64,000 nucleotides of DNA from Prescottella sp. R16 (lineage in GTDB: Bacteria; Actinomycetota; Actinomycetes; Mycobacteriales; Mycobacteriaceae): NCBI RefSeq assembly GCF_030656875.1, contig NZ_CP130943.1, forward strand, positions 3,844,001-3,908,000, in the 5' to 3' direction. The notes under the pieces were generated by a model. The model was not told the DNA's origin, ran no database searches, and was given only the letters and a program-made list of their open reading frames with translations. Shown here one piece after another: positions 1 to 64,000 of this stretch. Both the position numbers and the translations under genes were made by a program. Position 1 is the stretch's first letter. The number at the start of each line of letters is the position of its first letter.

Positions 1-220
1 CCACACACTGCTCGTACGTGAGATCGGCCGTCGCATGGTCGAGGACGAGTTCGAGAATGTGGTCCGTCTCGTCGACCGAACGGGTGATCGGCCGGAACAC
101 TCCCACCCGCGCCGTCGACGCACACAGCATCCGCAGCACCCCCAGCGCCACCGTGGACTTGCCGGTGTCGCCCTCCGGTGCCGCGATGTACACGCTCGAC
201 ACGGTCCCCGTATCAGCCAT
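1..220 (-). CDS. pta: Phosphate acetyltransferase, N-terminal fragment
   Basis: Only the first 73 codons are in the window; the gene continues past the left edge. Pta converts acetyl-CoA and phosphate to acetyl phosphate, feeding AckA. Residues 9-40 hold the P-loop of the N-terminal AAA_26/DRTGG region (APEGDTGKST) followed by VGVFRPITR, closely like mycobacterial Pta. The M. tuberculosis homologue is also a neighbour of fgd1. No ribosome binding site precedes the ATG, but a TAGGCT hexamer ends 7 nt upstream, so the mRNA is probably leaderless. Confidence 0.85.
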   Translation of the reverse strand, partial: MADTGTVSSVYIAAPEGDTGKSTVALGVLRMLCASTARVGVFRPITRSVDETDHILELVLDHATADLTYEQCV

Positions 221-227
221 GCGGCAC

Positions 228-233
228 AGCCTA
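228..233 (-). promoter_or_regulatory. -10 hexamer for leaderless pta
   Basis: TAGGCT on the minus strand lies 7 nt before the pta ATG. This spacing puts the transcription start at or next to the start codon. Confidence 0.5.
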
Positions 234-260
234 GTGAGCTGTCGCGCATAATCGACGCCC

Positions 261-770
261 ATGAGTGATTCGACATTTCCGGACGTCCGGTGGGGCTCGG
301 AGACCAGCATCCTGCGCCGCCCCGGCATCGCGTTCGCGTCGACACGGCTCGGGTCGTGGACGATCCGCAATCTCGCCGGCGTCGACCGGCGTCTCCTCGA
401 ACGCAGCCGGGGCCGGTTCACCGTCCTCGGCCCCATCGGCGCACCGACCGTGCTGCTCAACACGATCGGCCGCAAGTCCGGGCAGCGCCGCACCAGTCCC
501 CTGCTGTACATCCGGGACGCCGACCGCCTGGTCGTGGTGGGCAGCAACTTCGGGCAGGCCCACCACCCCGCCTGGACCGCGAACCTGCTGGCACAGCCGG
601 AAGCGAGCGTGACGATGGCCGGACGAGACATCCCCGTCCTCGCCACCCGTGTCACCGGCGACGAGAAGGACCGGCTGTACGCGAAGTTCGTCGATCTGGC
701 CGGCGCCTACGGCGTCTACCGGGGACGCACCGACCGCGACCTGCGCATGTTCGTGCTCACCCGCCGCTGA
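261..770 (+). CDS. F420/deazaflavin-dependent nitroreductase (DDN family)
   Basis: A 169-residue protein of the DDN split-barrel family, which reduces quinones or nitro compounds with reduced coenzyme F420. The family core is clear at residues 54-125: RFTVLGPIGAPTVLLNTIGR, then a basic SGQRRTSPL stretch and VVVGSNFGQAHHPAW, the usual cofactor-binding segments. The nearby fgd gene makes the F420H2 such enzymes use. A CATAAT hexamer at 247-252 lies 8 nt before the ATG and no Shine-Dalgarno is visible, which suggests a leaderless mRNA. The substrate cannot be told. Confidence 0.8.
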   Translation: MSDSTFPDVRWGSETSILRRPGIAFASTRLGSWTIRNLAGVDRRLLERSRGRFTVLGPIGAPTVLLNTIGRKSGQRRTSPLLYIRDADRLVVVGSNFGQAHHPAWTANLLAQPEASVTMAGRDIPVLATRVTGDEKDRLYAKFVDLAGAYGVYRGRTDRDLRMFVLTRR

Positions 771-795
771 TCAGGCGACCTCGGCGGTGCCGGGA

Positions 796-1398
796 TCAAG
801 CAACCGACGGCCGGTCGATGTTCGACACGTCCGCGCCGGCTTTTTCGAGGCGGGTGAACAGCTCGTCGGTGCCGTAGCGGGATGCGAACTGCAGTTCGGC
901 GTCGGTGACGGGGACGGCCTGCAGCCACGTGTCCACGGCGTCGTCCCGGTCGACGAGGATCTCGAGGTCGGGCCAGAGGAACGGGACGACCAGCAGCACG
1001 TGCCGTGTGGAGTGTCCCGGGTCGGCGTCGTGAACGGCGTTGGGCACGATGGTGTTCGGGGTGACGTGGAAGGAGCCGGCGGCGATCCGGAACGCGCACC
1101 GGGCGAGGACGTCGGACATGGGCCGGTAGTCGGCGCGGCCGACGGTGATCAGTTCGGTGCGGATCGGGCGGCCGTCCTCGGTGGTGACGTTCGTCGGGAA
1201 CCGCGTCATGTCCAGCGTCGCGTACGACGCATATCCCGGGCCGGGGCAACCGTCGCCGACCGCGATCGCCACCTCGTCCGGCTTCTCGCCGTCCGTGTCG
1301 TCCGGGGTCGCGTCCCGGAACCGCAGCACCTGGGGTGCTCCACCGAACACCTCACCGATGCGGTGTGCTGCGGCCCGGACGTCTTCGCTGGATTCCAT
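796..1398 (-). CDS. Suppressor-of-fused (SUFU) domain protein
   Basis: A 200-residue soluble protein resembling bacterial SUFU-domain proteins; their function is not established, though some act as immunity proteins. Family-like segments are MTRFPTNVTTEDGRP near residues 84-98, RTELITVGRAD, and the VLLVVPFLWPDLE stretch near 150. No signal peptide or membrane segment. It converges on the nitroreductase gene 25 bp away. A TAGGCT hexamer (1406-1411) ends 7 nt upstream of the ATG, pointing to leaderless expression. Confidence 0.75.
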   Translation of the reverse strand: MESSEDVRAAAHRIGEVFGGAPQVLRFRDATPDDTDGEKPDEVAIAVGDGCPGPGYASYATLDMTRFPTNVTTEDGRPIRTELITVGRADYRPMSDVLARCAFRIAAGSFHVTPNTIVPNAVHDADPGHSTRHVLLVVPFLWPDLEILVDRDDAVDTWLQAVPVTDAELQFASRYGTDELFTRLEKAGADVSNIDRPSVA

Positions 1399-1405
1399 GG
1401 GAACG

Positions 1406-1411
1406 AGCCTA
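1406..1411 (-). promoter_or_regulatory. -10 hexamer for leaderless SUFU gene
   Basis: TAGGCT on the minus strand, 7 nt from the ATG at 1398. Confidence 0.45.
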
Positions 1412-1436
1412 GAGGCCGGTTCCGGTGGAACCCGCG

Positions 1437-2450
1437 TCAGGCCAGTGCGCGCAGCCGCGGTGCGAGGTCACGCTCGAACAGGTCGAGGAACCGCTTCTGG
1501 TCGTGGCCGGGTGCATGGAACACGAGGTGGTTGAGTCCGGCGTCGAGGTAGGGCTTGATCTGTTCGACGGCGGCGTCGGGGTCGGAGGCGACGATCCACC
1601 GCTTGGCGACCTGTTCGATGGGCAGGGCGTCGGCGGCGGCCTCCATCTCGATGGGGTCGTCGATGGAGTGCTTCTGTTCCGCGGTCAGCGACAGCGGCGC
1701 CCAGAACCGGGTGTTCTCCAAGGCGGCCGCCGGATCGGTGTCGTACGAGATCTTGATCTCGATCATGCGGTCGACGTCGTCGAAGTTGCGGGCCGCCTTC
1801 TCGCACCCCTCCTTCACGGCGGGGATCAGCTTCTCGGTGTACAGGTCCATGCCCTTGCCGGACGTGCAGATGAACCCGTCGCCCGCGCGGCCCGCGTAGC
1901 GGGCGACGACGGGACCACCGGCAGCGATGTAGACCGGGATGCCGCCCTCGGGGACGTCGTAGATCGACGCACCCTTGGTGCGGTAGTACTGGCCCTCGAA
2001 GTCGACGCGGTCACCGGTCCACAGGTCCCGCATCAGCTGCACCGCCTCGCGCAGCCGTGCGAACCGCTCCTTGAATTCGGGCCACTCGCCCTCGAAACCG
2101 GTGGCGATCTCGTTGAGGGCTTCACCGGTGCCCACACCGAGCATGACGCGTCCCGGGTACAGGCAGCCCATCGTCGCGAACGCCTGCGCCACCACCGCCG
2201 GGTTGTACCGGAACGTCGGGGTCATCACCGATGTCCCCAGTTGCAGCCGCCGGGTGCGTTCCCCGACCGCCGTCATCCACGAGATCGAGAACGGGGCGTG
2301 CCCGCCGTTGTGCCGCCACGGCTGGAAATGGTCACTGACGGTGACGCTGTCGAGGCCGTGTTCCTCGGCCATCACCCCCAGCTCCACCAGATCACGCGGC
2401 CCGAACTGCTCCGCGGACGCCTTCAACCCCAACTTCAGTGCCTGTGCCAC
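1437..2450 (-). CDS. fgd: F420-dependent glucose-6-phosphate dehydrogenase
   Basis: A 337-residue luciferase-like TIM-barrel enzyme that oxidises glucose 6-phosphate to 6-phosphogluconolactone and reduces F420, the main F420H2 source in mycobacteria and rhodococci. It follows M. tuberculosis Fgd1 almost without gaps: KASAEQF at the N-terminus, [20 protein letters not shown] (active-site His and Trp), [28 protein letters not shown] and the C-terminal [19 protein letters not shown]. Length equals the family norm (336). It sits beside pta as in M. tuberculosis, with SUFU inserted between. Confidence 0.96.
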
Positions 2451-2523
2451 CGGTTCTCCGATCGTCTACCCGATTCGATGGTTCGAGTATGCCTGCCACC
2501 GGGTCGCGGATGTGGGCGGCATC

Positions 2524-3000
2524 TCACTCGTGGCCGGTCACCAGTTGCGGATCCGGTTTCCAGTCGTAGACGACGGACGTTCTCAGCACGATGTCCTGCA
2601 GGGAGCGCCGCCGCGGGTCGACGATCACCCAGGCCAGCCCGAATCCGAACAGCACGCACAGGATCGCGCGGGCCGCGCACCGCGGCCACCGCACCAGACG
2701 CCCACGACTGCCGACCAGGCGCAGCCCCATCGCGACCGCGCCGACCGTGCGCCCGTTCGTCGCCCAGCACACCGTCAGATAGGCGACGGACAGTCCGACG
2801 AACGTCGTGGCCGACTGCAGGAACTGGGCCTGCGGGAAACGGAACTCCTGCGGCGAGAACAACAGTCGGGCGAACACGAGGCCCATGTAGATGGTCCCCA
2901 TCAGGAACAGCACCACCCCGATGTCGATCAGGGCCGCGATCCCGCGGGTGACGATGCCGGCCGGCCGATGCTCGGGGTCGAGCCGTGGGGGCGTGTTCAC
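2524..3000 (-). CDS. RDD family membrane protein
   Basis: A 158-residue integral membrane protein with the RDD fold: an N-terminal amphipathic segment (RGIAALIDIGVVLFLMGTIY), a second membrane span near 60-80 (FVGLSVAYLTVCWATNGRTVG), and the C-terminal segment ending VIVDPRRRSLQDIVLRTSVVYDW, the classic RDD ending. RDD proteins have been linked to ion exchange or remain uncharacterised. Its ATG overlaps the stop of the upstream repeat-protein gene by 4 bp (ATGA), so the two are translationally coupled and probably work together. Confidence 0.85.
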   Translation of the reverse strand: MNTPPRLDPEHRPAGIVTRGIAALIDIGVVLFLMGTIYMGLVFARLLFSPQEFRFPQAQFLQSATTFVGLSVAYLTVCWATNGRTVGAVAMGLRLVGSRGRLVRWPRCAARAILCVLFGFGLAWVIVDPRRRSLQDIVLRTSVVYDWKPDPQLVTGHE

Positions 3001-3671
3001 TCGGTGCCACCGTCACGGCCGAACAGGCGTCCGACGAACCCGGAGACGGCGTCGTCGGCGGCCATGCCCTGCGCCCGCGCGCCACGCACCGCCTCGGTCG
3101 ACATCGTGCTGGTGGACTCACGGATGATCCGCTGCAGGTCGACACCGTCGATCACCTGGTTCGACAGGCCGACGAGGTCGAGGCGGTCGATGATCCGTTG
3201 CAGGTCGACACCGTCGGCGACAGCGTCCACGTCCACCCGCTCGAGGATCGGGGCGATGTCGACCTTCGCGGCGATGCCGTCGACGTCCACCCGGTCCACG
3301 ATGCGGTCGATGTCGACCTTCGCCGCTATGCCGTCGACGTCCACCCGGTCCACGATCCGTTCGATGTCCACGCCGTCGACGATCGCGTCCAGGTCCACGT
3401 GGTCCCGGACGACGGCGGTGAGGTCCACCTCGGTGAGCGCGACCGCCACCACCTTGCGCAGCACCGCGCGCAGAACGTCGTCGACGACGCCGGCCGTGGC
3501 CCGGATCGCGGTGTCGCCGCGGGATTCGAGGGTCGCGAGCCCGTCACCCAGGACGGGGATCCTGGCGGCGGTGTCGAGCACGGTGCTCGCGGCGGCCCGG
3601 GCGCCGTCCCCGACGAGTGCGGCGAATCCGGCGATCACCCGCACCGGGTCGGGAGTTCGACTGCCGTCCAT
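2997..3671 (-). CDS. Nonapeptide-repeat (VDxxxI) protein
   Basis: A 224-residue protein of unknown function. Residues about 80-190 are about ten tandem nine-residue units of the form V-D-[ILV]-x-x-[IV]-[IVA]-x-[RKG], for example VDLDAIVDG VDIERIVDR. An 18-residue double unit is repeated almost exactly in the DNA, 54 bp apart (starting at 3274 and 3328). The regular spacing suggests a small solenoid. The C-terminus (RESTSTMSTEAVRGARAQGM) resembles the tails of actinobacterial proteins that pair with RDD domains. The start at MDGSRTPDPV is preferred over an upstream ATG because the added 22 residues look non-coding. Confidence 0.75.
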   Translation of the reverse strand: MDGSRTPDPVRVIAGFAALVGDGARAAASTVLDTAARIPVLGDGLATLESRGDTAIRATAGVVDDVLRAVLRKVVAVALTEVDLTAVVRDHVDLDAIVDGVDIERIVDRVDVDGIAAKVDIDRIVDRVDVDGIAAKVDIAPILERVDVDAVADGVDLQRIIDRLDLVGLSNQVIDGVDLQRIIRESTSTMSTEAVRGARAQGMAADDAVSGFVGRLFGRDGGTE

Positions 3672-3822
3672 ACCGACATCCAAGACTCTGTGGGCGCGAA
3701 TGTCGATTCCCGGTCCCGGTCGCGGCCCCGATCGCACCCACCGGGACCGTTCGGGCCACTATGCTGGGACGAGCTTCGTTCAGCCGGAATGCAATTCACG
3801 CCGAATCGGCGGGAGGTGCGCG

Positions 3823-4809
3823 ATGAGAAGCTTCGGTGCGATTCTCACGCTCGTCGGAATGCTCGTACTCACGGCCCTCGGCGCCGCCCCCGGCGGCGCG
3901 GCCACCGCACAGGCCAATCCGTCGCCGGTCGGGGCAGTGACGGGGACGACGGTCGTGAGCGATCGGGTGACGCGGGTGTCGGTGTTCTCGCCGTCGATGG
4001 GCCGGATCGTGACGAGCGATGTCATCCACCCGGCCGGGGGCGGACCGGCACCCACGTTCTACCTGCTCACCGGCATCACCGGCGGCGAGGACGGCGTCTC
4101 GTGGTTCAACAACACGAACGTCACCCAGTTCTTCGCGGACAAGCACGTCAACGTGGTGCTCCCGGTGGGCGGCGCGTTCTCGATGTACACCGACTGGGTC
4201 GCCGACGATCCGGTGCTGGGTCGCAACAAGTGGCAGACGTTCCTCACCCGCGAGCTGCCGCCGGCGATCGACGCCATGTTCGGGACGACCGGGGTGAACG
4301 CGATCGGCGGGGTGTCGATGGCGGCGGGCCCGGTCCTCGACCTCGCGATCCAGGCGCCCGACGTGTACCGGGCCGTCGGCTCGTACAGCGGCTGCGCGGG
4401 CACGAGCAGCGCGGGCGGGCAGGCGATGGTGCGGTCGATGGTGGAACTGCGCGGCGGCGGCAACGTGAACAACATGTGGGGTCCCGGCGGCGGCCCGCTG
4501 TGGGTGCAGCACGATCCACTGGTGCAGGCGGAAGGCTTGCGCGGCAAGGCCTTGTACCTGTCCGCGGCGTCCGGAATGCCCGGCGCGATCGACCAGCTCG
4601 ATCCTCGGTGGGCGCTGCCGCAGGCCATCGGGGGCGGTGTCGTGGAGGCCGTCACCGACAACTGCACCCGCATGATGGACGCACGGCTGCGGTCGCTCGG
4701 CATCCCCGCGACCGTCGTGTACCGCGACGTCGGCGGCCACACGTGGGGCGTGTTCGAGGCCGAGATGCGCGATTCGTGGGCCGTGATCGGCCCGGCGATC
4801 GGCGCATGA
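3823..4809 (+). CDS. Secreted mycolyltransferase / antigen 85-type esterase
   Basis: A 328-residue alpha/beta-hydrolase exported by a Sec signal (hydrophobic residues 6-28, likely cleavage after GGAATA). Family marks are KWQTFLTRELPPAID (residues 137-150, typical of antigen 85), the nucleophile elbow GGVSMAAGP with Ser165, and GGHTWGVFEAEM near the C-terminus carrying the catalytic His. Antigen 85 enzymes move mycolates between trehalose esters and arabinogalactan in the cell envelope; the corynebacterial-type short variants do this or hydrolyse esters. The ATG at 3823 is chosen because of GGGAGGT 6 nt upstream and the signal peptide. Exact acyl acceptor is unknown. Confidence 0.88.
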   Translation: MRSFGAILTLVGMLVLTALGAAPGGAATAQANPSPVGAVTGTTVVSDRVTRVSVFSPSMGRIVTSDVIHPAGGGPAPTFYLLTGITGGEDGVSWFNNTNVTQFFADKHVNVVLPVGGAFSMYTDWVADDPVLGRNKWQTFLTRELPPAIDAMFGTTGVNAIGGVSMAAGPVLDLAIQAPDVYRAVGSYSGCAGTSSAGGQAMVRSMVELRGGGNVNNMWGPGGGPLWVQHDPLVQAEGLRGKALYLSAASGMPGAIDQLDPRWALPQAIGGGVVEAVTDNCTRMMDARLRSLGIPATVVYRDVGGHTWGVFEAEMRDSWAVIGPAIGA

Positions 4810-4824
4810 CGGATACTGGACCCC

Positions 4825-5625
4825 GTGAGCACCGATGAGCGGAACCCCGGCTGGACGTACCTCATGGACATGGACGGGGTTCTCGTCCACGAAGAACACA
4901 TCATTCCCGGCGCCGACGACTTCCTCGCCGAGCTGCAGGAAGCCGGCACGCCCTTCATCGTGCTGACCAACAACTCGATCCGGACACCCCGTGATCTACG
5001 GGCGCGTCTGCTGCGCAGCGGACTCGACATCCCGGAGAAGTCGATCTGGACCTCCGCGCTGGCGACGGCGACGTTCCTGAAGAACCAGCGCCCCGGCGGG
5101 AGCGCCTACGTGGTGGGCGAATCCGGTCTCACCACCGCCCTGCACGAGATCGGTTACGTCCTCACCGACAACGACCCCGACTACGTCGTGCTCGGCGAGA
5201 CCCGCACCTACTCGTTCGAGGCGATCACCACCGCGATCCGGCTCGTCGAACGCGGCGCCCGGTTCATCGCCACCAACCCCGACGCCACCGGCCCGTCCCG
5301 TGAAGGTTCGCTTCCGGCAACCGGTTCGGTGGCCGCACTCATCACGCGTGCGACGGGCCGCGAGCCGTACTACGTGGGCAAACCGAATCCGCTGATGATG
5401 CGCTCGGCGCTGCGCGCGATCGGGGCACACTCGGAGAACACGCTCATGATCGGGGACCGGATGGACACCGACGTCGTGTCCGGTCTCGAGGCCGGCCTGC
5501 AGACCATCCTGGTGCTCACCGGTATCTCCACCCGGCAGACCGTCGAGACGTTCCCCTACCGTCCGACGCTGGTGCTCGACTCGGTCGCCGATCTGGTGGG
5601 ACGCACCGCCGACCCGTTCGGGTGA
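4825..5625 (+). CDS. HAD-IIA sugar-phosphatase family hydrolase (NagD-like)
   Basis: A 266-residue haloacid-dehalogenase phosphatase. Motif I DMDGVLVHEEHIIPGA (Asp15 nucleophile, Asp17 acid), motif II IVLTNNS, the NagD signature GKPNPLMMRSAL, and motif IV IGDRMDTDV are all present, with the large C2B cap between. Substrate is probably a small phosphorylated metabolite. The GTG start lies 15 bp after the mycolyltransferase stop. The last 70 bp overlap the 3' end of the convergent metallo-beta-lactamase gene. Confidence 0.88.
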   Translation: MSTDERNPGWTYLMDMDGVLVHEEHIIPGADDFLAELQEAGTPFIVLTNNSIRTPRDLRARLLRSGLDIPEKSIWTSALATATFLKNQRPGGSAYVVGESGLTTALHEIGYVLTDNDPDYVVLGETRTYSFEAITTAIRLVERGARFIATNPDATGPSREGSLPATGSVAALITRATGREPYYVGKPNPLMMRSALRAIGAHSENTLMIGDRMDTDVVSGLEAGLQTILVLTGISTRQTVETFPYRPTLVLDSVADLVGRTADPFG

Positions 5626-6434
5626 GCCCCCACCGGCACCCCCGCACCGACCGGTACCACCGTGCCGTCGTCGACGATGCGGGCACCGAACGGCCGCAAC
5701 CGATCCGGTAGATCGACGGGATTGTGGTGGCCGAGGTGCACGGCGACGACGTCGGTGCGGCCGGTGATCGCACCGACGTTGCGCAGTGCCGCGAGCGCCT
5801 GCGGGAAGGTGCGCAGGTCGAGGTGGTCGCCGGCGTGCTCGACGAGGTCGCCGAACGTTTCCTCGAGGAACACGGCGTCGTAGGCGGCGCCGGACACCAC
5901 GTCCATGGTCGACTCGGGGAGAGGCCCGGTATCCGTGGCCCACAACAGTTTCCGAGTATCCGCCGCCACCTCGTACAGCACACAGTCGCCGTCGCGCTGC
6001 ACCCGGTGGGCGGCGCCGAGCACCCGGATCCGGTAGCCGTCGAGGTCGACGACGTCACCGGCCGCGACCGGGATCCAGCGAACCGCGGCGTCGGGCGCCA
6101 CCCACTCCCGGCACAGGTCGAGTGCCTCGGGTGGGCCGACGACGTCGAGCGGTGCGACGCTCACCCACGAGCGCATCAGCAGCGCCATCGGCCCCACGTG
6201 GTCGGGGTGGGCGTGGGTGAGCAGCAGGTGCCGCACCCGGGACAGGGATCGTCCGGCCCGCACCGCGGACCTGGGCACCTCGGGCCCGCAGTCGAGGAGC
6301 AGGATGTCGTCGACGAGGGCCGCGGTCTGGGCGCGGACCTGCCCGCGCGCCATCGTGGTCCGGCACGAGTCGCAATCGCAGAACGGGTTGGGCCAGCCGT
6401 CGGCGGCACCGGTCCCGAGCAGCACGACCTCCAT
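5556..6434 (-). CDS. Metallo-beta-lactamase fold hydrolase
   Basis: A 292-residue MBL-fold protein with the metal motif H74-A-H76-P-D78-H79 and a second His pair near VAVHLGHH. The N-terminus carries LGTGAADGWPNPFCDCDSC, a Cys-rich loop like that in the MBL domains fused to the adenosylcobinamide kinase CobU in some actinobacteria. Being last in the operon after a FecCD/BtuCD-type importer, it may process an imported corrinoid; that is inference. The ATG overlaps the ATPase stop (TGATG). Its last 23 codons are antisense to the HAD gene and may be a recent extension. Confidence 0.85.
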   Translation of the reverse strand: MEVVLLGTGAADGWPNPFCDCDSCRTTMARGQVRAQTAALVDDILLLDCGPEVPRSAVRAGRSLSRVRHLLLTHAHPDHVGPMALLMRSWVSVAPLDVVGPPEALDLCREWVAPDAAVRWIPVAAGDVVDLDGYRIRVLGAAHRVQRDGDCVLYEVAADTRKLLWATDTGPLPESTMDVVSGAAYDAVFLEETFGDLVEHAGDHLDLRTFPQALAALRNVGAITGRTDVVAVHLGHHNPVDLPDRLRPFGARIVDDGTVVPVGAGVPVGAHPNGSAVRPTRSATESSTSVGR

Positions 6435-7201
6435 CAGACACCCACGATCGGCAGCACCACGGGCCCGCCCGGCCGGTCCAGGACCTCCACCCGCGCCCCG
6501 TACACGGCGGCGATCCGCTCCGCGGTGAGCACGTCGGCCGGGGTGCCGTCCGCGACGACCGCGCCGCCCGAGAGCATCACGATCCGGCGGCCGTACTGGC
6601 CCGCGAGGGTGAGATCGTGCATCGCCGCGACCACCGTCAACCCGTCGGCCTCCTGCAGGGAGCGCACGAGATCGAGCACCTGCTGCTGGTGGCCGATGTC
6701 GAGGGCGCTGGTCGGTTCGTCGAGCAGCAGGACCCGCGGCTGCTGTGCGAGGGACCGGGCCAGCACCACCCGCTGCAGTTCGCCGCCGGACAGTTCGGTG
6801 GCCGGCCGCGACGCCAACTCCCGCAGGTCGAGCCGGTCGAGGAGGTCGTCGACGATCGACAGATCGGCCGCCGTCTCGGTGCCGAACCGGGGCACGTGCG
6901 GGGTGCGGCCGAGCAGGATCAGTTCGCGCACGCTCACCCCGTCGGGGACGATCGGCCGCTGCGCCATCAACGCCACCGACCGGGCCATCGTCCGACGCGA
7001 CGTCCGGGCCGGGTCGTGCCCGTCGACGGTGACCGTCCCGGTCGACGGCACCAGCCCCGCCAGGGCGTGCAACAGGGTGGTCTTGCCGGCGCCGTTGGGC
7101 CCGACGACCGCCACCCACTCCCCCGCCGTCACCGTGAGATCGACGCCGTCCAGGACGACCGCCCGCCCCCGCTCGACCCGCAGGCCCGCCGAGGTGATCA
7201 C
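6434..7201 (-). CDS. ABC importer ATPase (BtuD/FecE type)
   Basis: A 255-residue ATPase that powers uptake of a corrinoid, haem or siderophore. Walker A GPNGAGKTTLL (about residues 36-46), signature LSGGELQRVVLARSLAQ, Walker B RVLLLDEPTSALD and the switch His (AAMHDLTLAGQY) are intact. The GTG start overlaps the permease stop by 4 bp (GTGA). The Q-loop lies at VALMAQRP. Confidence 0.93.
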   Translation of the reverse strand: MITSAGLRVERGRAVVLDGVDLTVTAGEWVAVVGPNGAGKTTLLHALAGLVPSTGTVTVDGHDPARTSRRTMARSVALMAQRPIVPDGVSVRELILLGRTPHVPRFGTETAADLSIVDDLLDRLDLRELASRPATELSGGELQRVVLARSLAQQPRVLLLDEPTSALDIGHQQQVLDLVRSLQEADGLTVVAAMHDLTLAGQYGRRIVMLSGGAVVADGTPADVLTAERIAAVYGARVEVLDRPGGPVVLPIVGV

Positions 7202-8220
7202 GAGACCGCCCGGGCGCGGCGCAGCACCAGCAGGAAGAACGGCGCCCCGATCGCGGCGGTCACGACACCGATCGGCAGTTCGGCCGGCGCGGTGAGGGTG
7301 CGGGCGAGGACGTCGGCCACCACCAGGAACGCGGCCCCCAGCAGCAGCGACAGCGGCAGCAGCAGCCGGTGTCCGGGGCCGACGACGAGCCGGATCATGT
7401 GCGGCACCACGATGCCCACGAACCCGATGAGCCCGCTGACCGACACCACCGCGGCGGTGCCGAGGGTCGCGGCCGCCACCAGCGTCAACCGCACCCGGGT
7501 GGGGTGCACACCGAGGGATGCGGCCTCGGTGTCGCCGACGGCCATCACGTCGAGCATCCGCCGGTGCAGGGCGATCACGACGGTCGCAACCACCACGTAC
7601 GGCAGCACCATCACGACCTGCGTCCAGCCGTCGGTGGCGAGCCGGCCGAGCAGCCACGAATACACCTGCCGCAGGGTCTCGTCGTGCCGCTGCTGCAGGA
7701 ACGTCTGGGCGGCGTTCGCGAACGCCGCGACCGCGACACCGGCGAGGATGATGACGACCTCGCTGCGGACCCCGCCGACACCGCGGCCGAGCAGATAGGT
7801 GACGGTGACCGCGAGGACGCCGCCGACGAACGCGGCCGCGGGAATCCCGAACGTGCCCATCGCGGCCCCCGACACGATCGCCGCGGTGGCGCCGAGCCCG
7901 GCACCGCTCGAGACACCGAGCAGGAACGGGTCGGCGAGCGGGTTGCGGAACACCCCCTGGTAGGCGGCACCGGCGAGGGCGAGCATCGCCCCGACCACAG
8001 CACCGAGCACCACCCGCGGCAACCGGATCTTCCACAGGATCGCGTGCTGCTGGGACGTCAGCCCCGAGTCGACGTCGATGCCGGGCACCGCGTCCAGGAG
8101 GTCGAGGAACACCCCGCGGGTCGTCAGCCCGGCCGGGCCCACCGTGATCCCGACGGCCAGTGCCGCCAGCAGCAGGATCACGGCGGCACCGACGACGACG
8201 GCCCGGCGGGTGGTCGTCAC
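7198..8220 (-). CDS. ABC importer permease (BtuC/FecCD family)
   Basis: A 340-residue FecCD-type permease with about ten membrane spans. Family marks are WKIRLPRVVLGAVVGAMLALAGAAYQGVFRNPLADP and LGVSSGAGLGA near residues 62-105, and GLIGFVGIVVPHMIRLVVGP near 265, the coupling-helix region that contacts the ATPase. It begins 7 bp after the binding-protein stop (GTG start) and overlaps the ATPase gene. Confidence 0.93.
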   Translation of the reverse strand: MTTTRRAVVVGAAVILLLAALAVGITVGPAGLTTRGVFLDLLDAVPGIDVDSGLTSQQHAILWKIRLPRVVLGAVVGAMLALAGAAYQGVFRNPLADPFLLGVSSGAGLGATAAIVSGAAMGTFGIPAAAFVGGVLAVTVTYLLGRGVGGVRSEVVIILAGVAVAAFANAAQTFLQQRHDETLRQVYSWLLGRLATDGWTQVVMVLPYVVVATVVIALHRRMLDVMAVGDTEAASLGVHPTRVRLTLVAAATLGTAAVVSVSGLIGFVGIVVPHMIRLVVGPGHRLLLPLSLLLGAAFLVVADVLARTLTAPAELPIGVVTAAIGAPFFLLVLRRARAVS

Positions 8221-8227
8221 GCCGGGG

Positions 8228-9109
8228 TCACCTCGCCGGGGCGGGCTGTGCCGCGACGGCGGCCGCGACGGCGTGGACCAGGTCCACCACCCGCGGCCCC
8301 CAGCGGCTCGCCAGATCCTCGTCGAGAGTGTGGATCCGGCCGTCCTCGACCGCCCGCATCCCGGCCCAGCCGGGCCGCGCCGCGACGGTGGCCGCGGTGA
8401 CGCCGTACTCGCCGTCGGCCAGGAAGATCAGGTCCGGGTTCGCGGCCACCACGAACTCCGGGGACAGCTGCGGATAGGTGTCGGCGGATCCGTCGGCGAT
8501 GCTCTCGAGGCCGAACAGCCGGTAGATCTCGCCGAGGAACGTGTTCCCGGTGATCGTGTACAGGGTGTCGTCCACCTCGTGGAAGTACCGCAGCGGCTGT
8601 TCCCGGTCCGGGGCGGCGGCGACGGCGGCGTCGATCTCACTGCGCATGCGGGTGGCGAGTTCGTCGGCCTCGTCGGCGTGCCCCGTCGCGGCCCCGACCT
8701 GCTCGACCTGCTCGTACACGTCGTCGAGGGTCTTCGCGGCGGGCAGCAGCAGCGTCGGGACGCCGGCGGCCTGCAGTCCGGAGACCAGCCCGCCGATGTC
8801 GTCGGATGCGACCACCAGATCCGGATTGTGGCCGAGTACCGCCTCCACGTTCGGGGAGAACCCGGACAGGTCGGTGGTGGGGACACCGGCCGGGTAGTCG
8901 GACAGCGCGTCGACGGCGATCACCTGATCGCCGGCCCCGACCGCCCACAGTGTCTCGGTCAGCGACGGGCTGAGCGAGACGATCGCCTCGGGACGCTCGG
9001 TGCCGGCATCGGAGTCGGTGGCTGTCGTGCAGCCGGAGACGAGCGCGACGACAGCGGCGGCCGCACCCGCGACCGCCGACCACCGCATACGTGAAAACTT
9101 TTGTGCCAC
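8228..9109 (-). CDS. ABC importer substrate-binding lipoprotein (BtuF-like)
   Basis: A 293-residue lipoprotein with a lipobox VALVSGC. The TroA/BtuF-type fold is shown by PEAIVSLSPSLTETLWAVGAGDQVIAVDALSDYP and NPDLVVASDDIGG. The lack of basic siderophore-site signatures and the BtuF-like opening favour a corrinoid over a ferric siderophore, but this is not decisive. GTG at 9109 is preferred over ATG 9088 because AAGGA lies 8 nt upstream of the GTG and nothing precedes the ATG. Only 17 bp separate it from metZ, so there is no room for a cobalamin riboswitch between them. Confidence 0.88.
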   Translation of the reverse strand: MAQKFSRMRWSAVAGAAAAVVALVSGCTTATDSDAGTERPEAIVSLSPSLTETLWAVGAGDQVIAVDALSDYPAGVPTTDLSGFSPNVEAVLGHNPDLVVASDDIGGLVSGLQAAGVPTLLLPAAKTLDDVYEQVEQVGAATGHADEADELATRMRSEIDAAVAAAPDREQPLRYFHEVDDTLYTITGNTFLGEIYRLFGLESIADGSADTYPQLSPEFVVAANPDLIFLADGEYGVTAATVAARPGWAGMRAVEDGRIHTLDEDLASRWGPRVVDLVHAVAAAVAAQPAPAR

Positions 9110-9126
9110 AGTCCGTTCCTTCGACG

Positions 9127-10350
9127 TCAGCGCAGTGCCTGCGCCACGTCCTCGAGCAGGTCCTCGGGGTCCTCGAGGCCGACCGACAACCGGACGACGC
9201 CGTCGGACAACCCGATCGCGGCGCGGCCCTCCGGCCCCATCGCGCGATGTGTCGTCGTCGCCGGATGCGTGATGAGGGTCTTGGCGTCGCCGAGATTGTT
9301 CGAGATGTCGACGATGCGCAGTTTGTTCAACAGCTCGAACGCCCGCTTCTTGCCTTCTCCGTCGGCCGACGCCAGCTCGAACGTGACGACGGTGCCACCG
9401 CCACTCATCTGCGACGTCGCCAGCGCGTACTGCGGATGCGATTCGAGGTACGGGTACTTCACCCAGCTCACGGCCGGGTCCGCCTCGAGGAACCGGGCGA
9501 TCCGCAGCGCGGTGTCCACCGACCGCTCCACCCGCAGCGCCATCGTCTCGAGCCCCTTGAGCAGGGTGTGCGCGTTGAACGGGCTCAGCGACGGGCCGGT
9601 GTGCCGGATGAGGTTCTTGACCGGGCCGTCGATGTACTCCCGGCTGCCGAGGATCGCGCCGCCGAGGACCCGGCCCTGGCCGTCGATGTGCTTGGTGCCC
9701 GAGTACACGACGACGTCGGCGCCGAGGTCGAGGCTGCGCTGCAGCAGCGGCGTCGCGAACACGTTGTCGAGGACGACGGTCGCGCCGGCGGCGTGCGCCA
9801 TCTCCGAGACACGTCGCACGTCGACGAGGGTCTGCATCGGGTTCGACGGCGTCTCGAAGAACACGGCCGTGGTCGGCACCGACAGCGCCTGCTCCCACTG
9901 GTCGAGGTCCTCGCCGTCGACGAACACCGTCTCCACACCCCAGCGGGGCAGGATCTCGTTGCACACCACGAAGCACGACCCGAACAGGCTGCGGGCCGCG
10001 ACCAGGCGGTCGCCCTTGCCGAGCAGCGCGGCGAGTGCCGTGAACACCGCGGACATGCCGGACGCGGTGGCGTAGGCGGCCTCGGCGCCGTCGAGGGCGC
10101 GCAGCCGCTCCTCGAACATCGTGACGGTCGGGTTGCCGTACCGGGAGTAGACGAAGTGGTCGACCTCACCGGTGAACGCCTGCTCGGCGGCCTCCGCGGA
10201 CTCGTACACGAAACCCGAGTTGAGGAAGATCGCCTCGGACGTCTCCTCGAAACCGGACCGCAGGATGCCGGCCCGCACTCCGATGGTGGCCGGACGGACG
10301 GTGTCGGGCAGGGTCTTGCGGAAGGATCCGCCCTGCGGGATGGCGCTCAC
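9127..10350 (-). CDS. metZ: O-succinylhomoserine sulfhydrylase
   Basis: A 407-residue PLP enzyme of the Cys/Met-metabolism family that makes homocysteine from O-succinylhomoserine and sulfide. The PLP lysine is in YSGTKHIDGQGRVLGGAI, with RYGNPTV near the N-terminus and the TVVLDNVFATP aspartate. Length and sequence match M. tuberculosis MetZ (Rv0391). The GTG start overlaps the stop of the rhodanese gene (GTGA) and has GGAGG 7 nt upstream. Sulfide could be supplied by the coupled rhodanese. Confidence 0.95.
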   Translation of the reverse strand: MSAIPQGGSFRKTLPDTVRPATIGVRAGILRSGFEETSEAIFLNSGFVYESAEAAEQAFTGEVDHFVYSRYGNPTVTMFEERLRALDGAEAAYATASGMSAVFTALAALLGKGDRLVAARSLFGSCFVVCNEILPRWGVETVFVDGEDLDQWEQALSVPTTAVFFETPSNPMQTLVDVRRVSEMAHAAGATVVLDNVFATPLLQRSLDLGADVVVYSGTKHIDGQGRVLGGAILGSREYIDGPVKNLIRHTGPSLSPFNAHTLLKGLETMALRVERSVDTALRIARFLEADPAVSWVKYPYLESHPQYALATSQMSGGGTVVTFELASADGEGKKRAFELLNKLRIVDISNNLGDAKTLITHPATTTHRAMGPEGRAAIGLSDGVVRLSVGLEDPEDLLEDVAQALR

Positions 10351-10766
10351 GATTGCCTCCACGGGAGTCCGAGGGCGCGCCAGCCGGTCGCGCCGCGATG
10401 TCCGTCGGTGTCGAGTCCGCCCTCGAAACCGTCGAGCACGTTGTACGACGGCCCGATTCCGGCGGCGGTGGCCGCCTCGGCCGCGGCGATGGACCGTTGA
10501 CCGGAGCGACACAGGAAGACGACGGGGTGTGCACCGTCCGCCACGATCCCGGAGCCGACCAACTGGTCGACGAAGGACGTGTTACGGGCGCCCGTGGGGT
10601 AGCTCACCCATTCGACGAGCACGGTCCGACGGTCGATCGACGACGTATCGGGCACACCGACGTATCGCCATTCCGCATCGGTACGCACATCGACGAGCAC
10701 GGCTTCCGGATTCTCCCGCAGCAGCTCCCAGGCTTGCTGCGGCGTCATGTCACCTGCGTAGCTCAC
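10347..10766 (-). CDS. Rhodanese-like sulfurtransferase
   Basis: A 139-residue single-domain rhodanese, homologue of Rv0390, which also precedes metZ in M. tuberculosis. The active-site loop is FLCRSGQRSIAAAEAA with the catalytic Cys in CRSGQRS; EAVLVDVRTDAEWRYVGVPD marks the N-terminal half and NVLDGFEGGLD the C-terminal half. It probably hands sulfane sulfur to the partner MetZ. The GTG start (VSYAGDMTP) matches Rv0390 better than the ATG six codons upstream. Confidence 0.92.
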   Translation of the reverse strand: MSYAGDMTPQQAWELLRENPEAVLVDVRTDAEWRYVGVPDTSSIDRRTVLVEWVSYPTGARNTSFVDQLVGSGIVADGAHPVVFLCRSGQRSIAAAEAATAAGIGPSYNVLDGFEGGLDTDGHRGATGWRALGLPWRQS

Positions 10767-10829
10767 CGTGCCAGCTTTCCACACGGCCGATCGGGCAGGG
10801 CACGCGGACGGGTACGCGGTGGACCGCGG

Positions 10830-11252
10830 TCAGTTGCAGACGAGCCAGCGGTTGTCGCCCCGGACGAACTGCCACGACTCGGTGGTCTCGCCCTTGCCGT
10901 CGGGGGCGTCGATCCGCACGTCGGCGGTCGCCTCGTGGCCCACGACCCGGGCGTTCGCCACCTCGACGATCTCGATCTCGCCGTCGCGTCCGGCGATCGG
11001 GGACCGGTCCTCGGCGAAGGTGTCGCACAGCATCCGTGCGACCGCTTCGTCGTCGTCGTTGTTGTGGGCGCGCACGAAGTCGGAGACGGACGCGGTGAGC
11101 CGGTCGGTCTCGGTGAGTTGCTCGTCGGCCGGGGAGATGATCGCGGCCAGGACCATTCCGATCATCACGATCACGACTATTGACACTGCGAGAAGAAACG
11201 GGGTGGCCGTGGTCCGCGACGGGTCCTCGGCGGGCTCGGGCTGATCGGTCAT
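10830..11252 (-). CDS. Membrane-anchored NTF2-like protein
   Basis: A 140-residue protein with a short cytoplasmic N-terminus, one membrane span (FLLAVSIVVIVMIGMVLAAII, residues 17-37) and an exported DUF4878/NTF2-like domain ending WQFVRGDNRWLVCN. It is a distant paralogue of the protein at 38922-39449 (shared W-x-V-C ending and domain plan; Rv0361-like). Function unknown. Start MTDQPEPAED is chosen over an upstream ATG because the membrane-span spacing is normal. Confidence 0.75.
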   Translation of the reverse strand: MTDQPEPAEDPSRTTATPFLLAVSIVVIVMIGMVLAAIISPADEQLTETDRLTASVSDFVRAHNNDDDEAVARMLCDTFAEDRSPIAGRDGEIEIVEVANARVVGHEATADVRIDAPDGKGETTESWQFVRGDNRWLVCN

Positions 11253-11502
11253 ACCTGCAAGTTTCCCGTGTCCAGCGGCATCGGAGCCGGCCGGGTCCCG
11301 ATTCCCCTCGGCCACAAAAATTGCTTGTGCCCTCTCAAGGCGGAACCCGGTACCCGGACGCATCCCGTCACGGGAGCATGGGGTGCACTCGCCTCCCGGG
11401 TTCTAGCATGAAGACGTGGACGCGACCGCGCCCGGGGAAAACCGGGCCCGATCCACCGCCCACGCACGCTTGTCCGCCCGATCGAAAAGGTACCCGCCTC
11501 AG

Positions 11503-12882
11503 ATGACTGACCAGACTCGTCCACTGCGCGTCGCCATCGTCGGCGCCGGCCCTGCCGGTATCTACGCTGCCGATGCGCTCATGAAGTCCGACACCGAGGT
11601 GAGCATCGATCTGTTCGAGCGGATGCCGGCCCCGTTCGGCCTGATCCGGTACGGCGTCGCCCCCGACCACCCGCGCATCAAGGGCATCATCACCGCCCTA
11701 CACAAGGTGCTCGACAAGGACGCCGTCCGCCTCCTCGGCAACATCGACTACGGCACCGACATCACCCTCGAAGACCTGCGCCGCTTCTACGACGCGGTGA
11801 TCTTCTCCACCGGCGCCAACGCCGACCGTGCGCTGAACATCCCCGGCATCGACCTCGACGGCAGCTACGGTGCCGCAGACTTCGTGTCCTGGTACGACGG
11901 CCACCCGGACGTGCCGCGCGACTGGCCGCTCGACGCCGAGAAGGTCGCCGTGCTGGGCGTCGGCAACGTCGCACTCGACATCGCCCGCGTCCTCGCGAAG
12001 ACCGGTGACGAGCTGCTGCCCACCGAGATCCCCGCCAACGTGTACGAGGGCCTGAAGAACAACAAGGCCGTCGAGGTCCACGTGTTCGGCCGCCGCGGCC
12101 CCGCACAGGCCAAGTTCACGCCCCTCGAGCTGCGCGAACTCGACCACTCCCCCACCATCGAGGTCATCGTCGACCCCGAGGACATCGACTACGACGAGGG
12201 CTCCGAGATCGCCCGGCGCAGCTCCAAGCAGGTCGACATGGTCGCCAACACGCTGCAGGACTGGGCCATCCGCGACCAGGGCGACCGCCCGCACAAGCTG
12301 TTCCTGCACTTCTTCGAGTCCCCCCACGAGGTCCTCGGCGAGGACGGCAAGGTCGTCGGACTGCGCACCGAGCGCACCGAACTCGACGGCACCGGCAACG
12401 TCCGCGGCACCGGCAAGTTCAACGACTGGGACGTGACGGCCGTCTACCGCGCCGTCGGCTACCTGTCACAGAACATCCCGTCCATCCCGTTCGACGACCA
12501 GGCCGGCACCGTGCCCAACGAAGCCGGACGCGTCATCGGTGACGACACCGCGGACGGCGCATCGCGCTTCATCCCGGCGACCTACGTCACCGGCTGGATC
12601 AAGCGCGGCCCCGTCGGCCTCATCGGCCACACCAAGGGCGACGCCAACGAGACCATCGCGTGCCTGCTCGAGGACGCCCCCACCTTCGCAGGCGCGGCCG
12701 AGCCGAACACGGACGCCGTCATCGAGTTCCTCGAAGGCAAGGGCATCCCCTTCACCACCTGGCAGGGCTGGTACCGCCTCGACGCGCACGAGCGTTCCCT
12801 CGGCGAGCCCGAGGGCCGCGAACGCATCAAGGTCGTCGAGCGCGAGGACATGCTCCGCGCCAGCGAGCCGCACAAGGCCTGA
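11503..12882 (+). CDS. fprA: Ferredoxin--NADP+ reductase FprA
   Basis: A 459-residue FAD enzyme of the adrenodoxin-reductase type that passes electrons from NADPH to ferredoxins serving P450s. FAD Rossmann motif VGAGPAGIYAADAL at residues 11-24, FGLIRYGVAPDHPRIKGI, NADP motif VLGVGNVALDIARVL, and the C-terminal GWIKRGPVGLIGHTKGDANET are all as in M. tuberculosis FprA (456 residues). A weak AAAAGG lies 12 nt before the ATG. The long upstream in-frame extension lacks protein-like sequence. Confidence 0.95.
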   Translation: MTDQTRPLRVAIVGAGPAGIYAADALMKSDTEVSIDLFERMPAPFGLIRYGVAPDHPRIKGIITALHKVLDKDAVRLLGNIDYGTDITLEDLRRFYDAVIFSTGANADRALNIPGIDLDGSYGAADFVSWYDGHPDVPRDWPLDAEKVAVLGVGNVALDIARVLAKTGDELLPTEIPANVYEGLKNNKAVEVHVFGRRGPAQAKFTPLELRELDHSPTIEVIVDPEDIDYDEGSEIARRSSKQVDMVANTLQDWAIRDQGDRPHKLFLHFFESPHEVLGEDGKVVGLRTERTELDGTGNVRGTGKFNDWDVTAVYRAVGYLSQNIPSIPFDDQAGTVPNEAGRVIGDDTADGASRFIPATYVTGWIKRGPVGLIGHTKGDANETIACLLEDAPTFAGAAEPNTDAVIEFLEGKGIPFTTWQGWYRLDAHERSLGEPEGRERIKVVEREDMLRASEPHKA

Positions 12883-12919
12883 TCCGGCCCGGAACACCCA
12901 GTGGGGCCGTGCCCCCGAA

Positions 12920-12974
12920 ACAGCTGAAGGGTCCCTTCGTTCGCCTCAGGCGTATGAAGGGACCCTTCAGCTGT
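12920..12974. repeat. Palindromic repeat family A, copy 1
   Basis: Perfect 19-bp arms (12920-12938 and 12956-12974, core CAGCTGAAGGGTCCCTTC) around a 17-nt loop that itself contains CGCCTcAGGCG. Copies 2 and 3 are at 25683-25733 and 54140-54190. Each arm is itself nearly palindromic. This copy lies after fprA but ends only 9 nt before the amidohydrolase ATG. Confidence 0.85.
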
Positions 12975-12983
12975 CGGCGGGGC

Positions 12984-13739
12984 ATGATGGAACACGTGTT
13001 TGACGCGCACGTGCACATCATCGACCCACGGTTTCCGCTGGTGGAGAACAACGGGTATCTGCCGGATCCGTTCACGATCGAGGACTATCGGGCCCGGATG
13101 GCGGGGTTCGGCGTGGACGGCGGGGCGGTGGTGACGGCGTCCTATCAGGGGGTGTTGGGGCGGCCGCAGTTGCTGGCGGCGCTGCGGGAGCTCGGGGACG
13201 GCTGGGTGGGGGTGACCCATCTCGATCCGGATGCCACGGACGAGGACATTCTGGAGTTGGATCGGGCCGGGGTGCGCGGGGTGCGGTTCAATCTGCGACG
13301 CAGCGCCACCGATGTGCAGATCTTGACGCGACAGGCGTTGCGGGCGTACGACCTGGCAGGCTGGCATGCGGAGTTCTACGTGGATGCGACGCTGTTGTTG
13401 TCGCTGGAGCCGGTGTTCGCGAAGCTGCCGGCGGTGAGTATCGACCATCTGGGGATGTCGACGCGGGGGCTGCGGTATCTGCTGAATCTGGTGGATCGGG
13501 GCGCGAAGGTGAAGGCGACGGGGTTCGGACGCACCAGTATCGACGACGTCGGGGATGCGATCCGGCAGATCCATGCCGTGAACCCGAAGGCTCTGATGTT
13601 CGGCACGGATCTGCCGGGGACGCGGGCCCGGCGGGCGTTCGAGGCGGCGGACGTCGACGTCATCGCCGACGCTGTCGGGGACGATCTCGAGGCGGTGTTG
13701 TGCACGAATGCCCGCGAGTGGTACCGCTGCCCGGCCTGA
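12984..13739 (+). CDS. Amidohydrolase-family metal-dependent hydrolase
   Basis: A 251-residue TIM-barrel protein of the amidohydrolase_2 type (2-pyrone-4,6-dicarboxylate lactonase-like). The first metal pair is FDAHVHI near residue 5; SIDHLGM and MFGTDLPG carry the later His and Asp. The reaction is unknown. Codon use differs from neighbours, with many TTG, GGG and CGG codons, so it may have been acquired. It has no close partner gene. Start: tandem ATGs at 12984 and 12987, with GTG 12996 also possible. Confidence 0.8.
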   Translation: MMEHVFDAHVHIIDPRFPLVENNGYLPDPFTIEDYRARMAGFGVDGGAVVTASYQGVLGRPQLLAALRELGDGWVGVTHLDPDATDEDILELDRAGVRGVRFNLRRSATDVQILTRQALRAYDLAGWHAEFYVDATLLLSLEPVFAKLPAVSIDHLGMSTRGLRYLLNLVDRGAKVKATGFGRTSIDDVGDAIRQIHAVNPKALMFGTDLPGTRARRAFEAADVDVIADAVGDDLEAVLCTNAREWYRCPA

Positions 13740-13779
13740 CTCACAGCGCCACTACCACGCCCAGCCACAGCCCGACGGC
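13714..13779. repeat. 66-bp direct repeat, left copy
   Basis: Matches 16671-16736 at 63 of 66 positions. It spans the last 8 codons of the amidohydrolase gene and a leftover copy of the last 13 codons of the DUF456 gene. The pair brackets the two-component-system segment. Confidence 0.9.
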
Positions 13780-13782
13780 TAC

Positions 13783-14493
13783 TCACAAGGCGAGCAGGAC
13801 ATTCGCGGCGTCCATCGCGAGTAGAAAACCTGCGATTCCCATCGCCCATCCCACGGCGCTGTCCGCGTTGCGGGTGAAGAACTCGTCGAGGTTGTGCAGG
13901 ATGCCGTCGGCGTGCTGCCCAACCAGCATCCGCAGCCCCAACAGGGCAACGGCGGGGAGGATCATTACCACGCAGTAGGCGGCCAGCAACGGAATCGACA
14001 GTGCGGCGGGCGCTCCCACGGAGACGATCAGTGCGATGGCGGCGAGATAGGGGACCATCGTGATCAGTTCCAGCGTTCCAACCGAGAGAGCCAGCGTGGT
14101 GACACCACCCGACCCACCCGCCGAGAGGGCTCGATCCCGCCAGCGGACGACCCGACTCGACTCGCCACGGTCACGGCGCTTCTTCGAGTCGAAGCGGAAG
14201 CTCAGTGCGAACAATGCCGCGCCGACCGCCAGTTGGACGGCCTTTGCCGCAGACGAATCCAGCATCCGGCCACCGACGTCGAGGCCGATCCGCGCCGCAG
14301 TCAGGAGCGCCATACCGACGAGGAGGTAGAATCCGGCGATTGCGACGAGGTAGCGGACGATACGACCGACAGGCGGGCGCCCGGGCGCGAGCAGCATCCA
14401 CACCGGCAGCACCAGGGTTCCGATGCTCGTGCTGTCCACGAGTGCGAGACCCACCAGCGACGCGAGCAGCACCGCGTTCACGTCAATGGTCAC
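13783..14493 (-). CDS. GAP (Sap) family membrane protein
   Basis: A 236-residue protein with about six membrane spans, like the GAP/Sap (sulfolipid-addressing) family of LysE-type transporters implicated in export of glycolipids in mycobacteria. Spans are visible at AVLLASLVGLALVDSTSIGTLVLPVWMLL, YLVAIAGFYLLVGMALL and VMILPAVALLGLRML. GTG 14493 is taken as start because GGAGGACC lies about 9 nt upstream; ATG 14523 would overlap the upstream gene by 41 bp. It overlaps the 60-residue gene by 11 bp. It lies inside the repeat-flanked segment. Confidence 0.8.
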   Translation of the reverse strand: MTIDVNAVLLASLVGLALVDSTSIGTLVLPVWMLLAPGRPPVGRIVRYLVAIAGFYLLVGMALLTAARIGLDVGGRMLDSSAAKAVQLAVGAALFALSFRFDSKKRRDRGESSRVVRWRDRALSAGGSGGVTTLALSVGTLELITMVPYLAAIALIVSVGAPAALSIPLLAAYCVVMILPAVALLGLRMLVGQHADGILHNLDEFFTRNADSAVGWAMGIAGFLLAMDAANVLLAL

Positions 14494-14665
14494 CGCTGTT
14501 GGTCCTCCATGCGCTGACGACATCGATCACTCCGACCACCACGAGCACGACGCCGAGCGGTCCGCCGCGAAACCAGAAGAACTCGGCGTCTCGCGCAAAC
14601 ACCCACATCGCCGCCCCGGCGAGGATCAAAAGCACTCCGAACGCTGCCGCTGGTCGTATCTGCAT
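14483..14665 (-). CDS. Small two-span membrane protein
   Basis: A 60-residue protein with two membrane spans (AAAFGVLLILAGAAMWVF and GGPLGVVLVVVGVIDVVSAW) separated by ARDAEFFWFRG. No recognised family beyond small actinobacterial membrane proteins. It is coupled to the GAP gene by an 11-bp overlap and transcribed away from the divergent histidine kinase 108 bp off, so it may be part of that kinase's regulon. Confidence 0.65.
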   Translation of the reverse strand: MQIRPAAAFGVLLILAGAAMWVFARDAEFFWFRGGPLGVVLVVVGVIDVVSAWRTNSGDH

Positions 14666-14773
14666 GCCACGAATCCTGCGGGCACCCCGGCCCCGACACA
14701 TCGGCCGCCGGGCAGACGCGATGTCATCACTTGGAATGACGAGGCCGGTATCCCGCTGTGCTGTGATGGAGCA

Positions 14774-16012
14774 ATGGCGCACCCACCGACACCGCCGCGT
14801 GGTGGCCTGCGGGCTCGTCGACACGTGCACACTGCCCGTTCCCGACGCCGGGATGACGTCCTGATCGCCGGAGGGATGCTCGTCATCGGGCTGGTGCTGT
14901 ACGCCGTCGGCGCCTTTCAACTCGGAACCGGGCCGAGCTCCGCCCCCAGCGGTGTGCGCGTCGCGCTGCTCGTCGCGATCGCCGCTGCGGACACCTTCCG
15001 TCGGACCTATCCGGCCACCGTCCTGGCCGTGGGGGCCGTCCTGTCCGCCATCGACCTCGTGCTCGGCCCCACCCTCCCGGTGTGGCTCGTACTCTCCGAT
15101 CTCGTCTACGCCGCCGTGTTGTACGGGCGCCCCCGCGTCAGCCGAGCGGTCTGCTACACCACCGGGGCGACGGTCGTCGCGCTCACGACCGCCGCATACA
15201 TCGGATGGCAGGACATCCGAGCGGCCGCCGCCGCGGGGATCGTGCTCGCGCTGTTCTTCACGACTCCCGTATGGTGGGCGCTCGCGATCCGTCGGCACCA
15301 GGAGGTCGCGGCCGCCGAACGGGAACAGGCAAAGACCCAGCGGGCGCTCGCGGAAGCGGATCGGGCGGCTGCCGTCGCCCACGAACGCAATCGCATGGCG
15401 CGGGATCTGCACGACGTCATCGCAAGTCACCTGTCCGCGATCGCCATTCAATCCGAGGCTGCGCTGTCACGCCGGACCGCCTCCACGGACCCGGCGCTGG
15501 ACGACGTGCTGACCGCGATCCGGGCCGGCAGCGTGGCCGCTCTGGACGAGATGCGCTCGATGATCGATCTGCTTCGCGCCGAGACCGATCCGGACGAGTG
15601 CGGCGCCCCACCACGGCTGAGCGATCTCGACTCGCTGATCGCCGGTGCGAACGCCGCCGGAAGCGTCGTCGCCGCCAGAGTCACCACGAATCCCGACTCA
15701 CTGACCAGCGTCGTGGACCACGCCGCATACCGAATACTGCAGGAGTCGATCACCAATGCGGTCAAACATGCTCCTGGCCAAAGGATCTCACTCACGATCC
15801 AGCAGGATTCCGATGCCGTGCGGCTGTGCGTGCGCAATCCCGTCCGGCACGGCCCGAGCAACAGTCCCCCACCCCCATCCGCCGGTCAGGGCCTGCAAAA
15901 CATGACAGAACGTGCCCAACTCCTCGGTGGCCGGCTACACGCCGGAGCGACCCGGGACGGCTGGATCGTGGATTCCGTTCTTCCGCTCGAGCCGGGACGA
16001 GCGGCCGAGTGA
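14774..16012 (+). CDS. Sensor histidine kinase, NarL/DesK type
   Basis: A 412-residue sensor kinase. Residues 30-170 hold about five membrane spans with no large extracellular domain, then a coiled coil (about 175-205) leads to the HisKA_3 dimerisation domain: NRMARDLHDVIASHLSAIAI with phospho-acceptor His213. The HATPase domain has the N-box ILQESITNAVKHAPG and the G-box SAGQGLQNMTERAQLLGG. Such kinases usually sense membrane state. It overlaps its response regulator by 4 bp. Located within the repeat-flanked segment. Confidence 0.92.
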   Translation: MAHPPTPPRGGLRARRHVHTARSRRRDDVLIAGGMLVIGLVLYAVGAFQLGTGPSSAPSGVRVALLVAIAAADTFRRTYPATVLAVGAVLSAIDLVLGPTLPVWLVLSDLVYAAVLYGRPRVSRAVCYTTGATVVALTTAAYIGWQDIRAAAAAGIVLALFFTTPVWWALAIRRHQEVAAAEREQAKTQRALAEADRAAAVAHERNRMARDLHDVIASHLSAIAIQSEAALSRRTASTDPALDDVLTAIRAGSVAALDEMRSMIDLLRAETDPDECGAPPRLSDLDSLIAGANAAGSVVAARVTTNPDSLTSVVDHAAYRILQESITNAVKHAPGQRISLTIQQDSDAVRLCVRNPVRHGPSNSPPPPSAGQGLQNMTERAQLLGGRLHAGATRDGWIVDSVLPLEPGRAAE

Positions 16013-16665
16013 ACAAGCAGAAGGTATCACCGATCCGAGTGGTACTGGCCGACGACCATGCCGCCATCCGTGCCGGACTCGCGATGATTCTCGACGGCCA
16101 ACCAGACATCGCCGTGGTGGCCGAAGCGGATTCCGGGACATCGGCGGTGACACTGGTCCGAACCCATCGACCGGACGTCGTCCTGATGGACGTGCGCATG
16201 CCCGGTGTGGACGGCATCACCGCGACGCGGGAAATCACCGACACCACCGGGAGCCGTGTCGTCGTACTCACCACGTTCGACCTCGACGAGTACGTGTTCG
16301 GGGCGCTGCGCGCCGGTGCGTCGGGGTTCCTCGTCAAGACCGCGACCGCGGACGAACTGACCGCGGCGGTGCGCACGGTCGCGGCTGGAGAGTCCGTGCT
16401 GGCGCCCAGCGCCGCGTCAGCGTTGATCGACCACTTCGTTCGCTCTCCTGCGCACCGCACTCCGCCCACGGCACTGGCCGAACTGACCCAGCGGGAACTC
16501 GAGGTACTACGGCTGCTGGGGCAGGGCCTGTCCAACGCCGAGCTGTCCGGGGCCCTGGGGGTGGGAGCGCCGACAGTGAAGACACACGTGTCGCGGGTGC
16601 TGTTCAAGCTCGGACTCACGTCGCGAGTCCAGGCCGCGCTGCTCGCTCGCGAACTCGACGTGTGA
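16009..16665 (+). CDS. Response regulator, NarL/LuxR type
   Basis: A 218-residue regulator. The receiver domain (8-125) has acidic pocket DD at 15-16, phospho-acceptor Asp61 (VVLMDVRMPGVDG), Thr at VVLTTF and Lys110 (GFLVKTA). A LuxR HTH at about 152-205 (LTQRELEVLRLLGQGLSNAE, then TVKTHVSRVLFKLGL) binds DNA. The GTG start overlaps the kinase stop, so the pair is translationally coupled. Likely target: the divergent membrane-protein pair at 13783-14665. Confidence 0.94.
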   Translation: MNKQKVSPIRVVLADDHAAIRAGLAMILDGQPDIAVVAEADSGTSAVTLVRTHRPDVVLMDVRMPGVDGITATREITDTTGSRVVVLTTFDLDEYVFGALRAGASGFLVKTATADELTAAVRTVAAGESVLAPSAASALIDHFVRSPAHRTPPTALAELTQRELEVLRLLGQGLSNAELSGALGVGAPTVKTHVSRVLFKLGLTSRVQAALLARELDV

Positions 16666-16670
16666 CGAGC

Positions 16671-16736
16671 GCGAGTGGTACCGCTGCCCGGCCTGAGTCA
16701 CAGCGCCAGTACCGCGCCCAGCCACAGCCCGACGGC
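16671..16736. repeat. 66-bp direct repeat, right copy
   Basis: Right partner of 13714-13779. It starts 5 bp after the response-regulator stop with a leftover of the last 8 amidohydrolase codons and stop, and continues into the intact 3' end of the DUF456 gene. Confidence 0.9.
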
Positions 16737-16964
16737 GAGCAGCGCCCCGAACAGCTCGACGAGGATCAACAGCCCCACGGCCTTCGTCGCATGCACCGTC
16801 GAGGTCCACGCGTCGCGGTGGGTGCGGTGCCGAGCGGCCTCGGCGACGTAGGTTCCGAGCAGGAAACCGAGCAACAGCCCGACGACCGGGACGACGAAGA
16901 ACCCGACGATCCCCACCAAGCCGCCGAAGATCACCGACCGACCCGGAACACCGGCGTCGCGCAT
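16698..16964 (-). CDS. DUF456 membrane protein, 5'-truncated
   Basis: An 88-residue ORF that matches only the C-terminal half of DUF456 proteins (normally about 160 residues): MRDAGVPGRSVIFGGLVGIVGFFVVPVVG and AWTSTVHATKAVGLLILVELFGALLA. The missing N-terminal half would hold the first two or three membrane spans. The frame runs straight back into the purT stop codon, so the deletion joined the end of purT to the middle of the gene. It may be a non-functional remnant, though the ATG could still be used. Confidence 0.6.
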   Translation of the reverse strand: MRDAGVPGRSVIFGGLVGIVGFFVVPVVGLLLGFLLGTYVAEAARHRTHRDAWTSTVHATKAVGLLILVELFGALLAVGLWLGAVLAL

Positions 16965-16976
16965 GCGCAGGCCTGA

Positions 16977-18191
16977 TCACTCCGGAACGACGACGCGCAC
17001 CCGCGAGGCCGCCTCGCGGGCCCGCTCGCGGGCGGTGTCGACGTCCGCAGCGGTGGATACGGCGACACCCATGCGGCGCCGGGTGAACGCCTCGGGCTTG
17101 CCGAACAGGCGCAGGTCGGTGTCGGGGACGGCGAGCGCGTCGGCGACACCCTCGAAGGCGACTCCGACGGCGTCGACGCCGCCGTAGATCACGGCGGACG
17201 CGCCGGGTGCGGCGAGGCCGGTGTCGACGGGCAGGCCGAGGATCGCGCGGGCGTGCAGTTCGAACTCCGAGAACCGCTGCGAACGCAACGTCACCAGTCC
17301 GGTGTCGTGGGGGCGGGGGCTGACCTCGGAGAAGTAGACGTCGTCGCCCTTGACGAACAGTTCGACGCCGAAGATGCCGCGGCCACCGAGGGCGGTGGTG
17401 ACCTTCTCGGAGACGTCGCGGGCGGCGGCGAGGGCGGCGGCGCTCATGGGCTGCGGCTGCCACGATTCGATGTAGTCGCCGGCGTCCTGCAGGTGCCCGA
17501 TGGGTTCGCAGAAGTGGGTGCCGTCGGCGGCGCGGACGGTGAGCTGGGTGATCTCGTAGTCGAAGTCGACGAAGCCTTCGACGATGACCCGACCGAGATT
17601 GAGGCGTCCACCGGAAAGCGCGTATTCCCAGGACTTTTCGAGGTCGTCGACGCTGCGGGCCACGGACTGGCCCTTGCCGGACGACGACATGACGGGCTTG
17701 ATCACACACGGGAACCCGACGCGTTCGGCGGCGGCGCGGACGTCGTCGAGGGAGTCGGCGAACGCGTACGGCGACGTGGGCAGGCCCAGCTCCTCGGCGG
17801 CGAGGCGGCGGATGCCCTCCCGGTTCATGGTGAGCTGGGTGGCGCGGGCGGTGGGGATGACGACGGTGAGACCGCGTTCCTCGGCTTCGGCGAGCGCCTC
17901 GGTGGCGATGGCCTCGATCTCGGGGACCACGAGGTGGGGTCGTTCGGCCTCGATGAGGCGCAGCAGTTCCGCCGGATCCCCCATGTCGACGGTGTGGGCG
18001 CGGTGCGCCACCTGGTGGCCGGGGGCGTCGGCGTAGCGGTCGACGGCGATCACCTCGACACCGAGACGTTGCAGCGCGATGATCACCTCCTTGCCCAGTT
18101 CACCGGAGCCGAGCAGCATCACACGGGTGGCGTTCGGGCTGAGCGGGGTACCGATCCGGGCGGGGGCGTCTGCGGGGATGTCACGGCGCAT
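16977..18191 (-). CDS. purT: Formate-dependent GAR transformylase
   Basis: A 404-residue ATP-grasp enzyme that formylates glycinamide ribonucleotide with formate and ATP in purine synthesis. Motifs: [30 protein letters not shown] (N-terminal Rossmann), [18 protein letters not shown] (ATP-binding loop), [27 protein letters not shown] (metal and ATP site). Length is the family norm. No ribosome binding site; a TATAGT hexamer at 18199-18204 sits 7 nt before the ATG, so the message is likely leaderless. Confidence 0.96.
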
Positions 18192-18198
18192 AGCTCGG

Positions 18199-18204
18199 AC
18201 TATA
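18199..18204 (-). promoter_or_regulatory. -10 hexamer for leaderless purT
   Basis: TATAGT on the minus strand, 7 nt from the ATG; the best match to consensus among the leaderless promoters in the window. Confidence 0.55.
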
Positions 18205-18348
18205 GGCGCACCCGTACGTCGACATCGCACGTCGCGACACCACCGACCAGGTCGAGCACCCGGACACCGGGCTGCGTGTGTCGATGATCGCACTCGTCGT
18301 CGGTGAGATCGGCGCGTTCGCGGTCCTGCCGGCCGGGTTCGCGGCCGG

Positions 18349-19071
18349 TCAGCTGTTCCAGGTTCGGGCCAGGAACTCGAGGACGGCCGCATTGAACGTG
18401 TCGGGGCGCTGCGCGGCGCACGCGTGTCCGGCGTCGGGGATCGTCACGAGCTGCGCGCCGGGGATCGCCCCTGCGATCAGTTCGGTGTGCGGCCGCGGGA
18501 TCAGTTCGTTCTCGCCGACGATCACGAGCGTCGGGACGGTGATCGACGCCAACGCGGATTCCGGGATGTGCGGGTGACGGACCATGAGCCCCAGCAGTTC
18601 CCGCTTGCGCGCCAGGTTCGGCGACAGTGGGGCGACGAGCCCGCCGGCGAGCCACAGGGCGGTCGCGGGGATCCGGAACTTCCAGCCGAGCCCGACCGGA
18701 TCGAGGTTGGCGCCGTTGACGATCAGCGACCGCACCCGGTCGGGTCGGCGCAGTGCCAGGGTGAGCGCAGTGTTGCCGCCGTCGCTGTATCCCAGAACGT
18801 GTGCGTCCGGCACCTCGAGCGCGTCGAGGACGGCGCACACGTCGGCGGCGAACCGCGGGAAATCGAGGGGGCCGTCGCCGCGGGTGGAGCGTCCGTGCGC
18901 GCGGGTGTCGAGCGCGATCACCCGGTAGTGCTGCGCGAACACCGGCATCTGCGCCGCGAAATAGCCCAGGTTCTCGCCGTTGCCGTGCAGCAACACCAGC
19001 GGCTCACCGGCCCCGGTCGCCTCGTAGTACAGCCGCGCGCCGACGGCGTCGACGAATCCGGTGTCGGTCAC
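18349..19071 (-). CDS. Alpha/beta-fold hydrolase
   Basis: A 240-residue hydrolase with oxyanion segment [15 protein letters not shown], nucleophile elbow [12 protein letters not shown] (Ser), acid Asp or Glu near [13 protein letters not shown] and catalytic His in IPDAGHACA. Resembles haloperoxidase/3-oxoadipate enol-lactonase type hydrolases; the substrate is unknown. The GTG start overlaps the VOC-protein stop (GTGA), so the two are coupled. Confidence 0.88.
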
Positions 19072-19448
19072 CGGGGCGGCTGGTGCAGCGACAGCACGTT
19101 GCCGTGCGGGTCCCGGAACCACGCGACGCGGGTGCCGTCGGGTGCCGTCCACGCGTCGTGCTCGTCCTGATCCATGCCCTGGTAGCGCAGGAATTCGACA
19201 CCCTTGCCGCGCAGTTCCTCGACGCTCGACGCCAGGTCCGGCGTCCGCCAGCCGAGCACCGTGTAACCGGCATCGACCTTCGATTGGACGAGCGTGATGC
19301 GCAGTTCGGTGCCGCTGCCACCGTCGACGACGAGTGCGAACGGCGTCCGCTCGGTGACCGTGAGCCCCAGCGTGTCGACGTAGAACATCGACGACACGTC
19401 CAGATCCGTGCTGGCCACGAACGCAACGAGAGCTTCGGGGAAGGACAT
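19068..19448 (-). CDS. VOC-superfamily (glyoxalase-like) protein
   Basis: A 126-residue vicinal-oxygen-chelate protein: [10 protein letters not shown] near residue 23 and [14 protein letters not shown] at the C-terminus. Metal ligands are not fully of glyoxalase I type, so it may be a resistance or isomerase-type VOC protein. Start could also be the ATG three codons upstream (19457). Coupled to the alpha/beta hydrolase. Confidence 0.82.
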
Positions 19449-19577
19449 GCCGTCCACTCTGCGTCACCGCCACCACCACAGACAAGGGGACATCCGGTAG
19501 TGGCCCGGACCACACGGGACGATCCGGACGGGTTACCGTCACACGAATCGGGTGTTCCTTACAGAAAGAGGTGTGAC

Positions 19578-20675
19578 GTGACTGCAGGTGCCGAGCGGAA
19601 GGGCCCGCTGGCCGGGATCCGTGTCGTCGAACTGTCCGGGATCGGGCCGGGCCCGCACGCCGCGCTGCTCCTCGCCGACCTCGGCGCGGACGTCGTGTGC
19701 ATCCAGCGCGCCGGCCAGCTGCCGGCCGAGGGCAAGCGGGCCGCCCAGACGCAGCGCAACCGCCGGGTCGTCGAGGCGAATCTCAAGGACCCCGCCGACG
19801 TCGAGAAGGTGCTCGGCCTGATCGAGCGCGCCGACGTGCTGATCGAGGGTTTCCGTCCCGGCGTCACCGAGCGCATGGGCCTCGGCCCCGACGTGGCACT
19901 CGAACGCAACCCGCGCCTCGTCTACGGCCGCATGACCGGCTGGGGGCAGGAGGGCCCGCTCTCGCAGTCCGCCGGCCACGACATCAACTACATCTCGCTG
20001 ACCGGTGTCCTGCATGCCATCGGCCGCAAGGGTGAACGGCCCGTCCCGCCCCTGAACATGGTGGGCGACTTCGGCGGCGGCTCGATGTTCCTGATCTTCG
20101 GGATCCTCGCCGCCCTCGTCGAACGTCAGACCTCCGGGCAGGGTCAGGTCGTCGACGCTGCCATGGTCGACGGCACCCTCGCCCTGTCGCACATGATGTG
20201 GAGCTTCCGCGGCACCGGCATGTGGAACGACGAACGCGGCGTCAACATGCTCGACGGCGGCGCCCCCTACTACGACACCTACGAGACCGCCGACGGCAGA
20301 TACATGGCGGTCGGCGCGATCGAACCGCAGTTCTACGCCGAACTGCTGCGCCTGCTCGAACTGGATCCGGCCGAGCTGCCCGGCCAGCACGACGCCGCCC
20401 GCTGGACCGAACTACGCCAGATCCTCACCGACCGGTTCCTGACCAAGACCCGCGACGAGTGGACCAAGATCTTCGACGGCACCGACGCCTGCACCACCCC
20501 CGTCCTCACCTTCGCCGAAGCCCCCCAGGACCCGCACATCGCGGCCCGCGGCTCCCTCGTCGAGGTCGACGGTGTCACCCAGCACTACCCGGCACCGCGG
20601 TTCTCCCGCACCCCCACCCGCACCCCGGAGCCCCCGGCCCGCACCGCCACCGATATCGACACGCTCTGGCGCTGA
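19578..20675 (+). CDS. CaiB/BaiF CoA-transferase, alpha-methylacyl-CoA racemase type
   Basis: A 365-residue class III CoA-transferase family protein. [27 protein letters not shown] at the N-terminus, [20 protein letters not shown], and [27 protein letters not shown] (residues 115-140, with the racemase His and Asp in GHDINY) match bacterial alpha-methylacyl-CoA racemase, which epimerises 2-methyl-branched acyl-CoAs in branched lipid or sterol side-chain breakdown. The GTG start has AAAGAGG 7 nt upstream. Confidence 0.88.
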
Positions 20676-20680
20676 CCCCG

Positions 20681-20718
20681 GTGCGCCTTCCGGCGACTAC
20701 TGCTCCCGGAAGGCGCAC
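20681..20718. terminator. Convergent terminator, palindrome family C copy 1
   Basis: Perfect 13-bp arms GTGCGCCTTCCGG (20681-20693) and its complement (20706-20718) around a 12-nt loop, between two convergent genes. Shares its arm pattern with 63157-63202. No U-tract. Confidence 0.7.
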
Positions 20719-20733
20719 GGGCGGCGCAGCCGT

Positions 20734-22197
20734 CTACACCACCAACGCGGGCTCGGCGGGGTCACGGGTGACACCGAGGGCCTCGTAGGCGGAGGCCACG
20801 GCGGCGACGGCACGACGCAGTTCGTCGGCGGGGCGGGCGTACGGCAGCCGGACGAAGCGTTCGAACGCCCCCTCGATACCGAAACGTGTGCCGGCCGCGA
20901 GGATCACACCGTGACTCGGCGCGGTCGCGGCGAGTGCCGACGAGACCGGTGCCGGCATTTTCAGCCACAGCGACATTCCACCCGCACCGACGGTCGGCAC
21001 CCAGTCCGGTAGCCGTGCCGACAGTTCGTCGAGCAGTACACCGCGTTGTGCCCGCAGCACCTCGCGCCGCTCCGCGACGGGGCCGTCCCCGAGACCGAGC
21101 AGTCGGGTGGCTGCCAGTTGATCCATGACGGGGGTGCCGAGATCGTTCGCGGACCGGCCGCCGACGAGCCGGGTGATCAGTTCCTGGTCGGCGCGGATCC
21201 AGCCGACCCGCAGGCCGCCCCAGTGCGACTTCGACATCGATCCGATCGTCACGACCTCCGCACCGCTGCGGGCATACGACGCGACCGGGGCCGGCGGTGG
21301 CGCGTCGAGCCACACGTCGACCATCGTCTCGTCGACGACGAGCACCATCCGGGTGTCGCGGGCGATGCGGGCCAGTTCGGTGCGACCGGCCTCGTCGAGG
21401 CACAGTCCGGTCGGGTTGTGGAAGTCCGGAATCAGGTAGGCCATCCGGGCGGCTGTCTGTCTTGCGGCACTGCGTATTCCGTCGAGATCCCAGCCGCGTG
21501 ACGCGCCCCCTTCCGGGCGTACCGGAACGGGTACCGGGCGGCCGCCGCCGCGCCGGATCGCTTCCAGTGCATTGGGATACGTCGGATGGTCGACGAGGAC
21601 CCGGTCGCCGGGGGCGGTGAGCGCCCCGAGGAGCAGCCGGATCGCGTGCTGGGCCCCGGAGGTGACCATGATCTGCGCGGGTGTCGTCTCGAGGCCGCGG
21701 GCGCAGTAGCGGGCCGCGATCACCTCGCGCAGCACCCCGATGCCGTGCGGTTCCATACCGTGCGTGTCCAGGAACGGTGGAAGTGACTGCAGTGCAGACT
21801 CGTACGCGTCCTGCACCTCGCGCGCCGGTGCCGGCATCGCGGCATAGCTCAGATCGACGATGTCGTCCCCTGCTGTCCGGCGGGCCGGCGCACCGTGCCC
21901 GTACCTCTGCGCGGACGGCGGTATCGCGACCGTGCTCCGCGACCCCTGCCGGCTCGACAGGTAGCCCTCGTCGCGCAGCACCGAGTACGCCGTCGTGACG
22001 GTGGTGCGGCTGACGTTCAGTTCGGCGGCCAGTTCACGTTCCCCGGGCAGCGCCGCACCGAGCGGGATCCTGCCGTCGTGCACGAGCAGACGGATCCCGT
22101 CGGCCAGCGCACGGTAGGCGGGGCGTCGCCCGGCGTCGTCTCGCCATCCGCCGAGATCGCGGCCGACGGAACGCGCACTCACGGCATGCATCATCAT
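20734..22197 (-). CDS. MocR/PdxR-family transcription factor (GntR HTH + aminotransferase)
   Basis: A 487-residue fusion. Residues 20-95 form a winged HTH (AALPGERELAAELNVSRTTVTTAYSVLRDEGYL); the rest is a fold type I aminotransferase with PLP lysine in IGSMSKSHWGGLRVGW and VTSGAQHAIRLLLGAL. MocR regulators use PLP or an amino compound as ligand. It is divergent from the small membrane-protein gene at 22261, its most likely target. Start within a run of ATGs (22197/22194/22191). Confidence 0.9.
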   Translation of the reverse strand: MMMHAVSARSVGRDLGGWRDDAGRRPAYRALADGIRLLVHDGRIPLGAALPGERELAAELNVSRTTVTTAYSVLRDEGYLSSRQGSRSTVAIPPSAQRYGHGAPARRTAGDDIVDLSYAAMPAPAREVQDAYESALQSLPPFLDTHGMEPHGIGVLREVIAARYCARGLETTPAQIMVTSGAQHAIRLLLGALTAPGDRVLVDHPTYPNALEAIRRGGGRPVPVPVRPEGGASRGWDLDGIRSAARQTAARMAYLIPDFHNPTGLCLDEAGRTELARIARDTRMVLVVDETMVDVWLDAPPPAPVASYARSGAEVVTIGSMSKSHWGGLRVGWIRADQELITRLVGGRSANDLGTPVMDQLAATRLLGLGDGPVAERREVLRAQRGVLLDELSARLPDWVPTVGAGGMSLWLKMPAPVSSALAATAPSHGVILAAGTRFGIEGAFERFVRLPYARPADELRRAVAAVASAYEALGVTRDPAEPALVV

Positions 22198-22260
22198 GCA
22201 GGCCAGTATCCGCGTTCTGGCTATGCAACTCAAGGCCACTTACAGGAAAGACTGCTCGGT

Positions 22261-22482
22261 ATGAGCACCGTGATCACCCTCGCCTGCATCGCCCTCCTGG
22301 CCTACGGCGTCTACCACTATCTGCCACCGGACCGGCCACGACGCCTCTTTCGTCTCGAACAGTTCCGTCCTGCAGCACCTTTGGCCGGAATCCTCGACGA
22401 GCCCACCGACCCGGAGGGCGATGGACACCCACACCTCCCCGCGCGACCCACCGATCAGTCCAGTCCGCAGCATCTGGCCTGA
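22261..22482 (+). CDS. Small single-span membrane protein
   Basis: A 73-residue ORF with an N-terminal membrane span (VITLACIALLAYGVYHYL, residues 4-21) and a Pro-rich cytoplasmic tail. No family recognised. GGAAAG lies about 10 nt before the ATG and the codon use is typical for this genome. Divergent from the MocR regulator with a 63-bp shared promoter region. Could be spurious. Confidence 0.5.
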   Translation: MSTVITLACIALLAYGVYHYLPPDRPRRLFRLEQFRPAAPLAGILDEPTDPEGDGHPHLPARPTDQSSPQHLA

Positions 22483-22539
22483 AATCTGTGCGAGAACGGA
22501 GGCGACGGGCGCGCCACCTCGCACCGTGCACAGGGCCGA

Positions 22540-22545
22540 TATCGT
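22540..22545 (+). promoter_or_regulatory. -10 hexamer for leaderless LuxR-type gene
   Basis: TATCGT, 6 nt before the GTG at 22552. Confidence 0.4.
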
Positions 22546-22551
22546 GGCCCC

Positions 22552-23814
22552 GTGAGTGAGACCGGATCCGTGGAACTGCTGGACGGCCTGCGCGAGGTGC
22601 TCGTCGGCCGACTGTCCGACATCGGACGCCGCTTCTCTGCCCTCCTCGCCGGCACCGTCCCGCATGCGGCACTGGTGATCTTCACCCGCGAATGCACCGG
22701 GCGGCCACGCAAGGTCGCGGGCGACCCGCACATCGTCGACCGGGTGACGATCTCCGAACTGGATTCCCTCCGGGCGGATCTCGACCACGGTCAGATCTTC
22801 CGCGGACGAGCCTCCATCGCCGGCCGGGCACGGGAGGTGTACGCGATCCTCGACCGCACCGACACGCTGCTCGTCGTCGTCCCGGCGGGTGCGCTGTCGC
22901 GGACGCTGCCGCTCGGCCCGGTCCGGTCGATGTTCGGGATCGTGGCCACCGCCATCCAGTTGCAGGTGCAGGGGGCGAGTCCGGCGTATCTGGCGGAGTC
23001 CCGGGCCGCGTCCGCCGAGCGGGCCCGCACCGTCACCGAACTCACCGAGATCCATGCGACGACGCTGGAGACGCTGCTGTCGACGCTGCGGTCCGGGGAC
23101 CTCGACGACACTCGGGCCCGTTCTGCGGCACGCGAGACGGCGTCGGCCGCACTGATCGGGTTACGGACCGCGGTGGACACGCACCGCGAGTTCGCCGAGG
23201 AGTCCGTGGTGACGGCGTTCGCCCGACTGCGCGGCGAACTGCGGGGGCTGCTGCGCCACCGTGACATCGCACTGGATCCGGTGGAACCGGCCGCCGCGGG
23301 ACGAGCCGTGCCCGGCGAGGTGGCGCACGCCGCGCGGGCCGTGGTGCGGGGCGCGGTCCTCGCGCTGTCCGGGCCGGCCGACGTCACCCGCATCCGCGTG
23401 GCCTGGACCTGCCCCGAAGGAGAACTGGTCGTCGACGTCCGCAGCGACGGGGCCGGGCTCACCGACGCCGACGATCTGGACCGGCAGCTGCGACCGCGGG
23501 TCGAGACGCTGGCGGGGACGGTGGAGATCGAGACGACCGAGGGGTGGGGGTCGCGGGTGGTGGCGGTGCTGCCGTTACAGGCGCCGACGACCCCCACCAC
23601 CCACCACGCCCTGGCCGATCTCGGCCCCCGCGAATCGGAGGTACTGGGGCATCTCGTCGCGGGGCGCCGCAACCGGGTGATCGCCGAGCGACTCGGGGTG
23701 AGTGAGAGCACCGTCAAGTTCCATGTCGCGGGGGTGCTACGCAAACTGGATGTCGCCACGCGGGCCGAGGCCGCCGCCCTCGGCAGCGAGGCGGGCATCC
23801 GCCCCACAGCCTGA
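22552..23814 (+). CDS. LuxR-type regulator with kinase-like core
   Basis: A 420-residue protein. Residues about 1-140 look like a sensor (GAF-like) region; 150-215 are helical (TELTEIHATTLETLLSTLR), like a dimerisation domain; 255-345 resemble a degenerate HATPase (VVDVRSDGAGLTDADDLDRQ then VETLAGTVEIETTEGWGSRV); 355-410 are a clear LuxR HTH (LGPRESEVLGHLVAGRRNRV then STVKFHVAGVLRKL). No receiver domain or phospho-acceptor His is evident. Thus a NarL kinase core seems fused to its output domain. TATCGT at 22540-22545 lies 6 nt before the GTG, so a leaderless mRNA is likely. Confidence 0.8.
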   Translation: MSETGSVELLDGLREVLVGRLSDIGRRFSALLAGTVPHAALVIFTRECTGRPRKVAGDPHIVDRVTISELDSLRADLDHGQIFRGRASIAGRAREVYAILDRTDTLLVVVPAGALSRTLPLGPVRSMFGIVATAIQLQVQGASPAYLAESRAASAERARTVTELTEIHATTLETLLSTLRSGDLDDTRARSAARETASAALIGLRTAVDTHREFAEESVVTAFARLRGELRGLLRHRDIALDPVEPAAAGRAVPGEVAHAARAVVRGAVLALSGPADVTRIRVAWTCPEGELVVDVRSDGAGLTDADDLDRQLRPRVETLAGTVEIETTEGWGSRVVAVLPLQAPTTPTTHHALADLGPRESEVLGHLVAGRRNRVIAERLGVSESTVKFHVAGVLRKLDVATRAEAAALGSEAGIRPTA

Positions 23815-23948
23815 CCGATCGGCCAGGTTCACCCCGCCGCTCGGCCAGTCCCGAGTAGTTCCGCCGCTGGCTAGCCTCATAGTCGGATGCGCACCTCACC
23901 ATGTGTGCGCCCGTGCGTTCACGTCGACCGAATTGGAGTGGAGAAACC

Positions 23949-25037
23949 ATGCCGCAGCAGGTACGGGGCGTCATCGCCCGCTCGAAGGACGCCCCCGTCG
24001 AACTGGTCACCATCAACATCCCCGATCCCGGCCCGGGCGAGGCCGTCGTCGCGATCGCGGCGTGCGGCGTCTGCCACACCGACCTGACCTACCGTGACGG
24101 CGGCATCAACGACGAGTTCCCGTTCCTCCTCGGCCACGAGGCCGCGGGCATCGTCGAGGCGGTCGGCGAGGGCGTCGACACCGTCGAGGTCGGCGACTTC
24201 GTCGTCCTGAACTGGCGTGCAGTGTGCGGAAAGTGTCGCGCCTGCAAGCGTGGTCGCCCCCAGTACTGTTTCGACACCCACAACGCGAAGCAGAAGATGA
24301 CCCTCGAGGACGGCACCGAGCTGACGCCGGCCCTGGGCATCGGCGCGTTCGCGGACAAGACGCTGGTCGCGGCCGGCCAGTGCACCAAGGTCGACCCCAG
24401 CGCCGATCCGGCCGTCGTCGGACTGCTCGGCTGCGGCGTCATGGCGGGCATGGGTGCCGCGATGAACACCGGCAACGTCACCCGCGGCGACTCGGTCGCG
24501 GTCATCGGCTGCGGTGGCGTCGGCGACGCCGCCATCATGGGCTCGCGCCTCGCCGGGGCGAACAAGATCATCGCGATCGACCGGGATCCCAAGAAGCTCG
24601 AATGGGCCGTCGAACTGGGCGCCACCCACACCGTCGACGCATCGAAGGTCGACGACGTGGTCGCGGCGATCCAGGAACTCACCGACGGCTTCGGCGCCGA
24701 CGTCGTGGTCGACGCCGTGGGCCGCCCGGAGACGTGGAAGCAGGCGTTCTACGGCCGTGACCTCGCCGGCACCGTCGTCCTCGTGGGCGTCCCCACCCCG
24801 GACATGACCCTCGAGATGCCGCTGGTCGACTTCTTCTCGCGCGGTGGATCTTTGAAGTCGTCGTGGTACGGCGACTGCCTGCCCGAACGTGACTTCCCGA
24901 TGCTCGTCGACCTGTACCAGCAGGGCCGGCTGCCGCTCGAGAAGTTTGTCACCGAACGCATCGGACTCGGCGACGTCGAAGCAGCCTTCGACACCATGCA
25001 CCGTGGTGAAGTGCTGCGCTCGGTGGTGGTCCTGTGA
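23949..25037 (+). CDS. mscR: S-(hydroxymethyl)mycothiol dehydrogenase
   Basis: A 362-residue zinc alcohol dehydrogenase that oxidises the formaldehyde-mycothiol adduct with NAD+. Catalytic zinc site CGVCHTD with GHE; structural zinc site [15 protein letters not shown]; cofactor motif [13 protein letters not shown]. The sequence follows mycobacterial MscR/AdhE2 throughout. GGAG lies 6 nt before the ATG. It is coupled to an MBL gene by a 4-bp overlap, as in M. tuberculosis (Rv2259/Rv2260). Confidence 0.95.
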
Positions 25038-25666
25038 GCGGCAAGATCAGGGTCGACCGGGTCGTCACGTCGGGCACCTTCGAGCTCGACGGCGGCACCT
25101 GGGACGTCGACAACAACATCTGGCTCGTCGGCGACGACAACGAGGTACTGGTGATCGACGCCGCGCACACCGCGCAGCCGATCATCGACGCCGTCGCCGG
25201 CCGCAAGGTCGTCGGAATCGTGTGCACGCACGGACACAACGACCACGTCACCGTCGCCCCGGAACTGTCCGAGAAGCTCGACGCGCCGATCTACCTCAAC
25301 CCGGCCGACGACGTGCTGTGGCAGATGACCCATCCGGGCATCCGCCACCTGGCACTCGAGGACGGGCAGCGGATCACGGTGGCGGGCACCGACATCCAGG
25401 CCATCCACACCCCGGGCCACTCCCCCGGATCGACGTGCCTGTACCTGCCCGAGGCCGGCGAGCTGTTCTCCGGCGACACCCTGTTCTCCGGCGGCCCCGG
25501 CGCCACCGGGCGTTCCTTCTCGGACTTCCCGACCATCATCGGGTCCATCCGCGACAAACTGTTCGCCCTGCCCGCGGAGACCCGTGTCCACACCGGCCAC
25601 GGCGACGGCACCACCCTGGGTACCGAATCGCCGCACCTCGAGGAATGGATCGCCCGAGGGCACTGA
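25034..25666 (+). CDS. MBL-fold hydrolase coupled to mscR
   Basis: A 210-residue glyoxalase II-like metallo-beta-lactamase protein with H66-G-H68-N-D70-H71 (THGHNDH), HTPGHSPGS and a final His at HTGHGDGT. Because it follows the mycothiol formaldehyde dehydrogenase in an overlapping pair, it probably hydrolyses the S-formylmycothiol product to formate, completing detoxification; this is inferred from context. GTG start overlaps the mscR stop. Confidence 0.9.
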
Positions 25667-25682
25667 TCCTCTCCCTGTTTCG

Positions 25683-25733
25683 AGCTGAAGGGACCCTTTG
25701 TGCGCTTGGAGCGTACGAAGGGTCCCTTCAGCT
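25683..25733. terminator. Convergent terminator, palindrome family A copy 2
   Basis: 24-bp arms (25683-25706, 25710-25733) starting AGCTGAAGGGACCCTT with two mismatches and a 3-nt loop, between the MBL gene and the convergent cap-domain gene. Likely bidirectional terminator. Confidence 0.8.
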
Positions 25734-25744
25734 GTCGGGGTGGC

Positions 25745-26353
25745 TCACCGCAGCGACGCCAGTACCCCGCTGCCGCCGGGCCAGTTGCCGTGCAGGGCGG
25801 GCCCGGCGGCTGTGTCGAGAGGCCGGTGGTGCACGACGAGTGTCGTGCCGGTGGCGTCGACGACGGTGTCAGTGCCGTGGACTTCGACGTGCAGACGCGC
25901 CGTGTCGGGCACGACGACGCCCGGTGCGCCGCTTCCCGACACGTGCACGTGGTTCGGGATCTTGCGCGGGTCACCGCCGTCGACGTGTACGTACTGGTCC
26001 ACTTCGTGTCCGGCATCGACGATCGCCGCGAGCAACTGCCGAACGTACACGGGGTCGGTGGTGCCGTCGTGGACGTAGCGGCGCCCGAGCACCGAATGGT
26101 CCATCTCCGCGATCACTGTGGCACCGGCGAGCGGCGCCGACCGGTAGGTCAGCGGTATCTGGTAGACGGTGCCGTCGGCGTCACGCACGAGGTGTGTCTC
26201 GATGCCCACCTCACCGGCCGGGTCGTCGAACCGGAACGCACCGATCACCTCGACGGGGGCCGACGCTGCGGGCGCGTACGGCGCCACCGGTAGCCAGGCT
26301 GCGAGCAGTTCGGGTTTCGTCGGCGACAGTGTCGCGTCGTACAGGAGTGCCAT
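25745..26353 (-). CDS. Maltokinase N-terminal cap-like domain protein
   Basis: A 202-residue stand-alone protein resembling the N-terminal cap of maltokinase and the corynebacterial CG0192 group. Typical segments: MALLYDATLSPTKPELLAAWLP, FRFDDPAGEVGIETHLVRD, YQIPLTYRSAPL and MDHSVLGRRYVHDG. The kinase lobe is absent. Role unknown; perhaps glycogen or trehalose metabolism. A TACGAT hexamer at 26361-26366, 7 nt before the ATG, suggests a leaderless mRNA. Confidence 0.85.
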   Translation of the reverse strand: MALLYDATLSPTKPELLAAWLPVAPYAPAASAPVEVIGAFRFDDPAGEVGIETHLVRDADGTVYQIPLTYRSAPLAGATVIAEMDHSVLGRRYVHDGTTDPVYVRQLLAAIVDAGHEVDQYVHVDGGDPRKIPNHVHVSGSGAPGVVVPDTARLHVEVHGTDTVVDATGTTLVVHHRPLDTAAGPALHGNWPGGSGVLASLR

Positions 26354-26360
26354 GCGGCAG

Positions 26361-26366
26361 ATCGTA
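26361..26366 (-). promoter_or_regulatory. -10 hexamer for leaderless cap-domain gene
   Basis: TACGAT on the minus strand, 7 nt from the ATG at 26353. Confidence 0.45.
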
Positions 26367-26444
26367 GCGCCGCAGCGAGCCGGCAACAGGGCCGTGGCCG
26401 GGCGGCCCGCACAGCGGATCACCCGGCCACGAATGCCTGACCGG

Positions 26445-26549
26445 CTACTGCGTCGGATCGGGCTCCGGTGTCTGACCGTCTCCGGACGAACCCAGGAACG
26501 CCAGCAGCTTGTTGATGATGCCCAGGAAGCCATCGAGTTCGGACGACAT
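26445..26549 (-). CDS. 34-residue amphipathic peptide
   Basis: A short ORF too small for routine gene calls. The ATG has a strong ribosome binding site (GGGAGACACC immediately upstream). Residues 3-20 (SELDGFLGIINKLLAFLG) would form an amphipathic helix, followed by an acidic, Pro-rich tail SSGDGQTPEPDPTQ. No signal peptide. Size, acidity and helix recall the small PorA/PorH outer-membrane channel peptides of corynebacteria, but there is no sequence proof of homology. Situated between the cap-domain gene and the DUF488 remnant. Confidence 0.5.
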   Translation of the reverse strand: MSSELDGFLGIINKLLAFLGSSGDGQTPEPDPTQ

Positions 26550-26693
26550 GGTGTCTCCCATCTGTCGGTGTTCTTTCTCCGACGCCCCGGCGGGGCGTGT
26601 GTGATCTTGTACCCAGGGGCCCTCGGCCCGTAAACACTTCACTCGCAAAAAGATTCACGCGCAGCCTGACGTGGGCTGTGAGAGCCTGGACCG

Positions 26694-27036
26694 GTGACGT
26701 TGTTCTCAGTGGGTCACGGACGCCTCACCTGCGAGGAACTGAGCGGGCTCCTGCGCTCGGCGGGAATCGAATCCGTCGTCGACATCCGGCGTTTCCCGGG
26801 AAGCCGCCGGCCTCGACCTGCTGCTGGAACGGGCCCGGACGTCACCGACCGTGATGCTGTGCAGCGAAAGTGTGTGGTGGCGTTGCCATCGCCGGATCGT
26901 CGCCGACGTCGCCGTTCTGCTGCGGGGCGAGAACGTACAGCACATCATGCCGAACGGCCGCTGCACCGAACACGAACCGGCCGCCGGCGCCCGGGTGCAG
27001 GACAGGCAGGTGTACTGGGATCTCCTCCCGTCCTGA
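26694..27036 (+). pseudogene. DUF488 gene with internal deletion and frameshift
   Basis: The first 30 codons (VTLFSVGHGRLTCEELSGLL ... VVDIRRFPGSRR) are the start of a DUF488 protein. From about 26805 the matching continues in another frame as AAGLDLLLERARTSPTVMLC, then SESVWWRCHRRIVADVAVLL to a stop at 27036. The middle of the protein (roughly 50-60 residues) is missing and the frame changes at the junction near 26797-26808. Neither frame alone gives a full protein, so the gene is broken. Related intact proteins are about 150-180 residues. Confidence 0.8.
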
Positions 27037-27040
27037 AACG

Positions 27041-27087
27041 CCGAATGTCACATGCGTTCAGTCCGACTGAACGCATGTGACATTCGG
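27041..27087. terminator. Convergent terminator, palindrome D
   Basis: A perfect palindrome: 23-bp arms (27041-27063 and 27065-27087, core GAATGTCACATGCGTTCAG) around one central base. It starts 4 bp after the DUF488 remnant and ends 18 bp before the purA stop. It has no U-tract and could form a cruciform. Confidence 0.75.
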
Positions 27088-27105
27088 TCACACACAGTGG
27101 TGGTG

Positions 27106-29302
<2,197 letters not shown>

Positions 29303-29338
29303 CGGCGGGCGGCCCGGTCCTCCCGGATACTGGCAGGC

Positions 29339-30115
29339 ATGTACTCCGATTCCCGGACCCGGTCCGCGGTGGTCCGTCCGAGTCCCGTGTTCCTCGGTAT
29401 CGTCGCGGTCGCCGTCGTCGGCGGTGTCCTCGCGTGGCGGGCGGGCAGTGATGTGTCGTCCGGCCGGATCGGGGTGTTCCTGCTGGTCGTGGCGGGCTGG
29501 GTGGTCACACTGTGCCTGCACGAGTTCGCGCACGCGTTCGTGGCGTGGCGGGCCGGCGACCACGACGTCGTCCTGCGCGGCTATCTGACACTCGATCCCC
29601 GCAGGTACACGCAGCCGCTGCTGTCGATCGGGCTACCGGTGCTGTTCCTCGCACTCGGCGGTATCGGTCTGCCCGGTGGCGCGGTGTCCCTGAACACCTG
29701 GTCGATGCCGCCCCGCACCCGGACGCGGATCGCACTGGCCGGTCCGGCCGTCAATGCGGTCGCGGCCGTCGTACTGCTCGGGATCATTCGTGTCCTCGGT
29801 GTGGACAGCGAGCACCGGGTGTTCTGGTACGGCCTGAGTTTCCTGGCGTTCCTGCAGGTGATGGCGACGATCCTGAACCTGCTGCCGGTGCCGGGACTGG
29901 ACGGCTATGCGGCGCTCGAGCCGCACCTGACGGCGTCCACCCGGGCCTCGCTCGACAAGGTGAAGCCGTACGGTCTGCTGCTGCTCATCGCACTGCTGTT
30001 CGTGCCGCAGATCAATACCGCGTTCTTCGATGCGATCTACGCGGTCTTCGGACTGTCCGGTATTCCGGACGTGTACGCGGCGTTCGGCAGCTATCTCATG
30101 CAGTTCTGGCGCTGA
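29339..30115 (+). CDS. Site-2 protease family membrane metalloprotease
   Basis: A 258-residue M50 protease homologue (Rv0359-like) with about six membrane spans. Zinc motif HEFAH (in VTLCLHEFAHAFVAW, residues 60-64) and second motif NLLPVPGLDGYAALEP supply the metal ligands. Such proteases cut transmembrane substrates such as anti-sigma factors; no substrate is suggested here. Follows the Rv0358-like gene as in M. tuberculosis. Confidence 0.9.
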   Translation: MYSDSRTRSAVVRPSPVFLGIVAVAVVGGVLAWRAGSDVSSGRIGVFLLVVAGWVVTLCLHEFAHAFVAWRAGDHDVVLRGYLTLDPRRYTQPLLSIGLPVLFLALGGIGLPGGAVSLNTWSMPPRTRTRIALAGPAVNAVAAVVLLGIIRVLGVDSEHRVFWYGLSFLAFLQVMATILNLLPVPGLDGYAALEPHLTASTRASLDKVKPYGLLLLIALLFVPQINTAFFDAIYAVFGLSGIPDVYAAFGSYLMQFWR

Positions 30116-30126
30116 CCGGCCACCGT

Positions 30127-30178
30127 TGACCGCACCGGCCCCGGTCCGCACGGTGTCGGGCCGAGGCGGGTGCGGTCA
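30127..30178. terminator. Convergent stem-loop E
   Basis: Arms TGACCGCACC (30127-30136) and GGTGCGGTCA (30169-30178), with further GC-rich pairing inside (CCGGCCCCG with CGGGCCGAGG), between the M50 protease gene and the chorismate mutase gene; the right arm includes the latter's stop codon. Confidence 0.55.
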
Positions 30179-30481
30179 CATGGCACGACCGAGACGCCCC
30201 CGCCCGAGCCGGAGCAGCAGCAACGCGAGCGTGTGCCCCTCCGGCCCCAGGTCGTCGAATCGCGACAGCACATCCATCTCCCGGGTGTGCACCAGTCGGG
30301 TGCCGCCGTCGTGCATGCGCATCTCACCGATCAGGCGGGACAGTTCGGTGCGCCGCTGGATCGCCACGAGGATCTGTTCGTCCAGGAGGTCGATCTCACC
30401 GCGGAGTTGCTCGATGTCGACGGCCGTCCGACGATCGGCCGCCAGGCTCGTCGACACGTTCGAAACCTGTGCGCTGGTCAT
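30176..30481 (-). CDS. Chorismate mutase, AroQ type
   Basis: A 101-residue cytoplasmic chorismate mutase converting chorismate to prephenate for Phe and Tyr. The all-helical core is visible: IEQLRGEIDLLDEQILVAIQRRTELSRLIGEMR with the conserved Arg residues, like M. tuberculosis Rv0948c, whose activity rises in complex with DAHP synthase. TAGCGT at 30488-30493 lies 6 nt before the ATG. Confidence 0.9.
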   Translation of the reverse strand: MTSAQVSNVSTSLAADRRTAVDIEQLRGEIDLLDEQILVAIQRRTELSRLIGEMRMHDGGTRLVHTREMDVLSRFDDLGPEGHTLALLLLRLGRGRLGRAM

Positions 30482-30542
30482 GTCTCCACGCTAGGTACGA
30501 GTGCTCGCGGGAGTCTAGGTAGTTCACTACCCGATCCGACGG

Positions 30543-31463
30543 TCACGGTCGGGCGAGTGCCGTCACCCAGCCGTGCAGCGCGTCCGACCGCAGCGCCGAC
30601 GCGTGCCGCTTGCCCAGGGCCTCGCACACCGGGCCCGGTTGCCCCGTTCCGACGACCCGGCCGTCGACCTCCGTCACCGGGGCCACCCCCGCCGACGTGC
30701 CGGTGACGAACACTTCGTCGGCGATGTACAGCTCGGTGAGGTCGACGGTCCGCTCGACGACCGGGATGCCGTCCTCGGTCGCGAGGGTCAGCAGGGTGCG
30801 CCGGTTGATGCCGTCGAGGATGTCGCACGAGACGTCGGGAGTGATCAGGGTGCCGCCGCGCACCAGGAAGATGTTCGCGGCACTGAGCTCGCACACGTGC
30901 CCGGCGCCGTCGAGGAAGATCGCGTCGTCGTAGCCGGCGTCGATCGCGTCCTGCTTCGCGAGCACCGAGTTGACGTACGCGCCGTTGACCTTGGCGCGCG
31001 ACGGGATCGCCGAATCCGGGATGCGCCGCCACTGGCTGGTCTTCAGGCGCATCCCGTCCTGCGGGACGATCGGGACGGCGTCGTAGACGAACATCGAGAC
31101 GACGGTCCGGCAGCCACGGACCCGGGTGCCGGGAATCGACTCGTCGACGTGCACGGTGGCACGCACGAACACGTCCGACGTGGGCGCGTTCGCCGTCACG
31201 AGTTCGGTTGCCGCGGAAACGAACCGGTCGAGATCCCAGTCGTCGTCGAATCGGTCGATACCGATGATGCGGCACGACTCGACGAGCCGACGGAAGTGGT
31301 CGGCGAGACGGAACGCGGTACGCACCGGGCCTTCGACGTGCACCGGGAAGACGGTGTAGACGCTCAGCCCGTACAGGACGGCCGACGTGGCGACGCCCAG
31401 GGTCGCGTCGGACGCGGGCACGAGCCGGTCACCGTAGTAGACGTGTGGATACGGGATCGCCAT
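30543..31463 (-). CDS. Class IV aminotransferase (branched-chain/D-amino acid type)
   Basis: A 306-residue fold type IV PLP aminotransferase. The Schiff-base lysine is K158 (SRAKVNGAYVNSVLAK); LDGAGHVCELSAANIFLV and VFVTGTSAGVAPV are the typical Glu and phosphate-binding segments. Closest to branched-chain aminotransferases of the IlvE group, though D-amino acid transaminase or another activity is possible. A TAGCAT hexamer at 31472-31477, 8 nt from the ATG, suggests leaderless expression. Confidence 0.87.
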   Translation of the reverse strand: MAIPYPHVYYGDRLVPASDATLGVATSAVLYGLSVYTVFPVHVEGPVRTAFRLADHFRRLVESCRIIGIDRFDDDWDLDRFVSAATELVTANAPTSDVFVRATVHVDESIPGTRVRGCRTVVSMFVYDAVPIVPQDGMRLKTSQWRRIPDSAIPSRAKVNGAYVNSVLAKQDAIDAGYDDAIFLDGAGHVCELSAANIFLVRGGTLITPDVSCDILDGINRRTLLTLATEDGIPVVERTVDLTELYIADEVFVTGTSAGVAPVTEVDGRVVGTGQPGPVCEALGKRHASALRSDALHGWVTALARP

Positions 31464-31569
31464 GCCCGACGATGCTAGCGACGGCGCCGGGGCCGGAAAA
31501 GCGAATTGTTCCGCGCACCATCGTCTCGTCCTCCCACCACCACCGCCACCCGCCCGGCACACTGTGCCC

Positions 31570-32532
31570 ATGCTGCATCTGCGGATCCTCTCCCCCACCG
31601 ACCTCACCGACGAGGCCGTCCGCATTCTCGAGGCCGAACCCGCGGTGAGCGGGCTCGCGGTGCTGCGGGGTGCCGCGATCCGGCCCCGCGGCGATCTCGT
31701 CCACGCCGACCTCGCGCGCGAGGTCGCCAACGACGTGATCGAGCAGCTGCGCGGGACCGGACTCCATCACCGCGGCACCATCGAGATCGAACCGGTTCCC
31801 ACCTGGCTGTCGCGCAGCGGGCTGGACGCCGAAGTGAGCAGCCCCGGCAGCAGCGCCGACGCCGTCGTGTGGGCCGAGGTCGCGCAACGCTCCTACGACG
31901 ACGTCGAACTGAACTGGACGTACCTGAGCTTCATGTCGATGGCGACACTCCTGGCGGGGATCGCGATCATCACCGACTCGCAGATCCTCGTCATCGGCGC
32001 GATGGTCCTCGGCCCCGAGTTCGGGGCGATCGCCGCGCTCGGCGTCGCCCTGGTCAAACACCGGTTCGTGCTGCTGGCCACGGCGGTCCGCACGCTCGTG
32101 TTCGGGTTCCTGGCCGCGATCGCGGTGGCGACGGTCGCCGCGCTGGTCGGCCGCCTACTGGGCTGGGTGACGATCGACGACGTCACCGGGCCGCGGCCTG
32201 AGACGGCGTTCATCTACACGCCCGACAAGTGGTCGTTCATCGTCGCGGTGATCGCAGCCGCGGCCGGGGTGCTGTCGCTGACGTCGTCGAAGCTCGGCGG
32301 CCTGTCGGGGGTGTTCATCTCGGTGACGACGGTGCCGGCCGCCGGCAACATCGCGCTCGGTATCGCGTTCGGTGCCGGGCACGAGATCTTGGGCAGTTCA
32401 CTGCAATTGGTTCTCAACCTCGTCGGCATGGCGATCGCCGGGTGGGCGACGTTGGCCCTGCAGCAGAAGGTGTGGTCCCGGGTGTCGGTGCGCCGCGCCC
32501 GCGCCCTCGACCACCGCCGTCGCATGCTGTGA
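31570..32532 (+). CDS. DUF389 (TIGR00341-like) membrane protein
   Basis: A 320-residue protein: a cytoplasmic N-terminal ferredoxin-like region (1-105, MLHLRILSPTDLTDEAVRIL) followed by six or so membrane spans, starting LNWTYLSFMSMATLLAGIAIITDSQILVIGAMVLGPEFGAIAA, the DUF389 signature. Function unknown. Ends 20 bp from the convergent cobalt-enzyme operon, with no hairpin in between. Confidence 0.87.
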   Translation: MLHLRILSPTDLTDEAVRILEAEPAVSGLAVLRGAAIRPRGDLVHADLAREVANDVIEQLRGTGLHHRGTIEIEPVPTWLSRSGLDAEVSSPGSSADAVVWAEVAQRSYDDVELNWTYLSFMSMATLLAGIAIITDSQILVIGAMVLGPEFGAIAALGVALVKHRFVLLATAVRTLVFGFLAAIAVATVAALVGRLLGWVTIDDVTGPRPETAFIYTPDKWSFIVAVIAAAAGVLSLTSSKLGGLSGVFISVTTVPAAGNIALGIAFGAGHEILGSSLQLVLNLVGMAIAGWATLALQQKVWSRVSVRRARALDHRRRML

Positions 32533-32552
32533 CGTTCCGGACGCACACACCG

Positions 32553-32885
32553 TCAATCGCGTTCGAGTCTCGCCCGGATCTGGTCCATCTTTGCACGAAG
32601 TTCGTCCTGGCCGACGATGCCGCGGTCGAGGAAGGTGTGCGCGGTGGTGATCGCGGACCGCGAGTGGACGGGGAACTCGCTGTAGACGGTTTCGCCCAGC
32701 TCGTCCTCGGCGTGCCGGCGTTCGAGGTTGTCCCATGCACCGCGCCACGAGAGGCACTCGCACGTGGCCTGCATGGCCGATTCCCACGGATCCGGCTTGC
32801 GCTCGATGTCGTCGAAATCGCCGGCACGTCCGGTTCCCGGCTGCAGCGTCCGCAAGATGATCTCGTAGCCCTGGGGCGCGGTCAT
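32553..32885 (-). CDS. Cobalt-enzyme activator (P15K/NhlE-like), paralogue of the beta subunit
   Basis: A 110-residue protein, last gene of the operon, where thiocyanate hydrolase and Co-type nitrile hydratase operons carry their maturation factor. It resembles the operon's own ScnB: CECLSWRGAWDNLERRHAED against CECLAWRGAWNAEMRRRAEV, then LGET and a shared C-terminal helix pattern DEL-x(5)-D-x-IRARL. Such activators hold the catalytic subunit while cobalt is inserted and Cys residues are oxidised, then are swapped for the real beta subunit. Here it lacks the first ~35 residues of ScnB. ATG overlaps the scnC stop (ATGA). Confidence 0.8.
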   Translation of the reverse strand: MTAPQGYEIILRTLQPGTGRAGDFDDIERKPDPWESAMQATCECLSWRGAWDNLERRHAEDELGETVYSEFPVHSRSAITTAHTFLDRGIVGQDELRAKMDQIRARLERD

Positions 32886-33580
32886 CGGGCACCTCCGGCG
32901 GAGGGCGCCGTCGAGGCGTCCCAGTCGGCGGAGGGTAGTGCCACTCCGATCATCGTGTCGCGTGTGACGATCTTCTCGAGTTGCTCCTCCGACCACCCCT
33001 CGGTGCCCTCGGGTCGCATGGGCATCACCATGAACCGCGACTTCTGGTTCGAATCGTGCACCCGTACTTCCACATCGGAGGGGAAGTGCAACCCGAACTC
33101 GGCGAGAACCTCGCGGGGACGACGCACCATCCGTCGTCGGTAGTTCGGTGTCCGATACCAGTCGGGGGACATGCCGAGCACGGGCCGCGGGTAGCACGAG
33201 CACAGCGTGCACACGATCACGTTGTGTACCTCGGGTGTGTTTTCGAGGACGTAGAAGAAGGTGTAGTCGCTGGGGGTGCCCGATCCCGTCGGGTCCCTCC
33301 AGTCGATGCCGACTTCCTTGCACGTCTCGGTACCGTTCTCCAGCAGGCGCTTCTTGAATTCCGGGTCGGTCCACGCCTTGGCAACCAATTTGGATCCGCC
33401 CGAGGGGCCGATCGATTCGGCCCATTCGGAGAAGCGCCGGTGGTCTTCCGCGGAGAAAAGTCCCTTCTCGATGGCGAGTTCTCGCAGGGCGAGTTCGAGG
33501 ACCTCGAACTCGCTGATCTCCTCCGAAGCCTCTATGGGAGCGTGCGGGTCACTGTCCGGACGGCCGTGTGAATCGCTCAC
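32882..33580 (-). CDS. scnC: Cobalt-containing catalytic subunit, thiocyanate hydrolase gamma / nitrile hydratase alpha
   Basis: A 232-residue subunit. The claw motif V-C124-T-L-C127-S-C129-Y binds non-corrin Co(III); Thr after the first Cys is the cobalt-type signature (Ser in iron enzymes). SEFEVLELALRELAIEKGLF with SAEDHRRF, CTLCSCYPRPVLG, SPDWYRTPNYRRRMVRRPRE and VLAEFGLHFPSDV read like thiocyanate hydrolase gamma and less like nitrile hydratase alpha (CTPWPVLGLPPNWYK). Reaction: SCN- to COS and NH3, or nitrile to amide. GTG start has AGGAGGA 5 nt upstream, overlapping the scnA stop. Confidence 0.88.
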   Translation of the reverse strand: MSDSHGRPDSDPHAPIEASEEISEFEVLELALRELAIEKGLFSAEDHRRFSEWAESIGPSGGSKLVAKAWTDPEFKKRLLENGTETCKEVGIDWRDPTGSGTPSDYTFFYVLENTPEVHNVIVCTLCSCYPRPVLGMSPDWYRTPNYRRRMVRRPREVLAEFGLHFPSDVEVRVHDSNQKSRFMVMPMRPEGTEGWSEEQLEKIVTRDTMIGVALPSADWDASTAPSAGGAR

Positions 33581-33588
33581 TTGTCCTC

Positions 33589-33891
33589 CTACGTGTCGGT
33601 TCGTCCGGCGGGCCGCAGCCAGCCCTCCGCACATTCGGTCTCGAGTGTGTCGACGTCGCATCCCGTGTAGCGCGGCCACAGGTCGGTCTGCCTGAACCGG
33701 ACGACGTAGAACGGCTCCTTGCGGCCGGTCTCGACCTTGTCGAATGCCTCGTCCTCCGGAATCACCCATTCGGGGCGGTGCTCGACGACGACGCCCTCCT
33801 GCCCACGCACGAAAGCTTGTGTGCGGGTGTGGAAGAGGCTCGTCTGATTCTTCACGACCACACGGTCGCCGATCTCGAACTTGGCGGTCAT
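33589..33891 (-). CDS. scnA: SH3-like subunit, thiocyanate hydrolase alpha / C-terminal half of nitrile hydratase beta
   Basis: A 100-residue beta-barrel subunit equal to the C-terminal half of a nitrile hydratase beta chain: FEIGDRVVVKNQTSLFHTRTQAFVRGQEGVVV, then PFYVVRFRQTDLWPRY. Being encoded apart from the N-terminal half is the feature of three-subunit enzymes (thiocyanate hydrolase, toyocamycin nitrile hydratase). ATG overlaps the scnB stop by 4 bp. Confidence 0.87.
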   Translation of the reverse strand: MTAKFEIGDRVVVKNQTSLFHTRTQAFVRGQEGVVVEHRPEWVIPEDEAFDKVETGRKEPFYVVRFRQTDLWPRYTGCDVDTLETECAEGWLRPAGRTDT

Positions 33892-34322
33892 CTCCGTTCC
33901 TCCCGAAGGCGTGCACGTACCTCGTCGACGCGGTCGCAGAGCTCGTCGAGAGGGATGAGGCCCTTGTCGACCATCACTTTCGCGGCGACGGTGAGCCAGC
34001 GGGCGTAGTACGGGTACCCGAAGTACTGCGTCTCACCGAGATCGACCTCGGCGCGGCGCCGCATCTCGGCGTTCCAGGCACCCCGCCAGGCGAGGCATTC
34101 GCAGGTGACGTAGGTGTTCATCTCCCATGCCTCCTCCTCTTTCTCGAGGTACTCGACGGGGAGGGCCGACTGTCCCCCGACGTCGTGCAGGACGTGTCTC
34201 AGCACGGCGTATTGCGCATTGGTGATCGTGTACGGGGAATCCTGAACGTCGTGTTCGGCCGGAGCGATCTTGGCCAGACCGTCGGTGAGTTTCTGGAATC
34301 GGGCCTGATTCGCGGTGGTCAT
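33888..34322 (-). CDS. scnB: Thiocyanate hydrolase beta-like subunit (N-terminal half of nitrile hydratase beta)
   Basis: A 144-residue helical subunit. YTITNAQYAVLRHVLHDVGG, CECLAWRGAWNAEMRRRAE (residues 74-92) and LGETQYFGYPYYARWLTVAA match the N-terminal domain of nitrile hydratase beta / thiocyanate hydrolase beta. In the known enzymes a conserved Arg pair of this subunit contacts the oxidised cysteines; R88-R90 are the obvious candidates here. ATG 34322 has GGGAG upstream and lies 65 bp after cbtA. Gene order B-A-C equals Thiobacillus thioparus scnBAC. Confidence 0.85.
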   Translation of the reverse strand: MTTANQARFQKLTDGLAKIAPAEHDVQDSPYTITNAQYAVLRHVLHDVGGQSALPVEYLEKEEEAWEMNTYVTCECLAWRGAWNAEMRRRAEVDLGETQYFGYPYYARWLTVAAKVMVDKGLIPLDELCDRVDEVRARLREERR

Positions 34323-34387
34323 GGAGGTCTCCCTTCCCTGGAGGGCTGGGTGCATTCACATGTTCCGAATTCTCGTCGGTGCTCCTC

Positions 34388-35203
34388 CTACAGTGGCGTC
34401 GTCCCCGCCGTCCTGTCGTTCACGGCGACGGGGGCGATCCTCTCGGATTGCGTTGTGCGCTGTGCCCGTTCGGTGAGGACGGCGAAAGCGAGCCCGAGAA
34501 CGAGCCAGAGTGTGGCCTGTGTCGCCATCACCGACACCCGGAACTCCCACAGCAGGGTTGCGGGGAAGTTGTCGCCGACTTCGTTCACGGCCGGCAGCAG
34601 GAGGTAGCCGGCAGTCACGATCACCAGGAACGTCAGTATCGAGGCAGCGACGGGAACGGTGCGATATCTGTGTGCGACAAGTACCTTCGCAACATATCCC
34701 GCAGCGCAGACCGCGAACAGGCCGAGTACCAGCGCCGCCGCCCACAGCCAGGTTCGCTGACCGAGCGTGTCCGGATCCCCTACAGCCGGGGGATCGGCCG
34801 GGTATTTGAAGAACGGCACCGCCTCGATCGCGAGCCAGCCACCGCCGGCGAGGCAGAGCGCGAGAAGTGGACCGGGCAATGCGACGAACCGCCGCGCACA
34901 GTACGCGACCACCCCGAAGATCGCTCCGATCGCGAGGCCCGCACCGGTGGTGGCCAACAACAGTCCCGCCCGCTGACCGTCCCGCGAGACGAGTGCGTCG
35001 CCGTCGTGCGAATGTGCGGGCGTTCCGGGCTCGTGTTCGTGCTGCGCGGGGACGGTCGGAGGGGCCGATTCCTCGAGCTCGACGGCCGCTGCAATGTGTG
35101 GTTCTCCGAGCGTGAACGCCACTGCTCCGGCCAACAGGCCGGCGAGCAGACCCGCGAGCAGGCCTCGCAGCACCAGATTCTTCAGCGTCCCGGCTAGTGG
35201 CAC
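34388..35203 (-). CDS. cbtA: CbtA cobalt transporter subunit
   Basis: A 271-residue membrane protein with about six spans. The first span (LVLRGLLAGLLAGLLAGAVAFTLGEPHI) and the extracytoplasmic His-rich loop HEHEPGTPAHSHDGD (55-69), a probable Co2+ entry site, are CbtA features. CbtAB are usually found with cobalamin genes; here they feed the cobalt enzyme encoded downstream. GTG start overlaps cbtB by 10 bp. Confidence 0.88.
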   Translation of the reverse strand: MPLAGTLKNLVLRGLLAGLLAGLLAGAVAFTLGEPHIAAAVELEESAPPTVPAQHEHEPGTPAHSHDGDALVSRDGQRAGLLLATTGAGLAIGAIFGVVAYCARRFVALPGPLLALCLAGGGWLAIEAVPFFKYPADPPAVGDPDTLGQRTWLWAAALVLGLFAVCAAGYVAKVLVAHRYRTVPVAASILTFLVIVTAGYLLLPAVNEVGDNFPATLLWEFRVSVMATQATLWLVLGLAFAVLTERAQRTTQSERIAPVAVNDRTAGTTPL

Positions 35204-35388
35204 GGGAGCCCCATGAGGTGGCGGCCGTCGTGCATCAGCTCGTGCATGTACATACCGGTGCGCGAGACAGCACCCTGGTCGAATCCCACGAGATAGAGAG
35301 CGAGCAAGGCGAGGAGCACCACACCGACTGCGACGAGCGCGATACCGATGGATTCGATTGCCCGGTCGGGGCCGTGGACGAGAGTCAT
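35194..35388 (-). CDS. cbtB: CbtB cobalt transporter subunit
   Basis: A 64-residue single-span protein (SIGIALVAVGVVLLALLALYLVGFDQG) with the characteristic C-terminal metal-binding tail MYMHELMHDGRHLMGLPCH (His49, 53, 57, 64). First gene of the operon; GGAGGAAAC precedes the ATG. Confidence 0.88.
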   Translation of the reverse strand: MTLVHGPDRAIESIGIALVAVGVVLLALLALYLVGFDQGAVSRTGMYMHELMHDGRHLMGLPCH

Positions 35389-35817
35389 GTTTCCTCCAGA
35401 ATCATGTCTGGCGAGAACCGGCCGATACGACCCGGCCGAAAGTGGCGTGGGAGCGCTCGTCGTTCGGGCGCACCTCCAATTATCCGAGGCGACCGTAACA
35501 CTGCAGCCCTCACCGGATATCGATTTCGAGAATCAACGATCACACCCACCCACAGGGCGGGTTCTTCGAAGAAACTGCAGATCCAACGGGTTTCGGACCG
35601 CTCGGCGCCGCTCACGCAAAACGGAGAAATTCACGAATTGGACCGACCTTCTCGCCGACATTTCACCCGAAGTAGAACCTTTACTCACAGCAGGGCTTTT
35701 CGAGTAGAAAATCTATATTTCACGACGAGACTCCGCTCGGTGCGCAATCTCGACGAACTCTGTACGGCTACGCACAATTCCGCGGAAGACGTCGGTGGCA
35801 GCCTGCACACTGGGTGC
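35389..35817. promoter_or_regulatory. 429-bp divergent intergenic region of the cobalt-enzyme operon
   Basis: The longest gene-free stretch in the window and visibly AT-richer than its surroundings. It must hold the cbtB promoter (a GATAAT-like hexamer on the minus strand at 35479-35484 is the best candidate) and that of the PPOX gene (TATATT around 35712 on plus). No cobalamin-riboswitch core, terminator or ORF was recognised. Confidence 0.5.
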
Positions 35818-36279
35818 ATGGCAACCTGGCAGGAGTTCACCGAAGCAGCCCCGGCACTGGCCGAGGCCGTCCACGCGCGGCTGACCGCGCACCGGCACCA
35901 CGTCCTGGCGACGCTGCGGGCCGACGGCTCACCCCGGGTGAGTGGCACCGAGATCGACCGGCGGGACGGCAGGCTGATCCTCGGCTCGATGGCCGGCGCC
36001 CGCAAGGTGGCCGATCTGCGCCGCGACCCCCGGTTCGCACTGCACACCAATCCCGGCCACCACGACATGGTCGGCGGCGACGCCAAGATCAGTGGGCGGG
36101 CACGCGAGCTCGTCGGCACCGAGAAGGCGGCGATCACCGACACCTATCCGGAGGAGATCGGCCCCGCCGACGTCTTCGTCCTCGACATCGACGAGGTGAT
36201 CCTCACGACGCTGGGGGACGGCCGGATGCACATCGACCTGTGGCGGCCGGGCACCGACGTCGTCCGCTTCACCCGGTGA
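35818..36279 (+). CDS. PPOX-family (FMN/F420-binding split-barrel) protein
   Basis: A 153-residue pyridoxamine 5'-phosphate oxidase-like protein. VHARLTAHRHHVLATLRADGSPRVSGTEIDRRDGRLILGSMAGARKVADLRRDPRF is the family's cofactor-binding core. Such small actinobacterial members often use F420, but the cofactor cannot be told from sequence alone. Ends 3 bp before the convergent CDF gene. Confidence 0.85.
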   Translation: MATWQEFTEAAPALAEAVHARLTAHRHHVLATLRADGSPRVSGTEIDRRDGRLILGSMAGARKVADLRRDPRFALHTNPGHHDMVGGDAKISGRARELVGTEKAAITDTYPEEIGPADVFVLDIDEVILTTLGDGRMHIDLWRPGTDVVRFTR

Positions 36280-36282
36280 ACG

Positions 36283-37218
36283 TCACCAGGTGAGGTCCTC
36301 CTGGCAGCGCGATCCCTCGCTGCCGGACTCGACCTGCACGGTCGCGTGGCCGAGTCCGTGTCCGTCGAGCACGGTCTTGGCGGCGGCCAGTACACGCTGC
36401 GAGTCGGTGGTGTCGGAGGCCATCGTCAGGTGGACGGTGGCGACGTCCATGCCGGTGGTGAGCGTCCACACGTGCAGGTCGTGGACGTCGGCGACACCGG
36501 GCAGTGCGTGCAGGTCGCCGCGGACGGCGTCGACGTCGATGTGTGCGGGCGACGCCTGGGTGAGGATCCGCAGTGCCGCGCCGGCGAGCTTGAGGGCCCG
36601 CGGCACCACCCACAGCGAGATCAACACACCGACGACGATGTCGGCGTACGTCCAGTCGAACAGCACCAGCGCGAGGCCCGCGAGGAGGACGCCGACGCTG
36701 CCGACGGTGTCGGCGAGCACTTCGAGGTAGGCGCCGCGGACGGCGATCGAGTCCTTGGCGTCGGCGCGCAGCATCAGCATGACGACGACGTTGGCAGCCA
36801 GACCGGCGAGCGCGGTGAGCATCATCGGGAGGCCGGGGATGTCGGGGGCGTGCCCGATCCGGCCGATCGCCTCGTACATGATGAACGCGGCGACACCGAG
36901 CAACAGGACGGCGTTGGCCATCGCGGTGAGGACCTCGGCGCGATGCCAGCCGAACGTGCGGGCAGCGACCTTGGATCCCTGCCGGGCCAGTAGCAGCGCG
37001 GTGAGCCCCATCGACATTCCGACGACGTCGGTGAGCATGTGGCCCGCGTCCGCGAGGAGGGCGAGCGACCCGGTCACCAGCGCGACGACGACCTCGAGGA
37101 CGAGGAAGCCGAGCAGGATGACGAGCGCGACCACCATCTTGCGAATACGTGTCGGCGACGGACCGGCACCCCCGGCGCTTGCGGTGTTGCCGTGACTGTG
37201 CCCGTGACCTGCACCCAT
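36283..37218 (-). CDS. Cation diffusion facilitator (Zn/Co exporter)
   Basis: A 311-residue CDF exporter with an N-terminal His-rich MGAGHGHSHGN, six membrane spans, and the transport site: LLADAGHMLTDVVGM (H-x3-D, residues 59-63) paired with AYLEVLADTVGSVGV (D-x3 pattern near 163). The C-terminal cytoplasmic domain ends VHDLHVWTLTTGMDVATVHL. H/D residues at the site suggest Zn2+, perhaps Co2+. A metal-regulator-like inverted repeat lies at 37248-37267. Confidence 0.92.
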   Translation of the reverse strand: MGAGHGHSHGNTASAGGAGPSPTRIRKMVVALVILLGFLVLEVVVALVTGSLALLADAGHMLTDVVGMSMGLTALLLARQGSKVAARTFGWHRAEVLTAMANAVLLLGVAAFIMYEAIGRIGHAPDIPGLPMMLTALAGLAANVVVMLMLRADAKDSIAVRGAYLEVLADTVGSVGVLLAGLALVLFDWTYADIVVGVLISLWVVPRALKLAGAALRILTQASPAHIDVDAVRGDLHALPGVADVHDLHVWTLTTGMDVATVHLTMASDTTDSQRVLAAAKTVLDGHGLGHATVQVESGSEGSRCQEDLTW

Positions 37219-37247
37219 GATCAGCCTCCCTCGACGGTCGGCCCATC

Positions 37248-37267
37248 ATATGCACACATTCGCATAT
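37248..37267. promoter_or_regulatory. Candidate ArsR/SmtB-type operator upstream of CDF gene
   Basis: Half-sites ATATG (37248-37252) and CATAT (37263-37267) separated by 10 bp, 30-50 bp upstream of the exporter ATG. This resembles operators of ArsR/SmtB metal sensors. No such regulator gene is in the window. Confidence 0.4.
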
Positions 37268-37278
37268 ATGAAAACCCG

Positions 37279-38439
37279 TCAGTGGTCGGGCCGGTACGCC
37301 GGATTCGGAACCGTCGGCGGCAACGTCGCGATCGCCGAGATCCGGCCGAGCCCCGTCACCTGCAGCAGATCCACCAGGAGCGAGCGGAGCTGCGCGAACA
37401 CGACCGTCGCGGAGATCCCGGCATTCTCGACGAGCGACGGCTTCATCCCGGACGACACCGTCCGCAGTGCCCGCGCCGCCTCGGCCTGGTCCGGCTGCTC
37501 CCCCGGATCCGCGAGGATCATCCGCCGCAACACCCCGACCGCGTGCGACAGCTTCTCGATCTGGTCGACCAACCGTGGGTCGAGGATCTCGTCGTCCCGC
37601 ACCAGCGTCAGCGAACGCCGCGTGAGCACCCGGATGTTGCGCATCGCGTTGTCGATGGGGTCCGCGGTCGCCGTCAACCGCTCCAGCCGCGCCCGACTGC
37701 CCCAGTACATCGGCGACACCCGGCTGACCTCACGCCCACCCGACAGATTGCTGCGCAGCGAATCGATCGACGACTGCGTGTCCCGGGCACGGCGCAGCGC
37801 CGCCTCGATGGGTTTCGGATCGTTCGCGATCAACCCGTCCGCGACCAGGTGGAGCACCTCGGACGCGGTCGCCAGGATGCCCGCCGCGTCCCGACGAGCC
37901 CGCCGCACCGGATGCGTCGGCACCACCGCGACCACCAGGATCCCGACGACACCACCGACGAGGGCATCGATCATGCGCTCGATCCCGGCCACGTCACCCG
38001 GCGGCAGCAATGTCGCGACCAGCACCGCGGACGTGCCGGCCTGCATCGAGAAGATCGGCCCGGACCCGATGAGCACAGCCGTGCTCATCGCGAGGGTGAC
38101 GACCAGCGTGATCTGCCACGGTCCCGTGCCGATCACCGAGATCAGCAGATCACCGACACCGATCCCGACGGTCACCCCGCACACCAGTTCCACCGAACGG
38201 CGCATCCGGGCACTCAGCGACAGACCGAGGGACACCACCGCCGCGATCGGCGCGAAGAACGGGCGTGGATGGCCGACGATCGTCGTCGCCACGAACCATG
38301 CGATGCCCGCGGCCAGCGCACACTGCAGAATCGGCAGCGCCGAGACCCTCAGGCGGCGGAGCGACGCCACCGCCTGGTCCCGGCCCACCACCGGACGCGG
38401 AACGAATCGGCTAGCCGAGGCCAAGGGCTTCGGCGGCAC
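37279..38439 (-). CDS. FUSC-family (aromatic acid exporter-like) membrane protein
   Basis: A protein of about 386 residues with an N-terminal FUSC block of six spans (CALAAGIAWFVATTIVGHPRPFFAPIAAVVSLG, AGTSAVLVATLLPPG, ALVGGVVGILVVAVVP) and a long helical cytoplasmic domain (180-370). Resembles Rv2571c, of unknown substrate. The start is uncertain: GTG 38439 overlaps DUF3151 by 29 bp; TTG 38424 and GTG 38394 are alternatives. Confidence 0.85.
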   Translation of the reverse strand: MPPKPLASASRFVPRPVVGRDQAVASLRRLRVSALPILQCALAAGIAWFVATTIVGHPRPFFAPIAAVVSLGLSLSARMRRSVELVCGVTVGIGVGDLLISVIGTGPWQITLVVTLAMSTAVLIGSGPIFSMQAGTSAVLVATLLPPGDVAGIERMIDALVGGVVGILVVAVVPTHPVRRARRDAAGILATASEVLHLVADGLIANDPKPIEAALRRARDTQSSIDSLRSNLSGGREVSRVSPMYWGSRARLERLTATADPIDNAMRNIRVLTRRSLTLVRDDEILDPRLVDQIEKLSHAVGVLRRMILADPGEQPDQAEAARALRTVSSGMKPSLVENAGISATVVFAQLRSLLVDLLQVTGLGRISAIATLPPTVPNPAYRPDH

Positions 38440-38827
38440 GCGGATCGCTGTCCTCGAGCAGATCCAGGCAGCGGGCGTACTCGTCGTTCTCGCCGATGGC
38501 CTTCGCGGCCTTCGCGAGCGCTGCGACACAGCGCAGGAAGCCCCGGTTCGGCTCGTGGCTGTAGGGCACCGCGCCGAAGCCCTTCCACCCGTTGCGACGC
38601 AACTGGTCGAGACCACGGTGGTAGCCGGTGCGGGCATACGCGTACGCGGTGATGGTGCGACCGTCGGCGAGCGCGGCCTCCGCGAGATACGCCCACGCGA
38701 TCGACGCGGTGGGATGGTCGGCGGCAACCTTTTCCGGGTCCGCATGGTTGAGCAGTTCCGACTCCGCCTCGTCGTCACCGGGAAGAAGCGTGGGCTGCGG
38801 GCCGAGAAGATCACCGAAAGACGTCAT
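38411..38827 (-). CDS. DUF3151 protein (Rv0360c-like)
   Basis: A 138-residue soluble protein conserved near fba in actinobacteria: TSFGDLLGPQPTLLPGDDEAE, ASIAWAYLAEAALADGRTITAYAYARTGYHRGLD (TPR-like helices) and GWKGFGAVPYSHEPNRGFLRCVAALAKAA. Function unknown. A TAACCT hexamer at 38835-38840, 7 nt before the ATG, suggests leaderless expression. Confidence 0.88.
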   Translation of the reverse strand: MTSFGDLLGPQPTLLPGDDEAESELLNHADPEKVAADHPTASIAWAYLAEAALADGRTITAYAYARTGYHRGLDQLRRNGWKGFGAVPYSHEPNRGFLRCVAALAKAAKAIGENDEYARCLDLLEDSDPRAAEALGLG

Positions 38828-38834
38828 AGTGTCC

Positions 38835-38840
38835 AGGTTA
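38835..38840 (-). promoter_or_regulatory. -10 hexamer for leaderless DUF3151 gene
   Basis: TAACCT on the minus strand, 7 nt from the ATG at 38827. Confidence 0.45.
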
Positions 38841-38921
38841 CGTCCACTGCTGCGCCCGTTCGCGGCCACGGGCCGATAGGCTGCCCGTCGGTTGATCCGC
38901 TCCCCCACCGAGAGGCATCGC

Positions 38922-39449
38922 GTGCCCGACAACGACGACGTTTCCGCCCCCGCCACGACGGTCGGCCCCACCCGCATCGCCCCCGCTGCACCCACATCCA
39001 CCGCCGGGCGCGCACCCCGGTCCGGTGGGCGGCGCGGCTGGATCGTCGCGTCGACGATCGCGGTCGTCGGGGTCCTCGCCGCGATCGGCGTCACCGCTGT
39101 CGTCGTTCTCCGCGGCGGCACCGACGAGAACCGGGTGCGGGACACCGTCGACGAATTCGTGGCCGCCCTCGGATCGGGTGATCTGCCGGCACTGCAGGCA
39201 GCGACGTGCGGCACCCTCGCCGACTACTACCGGGACATTCCCCCCGCCGAGTTCGCCGACGTCCACCGCGCCGCCGTCGACCGCGGCAACGTTCCCGTCG
39301 TCACCAGCATCGACACCGTGCAGGTCACCGGGGACACCGCGATCGCCCAGGTCACGGCGCACACACAGGCCACCCCGGACGACGCGTCACCGCGCACGTT
39401 CGATCTGCGCCGCGTCGACGACACCTGGAAGGTGTGCGACCCGGCCTGA
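38922..39449 (+). CDS. Membrane-anchored NTF2-like protein (Rv0361-like)
   Basis: A 175-residue protein: Thr/Pro/Ala-rich cytoplasmic head, one membrane span (WIVASTIAVVGVLAAIGVTAVVVL, about 46-69) and an exported NTF2-like domain ending DDTWKVCDPA. Same plan as 10830-11252. Conserved between DUF3151 and fba as in M. tuberculosis. The GTG start has GAGAGG 7 nt upstream. Confidence 0.8.
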   Translation: MPDNDDVSAPATTVGPTRIAPAAPTSTAGRAPRSGGRRGWIVASTIAVVGVLAAIGVTAVVVLRGGTDENRVRDTVDEFVAALGSGDLPALQAATCGTLADYYRDIPPAEFADVHRAAVDRGNVPVVTSIDTVQVTGDTAIAQVTAHTQATPDDASPRTFDLRRVDDTWKVCDPA

Positions 39450-39466
39450 CCGGGCACGCCCGAAAA

Positions 39467-39529
39467 CGCGTTTCGCGCACGTACCGCGGTCCCCGACCGG
39501 GGAAACCGACGACACGTGCGCGAAACGCG
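39467..39529. terminator. Convergent terminator, palindrome family B copy 1
   Basis: Perfect 16-bp arms CGCGTTTCGCGCACGT (39467-39482, 39514-39529) around a 31-nt loop that holds a second small stem. Located between Rv0361-like and fba genes. Confidence 0.75.
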
Positions 39530-39565
39530 GTGGAACAAGCCACCGCCGAACGGGTGGCGCGGGCC

Positions 39566-40606
39566 TTACATTCCGGCGGACACCGAGCGACCGGCGGAGT
39601 GCAGGTCCTTGCAGGCCTCGATGACACGCTGCGTCATCGACGCCTCGGCCTTCTTCAGGTAGCTGCGCGGGTCGTAGACCTTCTTGTTGCCGACCTCGCC
39701 GTCGACCTTGAGGACGCCGTCGTAGTTGCTGAACATGTGCGCAGCGACCGGGCGGGTGAACGCGTACTGGGTGTCGGTGTCGACGTTCATCTTCACGACG
39801 CCGTAGCTGAGCGACTCCTCGATCTCCGACTTCAGCGAGCCCGAGCCGCCGTGGAAGACCAGGTCGAACGGCTTGGAGCCGGCCGGCAGGCCGAGCTTCG
39901 CGGATGCCGCGGCCTGACCGTCGGCCAGCACGGACGGCTTGAGCTTGACATTGCCCGGCTTGTAGACGCCGTGGACGTTGCCGAACGTCGCGGCCAGGAG
40001 GTACTGGCCGTTCTCGCCTGCGCCGAGGGCGTCGACAGTCTTCTCGAAGTCCTCGATCGAGGTGTACAGCTTGTCGTTGATGGCGTTCTCGACGCCGTCC
40101 TCTTCACCGCCGACGACGCCGATCTCGACCTCGAGGATGATGTTCGCAGCCTTGCTCAGCTTCAGCAGCTCCTGCGCGATCTGCAGGTTCTCGTCGATGT
40201 GGATGGCCGAGCCGTCCCACATGTGCGACTGGAACAGCGGGTTCTGCCCGGCATTGACGCGCTCCTGCGAGATGGCGAGCAGCGGGCGGACGAAGCTGTC
40301 CAGCTTGTCCTTGGGGCAGTGGTCGGTGTGCAGCGCGATCGTGACGTCGTACTTGGCGGCGACCACGTGCGCGAACTCGGCGAGCGCGACAGCACCGGTG
40401 ACCATGTCCTTGACACCCAGGCCCGAACCGAACTCGGCGCCACCGGTCGAGAACTGGATGATGCCGTCGCTACCGGCGTCCGCGAAGCCCTTGATGGCCG
40501 CGTTGATCGTCTCGGACGAGGTGCAGTTGATGGCCGGGAAGGCGAAGGAGTTCTCCTTGGCCCGAGCGATCATCTCGGCGTAGACCTCGGGAGTTGCGAT
40601 AGGCAC
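39566..40606 (-). CDS. fba: Class II fructose-bisphosphate aldolase
   Basis: A 346-residue zinc aldolase of glycolysis and gluconeogenesis. Zinc ligands in ALHTDHCPKDKLDSF and FHGGSGS; catalytic Asp in LHTDHC; KMNVDTDTQYAFTRPV is the substrate-phosphate and Schiff-type (NVDTDTQ) signature. Close to M. tuberculosis Fba (Rv0363c) over its full length. Confidence 0.96.
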   Translation of the reverse strand: MPIATPEVYAEMIARAKENSFAFPAINCTSSETINAAIKGFADAGSDGIIQFSTGGAEFGSGLGVKDMVTGAVALAEFAHVVAAKYDVTIALHTDHCPKDKLDSFVRPLLAISQERVNAGQNPLFQSHMWDGSAIHIDENLQIAQELLKLSKAANIILEVEIGVVGGEEDGVENAINDKLYTSIEDFEKTVDALGAGENGQYLLAATFGNVHGVYKPGNVKLKPSVLADGQAAASAKLGLPAGSKPFDLVFHGGSGSLKSEIEESLSYGVVKMNVDTDTQYAFTRPVAAHMFSNYDGVLKVDGEVGNKKVYDPRSYLKKAEASMTQRVIEACKDLHSAGRSVSAGM

Positions 40607-40736
40607 GGCGGCTGTCCTCCATGTGACGAGTCGGGGGCGCGACCGACTGACGGCGCGCCGGTGTGTCCATGCAGTATGGCAGGTACCGCGAGCCCCGACG
40701 ACTGCACTCGTTCGACCCGATGGTCCGATTCCCGGC

Positions 40737-40742
40737 TACCCT
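40737..40742 (+). promoter_or_regulatory. -10 hexamer for leaderless DUF368 gene
   Basis: TACCCT, 7 nt before the GTG at 40750. Confidence 0.4.
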
Positions 40743-40749
40743 GGCCGAC

Positions 40750-41724
40750 GTGACGACCGAGGCCCGCCCTGCGGCGAGAACGACGGCAGATACGACGACT
40801 CCACGACCGACCGCGTCCGCCGTGCTCGGCAATGCGGTCCGCGGTGGTCTGATCGGGGCCGCCGAGACGATCCCTGGCGTGTCCGGCGGAACGGTTGCCC
40901 TGGTCACAGGCATCTACGGCCGGTTGATCGCGTCCGCCAAACATCTCACCGACGTTCCGCGGGCGGTGGCCACGCGCGCAGACTGGCGGTCTGCGGCACG
41001 GCGGGTCGACTGGTGGTTGCTGGCACCGGTGGCGGCGGGCATGCTGCTCGCCGTCTTCGCACTCGCCGGTGTGATGGAGTCGTTCGTCAGCGACCAGCCG
41101 GTCGCCTCCCGGGCCCTGTTCCTCGGCATGATCGCCGCGTCGGTGACCATCCCGTTCCTCGAGATCACCCCGGGCGCCCTGCGGTCCACCCGAGCGAAGG
41201 GTCGCGCGCTCCTCTTGTTCACACTGACGGCCGCCGCCGTCTTCGCGCTGACCTCGCTGCCGCGCAGCGAATTCACCGATCCGCCGCTGCCACTGGTCTT
41301 CGTGGCGGCCGCGGTCGCAGTGTGCGCCCTCGTCCTGCCCGGCGTCTCGGGTTCGTTCTTCCTGCTCGTGGTCGGCCTCTACGCCCCCACGATGGCCGCG
41401 GTCGACAGCCGGAATCTGCCATACCTGGCGGTGTTCGCGCTCGGCGCCCTGATAGGGCTGGTGACGTTCGTCCGCGTGCTCGAATGGCTACTCGAACGCC
41501 ACCACACCGCCGCCATGGTCGCCGCGGCGGGCCTCCTGCTCGGTTCGCTGCGCGCGCTGTGGCCGTGGCAGACCGACACCGGAGGGCTCCTCGGGGTGGG
41601 GGACGACGGGCCGCTCGCGCTCGGGCTGTTCCTACTCGGCGCCGCGGTGGTCGGAGTGGTCGCGCTGGTCCAGCGCCGGGCGTACGCTGCCGACGCCCGC
41701 GCCTCGCTCCCCACATCGGACTGA
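40750..41724 (+). CDS. DUF368 membrane protein (PopT-type polyprenyl-phosphate transporter)
   Basis: A 324-residue protein with about eight spans. Two DUF368 signatures are seen as an internal repeat: GGLIGAAETIPGVSGGTVALVTGIYGRLI (about 30-58) and ALVLPGVSGSFFLLVVGLY (about 195-214). DUF368 proteins have been shown in other bacteria to return undecaprenyl phosphate across the membrane; here the carrier would be decaprenyl phosphate. Two DedA genes follow. GTG 40750 is chosen because of the -10 element 7 nt upstream; ATG 40720 is possible. Confidence 0.88.
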   Translation: MTTEARPAARTTADTTTPRPTASAVLGNAVRGGLIGAAETIPGVSGGTVALVTGIYGRLIASAKHLTDVPRAVATRADWRSAARRVDWWLLAPVAAGMLLAVFALAGVMESFVSDQPVASRALFLGMIAASVTIPFLEITPGALRSTRAKGRALLLFTLTAAAVFALTSLPRSEFTDPPLPLVFVAAAVAVCALVLPGVSGSFFLLVVGLYAPTMAAVDSRNLPYLAVFALGALIGLVTFVRVLEWLLERHHTAAMVAAAGLLLGSLRALWPWQTDTGGLLGVGDDGPLALGLFLLGAAVVGVVALVQRRAYAADARASLPTSD

Positions 41725-41802
41725 CGCCGAGCGGGCGGAGGAACACCCGACCCGCAAATCCACGGGCCCACGCCGGCCGGTGAGTCGGTACTCTTGACGG
41801 TC

Positions 41803-42525
41803 GTGACCGATTCCGTCTTGACGACCACGACCAATCTGGCTTTGCTCCCGGGATTCCTCGATCCGGTGAATCTGCTGAACTCGTTCGGCACATGGATGCT
41901 GATCGGTCTGCTACTGGTGGTGTTCATCGAGTCCGGTCTGCTGTTCCCGCTACTGCCCGGCGATTCGCTGCTGTTCACGGCCGGCCTGATCGCGGCGTCC
42001 AAGTCCGCCGAGGTGGAACCGTTCGCACCGCTGTGGGTGCTGATGGTGACCATCCCGATCGCCGCGTTCCTCGGCGACCAGGTGGGCTACTGGATCGGCG
42101 CGAAGGGCGGGGCGGCCCTGTTCAAGTCCGACGACGCGAAACTGTTCAAGAAGAGTTACATCGACGAGGCGCACACGTTCTTCGAGAAGCACGGTCCGGT
42201 CACCATCTTCCTGGCGCGTTTCGTCCCGATCGTGCGCACGTACGCGCCGCTCGTCGCGGGCGCGTCCAAGATGAAGTACCCGGTGTTCCTCACCTACAAC
42301 ACCATCGGTGCGATCGTGTGGGGCGCGGGTGTCACCCTGCTCGGCTTCTGGCTCGGCCAGGTGCAGTTCATCGCCGACAACGTCGACCTGATCTTCATCC
42401 TCATCGTCCTGGTGTCGGTGATCCCGATCATCGTCGAGGTCGGCAAGCGTTTCCTCGCCGGCCGCAAGGCCACCGCCACCGCACAGGACGAGCCGGTCGT
42501 TCCCCAGAACGATCCGACGGCCTGA
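41803..42525 (+). CDS. DedA-family membrane protein 1
   Basis: A 240-residue VTT/SNARE-assoc protein (Rv0364-like). Signatures: VVFIESGLLFPLLPGDSLLFTAG and FLARFVPIVRTYAPLVAGASKMKYPVFLTYNTIGAIVWG (re-entrant loop with conserved Arg). DedA proteins include polyprenyl-phosphate flippases. GTG start; TACTCT at 41789-41794 lies 8 nt upstream. The next DedA gene starts 4 bp after its stop. Confidence 0.92.
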   Translation: MTDSVLTTTTNLALLPGFLDPVNLLNSFGTWMLIGLLLVVFIESGLLFPLLPGDSLLFTAGLIAASKSAEVEPFAPLWVLMVTIPIAAFLGDQVGYWIGAKGGAALFKSDDAKLFKKSYIDEAHTFFEKHGPVTIFLARFVPIVRTYAPLVAGASKMKYPVFLTYNTIGAIVWGAGVTLLGFWLGQVQFIADNVDLIFILIVLVSVIPIIVEVGKRFLAGRKATATAQDEPVVPQNDPTA

Positions 42526-42529
42526 CGGA

Positions 42530-43192
42530 TTGATCGACACTCTCTCGGCCGGTTCGTTCGGTCCGCTCGAGTCCGCGGGCCCGGTGCTCGTCTGGATCGT
42601 CGTACTGACGTTCGTGTTCCTCGAGTGCGCGATCATCCTCGGCCTGTTCCTGCCCGGTGATTCGATGCTGGTGACCGCCGGTGTCGTGCTCGCCACCCAC
42701 GATTCGGGTACCCAACACACGTGGGCGCTGTCGGTGGGTGCGATGGGTGCCGCGATCGCCGGCAACCAGGTCGGCTACGTGATCGGCCGCCGCAGCGGGC
42801 ACCGTCTGATCGCCCGCCGCGGCGGGAAGTATCTCAATGCGGCGAACCTGCACAAGGTCAACGTGCTGCTCGATCGGCACGGATTCTGGGCGGTGGCGGT
42901 TGCGCGGTGGATCCCGTGGATCCGCACCCTGTGCCCGATGGTGGCCGGGGCCGCGAACATGGACCACCGCCGCTACACGATCGCCAGCAGCATCGGCGCC
43001 GTCGTGTGGGCACCGGTCCTGCTGCTGATCGGGTTCTACTGCGGGTCACTCCTCGAGCAGGTGCCGTGGCTGATGCCCGCAGCGATCGCCGTCATGGTGT
43101 CGCTGCTCGCCGTGGGCACCGCCCTCGGCATCTGGGGGTACCGCCGCGAGATGGCGCGACCCGCCGAATCGGTGACCGTCGACGACGTCTGA
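42530..43192 (+). CDS. DedA-family membrane protein 2
   Basis: A 220-residue paralogue of the preceding gene: FVFLECAIILGLFLPGDSMLVTAGVVLA and ARWIPWIRTLCPMVAGAANMDHRRYTIASSIGAVVWAP. A TTG start at 42530 lies 4 bp after the upstream stop, suggesting translational coupling and rather low expression. The pair may form a hetero-oligomer or serve different lipid carriers. Confidence 0.9.
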   Translation: MIDTLSAGSFGPLESAGPVLVWIVVLTFVFLECAIILGLFLPGDSMLVTAGVVLATHDSGTQHTWALSVGAMGAAIAGNQVGYVIGRRSGHRLIARRGGKYLNAANLHKVNVLLDRHGFWAVAVARWIPWIRTLCPMVAGAANMDHRRYTIASSIGAVVWAPVLLLIGFYCGSLLEQVPWLMPAAIAVMVSLLAVGTALGIWGYRREMARPAESVTVDDV

Positions 43193-43195
43193 CCG

Positions 43196-44318
43196 TCACC
43201 GCCGTTTCGGGTAGCCCGCCGCCGACACCAGGTACGCGGATTCCATCAGCATCCACCCACCGAGCTGCACCGACAGATCCCGTTCGGCGATCTCGGACGA
43301 GCTCACCGATCCCCCGGAGTACGTCGCGATCTCGCCCCCGAGTCCGGGAAGGTTCGCGGGCAGGCTCCAGTCCTTCCCGAACAGCGGCAGTTCCTCGACC
43401 TGCAGTCGGTTCTCCCACGCGGCCTCGGCCGACCCGAGGACGAGTTGCGCCGCGATCTGCCGGGCCCGCACGTCCTCGGGTTCGTCGCCGGGCAGTTTCA
43501 GCGCGACGAGCGCCAGGTTACGGGTGAGCAGACCGTTGAAGAGGCCCCCGTCACCGCCCCCCGCCGCCGCGGACGACGCCGCCGCTCGCAAGTTTGTCGT
43601 CGACCGCGTCGATCAGCCGGTGTACCCGCAGCCGATGCCGCGGATCACCGACCTGGACCGCCAGTTCCGTCTCGAGGCCCAGGACCGCCCCCTGGCAGTA
43701 CGTGTAGATGTTGCGTTCGATCGTGCCGTCGCGCCGGATACCGTCGAAGATCAGCCCGGTGCGGGGATCGCGCAGCGTCTCGTCGATCCAGTCCGCCATC
43801 GTCTGCGCCCGCCACAGCCGCCCGGTGCGGGCGAGCACGAGGGCCGCCGGCCCGTTCGCCGGCGCGTTGAAGAAGTCGGAATGGCGGCGCCACGGGATCC
43901 CGCCCCCGGCGTCGGGCGACCACGCGTCGAACAGTTGCTGCCCGAGTGTCGCGAGGGGTTTGCGGTTGTCGATCAGCTGCGTTCGCTGTGCGCGTTCGAG
44001 AGCCAGCCCGAGCCACGCCATGTCGTCGTAGTAGTTGTTGGTCCAGCCGGTGAGATTGCGGACGCGGTGGCCGCGGATGATGCGCTGCAGCCGGCGTCGA
44101 CGCCGCGGGGTGGGCCGACGTTCGGCCGCGTCGACGGCACAACTGATCAGGTGCGCCTGCCACCAGTAGTGCCAGCTGAGGAACATTCGCTCGCGGGCTG
44201 CTGCGGGCCACGCCACGACTGCCAGCGCCGTCCCGGGCAGCCCCCAGACCCGATGCATGTGCCGGCTCGTCACCGCGGTTTCCGCCGCGTCGGCCCGAGC
44301 AGACCATTCGCGCTGCAT
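43196..44318 (-). pseudogene. GH76-type glycoside hydrolase, frameshifted
   Basis: Two frames together give one protein of about 373 residues like Rv0365c (376 residues), a GH76 (alpha-1,6-mannanase-type) protein without signal peptide. Frame 1 (44318 to about 43570) reads MQREWSARADAAETAVTSRH ... WTNNYYDDMAWLGLALERAQ ... IDAVDDKLASGGVVRG; frame 2 continues DGGLFNGLLTRNLALVALKL to the stop at 43196. The switch lies in a run of six G at about 43556-43561 (minus strand); one base less restores the frame. True mutation or sequencing error cannot be separated here. Confidence 0.82.
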
Positions 44319-44352
44319 GAGTATCGATCTTGCCCGTCCACCGCGGGTTCCG

Positions 44353-45096
44353 CTACCAGGCGCGGCCGAGATCCGCGTGCTGTCTGATCCAGGCGTGCAT
44401 CGCGATGCCCGCCGCGACGCCCGCATTGATGCTGCGGGTGGACCCGAACTGGGCGATCGACACGGTCATCGCCGCGACCGCGTGCCCCTCCGCGGTGACG
44501 CCGGGGCCTTCCTGCCCGAACAGCAGCAGGCAGTCGCGGGGCAGGTCGACCGTCTCGATCGGCACCGAACCGGGCGTGTTGTCGACGGCCACCACCGTCA
44601 GTCCGTGCTCGCGGGCGAACGCGGCCACCCCCGCGAGGTCGGAGTGGTGCACCAGATGCTGGTAGCGGTCGGTGACCATCGCACCGCGCCGGTTCCAGCG
44701 GCGCCGGCCGACGATGTGCACCGCGGCCGCCGCGAACGCGTTCGCGGTCCGCACGACGGTGCCGATGTTGGAGTCGTGGCCGAAGTTCTCGATCGCGACG
44801 TGCAACGGGTGGCGTCGGCTGTCGATGTCGGCGACGATCGCCTCACGCGTCCAGTACCGATAGGCGTCGACGACGTTGCGTCGATCCCCCTCGGCCAGCA
44901 GCTGCGGATCGTAGTGCGGGTCGTCGGGGATCGGCGCCCCGTGTTCGTGTTCCCACGGCCCGACGCCGTGCGGATGCTCACCCCATTCGGTGGGGCCGGG
45001 GGCGTCGACGTCGTCGCCGGCCGCGGTGTGCATCTTCGGTTCGTCGGTGCTCGGTTCGTCGGCACTCGGTTCGTCGGTACTCAGCTGGGGGCTCAC
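44353..45096 (-). CDS. SpoU/TrmH-family RNA 2'-O-methyltransferase
   Basis: A 247-residue SPOUT methyltransferase (Rv0380c-like) that methylates a ribose in tRNA or rRNA. Motif 1 IENFGHDSNIGTVVRTANAF, motif 2 CLLLFGQEGPGVT and motif 3 IAQFGSTRSINAGVAAGIAMHAW form the knot and SAM site. The first 20 residues are a low-complexity acidic repeat (TDEPSADEPSTDEPK), unusual for the family. GTG start. Confidence 0.92.
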   Translation of the reverse strand: MSPQLSTDEPSADEPSTDEPKMHTAAGDDVDAPGPTEWGEHPHGVGPWEHEHGAPIPDDPHYDPQLLAEGDRRNVVDAYRYWTREAIVADIDSRRHPLHVAIENFGHDSNIGTVVRTANAFAAAAVHIVGRRRWNRRGAMVTDRYQHLVHHSDLAGVAAFAREHGLTVVAVDNTPGSVPIETVDLPRDCLLLFGQEGPGVTAEGHAVAAMTVSIAQFGSTRSINAGVAAGIAMHAWIRQHADLGRAW

Positions 45097-45153
45097 ACAC
45101 GTCTCGTTCGGGTCGGGGAAGTCCCCCGGAACTGTAGTCGCCGCCCGAACCGG

Positions 45154-46308
45154 TCAGCTCGTCGTCACCGCCGGTTCGCCGGACTCCGGTTCGGGGACCG
45201 GCCCGGACGGACGCGGGATCGTGGCCGTTGCGGCGACGGACGCGATCGCGACCACGAAGCAGGCGATCGTGTACCAGAGGTTGCCGATCGGATCGCCGTC
45301 CCCGGTGACACCGTCGACGGCTCCGAAGAAGTCGGGCAGCGCGCTCGCCCACAGCACACCCATCACCACGATGTACACGGTCGCGTAGATGCGGACGAAG
45401 TCGTTCGAGTACACCGGCTGATCCGCCTCCTGCTTTCGCAGCCGCGACCACTGCGCGACCAGCAGGGGGATCGCGACGACGGTGACCGCGACGAGTTCGG
45501 CCGCGTACAGGACGCCGCGAACGGTGTCGCTGCCCATCCCGAACACGGTCGCCGGGAGCGGGAGCACGAAGACTCCGATCGAGGCGGTCAGGCCGATCAC
45601 GACGGTGCGCCACACCAGTTCGAGCCCGGAGAACACTCGTCCCGTGTCGACGTGGCGGCCGACGAAGAACTGCACGCACAGTGCCAGCGACATCGGCCAC
45701 AGGGTCGCGAACACCACGACACTCGGCAGCGGAACCGCATCGAAGAACGGCAGATTGACCTTGTTGTCGAGGGTCCACTCCCACCAGCGCAGTTGCGGCC
45801 CGAGCTGATCGAAGATCTCGTAGAACGCGTGGTGGACGAAGCCCACGCACACCGCACCGAGGAACACCCCGTAGCGCCGGAACACGCCGAGCATGCGAAC
45901 GATCTCGAACGCCAGGGTCGCCATCAGCGGATAGATCGCGACGATGTACAGCGGCAGCCGCCCCCACAGGAAGTCGACCGTGAACACGTTGTGCGCGAAC
46001 ATCGTTCCGAGGTATTCCTCGGTGCCGAACGTTTCCGGGAAGTAGATGGGTGGTTCGATGACGAACAGGAACGCCGTCGCCCCGAACCACAGCACGAGAT
46101 TGGTGGGATCGCCGTGCCGGTGCAGCCGCACGATCGCGTACACCAGGGCGAGGACCGCGCCGAGCACGATCATCCATTCGAGGACCGGCAGCGTCCAGTT
46201 CTCCAGTGCGGCCGGGTTCCGGAACTCGACCAGCCCGCCGGCCTCCTCACACGAAAATCCCAGCCGCGTGGCGAGATCCGCGAAGGTATCGGTACACGTG
46301 GGTGTCAT
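45154..46308 (-). CDS. Polytopic membrane protein of unknown function
   Basis: A 384-residue protein with nine or ten predicted spans (for example LEWMIVLGAVLALVYAIVRL, LPLYIVAIYPLMATLAFEIV, LELVWRTVVIGLTASIGVFVL). Aromatic and acidic residues cluster in FLFVIEPPIYFPETFGTEEYLG and HHAFYEIFDQLGPQLRWWEW. No recognised family. ATG overlaps the stop of the metal-dependent hydrolase (ATGA), so it is its coupled partner under the divergent TetR regulator. Confidence 0.75.
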   Translation of the reverse strand: MTPTCTDTFADLATRLGFSCEEAGGLVEFRNPAALENWTLPVLEWMIVLGAVLALVYAIVRLHRHGDPTNLVLWFGATAFLFVIEPPIYFPETFGTEEYLGTMFAHNVFTVDFLWGRLPLYIVAIYPLMATLAFEIVRMLGVFRRYGVFLGAVCVGFVHHAFYEIFDQLGPQLRWWEWTLDNKVNLPFFDAVPLPSVVVFATLWPMSLALCVQFFVGRHVDTGRVFSGLELVWRTVVIGLTASIGVFVLPLPATVFGMGSDTVRGVLYAAELVAVTVVAIPLLVAQWSRLRKQEADQPVYSNDFVRIYATVYIVVMGVLWASALPDFFGAVDGVTGDGDPIGNLWYTIACFVVAIASVAATATIPRPSGPVPEPESGEPAVTTS

Positions 46309-47237
46309 CGGTTCGCCCCCGATGCTGCCGGCTCGGCGGTGTACCAGCGGGTGCAGTCGTCGCCGGCGTCGTAGCGGCGGAACCACTCGTCCGCGAGCAC
46401 CGGCAGGTTCTCGTGGGCGGGGTCGTGGCCGGGGGTCTGGCTGAGGGCCGCGCCCTTGAGCGCGGTCAGCTGCTCACCGATCGGCAGTCCGTCGAACGCG
46501 CGCGGCATCGGCCCCTTGCTGAGGTACGGCGCGAAGAACGTGAGCACCCGCTGCTTGGCGCGGTGCCGGGCGAACATCGACAGTGCATCGACCTTGCGTT
46601 CGCCGAGCGGGACGTGCTGGTTGAAGCCGGCACACGCGATCCGGATCACCTTCAGCACGTGCGCGAACACCGACGGCGCCATCCGCATCCGGTACAGCTC
46701 GCTGCCGACGACGGCCTTGTAGAGGATCAGCGCGGAACTGCGGTGCTCCACCTCTTCGACGAAGTGCCACAGGAACAGTGACGCGACCCGGTCGTCGCCG
46801 GGCCGGAACAGCGTCTCCTCGTTGTCGAGCATCAGCTTGAACACCGGCGTGAACGTGGCCTCGAGGTCGGCGGTGTAGGCGAGCCGGTAGTTGATCGACG
46901 TGGCCTCGGTGAGCAGGTCGTACTCGCCGATCACGGCGTCGAGGGTGTTCTGCAGACCCGGGTAGCGCCGGATCAGGGCGGCCACGTGCTGGCGGTGCGC
47001 GGTGGAGTGATGCCCCTCCTGCCGCATGAACGCGACCGCCTCCTCGGCGACCGCGGGATCGGTCATGAGCGGCTTCGCCTGCCGGATCAGCTTGACGATC
47101 ATCTTCTCGAAACCGACGGCGAGGAACGACACCGCGTTCGACATGCTCGACCAGGCCGGGTTCTCGGGGTTCCACAGGAATGGGACGTCGGCATCGTCGA
47201 ACCCGAAGTCCATCTTCCGGGGTTTGAGATCCGTCAT
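46305..47237 (-). CDS. Predicted metal-dependent hydrolase (PF10118 type)
   Basis: A 310-residue helical protein. Ferritin-like metal ligands are suggested by FMRQEGHHSTAHRQHV (E-x2-H-H, about 70-85) and FLWHFVEEVEHRSSALILYK (EE-x2-H, about 168-185), the pattern of PF10118 diiron-like proteins; actual activity is unproven. First gene of a TetR-controlled pair with the membrane protein downstream. Confidence 0.83.
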   Translation of the reverse strand: MTDLKPRKMDFGFDDADVPFLWNPENPAWSSMSNAVSFLAVGFEKMIVKLIRQAKPLMTDPAVAEEAVAFMRQEGHHSTAHRQHVAALIRRYPGLQNTLDAVIGEYDLLTEATSINYRLAYTADLEATFTPVFKLMLDNEETLFRPGDDRVASLFLWHFVEEVEHRSSALILYKAVVGSELYRMRMAPSVFAHVLKVIRIACAGFNQHVPLGERKVDALSMFARHRAKQRVLTFFAPYLSKGPMPRAFDGLPIGEQLTALKGAALSQTPGHDPAHENLPVLADEWFRRYDAGDDCTRWYTAEPAASGANR

Positions 47238-47285
47238 GGGCACTACCTCGTTCGTTGCTCGTTCGTTCGGTCGACTGCTGCCGCG

Positions 47286-47315
47286 ATCATACGAACTGCA
47301 ACACGTTTGTATGAT
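47286..47315. promoter_or_regulatory. TetR operator, divergent promoter
   Basis: Inverted repeat ATCATACGAA (47286-47295) and TTTGTATGAT (47306-47315) with one mismatch and a 10-bp spacer, between the hydrolase gene (start 47237) and the TetR gene (start 47379). Likely site of autoregulation. Confidence 0.65.
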
Positions 47316-47378
47316 TGGTTTCGCCGAAACGGCCGTGGCCTGCACCTCCACCGGCGCCGATGCTGATACCGTCCGCCC

Positions 47379-47993
47379 GTGGCACGCAGACGAGGATGGG
47401 GCGGCCGGCCGCCGGTCGACGACGAGGAGGCGGCCCGGCGCATCGTCGAGGCCGCGGTCGAGGCGATCTCCCGGACCGGCACGGCCGTGGGCATCGCCGA
47501 GGTGGCCGAATCCCTGGGCGTGATCCGGCAGACCGTGTACCGCTACTTCCCCAGCGCGGACGCCCTCATGCGGGCGTCCGCGATCGCGTCCGTCGACGCC
47601 TTCCTCGACCGGCTGACCGCCCACGTCCGAGGTCTGCACGATCCGACGGAGGCCGTGATCGAGGCCGTGATCTTCACGCTCGACGACGTCCGCCGCACCC
47701 CGCACCTCGGAATCATGCTGTCGGGGGACCACTCCCACACCGAGGGCATCGCATCCGACGAGGCCCAGGTGTTCGGTATGACGATGATCCGACGGTTCGA
47801 CGTCGACTGGGGCCGGCACGGCTGGGACGAGCCGGCACTGCAGGGCCTCGTCGAGCACCAGCTGCGGATCATGCAGTCGTTCTTCGTCTCCCCCGGTAAC
47901 CCGCCGCGCACCGACGACGAACTGCGCCGCTATCTGCACCGTTGGCTCGCACCGGCGATCACGGCGCAGGCCGCGGCCGGCCCGGACGGCTAG
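47379..47993 (+). CDS. TetR-family repressor
   Basis: A 204-residue regulator with the N-terminal HTH IVEAAVEAISRTGTAVGIAEVAESLGVIRQTVYRYFPSADAL (23-65). The ligand domain is unclassified. Divergent from the hydrolase/membrane-protein pair, with an operator-like inverted repeat between them. TACCGT (47367-47372) lies 6 nt before the GTG, so leaderless. Confidence 0.9.
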   Translation: MARRRGWGGRPPVDDEEAARRIVEAAVEAISRTGTAVGIAEVAESLGVIRQTVYRYFPSADALMRASAIASVDAFLDRLTAHVRGLHDPTEAVIEAVIFTLDDVRRTPHLGIMLSGDHSHTEGIASDEAQVFGMTMIRRFDVDWGRHGWDEPALQGLVEHQLRIMQSFFVSPGNPPRTDDELRRYLHRWLAPAITAQAAAGPDG

Positions 47994-48034
47994 GCTGGAC
48001 GACGTCACCGGAGGTAGGCGTTGAAGGTCGGCTC

Positions 48035-48481
48035 ATGAACCATCCCCGTATCGTTCGCACCGTCTGTGTCGTCACCGTCGGCTACGTGATCGTGCTGGCC
48101 GTCTGGCTGGGATGGCTCGTCGAGCACACGCCGGAGGGCACGATCCCGTACCAGATCGGCGGGCTGCTCGCCGCCTACGGTTCGGCCCTGGGGCTGGGCA
48201 TGATGTGGGCCGGTCGGCCCACTCGCGCGGAGCGCCGGCTCGAGCGGCACGGGCTCGAAGGGTGGGCCGAAATCACTCGCGCCCAACAGATCCGGAGCAC
48301 CGTCGACCGCGCCGTGGTCACCGAACTCGATCTCGACCTCACTGTCCCCGGATCGGAGTCCTACCGCGGCCGGGTGCGGTACGAGGTCTATCCCGAGGAC
48401 CGGGACCGTTTCGTCGTGGGCGAGACCGTCCCGATCCGCGTCGATCCCCACGATCGGGATCGAATCATGATCCTGCCCTAG
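48035..48481 (+). CDS. Two-span membrane protein
   Basis: A 148-residue protein: two spans (VCVVTVGYVIVLAVWLGWLV and IGGLLAAYGSALGLGMMWAG) and a cytoplasmic beta-rich domain (LEGWAEITRAQQIRSTVDRAVVTELDLDLTVPG ... GETVPIRVDPHDRDRIMI), reminiscent of DUF3592/NfeD-like barrels. Function unknown. Its stop overlaps the stop of the convergent gene by 4 bp. Confidence 0.75.
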   Translation: MNHPRIVRTVCVVTVGYVIVLAVWLGWLVEHTPEGTIPYQIGGLLAAYGSALGLGMMWAGRPTRAERRLERHGLEGWAEITRAQQIRSTVDRAVVTELDLDLTVPGSESYRGRVRYEVYPEDRDRFVVGETVPIRVDPHDRDRIMILP

Positions 48482-49227
48482 GTGTTCCGCTTCCGTGACG
48501 CACCGAGCGCGATCATCCCCTCGGTCAGCAGAGCCTGTGCGGCGGCATAGGACGCGAGGATCGCGCCCTCCGCGATCGCCCGTGACTTCGCCCGGCGCAG
48601 AAACAGTTTGCGCACCATGATCAGCCCGTCCGAGCCGGTGAACAGCAACCCGCCCACGCCGAGCCGACTGCGCCGGTCGCGGCGGTTCGGTACCGGCAGA
48701 CCGGCGACGGTAGCCGCGCCGGGTGCGAGTGCGGGATCGGCGGCGAGCGTCGCGGTGGTGCCGAGCAGAGCCCCGTAGCCGGTGAGTGTGGGCGCCACCT
48801 CCGGCGCCTTCGCCGCCAGCAGCCCGGACGCCGTCGCCCACGCCGCGAGCCGCGGCACCACCGCTGCCCGGGTCGGACGACCGCCGTGGCGGGCGAGCAC
48901 GGCGACATAGGCGCCCTGCATGACACCGAACGACGTCGCACCGCGGCGCAGGCGGGCGTCGTCGTCCGGGTCGATCATGAAGACGTCGCCGACGGTCGCG
49001 GCCGCCAGACCGGTGACGAGAAGTGCGGTGTCGGGGGCAGGAAGGTCGTGTCGGCGTCGCAGCACCCGCGCCGCGAGAGCCGGCGCGATCAGCGGCTTCG
49101 CGACCTGCTGGACGTGTTCGCTCCCGACGACGCCCCCGTACACCGTCGCGGCCGTCGCCCCGACGAAGACGACCTGCTCCGCGTGCCCGAGGAGCCAGGC
49201 TCCGATCCGCCCGAATGCCATGCCCAT
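48478..49227 (-). CDS. YhhN/TMEM86-family lysoplasmalogenase-like protein
   Basis: A 249-residue protein with about eight short spans. KPLIAPALAARVLRR, DTALLVTGLAAATVGDVFMIDPDD (the acidic segment of the active site) and the final LLFTGSDGLIMVRKLFLRRAKSRAIAEGAILASYAAAQALL are family features. YhhN proteins hydrolyse the vinyl-ether bond of lysoplasmalogens or act on related lipids. Start ATG 49227 or 49221. Confidence 0.85.
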   Translation of the reverse strand: MGMAFGRIGAWLLGHAEQVVFVGATAATVYGGVVGSEHVQQVAKPLIAPALAARVLRRRHDLPAPDTALLVTGLAAATVGDVFMIDPDDDARLRRGATSFGVMQGAYVAVLARHGGRPTRAAVVPRLAAWATASGLLAAKAPEVAPTLTGYGALLGTTATLAADPALAPGAATVAGLPVPNRRDRRSRLGVGGLLFTGSDGLIMVRKLFLRRAKSRAIAEGAILASYAAAQALLTEGMIALGASRKRNT

Positions 49228-49290
49228 TCCCTCACGTCTCGTTCCGTGTCCTGTTCGTCACGAACGTACCGGCCCGCTCCTCCCCCGTCT

Positions 49291-49355
49291 CCGCGTTTCG
49301 CGCACTTGGCGCGGGTTTTCCGGCCGTCCGGTCGCGACAAGTGCGCGAAACGCGG
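49291..49355. repeat. Palindrome family B, copy 2
   Basis: Perfect 18-bp arms CCGCGTTTCGCGCACTTG (49291-49308, 49338-49355). Unlike the other copies it lies between two divergent starts, so it cannot end either gene's transcript and abuts the MarR operator. Confidence 0.8.
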
Positions 49356-49359
49356 GGGT

Positions 49360-49384
49360 TTACATAGATAGTTAGCGTATGTAA
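49360..49384. promoter_or_regulatory. MarR operator
   Basis: Perfect inverted repeat TTACATA (49360-49366) and TATGTAA (49378-49384) with an 11-bp spacer, 13 bp before the MarR GTG. Probable autoregulatory site covering the promoter. Confidence 0.65.
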
Positions 49385-49396
49385 TGATTCGTATTC

Positions 49397-49867
49397 GTGA
49401 GTTCCACCGATCCCGAATTCCGAGACCTACTGGTCCAGTTGGTGAGCAACGCCCACCGCTTCACCCGCCTCGCGTCGGCCGTCGCCCGCGACGACCGACC
49501 GCGGTCGTGGATGCGGGCACTGTCACTGCTCGAGGAACAGGGGCCGCTGCGGGTCAGCACGTTCGCCCGGCTCGACAGTTCGTCGCAGCCGTCCGCGACC
49601 GCACTGCTCAAACGGCTCGGCGACGAAGGGCTCGTCTCGCGACACCCCGACCCGGAAGACAATCGCGCGATCCTCGTCGACATCTCCGACGCGGGCCGAC
49701 GCTGGCTGACCGACAGCCGGCACCACATCGCCGACGACCTGACGCCCTACTTCGCGCACCTCGAACCGGCGCAGGTCGCGGCGCTGACCGAAGGGCTCGG
49801 TGAACTCCGCACCATCATCCGGTCCGTTGCGGCGGACCGCACGACACATCCGAGGAGGGATACATGA
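49397..49867 (+). CDS. MarR-family repressor
   Basis: A 156-residue winged-HTH regulator: ALSLLEEQGPLRVSTFARLDSSSQPSATALLKRLGDEGLVSRHPDPEDNRAILVDISDAGR is the MarR core with wing. It overlaps the MFS transporter start by 4 bp, the common arrangement in which MarR represses its own efflux operon until a drug or aromatic ligand binds. GTG start. Confidence 0.92.
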   Translation: MSSTDPEFRDLLVQLVSNAHRFTRLASAVARDDRPRSWMRALSLLEEQGPLRVSTFARLDSSSQPSATALLKRLGDEGLVSRHPDPEDNRAILVDISDAGRRWLTDSRHHIADDLTPYFAHLEPAQVAALTEGLGELRTIIRSVAADRTTHPRRDT

Positions 49868-51111
49868 GCACCACGACCGCGCCCGCCGCGAGCACGAAGC
49901 CCGGCATCCTGCAGCAACCGAAATCCGTATGGGCCGTCGCGTTCGCGTCCGTGATCGCATTCATGGGCATCGGGCTCGTGGATCCGATTCTCAAACCGAT
50001 CGCCGAGCAGCTCGACGCCAGCCCGTCGCAGGTGTCGCTGCTGTTCACCAGCTACATGCTGGTCACCGGTGTCGCAATGCTGTTCACGGGCATGATCTCG
50101 AGCCGGATCGGCGCCAAGAAGACGCTGCTGTGGGGTCTGGCGATCATCGTGGTGTTCGCAGCCCTCGCCGGATCGTCGGGCACGATCGACCAGATCGTCG
50201 GCTTCCGCGCCGGCTGGGGTCTGGGCAACGCCCTGTTCATCGCGACCGCGCTGGCCGCGATCGTCGGCGCCGCGAGCGGTGGGGTGGCCCGCGCGATCAT
50301 CCTGTACGAGGCCGCGCTCGGTATCGGTATCGCGGTGGGCCCGCTCGTCGGCGGTGTTCTCGGCAACATCAGTTGGCGGGCACCGTTCTTCGGTGTCGCC
50401 ACCCTCATGGCGGTCGCGTTCATCCTCATCGTCGTCATGCTGCCGACAGCCCCGAAGCCGCAACACAAGACGTCGCTGGCCGCACCGTTCCAGGCGCTGC
50501 GTCACCGCGGCCTGCTCACCGTCGCGATCACCGCGCTGCTGTACAACTACGGCTTCTTCACACTCCTCGCGTACACGCCGTTCCCCCTCGACATGGGCAC
50601 GTACGCAATCGGATTCATCTTCTTCGGCTGGGGTGTCGCCCTCGCGGTCGCGTCGGTGTTCCTGGCGCCGCGCCTGCAGCGCCGCTTCGGGACGCTGCCG
50701 ATGATGATCGCGGCGCTCACCCTGTTCGCGCTCGACCTCGCCGTGATGGCACTGTTCACCGAGTCGAAGCCGGTCCTGATCGTGTGCGTCGTCCTCGCCG
50801 GCCTGTTCCTCGGCGTCAACAACACCCTCATCACCGAGACCGTGATGATCTCGGCACCCGTCGAACGTTCGACTGCGTCGGCCGCCTACAGCTTCGTCCG
50901 CTTCGTCGGTGGCGCCGCCGCCCCGTACGTCGCCGGCAAACTCGGTGAGCACAACGTCCACATGCCGTTCTGGGTGGGCGCGGTCTGCACCGCCGCCGGC
51001 ATCCTCGTCCTCATGACCGGACGCCAGGTCCTGGCCCACGTCGACGACCACGACCCGGCCCCGCACAGCATCGAAGAGGCGACCGCCGTCACCGTCGGCG
51101 ACGCCGACTGA
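49864..51111 (+). CDS. MFS efflux transporter
   Basis: A 415-residue major facilitator with 12 spans. The intracellular loop 2-3 motif reads GMISSRIGAKKTLLWGL (motif A-like) and span 5 has YEAALGIGIAVGPLVGGVLG, the drug/H+ antiporter motif C. Probably exports a small toxic compound and is induced through MarR. Confidence 0.9.
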   Translation: MSTTTAPAASTKPGILQQPKSVWAVAFASVIAFMGIGLVDPILKPIAEQLDASPSQVSLLFTSYMLVTGVAMLFTGMISSRIGAKKTLLWGLAIIVVFAALAGSSGTIDQIVGFRAGWGLGNALFIATALAAIVGAASGGVARAIILYEAALGIGIAVGPLVGGVLGNISWRAPFFGVATLMAVAFILIVVMLPTAPKPQHKTSLAAPFQALRHRGLLTVAITALLYNYGFFTLLAYTPFPLDMGTYAIGFIFFGWGVALAVASVFLAPRLQRRFGTLPMMIAALTLFALDLAVMALFTESKPVLIVCVVLAGLFLGVNNTLITETVMISAPVERSTASAAYSFVRFVGGAAAPYVAGKLGEHNVHMPFWVGAVCTAAGILVLMTGRQVLAHVDDHDPAPHSIEEATAVTVGDAD

Positions 51112-51125
51112 ACCTACCGTCTCCC

Positions 51126-51186
51126 GCGTTTCGCGCACTTGTTGCGGATTTCCGGCTCCCGGAACCGCGTCGAGTGCGCGAAACGC
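51126..51186. terminator. Convergent terminator, palindrome family B copy 3
   Basis: Arms GCGTTTCGCGCACTT (51126-51140) and GAGTGCGCGAAACGC (51172-51186), one mismatch, with an inner stem around CCGG, between the MFS gene and galK. Confidence 0.75.
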
Positions 51187-51229
51187 ATCCGGGGGGGTGG
51201 TCGCGACGAAGAGTCCGGCGCCGGACGGG

Positions 51230-52393
51230 TCAGGACACCTGCCGCGCCGCCGCCGATGCGGTGACCGTCGCGAACGCCGGTTCGGGCAGGCCGCGTTCGG
51301 CCGCGAGACGGCGTGCGTTCTCGACGACCTCGGGGGTTTCCCCGGCCGGCACGAGGGCGATCGCAGAGCCGCCGAAGCCGCCACCGGTCATCCGGGCGCC
51401 GAGTGCACCGGCGGTCAGGGCCGCCTCGACGGCGGTGTCGAGTTCGGGGCACGACACCTCGAAGTCGTGGCGCAGCGACAGGTGCGACGCCGTCAGGAGC
51501 CGCCCGAGTTCGACGAAATCCGCTGCCTCGAGCGCGGTCACGGCGAGCCGGACGCGCGCGATCTCACTGATCACGTGCCAGGCCCGGCGGCGCAGGACGT
51601 CGTCCTTCAGGGACCGGACCGCGTCGGCCCCCTCCCGTCCCCGGTCGGTGACCTCCCGCAGCGATGCGGCGCCGAGACGTCGCGCTGCCCGCTCCACCGC
51701 GGCGCGACGTCTCGCGTACTGCCCGTCGACGAGCCGATGCGGGGCACGGGTGTCGATCACCAGCAGTTCGACGCCGTGTGCCGTCGGCTCGAACGGCACG
51801 CGCCGGGTCCGGCCGGACGACGAATCGATCAGCAGGGCATGCCCTTCCGAAGCGAGCAGCGACGCCGCCTGATCCATGCCGCCCGTGGGGGCGAGTGCGA
51901 TCTCGTTCTCGGCACGCACACAGGCCGCGGCGAGTGCGGTTCGGTCGGTGTCCGGTGACATTGCCGCGGCAAGAACGCATTCCAGAGCGGCGGAGCTCGA
52001 CAGGCCCGCCCCGATCGGCACACTCGACACGAAGACCGCGTCGATGCCTCCCCGATCCTGCAGCGCCCACAGCACACCCGCTGGATAGGCCGCCCATCCG
52101 GTGGGCCGGCCGGGGGCGGTGTCGTCGATGCGCCCGTTCCACGGCTCTCCTGCTGTCGAACGCAGCCGGACGATCCCGTCGGTGCGGGGTGCGACGGCGA
52201 CGACGGTGCTGTGCGGCAACGCGATCGGCAGGCACAGGCCGCCCGCGTAGTCGACGTGCTCGCCGATGAGGTTGACGCGTCCGGGGGCCGCCCACACGGT
52301 GTCCGGTGTCGTACCGAACTCGCGGACGAACATTTCCGATGCCGCCGAAGCGAGTTCCGTGTCGGATCCGGGTTCGAACCAGGTGGCGGTCAC
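51230..52393 (-). CDS. galK: Galactokinase
   Basis: A 387-residue GHMP kinase phosphorylating galactose at C1. Signatures: GRVNLIGEHVDYAGGLCLP (galactose site), VPIGAGLSSSAALECVLAAA (ATP phosphate loop) and GARMTGGGFGGSAIALV (motif 3). The GTG start overlaps the galT stop by 4 bp, so galT-galK is one operon of the Leloir pathway; galE is not in the window. Confidence 0.94.
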   Translation of the reverse strand: MTATWFEPGSDTELASAASEMFVREFGTTPDTVWAAPGRVNLIGEHVDYAGGLCLPIALPHSTVVAVAPRTDGIVRLRSTAGEPWNGRIDDTAPGRPTGWAAYPAGVLWALQDRGGIDAVFVSSVPIGAGLSSSAALECVLAAAMSPDTDRTALAAACVRAENEIALAPTGGMDQAASLLASEGHALLIDSSSGRTRRVPFEPTAHGVELLVIDTRAPHRLVDGQYARRRAAVERAARRLGAASLREVTDRGREGADAVRSLKDDVLRRRAWHVISEIARVRLAVTALEAADFVELGRLLTASHLSLRHDFEVSCPELDTAVEAALTAGALGARMTGGGFGGSAIALVPAGETPEVVENARRLAAERGLPEPAFATVTASAAARQVS

Positions 52394-53490
52394 GGCGCGA
52401 CCTCCCGGAATCGCTCCGCGATGGTCTCGGGGGTGGTGTCGCTGATCCATGCGCCCATCCCGGATTCGGAGGCGGCGAGATACTTCATCCGGTGCGGAGA
52501 CCGCATGAGCGAGAACACGTGCAGGTACAGCCGTCCGAGATCGCGGCCCTCGCCGACGGGCGCCTGATGCCAGCCGGCGATGTACGGCAACCGGTCGACG
52601 CCGTCGAAGAAGCGGTCGAGCCGGCCGAGGATGTCGAGGTACAGGTGCGACAGTTCCTCGAGTTCGGCGTCGTGCAGTTCGGTGAGGTCGGCGACGTCGC
52701 GGCGCGGCGCGAGGTGCAGGTCGACGGGCCACCGTGCCGCCGCGGGCACGTATGCGGTCCAGTGTTCGCCGTCGACGACGATCCGGGTTCCGGCGCGGCG
52801 TTCGGCGTCGAGCATGTCACGTAACAGGTTGCGTCCCGTCCGGTTCCGGTGCTGCTCGGCCTGCCGCAGCAGCGCCGTGGTGCTCGGCGGCAGCGTGGGG
52901 TAGGCGTAGATCTGGCCGTGCGGGTGCGTCAGCGTCACCCCGATCTCGGTGCCCCGGTTCTCGAAGCAGTACACCTGGGCCACGTCCGGTCGCGCCGACA
53001 GCTCGCGGGTCCGGTCCCGCAGCGCCTCGAGGACCGTCCGCACCCGGCCCGGCGTCGACTGCCCGAAGCTGCGGTCGTGGTCGCTCGTGAAGCACACCAC
53101 CTCACAACGTCCCGCAGCCGGCTGTTGCGGCCAGAGGTCTTCTCCGTCGACATGTTCCGGCACGGTATCGGCGGAACCCAGTGCAGGGAAACGGTTCTCG
53201 AACACGACGACGTCGTAGTCGGCGGCGGGGATCTCCGTCGCCGCCCGGCCGGGCCGCGTCGGGCACAGCGGGCACTCGTCGTCGCCGGGCAGGAACGTGC
53301 GGTTCATCCGGTGCGCCGCGAACGTCACCCACTCCCCCGTCAACGCGTCGAACCGCATGCTCGACGCCACCCGAACCGGGTCGAGTCCTCGACCGTCGAG
53401 CACCTCGCGTGACGGGAACGGCGCCGTGTCGTCGAAATAGATCAGCTCACGCCCGTCGGACAGGCTGGTGCGGGTGGTGCGGATCGGCAT
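52390..53490 (-). CDS. galT: Galactose-1-phosphate uridylyltransferase
   Basis: A 366-residue HIT-superfamily enzyme exchanging UMP between UDP-glucose and galactose 1-phosphate. The zinc site CPLCP and nucleophile motif GVTLTHPHGQIYAYP (His-Pro-His) are intact, and the C-terminal WHQAPV motif is present. TATCGT (53497-53502) is 6 nt before the ATG, again leaderless. No operator for a galactose regulator was recognised. Confidence 0.95.
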   Translation of the reverse strand: MPIRTTRTSLSDGRELIYFDDTAPFPSREVLDGRGLDPVRVASSMRFDALTGEWVTFAAHRMNRTFLPGDDECPLCPTRPGRAATEIPAADYDVVVFENRFPALGSADTVPEHVDGEDLWPQQPAAGRCEVVCFTSDHDRSFGQSTPGRVRTVLEALRDRTRELSARPDVAQVYCFENRGTEIGVTLTHPHGQIYAYPTLPPSTTALLRQAEQHRNRTGRNLLRDMLDAERRAGTRIVVDGEHWTAYVPAAARWPVDLHLAPRRDVADLTELHDAELEELSHLYLDILGRLDRFFDGVDRLPYIAGWHQAPVGEGRDLGRLYLHVFSLMRSPHRMKYLAASESGMGAWISDTTPETIAERFREVAP

Positions 53491-53496
53491 GCAGCC

Positions 53497-53502
53497 ACGA
53501 TA
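53497..53502 (-). promoter_or_regulatory. -10 hexamer for leaderless galTK
   Basis: TATCGT on the minus strand, 6 nt from the galT ATG at 53490. Confidence 0.45.
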
Positions 53503-53615
53503 GGCGGGCCTCCCGGTTTGGCGGCGGTATCTCCCCTGTGCCACCATGCACGCGGCTATTTTTCCGACACCCTCGGTTACAGATAGCCGGGGGAGCATCA
53601 CACAACGGGGGACAC

Positions 53616-54125
53616 ATGAAACTTCGCAGCCTTGCCGTGCGCGCGATCGGCGCCGCAGCCGTCACCACCGCCGCTGTCACCGGCATCGCCGGTACCGCCT
53701 CGGCGGCACCGGCGCCGGCACCGATCCTGTACCTGAGCCTCAACGGCCCGACCATGCCCACTCTCGGGCAGAACGACTTCTGCACCGGCATCATCGACAC
53801 CGCCGTCGAGACCGACCCCACCCGCCCGGGCGTAGCCACCATCGCACTGACGCCGCGCGGAATGCACGGTGTCGGTCCGGGATGGGAGCAGAACCGAACG
53901 TGCCGCGTGCAGGTCTCGATCGTGTCCAGCCAGGGACTCTTCGGTCGCGAGGCCCGTGAGGTCGAGATCCTCGCCGGTGAGCAGCCGGGACCGACCGTCC
54001 GCACCGAGATCTACCCCGGACCGGGTGTGCAAGCACTCACCGTTGCCGCAAGCTGGGTCAACCCTTGGTTCCAACTCCGCCCGCAGATGTCCGTGCCCTC
54101 CCAGGGGTATTACCTCGTCCCCTGA
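53616..54125 (+). CDS. Secreted protein of unknown function
   Basis: A 169-residue protein with a Sec signal (VRAIGAAAVTTAAVTGIAGTASA, cleavage about residue 30). The mature part has two Cys (in NDFCTGIID and NRTCRVQV) that may form a disulfide and several beta-strand segments; ends SVPSQGYYLVP. No family recognised; likely a small mycolate-envelope or extracellular protein. GGGGGACAC precedes the ATG. Confidence 0.75.
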   Translation: MKLRSLAVRAIGAAAVTTAAVTGIAGTASAAPAPAPILYLSLNGPTMPTLGQNDFCTGIIDTAVETDPTRPGVATIALTPRGMHGVGPGWEQNRTCRVQVSIVSSQGLFGREAREVEILAGEQPGPTVRTEIYPGPGVQALTVAASWVNPWFQLRPQMSVPSQGYYLVP

Positions 54126-54139
54126 CCACCTACCCCATG

Positions 54140-54190
54140 AGCTGAAGGGACCCTTTGCGCGCTGCGAGCGCACAAAGGGTCCCTTCAGCT
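54140..54190. terminator. Convergent terminator, palindrome family A copy 3
   Basis: 24-bp arms (54140-54163, 54167-54190) starting AGCTGAAGGGACCCTTTG with one mismatch and a 3-nt loop, between the secreted-protein gene and pyrE. Confidence 0.8.
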
Positions 54191-54207
54191 GTAAAGAGAA
54201 AGGCGAC

Positions 54208-54741
54208 TCAGTCCAGCCCGAGGTCCCCGAGTCCGAGGAGCGAGCGGTACTCGAGTCCTTCGGCGGCGATGACGGCGTCGGCGCCGGTGGCGCGGTCGAC
54301 GACGGTGGCGACGCCGACGACGGTGGCGCCGGCGTCACGCAGGGCCTTGACCGCGGTGAGCGGCGAGTTGCCGGTAGTGGTGGTGTCCTCGACGACGAGG
54401 ACGCGTTTGCCGACGATGTCGGGGCCTTCGATCTGGCGCTGCATGCCGTGGGCCTTGGCGGCTTTGCGGACGACGAAGGCGTCGATGGGGCGGCCGGGGG
54501 CGTGCATGACGGCCATGGCGACGGGGTCGGCGCCCATGGTGAGGCCACCGACGGCGTCGAAGTCCCAGTCGGCGACGAGGTCGCGGAGCAGGGAACCGAT
54601 GAGGGGGGCGGCGCGGTGGTGCAGGGTGGCGCGGCGCAGGTCGACGTAGTAGTCGGCTTCCTTGCCGGAGGACAGGGTCACCTTTCCGTGCACTACCGCC
54701 AGGTCGCGTACCAGCGTCGCGAGCTCGTCGCGATCGGTCAT
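54208..54741 (-). CDS. pyrE: Orotate phosphoribosyltransferase
   Basis: A 177-residue enzyme making OMP from orotate and PRPP. KVTLSSGKEADYYVDLRRATLHH is the catalytic/orotate region, and RVLVVEDTTTTGNSPL the PRPP loop. Matches M. tuberculosis PyrE (179 residues). ATG 54741 has GGGAG 8 nt upstream; an ATG five codons earlier is possible. Confidence 0.95.
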   Translation of the reverse strand: MTDRDELATLVRDLAVVHGKVTLSSGKEADYYVDLRRATLHHRAAPLIGSLLRDLVADWDFDAVGGLTMGADPVAMAVMHAPGRPIDAFVVRKAAKAHGMQRQIEGPDIVGKRVLVVEDTTTTGNSPLTAVKALRDAGATVVGVATVVDRATGADAVIAAEGLEYRSLLGLGDLGLD

Positions 54742-54826
54742 CTGCCGTTCTCCCATCACCGTGTCGGGCAGTCTTTCGGTCGTGTCGAAGCCTAGCGAGA
54801 AAGCCACGTCACAACGTTCCCGGGCC

Positions 54827-55426
54827 TCAGGCGGCGAGATCGGTGGTGGCTCTGTCGGGTGCGTCGCTGTCGGGAGTGCCGGTGTCGGGGACGGCGAGGA
54901 GTGGGGCTTCGAATAGGGGTGCTTCCGCGAGTCCGGACCATTTTCCGAGGAGATTCGTGGGGAAGGTGGCCAGTGCCCGGTTGTGGTTGCGGGCCTGGTC
55001 GTTGTAGACGCGGACCGCGCCGGTGAGCCGCTGTTCGGTGAGGTCGAGTTCGTGGGCGGGGCGGACGAACGCCCAGTCGTTGGCGAGCTGCGGGTAGCGT
55101 CGGCCGGTCGTGAGGACGGACTGCAGCGCCTCGGTGAGGGCTTTCTCGGCGCCGGCCTGCCGGCTGAGGTCGAGGTTCTCCTCGCGGATGCGCATGGCGA
55201 GGGAGCGGGCGCCGGTGACGGGGGCGATGAAGTCGCGGCCGACGATGTCCGCGGCGGCGAGGATCAGGCCGGGGATGTATTCGTAGCGTCGGTCGAGTTC
55301 GGTGTGGACGAGACGGAGGGAGGTCTCGACGTTCGACGCGTCACGTCGAAGCCCGCGGACCACCGACATCGTCCACGCAACACCCGCACCGATGAGGACA
55401 AGAACAACAAGCGACACGACAACCAC
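54827..55426 (-). CDS. LemA-like membrane protein
   Basis: A protein of about 199 residues with an N-terminal span (VVVSLVVLVLIGAGVAWTMSVV) and a long coiled-coil helical domain (ASNVETSLRLVHTELDRRYEYIPGLILAAADIV ... VRVYNDQARNHNRALATFPTNLLGKW), the LemA ending. Function unknown in actinobacteria. Start uncertain: GTG 55426 is used but has no ribosome binding site. Confidence 0.78.
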   Translation of the reverse strand: MVVVSLVVLVLIGAGVAWTMSVVRGLRRDASNVETSLRLVHTELDRRYEYIPGLILAAADIVGRDFIAPVTGARSLAMRIREENLDLSRQAGAEKALTEALQSVLTTGRRYPQLANDWAFVRPAHELDLTEQRLTGAVRVYNDQARNHNRALATFPTNLLGKWSGLAEAPLFEAPLLAVPDTGTPDSDAPDRATTDLAA

Positions 55427-55484
55427 AGCAGCGGAATCTACTAAGACGACGCGCTCATAGCCATCCCGTGTGGTTCCGGGCCGG

Positions 55485-56180
55485 TCAGGTGGCCGATTCG
55501 TGCTCGTCGAACGACTCGTGCGCCACCGGACGCCCGGGATCGTGGACTGCGGCGGCGGGAGGCTGCAGGGTGGTGGCCGGCGGCAGGACCCGCAGCATGC
55601 CGGACAGTCGGGCGACGGTTTCGATCGCGGCGTCCCAGTCGCGGCCCGAGCTGCCGATCGGCAGCGAGCCGAGGGTCCATTCGCCCTCGCTCCACAGCAT
55701 CTGCAGCTGCGGCGGCACGGACTCGGTGAACGACACCATGCGCTGGTCGCACACGCGGCGGGCGATCTCGAGGTCGGTCGCGAACACGACGCGGGGGCCG
55801 ATCGCGCCGAGCAGGTTGAGGTCGGCGTCGCGCGGCGGCGGCGTCGACTTGAGCCGCAGGTCGATGTCGACGTCCGAGCCGATGCTCCGGTGTACCGCGA
55901 CGATGGTCGCCGATTCCTCGAGGTCGAACAGCACGAACGAGTCGCCGCGCCGGACGCCCCGCACGACGTCGAGCGCGGCGAGGTATTCCTGGTTGGCGAG
56001 GGCCGCGCGATGCCACCGCGACGGCAGTTCCTCGTCGGCGGTGACGTACGTGTAGCCCTGCGCCTTCGCCCAGATCTCGCGGACGCGACCGGTCTGGTCG
56101 CGTCGCGTGCGATCGACGTAGAGCAGTGCCACAGCACCCACGAGCGCTATCGCTGCCAGTCCGAACCACATAGCCGTCAT
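55485..56180 (-). CDS. Membrane-anchored protein (Rv0383c-like)
   Basis: A 231-residue protein with an N-terminal span (WFGLAAIALVGAVALLYVD) and a soluble domain of unknown fold. Neighbourhood (pyrE, LemA, clpB region) matches Rv0383c. TAGGCT (56189-56194) lies 8 nt before the ATG; leaderless. Confidence 0.72.
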   Translation of the reverse strand: MTAMWFGLAAIALVGAVALLYVDRTRRDQTGRVREIWAKAQGYTYVTADEELPSRWHRAALANQEYLAALDVVRGVRRGDSFVLFDLEESATIVAVHRSIGSDVDIDLRLKSTPPPRDADLNLLGAIGPRVVFATDLEIARRVCDQRMVSFTESVPPQLQMLWSEGEWTLGSLPIGSSGRDWDAAIETVARLSGMLRVLPPATTLQPPAAAVHDPGRPVAHESFDEHESAT

Positions 56181-56233
56181 CAGGCCTCAGCCTAGCCACT
56201 CGACGGCCCGATTCGGGTATCCGGTGCCGCGCG

Positions 56234-57085
56234 TCAGTTCCCGAAGTGGGGAAGCGTGGTCCCGATGATCAGTTTTGCCGTGACCGTCCCGTTCTCGACG
56301 GCGTCGCCCTGGACCAGAACGGACTCGCCCGGCTTCAGATCGGCGACGGTCCGGGCCGTCAGCGAGACGAGTGTGGTGTCGTCGGTGGTGTGGACGGTGA
56401 CCTTCGATCCGCCGAGTCCGTCGAGGGTGAGGGTTCCCCCGTCGTTGGCGGTGATGGTGCCCATCGCGGTTCCGGCCTTGCCGATCAGTTCACCGACACC
56501 ACCGGGGACGCCCTCGAACGGGGAGGTGGTGTCCGGGGCGGCGGTGGGACCGGGGGTCTCGGTGGTGGGCGGCGGGGCGAGCCGGCCCGTGGTGGGTGCG
56601 GCGGCGGTCGGGGTGTCGTCGGAGCCGCCGCCCGTCAGCAGCAGGCCGACGATCAGCCCGAGCGCGAGCAGGACGACGCCGGCACCGACGGCCGCCCACA
56701 GCCCCACCTTGCGTCCCGGCTTCGGGTCGGGGGCCGGCTCGAAACCGGGCGGCTGCCCGGTCGGGGGCTGTCCGGGCGGCGGATAGCCACCGGCGCCGTA
56801 GTAGGTGGGGTACGCCTGGGTCGGGTCGGGTGGCACAGCCTGCGGGTCGAGCCGCGGATCGTAGATCGGGTAGGCCTGCGTCGGGTTCGGGGCCTGGCTG
56901 CCGTACGCCTGATACGGGTCGGGGGTGTGGTACTGCGTCGTCGGCTGGTCGGGCGTGCCGACCGCCCCCATCTCGCGGGTCGCATCGTCCGCCGGGCGCG
57001 CCCACTGCACGGTCTCGCCGGGGGTCTGCTCGGCCGGATCGTATGCGCGTTCCTGCGGGGTGCGCGGATCGTCGGGGTTCGTCAT
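56234..57085 (-). CDS. Pro-rich membrane protein with DUF5666-like domain
   Basis: A 283-residue protein. Residues 1-120 are disordered and rich in Pro, Gln, Tyr with the repeat P-[ND]-PTQAYP; one span (VGLWAAVGAGVVLLALGLIVGLLLTG, about 127-152); a Thr/Pro linker; and a small beta-barrel (GTAMGTITANDGGTLTLDGLGGSKVTVHT ... GESVLVQGDAVENGTVTAKLI) like DUF5666/OB-type domains outside the membrane. Function unknown. Confidence 0.78.
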   Translation of the reverse strand: MTNPDDPRTPQERAYDPAEQTPGETVQWARPADDATREMGAVGTPDQPTTQYHTPDPYQAYGSQAPNPTQAYPIYDPRLDPQAVPPDPTQAYPTYYGAGGYPPPGQPPTGQPPGFEPAPDPKPGRKVGLWAAVGAGVVLLALGLIVGLLLTGGGSDDTPTAAAPTTGRLAPPPTTETPGPTAAPDTTSPFEGVPGGVGELIGKAGTAMGTITANDGGTLTLDGLGGSKVTVHTTDDTTLVSLTARTVADLKPGESVLVQGDAVENGTVTAKLIIGTTLPHFGN

Positions 57086-57193
57086 GGCGCTGCTCCCATT
57101 CCGTCGGCCGTTCCGACCATCTCGATACGACCGGTTCCGGCCGACACCACAGCGTAGAGGCGGAGCCTGAGATCCGTCTGAAGCGTCGGCCGG

Positions 57194-57571
57194 CTATCCG
57201 CTGCGAAACTTCTCCATCTCGCGTCGTTCCCGCTTGGTGGGGCGGCCGGCGCCACGATCACGACGTGGGATCGCCGCGATCGTCTCCGGCGACGGTGGGG
57301 GCGGACTGTTGTCCTGGAAGCATTCGACGGCGATCGGCGGGCCCACCCGCTTGGCGATCGGCCGGACCACCACGACGATCCGTTCGACACCGGCGGCCCG
57401 CACCCGCACCTCGTCGCCCGGTGCGACCGCGGTGGACGCCTTCGCGGTGGCACCGTTGACGCGGACGTGCCCGGACCGGCACGCCGACGCGGACTGCGAT
57501 CGTGTCTTGAACAGGCGCACCGCCCACATCCAACTGTCGACGCGCGCGCTCTCGGGGCTCGGAGTGGTCAC
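57194..57571 (-). CDS. S4-domain RNA-binding protein (Hsp15-like)
   Basis: A 125-residue protein with an N-terminal S4 domain: RVDSWMWAVRLFKTRSQSASACRSGHVRVNGATAKASTAV, followed by a basic tail ending GRPTKRERREMEKF. Hsp15 homologues rescue stalled 50S subunits carrying nascent chains. TAGCCT (57579-57584) is 7 nt before the GTG; leaderless. Confidence 0.9.
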   Translation of the reverse strand: MTTPSPESARVDSWMWAVRLFKTRSQSASACRSGHVRVNGATAKASTAVAPGDEVRVRAAGVERIVVVVRPIAKRVGPPIAVECFQDNSPPPPSPETIAAIPRRDRGAGRPTKRERREMEKFRSG

Positions 57572-57578
57572 GCCGACC

Positions 57579-57584
57579 AGGCTA
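57579..57584 (-). promoter_or_regulatory. -10 hexamer for leaderless S4-protein gene
   Basis: TAGCCT on the minus strand, 7 nt from the GTG at 57571. Confidence 0.45.
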
Positions 57585-57738
57585 CCGATCGGGACGAACG
57601 TCCCCCGGGACGGGAAACGACCCGCTGGGCGGGACGGTCCGGTGCCCGGGTCCTCCGCACCGCCCTAGCGTGAAATTCGACGCCCGAAGGGTGGGACTCC
57701 GGGCCGTGTCGGCCCGCGCTCGTGGAAGGACTTTTCTC

Positions 57739-59355
57739 GTGAACGAACATTTGTCGGTGTCCGAGTCGTACGACGTGGTGGTGGTGGGTGCCGGTATCGC
57801 GGGACTGTATGCGGTGCACCGGTTTCGGCAACAGGGTCTGACGGTCCACGCGTTCGAGGCGGCGTCCGGGGTCGGCGGCGTGTGGTACTGGAACCGCTAC
57901 CCCGGTGCCCGCTGCGATGTGGAGTCCGTCGACTACTCGTACTCCTTCTCCCCCGAACTCGAGCAGGAATGGAACTGGAGCGAGAAGTACGCCACCCAAC
58001 CGGAGATCCTGAGCTATCTCGAACACGTCGCCGACCGGTTCGACCTGCGCCGCGACATCACCTTCGACACCCGCGTCACCTCCGCGGTCCTCGACGAGGA
58101 GACCCTGCGCTGGACGGTGCGCACCGATCGCGGTGACACCGTCTCGGCCCGGTTCTTCGTCACCGCCGCCGGACCGCTGTCGAACGCGAACACCCCGGCC
58201 TTCGACGGCCTGGACACGTTCTCCGGCAACATCTTCCACACCGCGCACTGGCCCCACGACGGTGTCGACTTCACCGGGCAGCGGGTCGGGGTGATCGGCA
58301 CCGGATCCTCCGGTATCCAGTCGATCCCGTTCATCGCCGAACAGGCCGACAAGCTGTTCGTCTTCCAACGGTCCGCGAACTACAGCGTCCCCGCCGGCAA
58401 CACGGCCCTCGACGACGCCACCCGCGCCGAACAGAAAGCGAACTACGCCGAACGCCGGCGCCTGTCGTGGGAGTCCGGCGGCGGCTCCCCGCACCGCGCC
58501 TACCCCAAGAACGCGCTCGAGGCGTCCGAGGACGAACGTCGCGGCGTCTACGAGGAACGGTGGAAGCTCGGCGGCGTCCTGTACTCCAAGGCCTTCCCCG
58601 ACCAGCTCACCGACCAGGCCGCGAACGACACCGCCCGCACATTCTGGGAGGACAAGGTCCGCGCCGTCATCGACGACCCCGCGGTCGCCGACCTGCTGAT
58701 CCCCACCGACCACGCGATCGGCGCCAAACGCATCGTCACCGACAGCGGCTACTACGAAACCTACAACCGCGACAACGTCGAACTCGTCGACCTCAAGACC
58801 ACCCCGATCGTGTCGATCGACGCCACCGGCCTGAACACCACCGCCGCCCACTACGACCTCGACGCGATCGTCCTCGCCACCGGGTTCGACGCCATGACCG
58901 GCTCACTCGACAAACTCGAGATCGTCGGCCGCGGCGGACAGACCCTGAAGGACAAGTGGGCCACCGGCCCCGAAACCTACCTCGGACTCGGCATCGACGG
59001 CTTCCCCAACTTCTTCAACCTCACCGGCCCCGGCAGCCCCTCGGTGCTGGCGAACATGGTGCTGCACTCCGAACTGCACGTGAACTGGGTCGCCGACGCC
59101 ATCGCCTACCTCGACGACCGCGGCGCCACCGCCATCGAAGGCACCCCCGACGCCGTCGCCGACTGGGGCGAGGAATGCCGCACCCGCGCCGAAGCCTCAC
59201 TGCTGAACACCGCGAACTCCTGGTACCTCGGCGCCAACATCCCCGGCCGCCCCCGCGTGTTCATGGCCTTCCTCGGCGGCCTCGCCGTCTACCGCCGAAT
59301 CATCGGCGAAGTCGCCGAATCCGGCTACAAGGGCTTCGCGATCCTCGAAGGGTAG
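57739..59355 (+). CDS. Flavin Baeyer-Villiger monooxygenase
   Basis: A 538-residue class B flavoprotein monooxygenase turning ketones into esters or lactones with NADPH and O2. FAD motif GAGIAG (17-22), the Baeyer-Villiger fingerprint FSGNIFHTAHWP (161-172) and NADPH motif GTGSSG (187-192) are intact. Overall resembles cyclohexanone/cycloalkanone monooxygenases of Rhodococcus. No lactonase or alcohol dehydrogenase neighbours. GTG start with AAGGA 9 nt upstream; the longer upstream frame is non-coding. Confidence 0.93.
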   Translation: MNEHLSVSESYDVVVVGAGIAGLYAVHRFRQQGLTVHAFEAASGVGGVWYWNRYPGARCDVESVDYSYSFSPELEQEWNWSEKYATQPEILSYLEHVADRFDLRRDITFDTRVTSAVLDEETLRWTVRTDRGDTVSARFFVTAAGPLSNANTPAFDGLDTFSGNIFHTAHWPHDGVDFTGQRVGVIGTGSSGIQSIPFIAEQADKLFVFQRSANYSVPAGNTALDDATRAEQKANYAERRRLSWESGGGSPHRAYPKNALEASEDERRGVYEERWKLGGVLYSKAFPDQLTDQAANDTARTFWEDKVRAVIDDPAVADLLIPTDHAIGAKRIVTDSGYYETYNRDNVELVDLKTTPIVSIDATGLNTTAAHYDLDAIVLATGFDAMTGSLDKLEIVGRGGQTLKDKWATGPETYLGLGIDGFPNFFNLTGPGSPSVLANMVLHSELHVNWVADAIAYLDDRGATAIEGTPDAVADWGEECRTRAEASLLNTANSWYLGANIPGRPRVFMAFLGGLAVYRRIIGEVAESGYKGFAILEG

Positions 59356-59383
59356 GTGTTCCGGTCACCCACAGCAGCATGCG

Positions 59384-59425
59384 AGGAAGGGGCGGAGCGG
59401 ATCGACATCCGCTCCGCCCCTTCCT
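59384..59425. terminator. Convergent stem-loop terminator
   Basis: Perfect 19-bp arms AGGAAGGGGCGGAGCGGAT (59384-59402) and complement (59407-59425) with loop CGAC, between the monooxygenase and sulfatase genes. Strong GC hairpin without a U-run. Confidence 0.8.
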
Positions 59426-59466
59426 GTTCGATCAAGGTCAGCCCTGATCTCCCGGAGCGGAGCCGC

Positions 59467-61707
59467 TCACTGCGACGCCAGTGCCGTTTGCAGTACCGCG
59501 TCCTCGTCATGGTTCGATTCCCCACCGAGCTCCACACGAACGGAGTGAACGACGCCGTCGATCCGATCGTCGCGGTCGTAGTCACCCGACAACGGGACTC
59601 CGTGGCCCCGCCCGATCGTGAACAATCCCGTGCCGCCGATGTAGAACGCGGTGGACGACTCCAGGCGCCCGCTGCCCATCTCGACGCCGTCGACGGACAA
59701 TCGGACGTCGGCACCCTTCCCGAGGCCTCCTCCGTCGTAGTCGAAGCGCATGGCGATCTCGTGCGGGCCGGCGGGAACCGGCAGCATGCTGTCGACCTTC
59801 CATACCTGCAGATCCGCGATGCTGTGGCAGTAGACGAGCCGCCCCCGGTGGAGGTACAGACTCCACCCGCCGTCCGGCCGTGCCCCCTGGGCGACGAGAA
59901 CGCCGGTGCTGTCGGCGGACGCGAGCGTGACCCGTACCGAGATCGTGTGCGACCGGTTGAGGACCTTGATCGCGGCATCGGGCAGCAGCGGGGGCATCGA
60001 GCCCGGATACTCGACGACCTCGGCCGAGTTCCGGTCGGGCAGCCCTTCACGCATTCGCTGCATCCGGTTGTTGTCCAGCAGAACCTGATTCGCCCCGGCA
60101 ACCGAATCGAAGAGAGCCTTCAGTTCCGCGAGCTTCTCGGGATGCGACGCCGCGACGTCGTTCGCCTGCGTCCAGTCGCTGTTCGTGTCGTACAGCTCCC
60201 ACACGTCGTCCTCGAACGGCCGGTCCGCCGATGCGGCCTGCATGGGGATGCGGTGCGGGGTGCAGGCGACCCATCCGTTGTCGTAGATTCCGCGGTTCCC
60301 GAACACCTCGAAGTACTGGGTGGTGCGGCGGTCCGGGGCGGCCGCATCGTCGAAGCTGTACAGCATCGAGACACCGTCCATCGGCTGCTGCTCCACGCCG
60401 TTCACGACACGGGGTGGAGCAATCCCCGCCGCCTCCAGAACGGTCGGCGCGATGTCGGACACGAAGTGCCAGTGACTGCGTATTTCACCGGTGGACTCGA
60501 TGCCCTCGGGCCAGTGCACGATCAGCGGATTGCGCGTACCGCCGTAGTGCGACGCCACCTGCTTCACCCACTGGTACGGCGTGTCCATCGCGAGTGCCCA
60601 GCCGAAGGGGTACTGCGGGGCGGTCGTCGGTCCGCCGAGTTCGTCGGCACGCTCGAGGATCCGAGCGGCACTGTCCCGCATGCCGTTGAAGAGAATCCCC
60701 TCGTTGGCCGTGCCGGTGATACCGCCTTCCGCCGAAGCTCCGTTGTCCCCGAGCATGTAGAAGACGAGGGTGTTGTCGAGGATGTCCATCTCTGAGAGCG
60801 CCTCGACGATGCGACCGACCTGGGCATCGGTGTGCTCGGCGAACCCGGCATAGAGTTCCATCAGCAGGGCCGCCGCCCGCCGCTCGTCCTCCCCCAGGGT
60901 GTCCCACTCGGGGACCAGGTCGAGCCACGGTGTCATCTCTCCGTCCTCGGGCACGACGCCCAAGTCCTTCTGCTGCTCGAGCGTAATCTCCCGCTGCCGG
61001 TTCCACCCGTGGTCGAATCGACCGGAATACTTGTCCCGCCACTGTTTCGGCACCTGTAGGGGCGAATGCGTGGCCCCTAGCGCGAGGTAGGCGAAGAACG
61101 GCTTGTCCGGCGCCACCGCCTGCCCACACTCGATCCACTCCACCAGCCGGTCGGCGAGATCTTCCGACAGGTGGTAGCCGTCCTCCGGCGTGGACGGGCA
61201 GTCGACCGGTGTCACCCCGTCGTAGAGCGCGGGGTAGTACTGGTCCGTCGACCCACCGAGGAATCCGTAGAACCGCTCGAAGCCCTCGCCGGTCGGCCAG
61301 CGGTCGAAGGGGCCGGCCGGACCGGTTTCCGCGCCCGGCGCCTGATGCCACTTGCCGAACGCCGCGGTGCTGTATCCGTGGTCCTTCAGGATCGCCGCGA
61401 CCGTTGCCGCGCTCTCCGGACGAATGCAGTTGTACCCGGGGTCCGAACTGACGAAGTTGGTGACCGTACCGAATCCCACCGCGTGCGGGTTTCTGCCCGT
61501 CATGAGGGACGCACGGGTCGGCGAACACAATGCGGTCGTATGAAACCTGTTGAACCGAAGGCCTCCTGCGGCCAGTCGTTCCGCGGTCGGCATCTCGATC
61601 GGCCCGCCGAACGGCGACGGCGCACCGAAGCCCATGTCGTCGACGAGCACCACCAGCACATTGGGTGCCCCGGCGCGCTTCCGACCGTGACCTGACGACT
61701 CCGACAT
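59467..61707 (-). CDS. Arylsulfatase (formylglycine type)
   Basis: A 746-residue sulfatase without signal peptide. Metal site NVLVVLVDDMGFG (Asp23/24); catalytic signature C61-S-P-T-R-A-S-L-M-T-G-R, where Cys61 would become formylglycine; GKWH and HSPLQVP complete the site. A C-terminal beta-sandwich (about 600-740, VRVTLASADSTGVLVAQGARPDG) is as in AtsA-type actinobacterial enzymes. It needs a formylglycine-generating enzyme, not in the window. ATG has GGAGGGAG upstream. Divergent TetR gene with a shared operator. Confidence 0.93.
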   Translation of the reverse strand: MSESSGHGRKRAGAPNVLVVLVDDMGFGAPSPFGGPIEMPTAERLAAGGLRFNRFHTTALCSPTRASLMTGRNPHAVGFGTVTNFVSSDPGYNCIRPESAATVAAILKDHGYSTAAFGKWHQAPGAETGPAGPFDRWPTGEGFERFYGFLGGSTDQYYPALYDGVTPVDCPSTPEDGYHLSEDLADRLVEWIECGQAVAPDKPFFAYLALGATHSPLQVPKQWRDKYSGRFDHGWNRQREITLEQQKDLGVVPEDGEMTPWLDLVPEWDTLGEDERRAAALLMELYAGFAEHTDAQVGRIVEALSEMDILDNTLVFYMLGDNGASAEGGITGTANEGILFNGMRDSAARILERADELGGPTTAPQYPFGWALAMDTPYQWVKQVASHYGGTRNPLIVHWPEGIESTGEIRSHWHFVSDIAPTVLEAAGIAPPRVVNGVEQQPMDGVSMLYSFDDAAAPDRRTTQYFEVFGNRGIYDNGWVACTPHRIPMQAASADRPFEDDVWELYDTNSDWTQANDVAASHPEKLAELKALFDSVAGANQVLLDNNRMQRMREGLPDRNSAEVVEYPGSMPPLLPDAAIKVLNRSHTISVRVTLASADSTGVLVAQGARPDGGWSLYLHRGRLVYCHSIADLQVWKVDSMLPVPAGPHEIAMRFDYDGGGLGKGADVRLSVDGVEMGSGRLESSTAFYIGGTGLFTIGRGHGVPLSGDYDRDDRIDGVVHSVRVELGGESNHDEDAVLQTALASQ

Positions 61708-61823
61708 TGCATCTCCCTCCACTACATCAACTTCCGGACCGGTTACCCGTAGGTCGACCACCGGTCCGGGAAACGACGAGCCACCCGTGCCGAGCTTTGA
61801 CCGGGCACGCCACCGAAATCCGG

Positions 61824-61841
61824 TGTACACAAGTGTGTACA
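61824..61841. promoter_or_regulatory. TetR operator between sulfatase and regulator
   Basis: Perfect inverted repeat TGTACAC (61824-61830) and GTGTACA (61835-61841) with spacer AAGT, in the 206-bp divergent region. Placed to control both genes. Confidence 0.7.
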
Positions 61842-61900
61842 TCGTAGGTATGCCGCACCTGTTGTCAAGGGCAGAAAGCGATTACGCGCGGAGGGCTGGC

Positions 61901-61906
61901 TACGCT
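61901..61906 (+). promoter_or_regulatory. -10 hexamer for leaderless TetR gene
   Basis: TACGCT, 7 nt before the ATG at 61914. A GGAGGT also overlaps this spacer, so leadered translation is possible too. Confidence 0.4.
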
Positions 61907-61913
61907 GGAGGTC

Positions 61914-62471
61914 ATGCCGCGATCCTCAGATACGAGTCGTCCGTCGGGCCCGGACGAGGCCCGGGCCGCAATCCTCCGGGCGGCCGCTGCTCGACTGGCA
62001 CGCCACGGGTCCGGCGCCGCGCTCCGCGACATCGCAGAGGACGCCGGCGTCAACCTCGGCCTGATTCACCGCTACGTCGGACGGAAGGACGACCTCATCC
62101 GAGCCGTCCTGAACGATCGCACGGCGGTCACGGCGGCAGCCAGTTCTGCACCGGATGCCGCAGAAGCCGTTCGGCGGATCTACGAGAGCGGCGCCGACAA
62201 CGAGACCTACGTCCGCATCGTCGCCTGGTTGCTACTGGAGGACGGGAGCGACGAACTCCTTCCCGACACGTTTCCGACCCTGGACGCCATCCGGAGCCGG
62301 ATCGATCGTGATTCGCCGCAGGAACTCGGGCTCATCGCAGCCCTCGTCATGCTGTACGGATGGACGATCTTCGGCGAACGCATCCTCGAGAGCTTCGGCC
62401 GGTCGGAAGCCGAGAAAGACGACGTCTACCGGAATCTCACCGAGCTCGCCGCCGGACTCGTCGAGCGGTAG
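61914..62471 (+). CDS. TetR-family repressor of the sulfatase gene
   Basis: A 185-residue regulator with HTH ILRAAAARLARHGSGAALRDIAEDAGVNLGLIHRYVGRKDDLIRAVL (20-66). The C-terminal ligand domain is unclassified. Divergent from the sulfatase with a perfect operator in between, so the sulfatase substrate or product may be its inducer. Confidence 0.92.
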   Translation: MPRSSDTSRPSGPDEARAAILRAAAARLARHGSGAALRDIAEDAGVNLGLIHRYVGRKDDLIRAVLNDRTAVTAAASSAPDAAEAVRRIYESGADNETYVRIVAWLLLEDGSDELLPDTFPTLDAIRSRIDRDSPQELGLIAALVMLYGWTIFGERILESFGRSEAEKDDVYRNLTELAAGLVER

Positions 62472-62575
62472 CCCCGGCACGGGCTACCCGCCGAGTATGC
62501 GGCCCCGAGACCGTGTGTCACCGACGGCTACCATCGGACCCCACACGATTCGGGTCCGACGGGGAGGTGACGGCG

Positions 62576-63154
62576 GTGACCGGCGCATCCGGCGACAGCG
62601 GTCTGCGGCTGAGTGACGACGAGCGCCTGCACGCACTGACCGCGATCGGCGAGCACTACGCGGCAGGACGATTGGACGTCGACGAGTTCTACGAGCGCAC
62701 CGGCAGCATCGCGGCTGCACGCACGCTCGACGGCGTGCAGCCGTCGTTCCGGGATCTGCCCGGTGGCGTACCCCTGCGCGCGGACAGCGGCGCCATCGTC
62801 AAGGTGCCGTTCACCGCCAGCGGTACGGCCGACGCTGCCGTACCGGCACCGCCGCAGAGCACGGAGACCGAACTCGCGTCACTGCTGCGGCGCGGCAAGT
62901 GGATCGAATCGCTCGACTGGCTCGTACTCGGACTCACCCTGGTGGCGTTCCTGATCCTGAACAACGTCGTCGACTGGGACTACGCGTGGGTGGTGTGGCC
63001 CAGCCTGATCGTCACGCTCGGCCTACCGCGGATGATCCTGGGGTTCAGCGACTCGGACGAGGAACTCTACGACGAGCTCAAGGAATCCGAGGACGAGTCG
63101 CGCAGGAAGCGGTTGCGCGAGGCCGCGGAGCGAATCAAGGAACTCGAGGCCTGA
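62576..63154 (+). CDS. DUF1707 (SHOCT-like) membrane protein
   Basis: A 192-residue protein. Residues 8-50 (LRLSDDERLHALTAIGEHYAAGRLDVDEFYERTGSIAAARTLDGV) are a DUF1707 domain; two spans follow (WLVLGLTLVAFLILNNVVDW, VVWPSLIVTLGLPRMILGF); the tail is an acidic coiled coil (SDEELYDELKESEDESRRKRLREAAERIKELE). Role unknown. GTG 62576 has GGGGAGG 8 nt upstream. Confidence 0.85.
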   Translation: MTGASGDSGLRLSDDERLHALTAIGEHYAAGRLDVDEFYERTGSIAAARTLDGVQPSFRDLPGGVPLRADSGAIVKVPFTASGTADAAVPAPPQSTETELASLLRRGKWIESLDWLVLGLTLVAFLILNNVVDWDYAWVVWPSLIVTLGLPRMILGFSDSDEELYDELKESEDESRRKRLREAAERIKELEA

Positions 63155-63156
63155 CG

Positions 63157-63202
63157 GCCCGTGCACCTTTCGGTAGCTGCAACTACCGAAAGGCGCACGG
63201 GC
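63157..63202. terminator. Convergent terminator, palindrome family C copy 2
   Basis: 20-bp arms (63157-63176, 63183-63202; GCCCGTGCACCTTTCGGTAG with one mismatch) and a 6-nt loop, between the DUF1707 and clpB genes. Shares GTGC-CCTT-CGG with 20681-20718. Confidence 0.75.
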
Positions 63203-63211
63203 GCGCAGCGC

Positions 63212-64000
63212 CTAACCCAGCACCAGGTGATCGCCGTCCTCGGAGATGGTCACCGGGACGGTGTCACCGTCGCGGACGGTGCCGGCGAGCAGCAGCTTGG
63301 CGAGCTGGTCGCCGATCGCCTGCTGGATGAGCCGGCGCAGCGGACGCGCGCCGTAGAGCGGGTCGTAGCCGCGGACGGCGAGCCAGAACCGCGCCGAATC
63401 CGACACCTCCAGGGTGAGGCGTCGAGCTCGGAGCCGCTTGCCCAGCTGGTCGAGTTGGATGTCGACGATCGACTCGAGCTGTTCCTCGGACAGTGGATCG
63501 AAGACGACGACGTCGTCGAGCCGGTTGACGAACTCCGGTTTGAACGCCGTCCGTACCGCCGCCATCACCTGGTCGCGGTCACCGCCCGCCCCCAGGTTGG
63601 AGGTGAGGATCAAGATGGTGTTGCGGAAGTCGACGGTGCGGCCCTGTCCGTCGGTGAGGCGTCCGTCGTCGAGGACCTGCAGCAGGATGTCGAACACGTC
63701 CGGGTGCGCCTTCTCGACCTCGTCGAACAGCACGACGCTGTACGGGCGCCTGCGGACGGCTTCGGTGAGCTGTCCGCCGGACTCGTAGCCGACGTAGCCG
63801 GGGGGTGCACCGACGAGCCGCGCCACCGAGTGCTTCTCGCTGTACTCGGACATGTCGATGCGCACCATGGCTCGTTCGTCGTCGAACAGGAAGTCCGCCA
63901 ACGCTTTCGCGAGTTCGGTCTTGCCGACGCCGGTGGGGCCGAGGAACAGGAACGATCCGGTGGGCCGGTTGGGGTCGGCGACACCGGCCCGGGCACGGCG
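63212..64000 (-). CDS. clpB: Chaperone ClpB, C-terminal part
   Basis: The last 263 codons; the gene continues beyond the right edge. ClpB is a AAA+ disaggregase working with DnaK. Seen here: second Walker [15 protein letters not shown], pore loop GYVGYESGG, Walker [12 protein letters not shown], sensor TSNLGAGG, arginine finger region [11 protein letters not shown] and the D2 small domain ([18 protein letters not shown]). ClpB rather than ClpC because of the [27 protein letters not shown] sequence and short tail. Confidence 0.95.

Follow-up and report, generated by a model that had tools for sequence, protein, structure and literature searches.

Gene content and layout of the operon

On the minus strand of the window (the whole 64,000-nt stretch of DNA analysed), we confirmed six reading frames from 35388 to 32553 in the order cbtB-cbtA-scnB-scnA-scnC-activator (Table 1). 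The six-gene operon proposed in the first-pass annotation was borne out by the frames, the Pfam families and the junctions between the genes: cbtB and cbtA overlap by 10 nt, a 65-nt gap separates cbtA from the scnB ATG, scnB and scnA share an ATGA, 8 nt lie between scnA and the scnC GTG, and a further common ATGA makes the activator gene overlap the scnC stop. All six genes are open. The ATG of the scnB-like gene was taken at 34322, with an upstream start at 34355 as a possible alternative; scans for sigma-70 promoters and for terminators found 0 of either. The linkage of CbtBA importer genes to the enzyme genes, also read in the first pass, was upheld by scores above the gathering thresholds of PF09489 and PF09490. 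CbtB ends in a His-rich tail (HELMHDGRHLMGLPCH), and the accessible part of PMC3596284 describes CbtB as having one segment and a His-rich C terminus. CbtA scored below the cut-off of the NCBIfam model TIGR02458 (34.3 vs 182.9 bits).

Table 1. Features of the operon and its upstream region, in window coordinates.
Feature	Position	Strand	Properties
cbtB	35194..35388	-	64 aa; PF09489 52.7 bits (cut-off 27)
cbtA	34388..35203	-	271 aa, GTG start; PF09490 224.1 bits (cut-off 30.7)
scnB-like, NHase beta-chain N-terminal half (thiocyanate hydrolase beta)	33888..34322	-	144 aa; PF21006 NHase_beta_N
scnA-like, beta-chain C-terminal half (thiocyanate hydrolase alpha)	33589..33891	-	100 aa; PF02211 NHase_beta_C
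scnC-like catalytic subunit (thiocyanate hydrolase gamma)	32882..33580	-	probable GTG start; NHase_alpha 261.6 bits
Putative P15K-type activator, scnB-related	32553..32885	-	110 aa; PF21006 NHase_beta_N 33.6 bits (cut-off 21.5)
Region upstream of cbtB	35389..35817	.	without cobalamin riboswitch match; without GTTGTG-N7-CACAAC palindrome

Family placement of the catalytic subunit

ScnC scored 388.2 bits with TIGR03887, the NCBI thiocyanate hydrolase gamma model (cut-off 291.45), but 228.6 bits with TIGR01323 (nitrile_alph, nitrile hydratase alpha), which is under the cut-off of 249.85. Its best PDB match was the gamma chain of the T. thioparus enzyme (2DD4_C, E 1.8e-89), to which it is 63% identical; 2DD4_B was the only PDB match of the scnB-like subunit at E<=0.001 (E 1.2e-38), and 2DD4_A the best match of the scnA-like subunit (E 2.9e-16). 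Judged by these sequence matches to solved structures, the fold is settled. The cobalt claw VCTLCSCY (CTLCSC, then YPR) and the other motifs quoted in the first-pass annotation are present in ScnC, and the claw cysteines are invariant among 12 aligned gammas. At gamma residue 136 (2DD4_C numbering) the window protein and 2DD4_C have Arg, whereas the 3VYG chain and 15 of 16 canonical cobalt nitrile hydratase (NHase) loci have Trp. The canonical loci used throughout were 20 places hand-picked below the TIGR03887 cut-off plus one inside locus L153.

Not every feature that had suggested the enzyme type was equally informative. The split of the beta chain in two is present, but as an argument for thiocyanate hydrolase it failed, as did CSCYPR, because both occur in enzymes that NCBIfam scores as nitrile hydratases (L088, L089 and L101); we therefore rejected a split beta chain, or an Arg after CSCYP, as decisive. 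Split enzymes that fall outside the thiocyanate hydrolase clade also have Arg at gamma 136. The toyocamycin nitrile hydratase ToyJKL also has three subunits. L088, from Streptomyces, was considered as a toyocamycin-type control, but its neighbours, compared by eye from translations, are unlike a nucleoside antibiotic cluster, and it was therefore used as a split enzyme only.

Trees of 83 and of 52 selected gamma rows placed the window gamma and the T. thioparus enzyme in one clade, with SH-aLRT 99 (83 rows) and support of 100/98 (52 rows). This clade sits on a long stem (0.52-0.54) outside the canonical NHases, so that branching of ScnC inside the two-subunit nitrile hydratases, which the first-pass annotation had named as the outcome that would count against it, was not seen; family models and trees together uphold the thiocyanate hydrolase type. 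Within the clade, the window sub-branch is the sister of the sub-branch that holds the tested T. thioparus enzyme (100/100), and the fused-type gammas (11 rows) fall on the T. thioparus side. Thiocyanate appears from these relationships to be the best-supported substrate, as yet unproven, the window lineage being only sister to the tested branch.

The window operon resembles the T. thioparus enzyme (2DD4) in its three subunits, split beta chain, cobalt claw and Arg at gamma 136. An activator, P15K, is named for T. thioparus in the accessible literature, and in the window a candidate activator gene of the NHase_beta_N type follows scnC. Fused-type actinobacterial thiocyanate hydrolases (mycobacteria, Williamsia and others) also pass TIGR03887, and nearly all of their loci have an activator-type gene after the enzyme genes, as in the window, but their scnB and scnA form one protein where the window has two. 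Canonical cobalt nitrile hydratases (P. thermophila 4OB1 and family relatives) share the superfamily, the claw and the activator; they differ from the split-chain window enzyme in having two subunits and a separate gamma clade.

Conservation in the genus and family

Of the 13 other genus genomes searched, 9 encode a gamma subunit 90-95% identical to that of the window, and all nine of these congeners (L124-L132) have the identical six-gene order; G012 has a match of only 61% identity, and G009, G011 and G013 (3 of 14 genus genomes) have no match. Importer genes stand ahead of the enzyme genes in all 10 genus split loci read (the window and L124-L132). Two of the nine loci look damaged: in L131 the operon cbtA is truncated, and in L126 scnB is spread over two frames. 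In the window genome the operon is whole and lies at a chromosomal site that differs from that of the congeners. We conclude that the operon is not a chance arrangement and that its catalytic subunit is conserved in congeners. More widely, TIGR03887 was passed in 81 of 301 family genomes, and thiocyanate-hydrolase-type enzymes are thus common in the family, among relatives of Rhodococcus, Nocardia and Mycobacterium. The earlier comparison with "rhodococcal" enzymes used that term loosely, since the window genus (code g1) differs from that of R. wratislaviensis (g23).

Linkage and copies of the CbtBA importer

Across the family, cbtB adjoins the enzyme genes in 26 of 32 split-type loci vs 0 of 49 fused-type loci, and none of these 49 has cbtBA within 2.7 kb upstream. 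The first-pass argument from CbtAB is not supported, since the pairing is not peculiar to this enzyme: cbtB or cbtBA lies within 2.7 kb of 7 of the 16 canonical cobalt NHase loci, a similar coupling with another CbtA lineage, and proteobacterial scn genes with cobalt-uptake genes next to them were already described in the accessible part of a 2017 paper (PMC5328954). There the T. thioparus loci are described with an ABC-type cobalt transporter subunit, a NitT/TauT transporter and sulfur genes, whereas the window has CbtBA; among the eight Pfam-named proteins flanking the window operon, no NitT/TauT-type transporter or sulfur gene was found. Related proteobacterial scn loci lie near cyanase and CbtA (L050) or CbiM (L076, L084) genes.

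Elsewhere CbtAB has been described as tied to B12 synthesis, as far as the accessible text of PMC2667541 and PMC3596284 goes, whereas the window copy is in an enzyme operon. The operon CbtA was the only one found in a search of the window's own genome (1 match), NicO and CbiM had no match there, and the genome does have CobN and cobalamin riboswitches; the importer may thus have a second use in B12 synthesis, and the "self-contained module" of the first pass is to be read with caution on that point. In seven of the nine congeners, the matches listed include a second CbtA lying 5-9 kb upstream of scnC (extra ones in G003 lie outside the list), and in G002 it is on another contig. Genus operon CbtAs form their own clade (SH-aLRT 98), apart from the distal copies of the same genomes, in a tree of chosen rows (46/57) that carried a long-branch warning; the CbtB tree (54/70 rows, 60 columns) was mostly unresolved and was not relied on. 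In groups g23 (with R. wratislaviensis) and g21, 13 of the 32 split loci have CbtB alone beside the enzyme genes. The short contig L179, where cbtB-cbtA-cbtB precedes scnB, enters the tally of 13 adjacent loci, and the first cbtBA on it enters that of the 20 distal copies in the riboswitch comparison.

Regulation of the paired importer copy

Cobalamin riboswitches were detected at 11 of 20 distal cbtBA copies but at 0 of 16 enzyme-adjacent ones; in the window genus, however, just 2 of the 7 distal copies inspected had a match. RF00174 gave no match at E<=1 in window positions 30000-40000, and none was found at the operons of L124-L132; B12 riboswitch control of the operon was therefore rejected, and we conclude that nothing points to control of the enzyme-paired importer copy by vitamin B12. 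A GTTGTG-N7-CACAAC palindrome occurs upstream of 9 of 9 congener operons at <=2 mismatches; it is missing upstream of the window cbtB. A strict scan for a GlnR-type box (GNAAC-N6-GNAAC) in the 350 nt upstream of cbtB at 18 loci gave no match.

Proposed function and competing explanations

The locus is probably an operon for a cobalt-fed, three-subunit enzyme of the thiocyanate hydrolase type within the nitrile hydratase superfamily, most likely hydrolysing SCN-. For transport, metallation, substrate, products and role, we infer that CbtB and CbtA, of a family known as a predicted transporter, would carry Co(II) into the cell; that the P15K-type activator, by analogy with homologues, would load cobalt into ScnC, where the CTLCSC claw would hold the metal; that ScnA and ScnB, each corresponding to one half of an NHase beta chain, would complete the active site; and that the holoenzyme would most likely split SCN- to carbonyl sulfide and ammonia, serving as a nitrogen source or in detoxification. 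In favour of this reading count the family-model scores, the PDB matches of all three subunits, the tree position of gamma, Arg at gamma 136, the scarcity of amidase-motif ORFs, the cyanase, CbtA and CbiM genes near related proteobacterial loci, the nitrogen-limitation response in M. smegmatis and the importer-first gene order of the genus. Less favourable are the position of the tested enzyme in the sister sub-branch, the limited diagnostic value of CSCYPR and of a split beta chain, the lack of NitT/TauT-type transporter and sulfur genes among the flanking genes named, the lack of a clear carbonyl-sulfide-consuming enzyme in the genome, the low TIGR02458 score of CbtA and the damaged genes of two congeners.

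The first-pass annotation had left the choice between thiocyanate and a special nitrile, and of these the thiocyanate reading gained support. That the locus instead encodes a three-subunit cobalt NHase acting on one particular organic nitrile or cyanide-derived compound is unlikely: membership of the same superfamily, the nitrile_alph scores of split relatives outside the clade and the separation of the window sub-branch from that of the tested enzyme would fit it, but the family-model scores and the long common stem with thiocyanate hydrolase speak against it, as do the neighbouring genes. Among split-type loci 1 of 48 had an amidase-motif ORF, and among fused-type loci 0 of 75, vs 7 of 16 for canonical cobalt NHases and 5 of 5 for iron NHases, in a motif scan of ORFs >250 aa rather than by a family model, over ~7 kb at canonical loci and mostly 13-17 kb at the others, with per-locus counts that are not all independent because several genomes occur in duplicate, once with a name and once without (e.g. 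L044 = G035); none >250 aa lies in window positions 26001-42000. That the operon is a fading or promiscuous one, kept without a dedicated substrate, is very improbable; its absence from three genus genomes, the missing palindrome and the damaged genes in L131 and L126 point that way, against the six open frames, the invariant claw cysteines and the high identity of gamma in nine congeners.

It is rather unlikely that CbtBA serves B12 and not the enzyme, its adjacency being a by-product of a neighbourhood that also holds cbtBA. The sole CbtA of a genome with CobN and no NicO or CbiM found, and the nearby second CbtA of congeners, are compatible with this, but the riboswitch distribution (weaker within the genus), the separate clade of operon CbtAs, the whole cluster at a different site in the window genome and the similar coupling at canonical cobalt loci with other CbtAs argue against it. 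Taking the cobalt-fed thiocyanate hydrolase reading further, we tentatively suggest, at somewhat under even chances, that CbtBA was duplicated and one copy specialised, riboswitch-free, as the cobalt feed of thiocyanate-hydrolase-type enzymes, with a separate, similar recruitment from another CbtA lineage in canonical cobalt NHases. Under such a duplication, the g23 and g21 enzyme copies, reduced to CbtB, would imply a cobalt-handling role for CbtB itself, and with the other cbtBA lost from the window genome, B12 synthesis there may depend on the enzyme's importer.

The enzyme type is already known, and the regulation of the paired importer copy is the more interesting part. So far CbtAB has figured mostly as a transporter predicted from its B12 neighbours; here single genomes offer cbtBA pairs, one by a non-corrin cobalt enzyme and another often after a cobalamin riboswitch. 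These pairs make it possible to test both how scarce cobalt is shared out between a metalloenzyme and B12 and the role of CbtB alone.

If the activity is confirmed, these enzymes could be an overlooked source of carbonyl sulfide in soil. The window genome's single beta-carbonic anhydrase matches 2A5V/1YM3, which we take to be M. tuberculosis beta-carbonic anhydrase structures, far better (E 2.4e-85) than the carbonyl sulfide hydrolase 3VQJ (E 3.7e-5), and is thus not clearly a carbonyl sulfide hydrolase; no clear enzyme consuming this gas was therefore found in the genome. For the M. smegmatis genes with beta and gamma thiocyanate hydrolase annotations, the accessible text of PMC4617892 gives increases of 3.68- and 3.42-fold when nitrogen is limiting.

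The operon encodes a thiocyanate-hydrolase-type enzyme

The first-pass annotation had proposed a six-gene operon, cbtB-cbtA-scnB-scnA-scnC-activator, for a cobalt enzyme with its own predicted cobalt transporter (CbtAB), and all six genes were found in that order on one strand. It had described them as nearly all overlapping; four of the five junctions overlap or span <10 nt, and cbtA and scnB are 65 nt apart. The cobalt claw it had described in the catalytic subunit (gamma, scnC-like) was read as CTLCSC followed by YPR.

Genes of the operon and an upstream neighbor (positions in the window)
Gene	Position	Strand	Support
cbtB	35388-35194	minus	Pfam
cbtA	35203-34388	minus	Pfam
scnB-like	34322-33888	minus	Pfam
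scnA-like	33891-33589	minus	Pfam
scnC-like	33580-32882	minus	Pfam
activator	32885-32553	minus	Pfam
cation efflux (CDF)	36283-37218	minus	

Scored against NCBIfam models, the window gamma passes that for thiocyanate hydrolase gamma (TIGR03887; 388.2 bits, cut-off 291.45) and fails that for nitrile hydratase (NHase) alpha (TIGR01323, nitrile_alph; 228.6 bits, cut-off 249.85). The best solved-structure matches of gamma (2DD4_C, E 1.8e-89) and the scnA-like subunit (2DD4_A, E 2.9e-16), and the sole one of the scnB-like subunit (2DD4_B, E 1.2e-38), belong to a thiocyanate hydrolase, which we take to be that of T. thioparus, in agreement with PMC5458468. Close gamma homologues are called thiocyanate hydrolase gamma wherever the source names them (120 of 7996 matches listed). 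Position 136 is R in both 2DD4_C and the window gamma and W in the 3VYG chain, a difference between 3VYG and 2DD4_C seen in the printed alignment; W also stands at the equivalent position in 15 of 16 canonical (two-subunit) cobalt NHases read.

A quick gamma tree (83 chosen rows) placed the window inside a 49-row clade with 2DD4_C (SH-aLRT 99), and a careful 52-row tree supported the clade of the two at 100/98, with a stem of 0.54 and canonical NHases outside. The phylogeny proposed as a check thus groups ScnC with thiocyanate hydrolase gamma and not inside canonical NHases. Unlike the window type, the fused actinobacterial type (scnB and scnA in one chain) shares a sub-branch with the T. thioparus enzyme (100/100 in the 52-row tree); because this sub-branch excludes the window, the window type is sister to the assayed enzyme's lineage. 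We conclude that the window enzyme is of a known type, common in its family. A divergent split enzyme (separate scnB and scnA; L224 in genome G023) reads CTLCSCYPI at the claw and sits on a long tree branch.

The split beta chain and CSCYPR, both taken initially as marks of thiocyanate hydrolase, are present in the window but are not diagnostic. Among 37 comparison loci (L087-L123), the claw reads CSCYPR in 36 and CSCYPK in one, and separate scnB- and scnA-type frames occur in all except L092, a cut contig. In the 83-row tree, none of the 19 that were placed falls within the thiocyanate hydrolase clade. Scans of L088, L089 and L101 put all three above the nitrile_alph cut-off and below that of TIGR03887. 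We therefore rejected either feature as proof of thiocyanate hydrolase.

Substrate

The reaction of the window enzyme is most likely SCN- to COS and NH3, for nitrogen or detoxification. In a motif scan of ORFs over 250 aa, in which some genomes were counted twice, amidase signatures were found at one split thiocyanate-type locus out of 48 (L151) and at none of the 75 fused-type or 37 other split loci; among NHase loci they occurred at 7 of the 16 canonical cobalt and all 5 iron-type ones. The window's genome encodes one beta-carbonic anhydrase, which resembles carbonyl sulfide hydrolase only weakly. In M. smegmatis, genes annotated as thiocyanate hydrolase beta/gamma, which we infer to be of the fused type, rise 3.68-/3.42-fold under nitrogen limitation (excerpts of PMC4617892); a PII mutant shows an increase of about 2.4-fold (excerpts of PMC11001197). 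Among proteobacterial scn relatives, cyanase and CbtA lie nearby in L050 and CbiM in L076 and L084; HMM matches also place CbtA in L051 and L086. L050 and L051 each have an scn operon of gammaproteobacterial type, ∼6.7 kb from CbtA; in L050 cyanase and a LysR gene separate the two, and L076 and L084 have CbiM in place of CbtA.

cbtB adjoins most split-type loci

TIGR03887 had a match in 104 of 301 family genomes, over cut-off in 81; all 81 loci over cut-off were read, of which 49 are fused and 32 split. Of the split loci, 13 carry both cbtB and cbtA in the 2.7 kb upstream of gamma and another 13 only cbtB, with cbtBA 3.7-5.8 kb upstream; the remaining six, all of group g22 (including Nocardia), have neither. 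Linkage of cbtBA to scnBAC is partial: cbtB is adjacent in 26 of 32 split loci and absent within 2.7 kb, as is cbtBA, from all 49 fused loci. This contrast follows lineages, so that the 81 loci are not independent observations, and a few contigs stop near the operon. Fused chains are widespread in actinobacteria (L052-L069, L133-L137, L139-L149 and others).

Where a lone open cbtB directly precedes scnB (L044, L138, L158, L159, L172-L178, L180, L181), the sole cbtA belongs to a further cbtBA pair lying 3.7-5.8 kb upstream of gamma, which suggests that CbtB has its own role.

Among canonical cobalt NHase loci, 7 of 16 (L212, L215, L217, L225-L228) carry cbtB or cbtBA no more than 2.7 kb away; none of five iron-type loci does. 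The cbtBA pair adjoins canonical cobalt NHases in L212, L217, L225, L228 (downstream) and L227 (divergent). In a CbtA tree that took in 46 of 57 rows, the five operon copies from the window's genus group together (98) and apart from the same genomes' distal copies. A second clade (94), separate from the scn-operon lineage, unites five NHase-linked CbtAs, and those encoded by the operons of L150 and L151 belong to neither. The separate clades suggest that CbtA was recruited beside cobalt enzymes at least twice.

Excerpts of PMC5328954 place cobalt-uptake genes beside scn genes in T. thioparus and Tv. thiocyanodenitrificans, and excerpts of PMC7689651 name NiCoT transporters near cobalt NHases. 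Among the matches listed from open-licence PMC full text, none linked CbtAB to the thiocyanate hydrolase/NHase family; PMC2667541, PMC7142416 and PMC3596284 mention both nitrile hydratase and cbtA, unconnected in the excerpts. The enzyme type itself is known; its cobalt-supply arrangement is a new variation and worth testing.

Cobalamin riboswitches (RF00174, gathering score; window searched at E<=1) were found at none of 16 enzyme-adjacent cbtBA copies (the window, L124-L132, L150, L151, L212, L217, L225, L228) and at 11 of the 20 copies that are distal or stand alone (L044, L138, L158, L159, L177, L178, L180, L181, L240, L249, L250). The distal or stand-alone copies in L232, L233, L238 and L241-L243 gave none, and neither did the second copies in L131 and L132, the first copy in L179, or the lone cbtB of the eight such loci searched. 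Counting against a tidy story, only two of seven distal copies in the window's own genus have one (L249, L250).

The operon occupies a new site in the window's genome

Among 13 other genus genomes, gamma is 90-95% identical in nine and 61% in G012, and has no match in G009, G011 and G013. Gene order is identical in all nine congener operons (L124-L132), unlike the G012 locus (L133), which is fused and lacks cbt. Two genes read as damaged, which may instead reflect assembly error: scnB of L126 (about 5249-5694; two pieces in different frames, genome 79% complete) and the shortened operon cbtA of L131 (about 7547-8089), whose main piece matches about half of the model and whose second copy is whole.

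The operon's CbtA is the only one found in the window's genome, where CobN and five cobalamin riboswitches over gathering score were found, and a genome search found no NicO or CbiM. OsmC and ClpC genes border the congener operons on one side; on the opposite side, L124, L127 and L130 carry a two-component system. The window's genome has this neighborhood (C1:642000-652000) without the operon or a second cbtBA, 3.2 Mb from the operon itself, and, among the window genes called, matches to congener loci are limited to operon genes. Relocation and loss followed by re-acquisition both fit. At 0.65, the operon's G+C is below that of the flanks (0.685), a trend shared by the congeners. The CDF gene, upstream on the same strand, has no match beside the congener operons.

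A palindrome, GTTGTG-N7-CACAAC, is missing in the window and lies ∼150-240 nt upstream of cbtB in all nine congener loci (six exact, two with one mismatch, one with two). A stricter pattern, searched across 14 genomes, occurred once in each of seven: six of these sites lie at the operon and the seventh in G009, a genome without the operon. Its reversed control gave no match. The palindrome is possibly an operator of some regulator.
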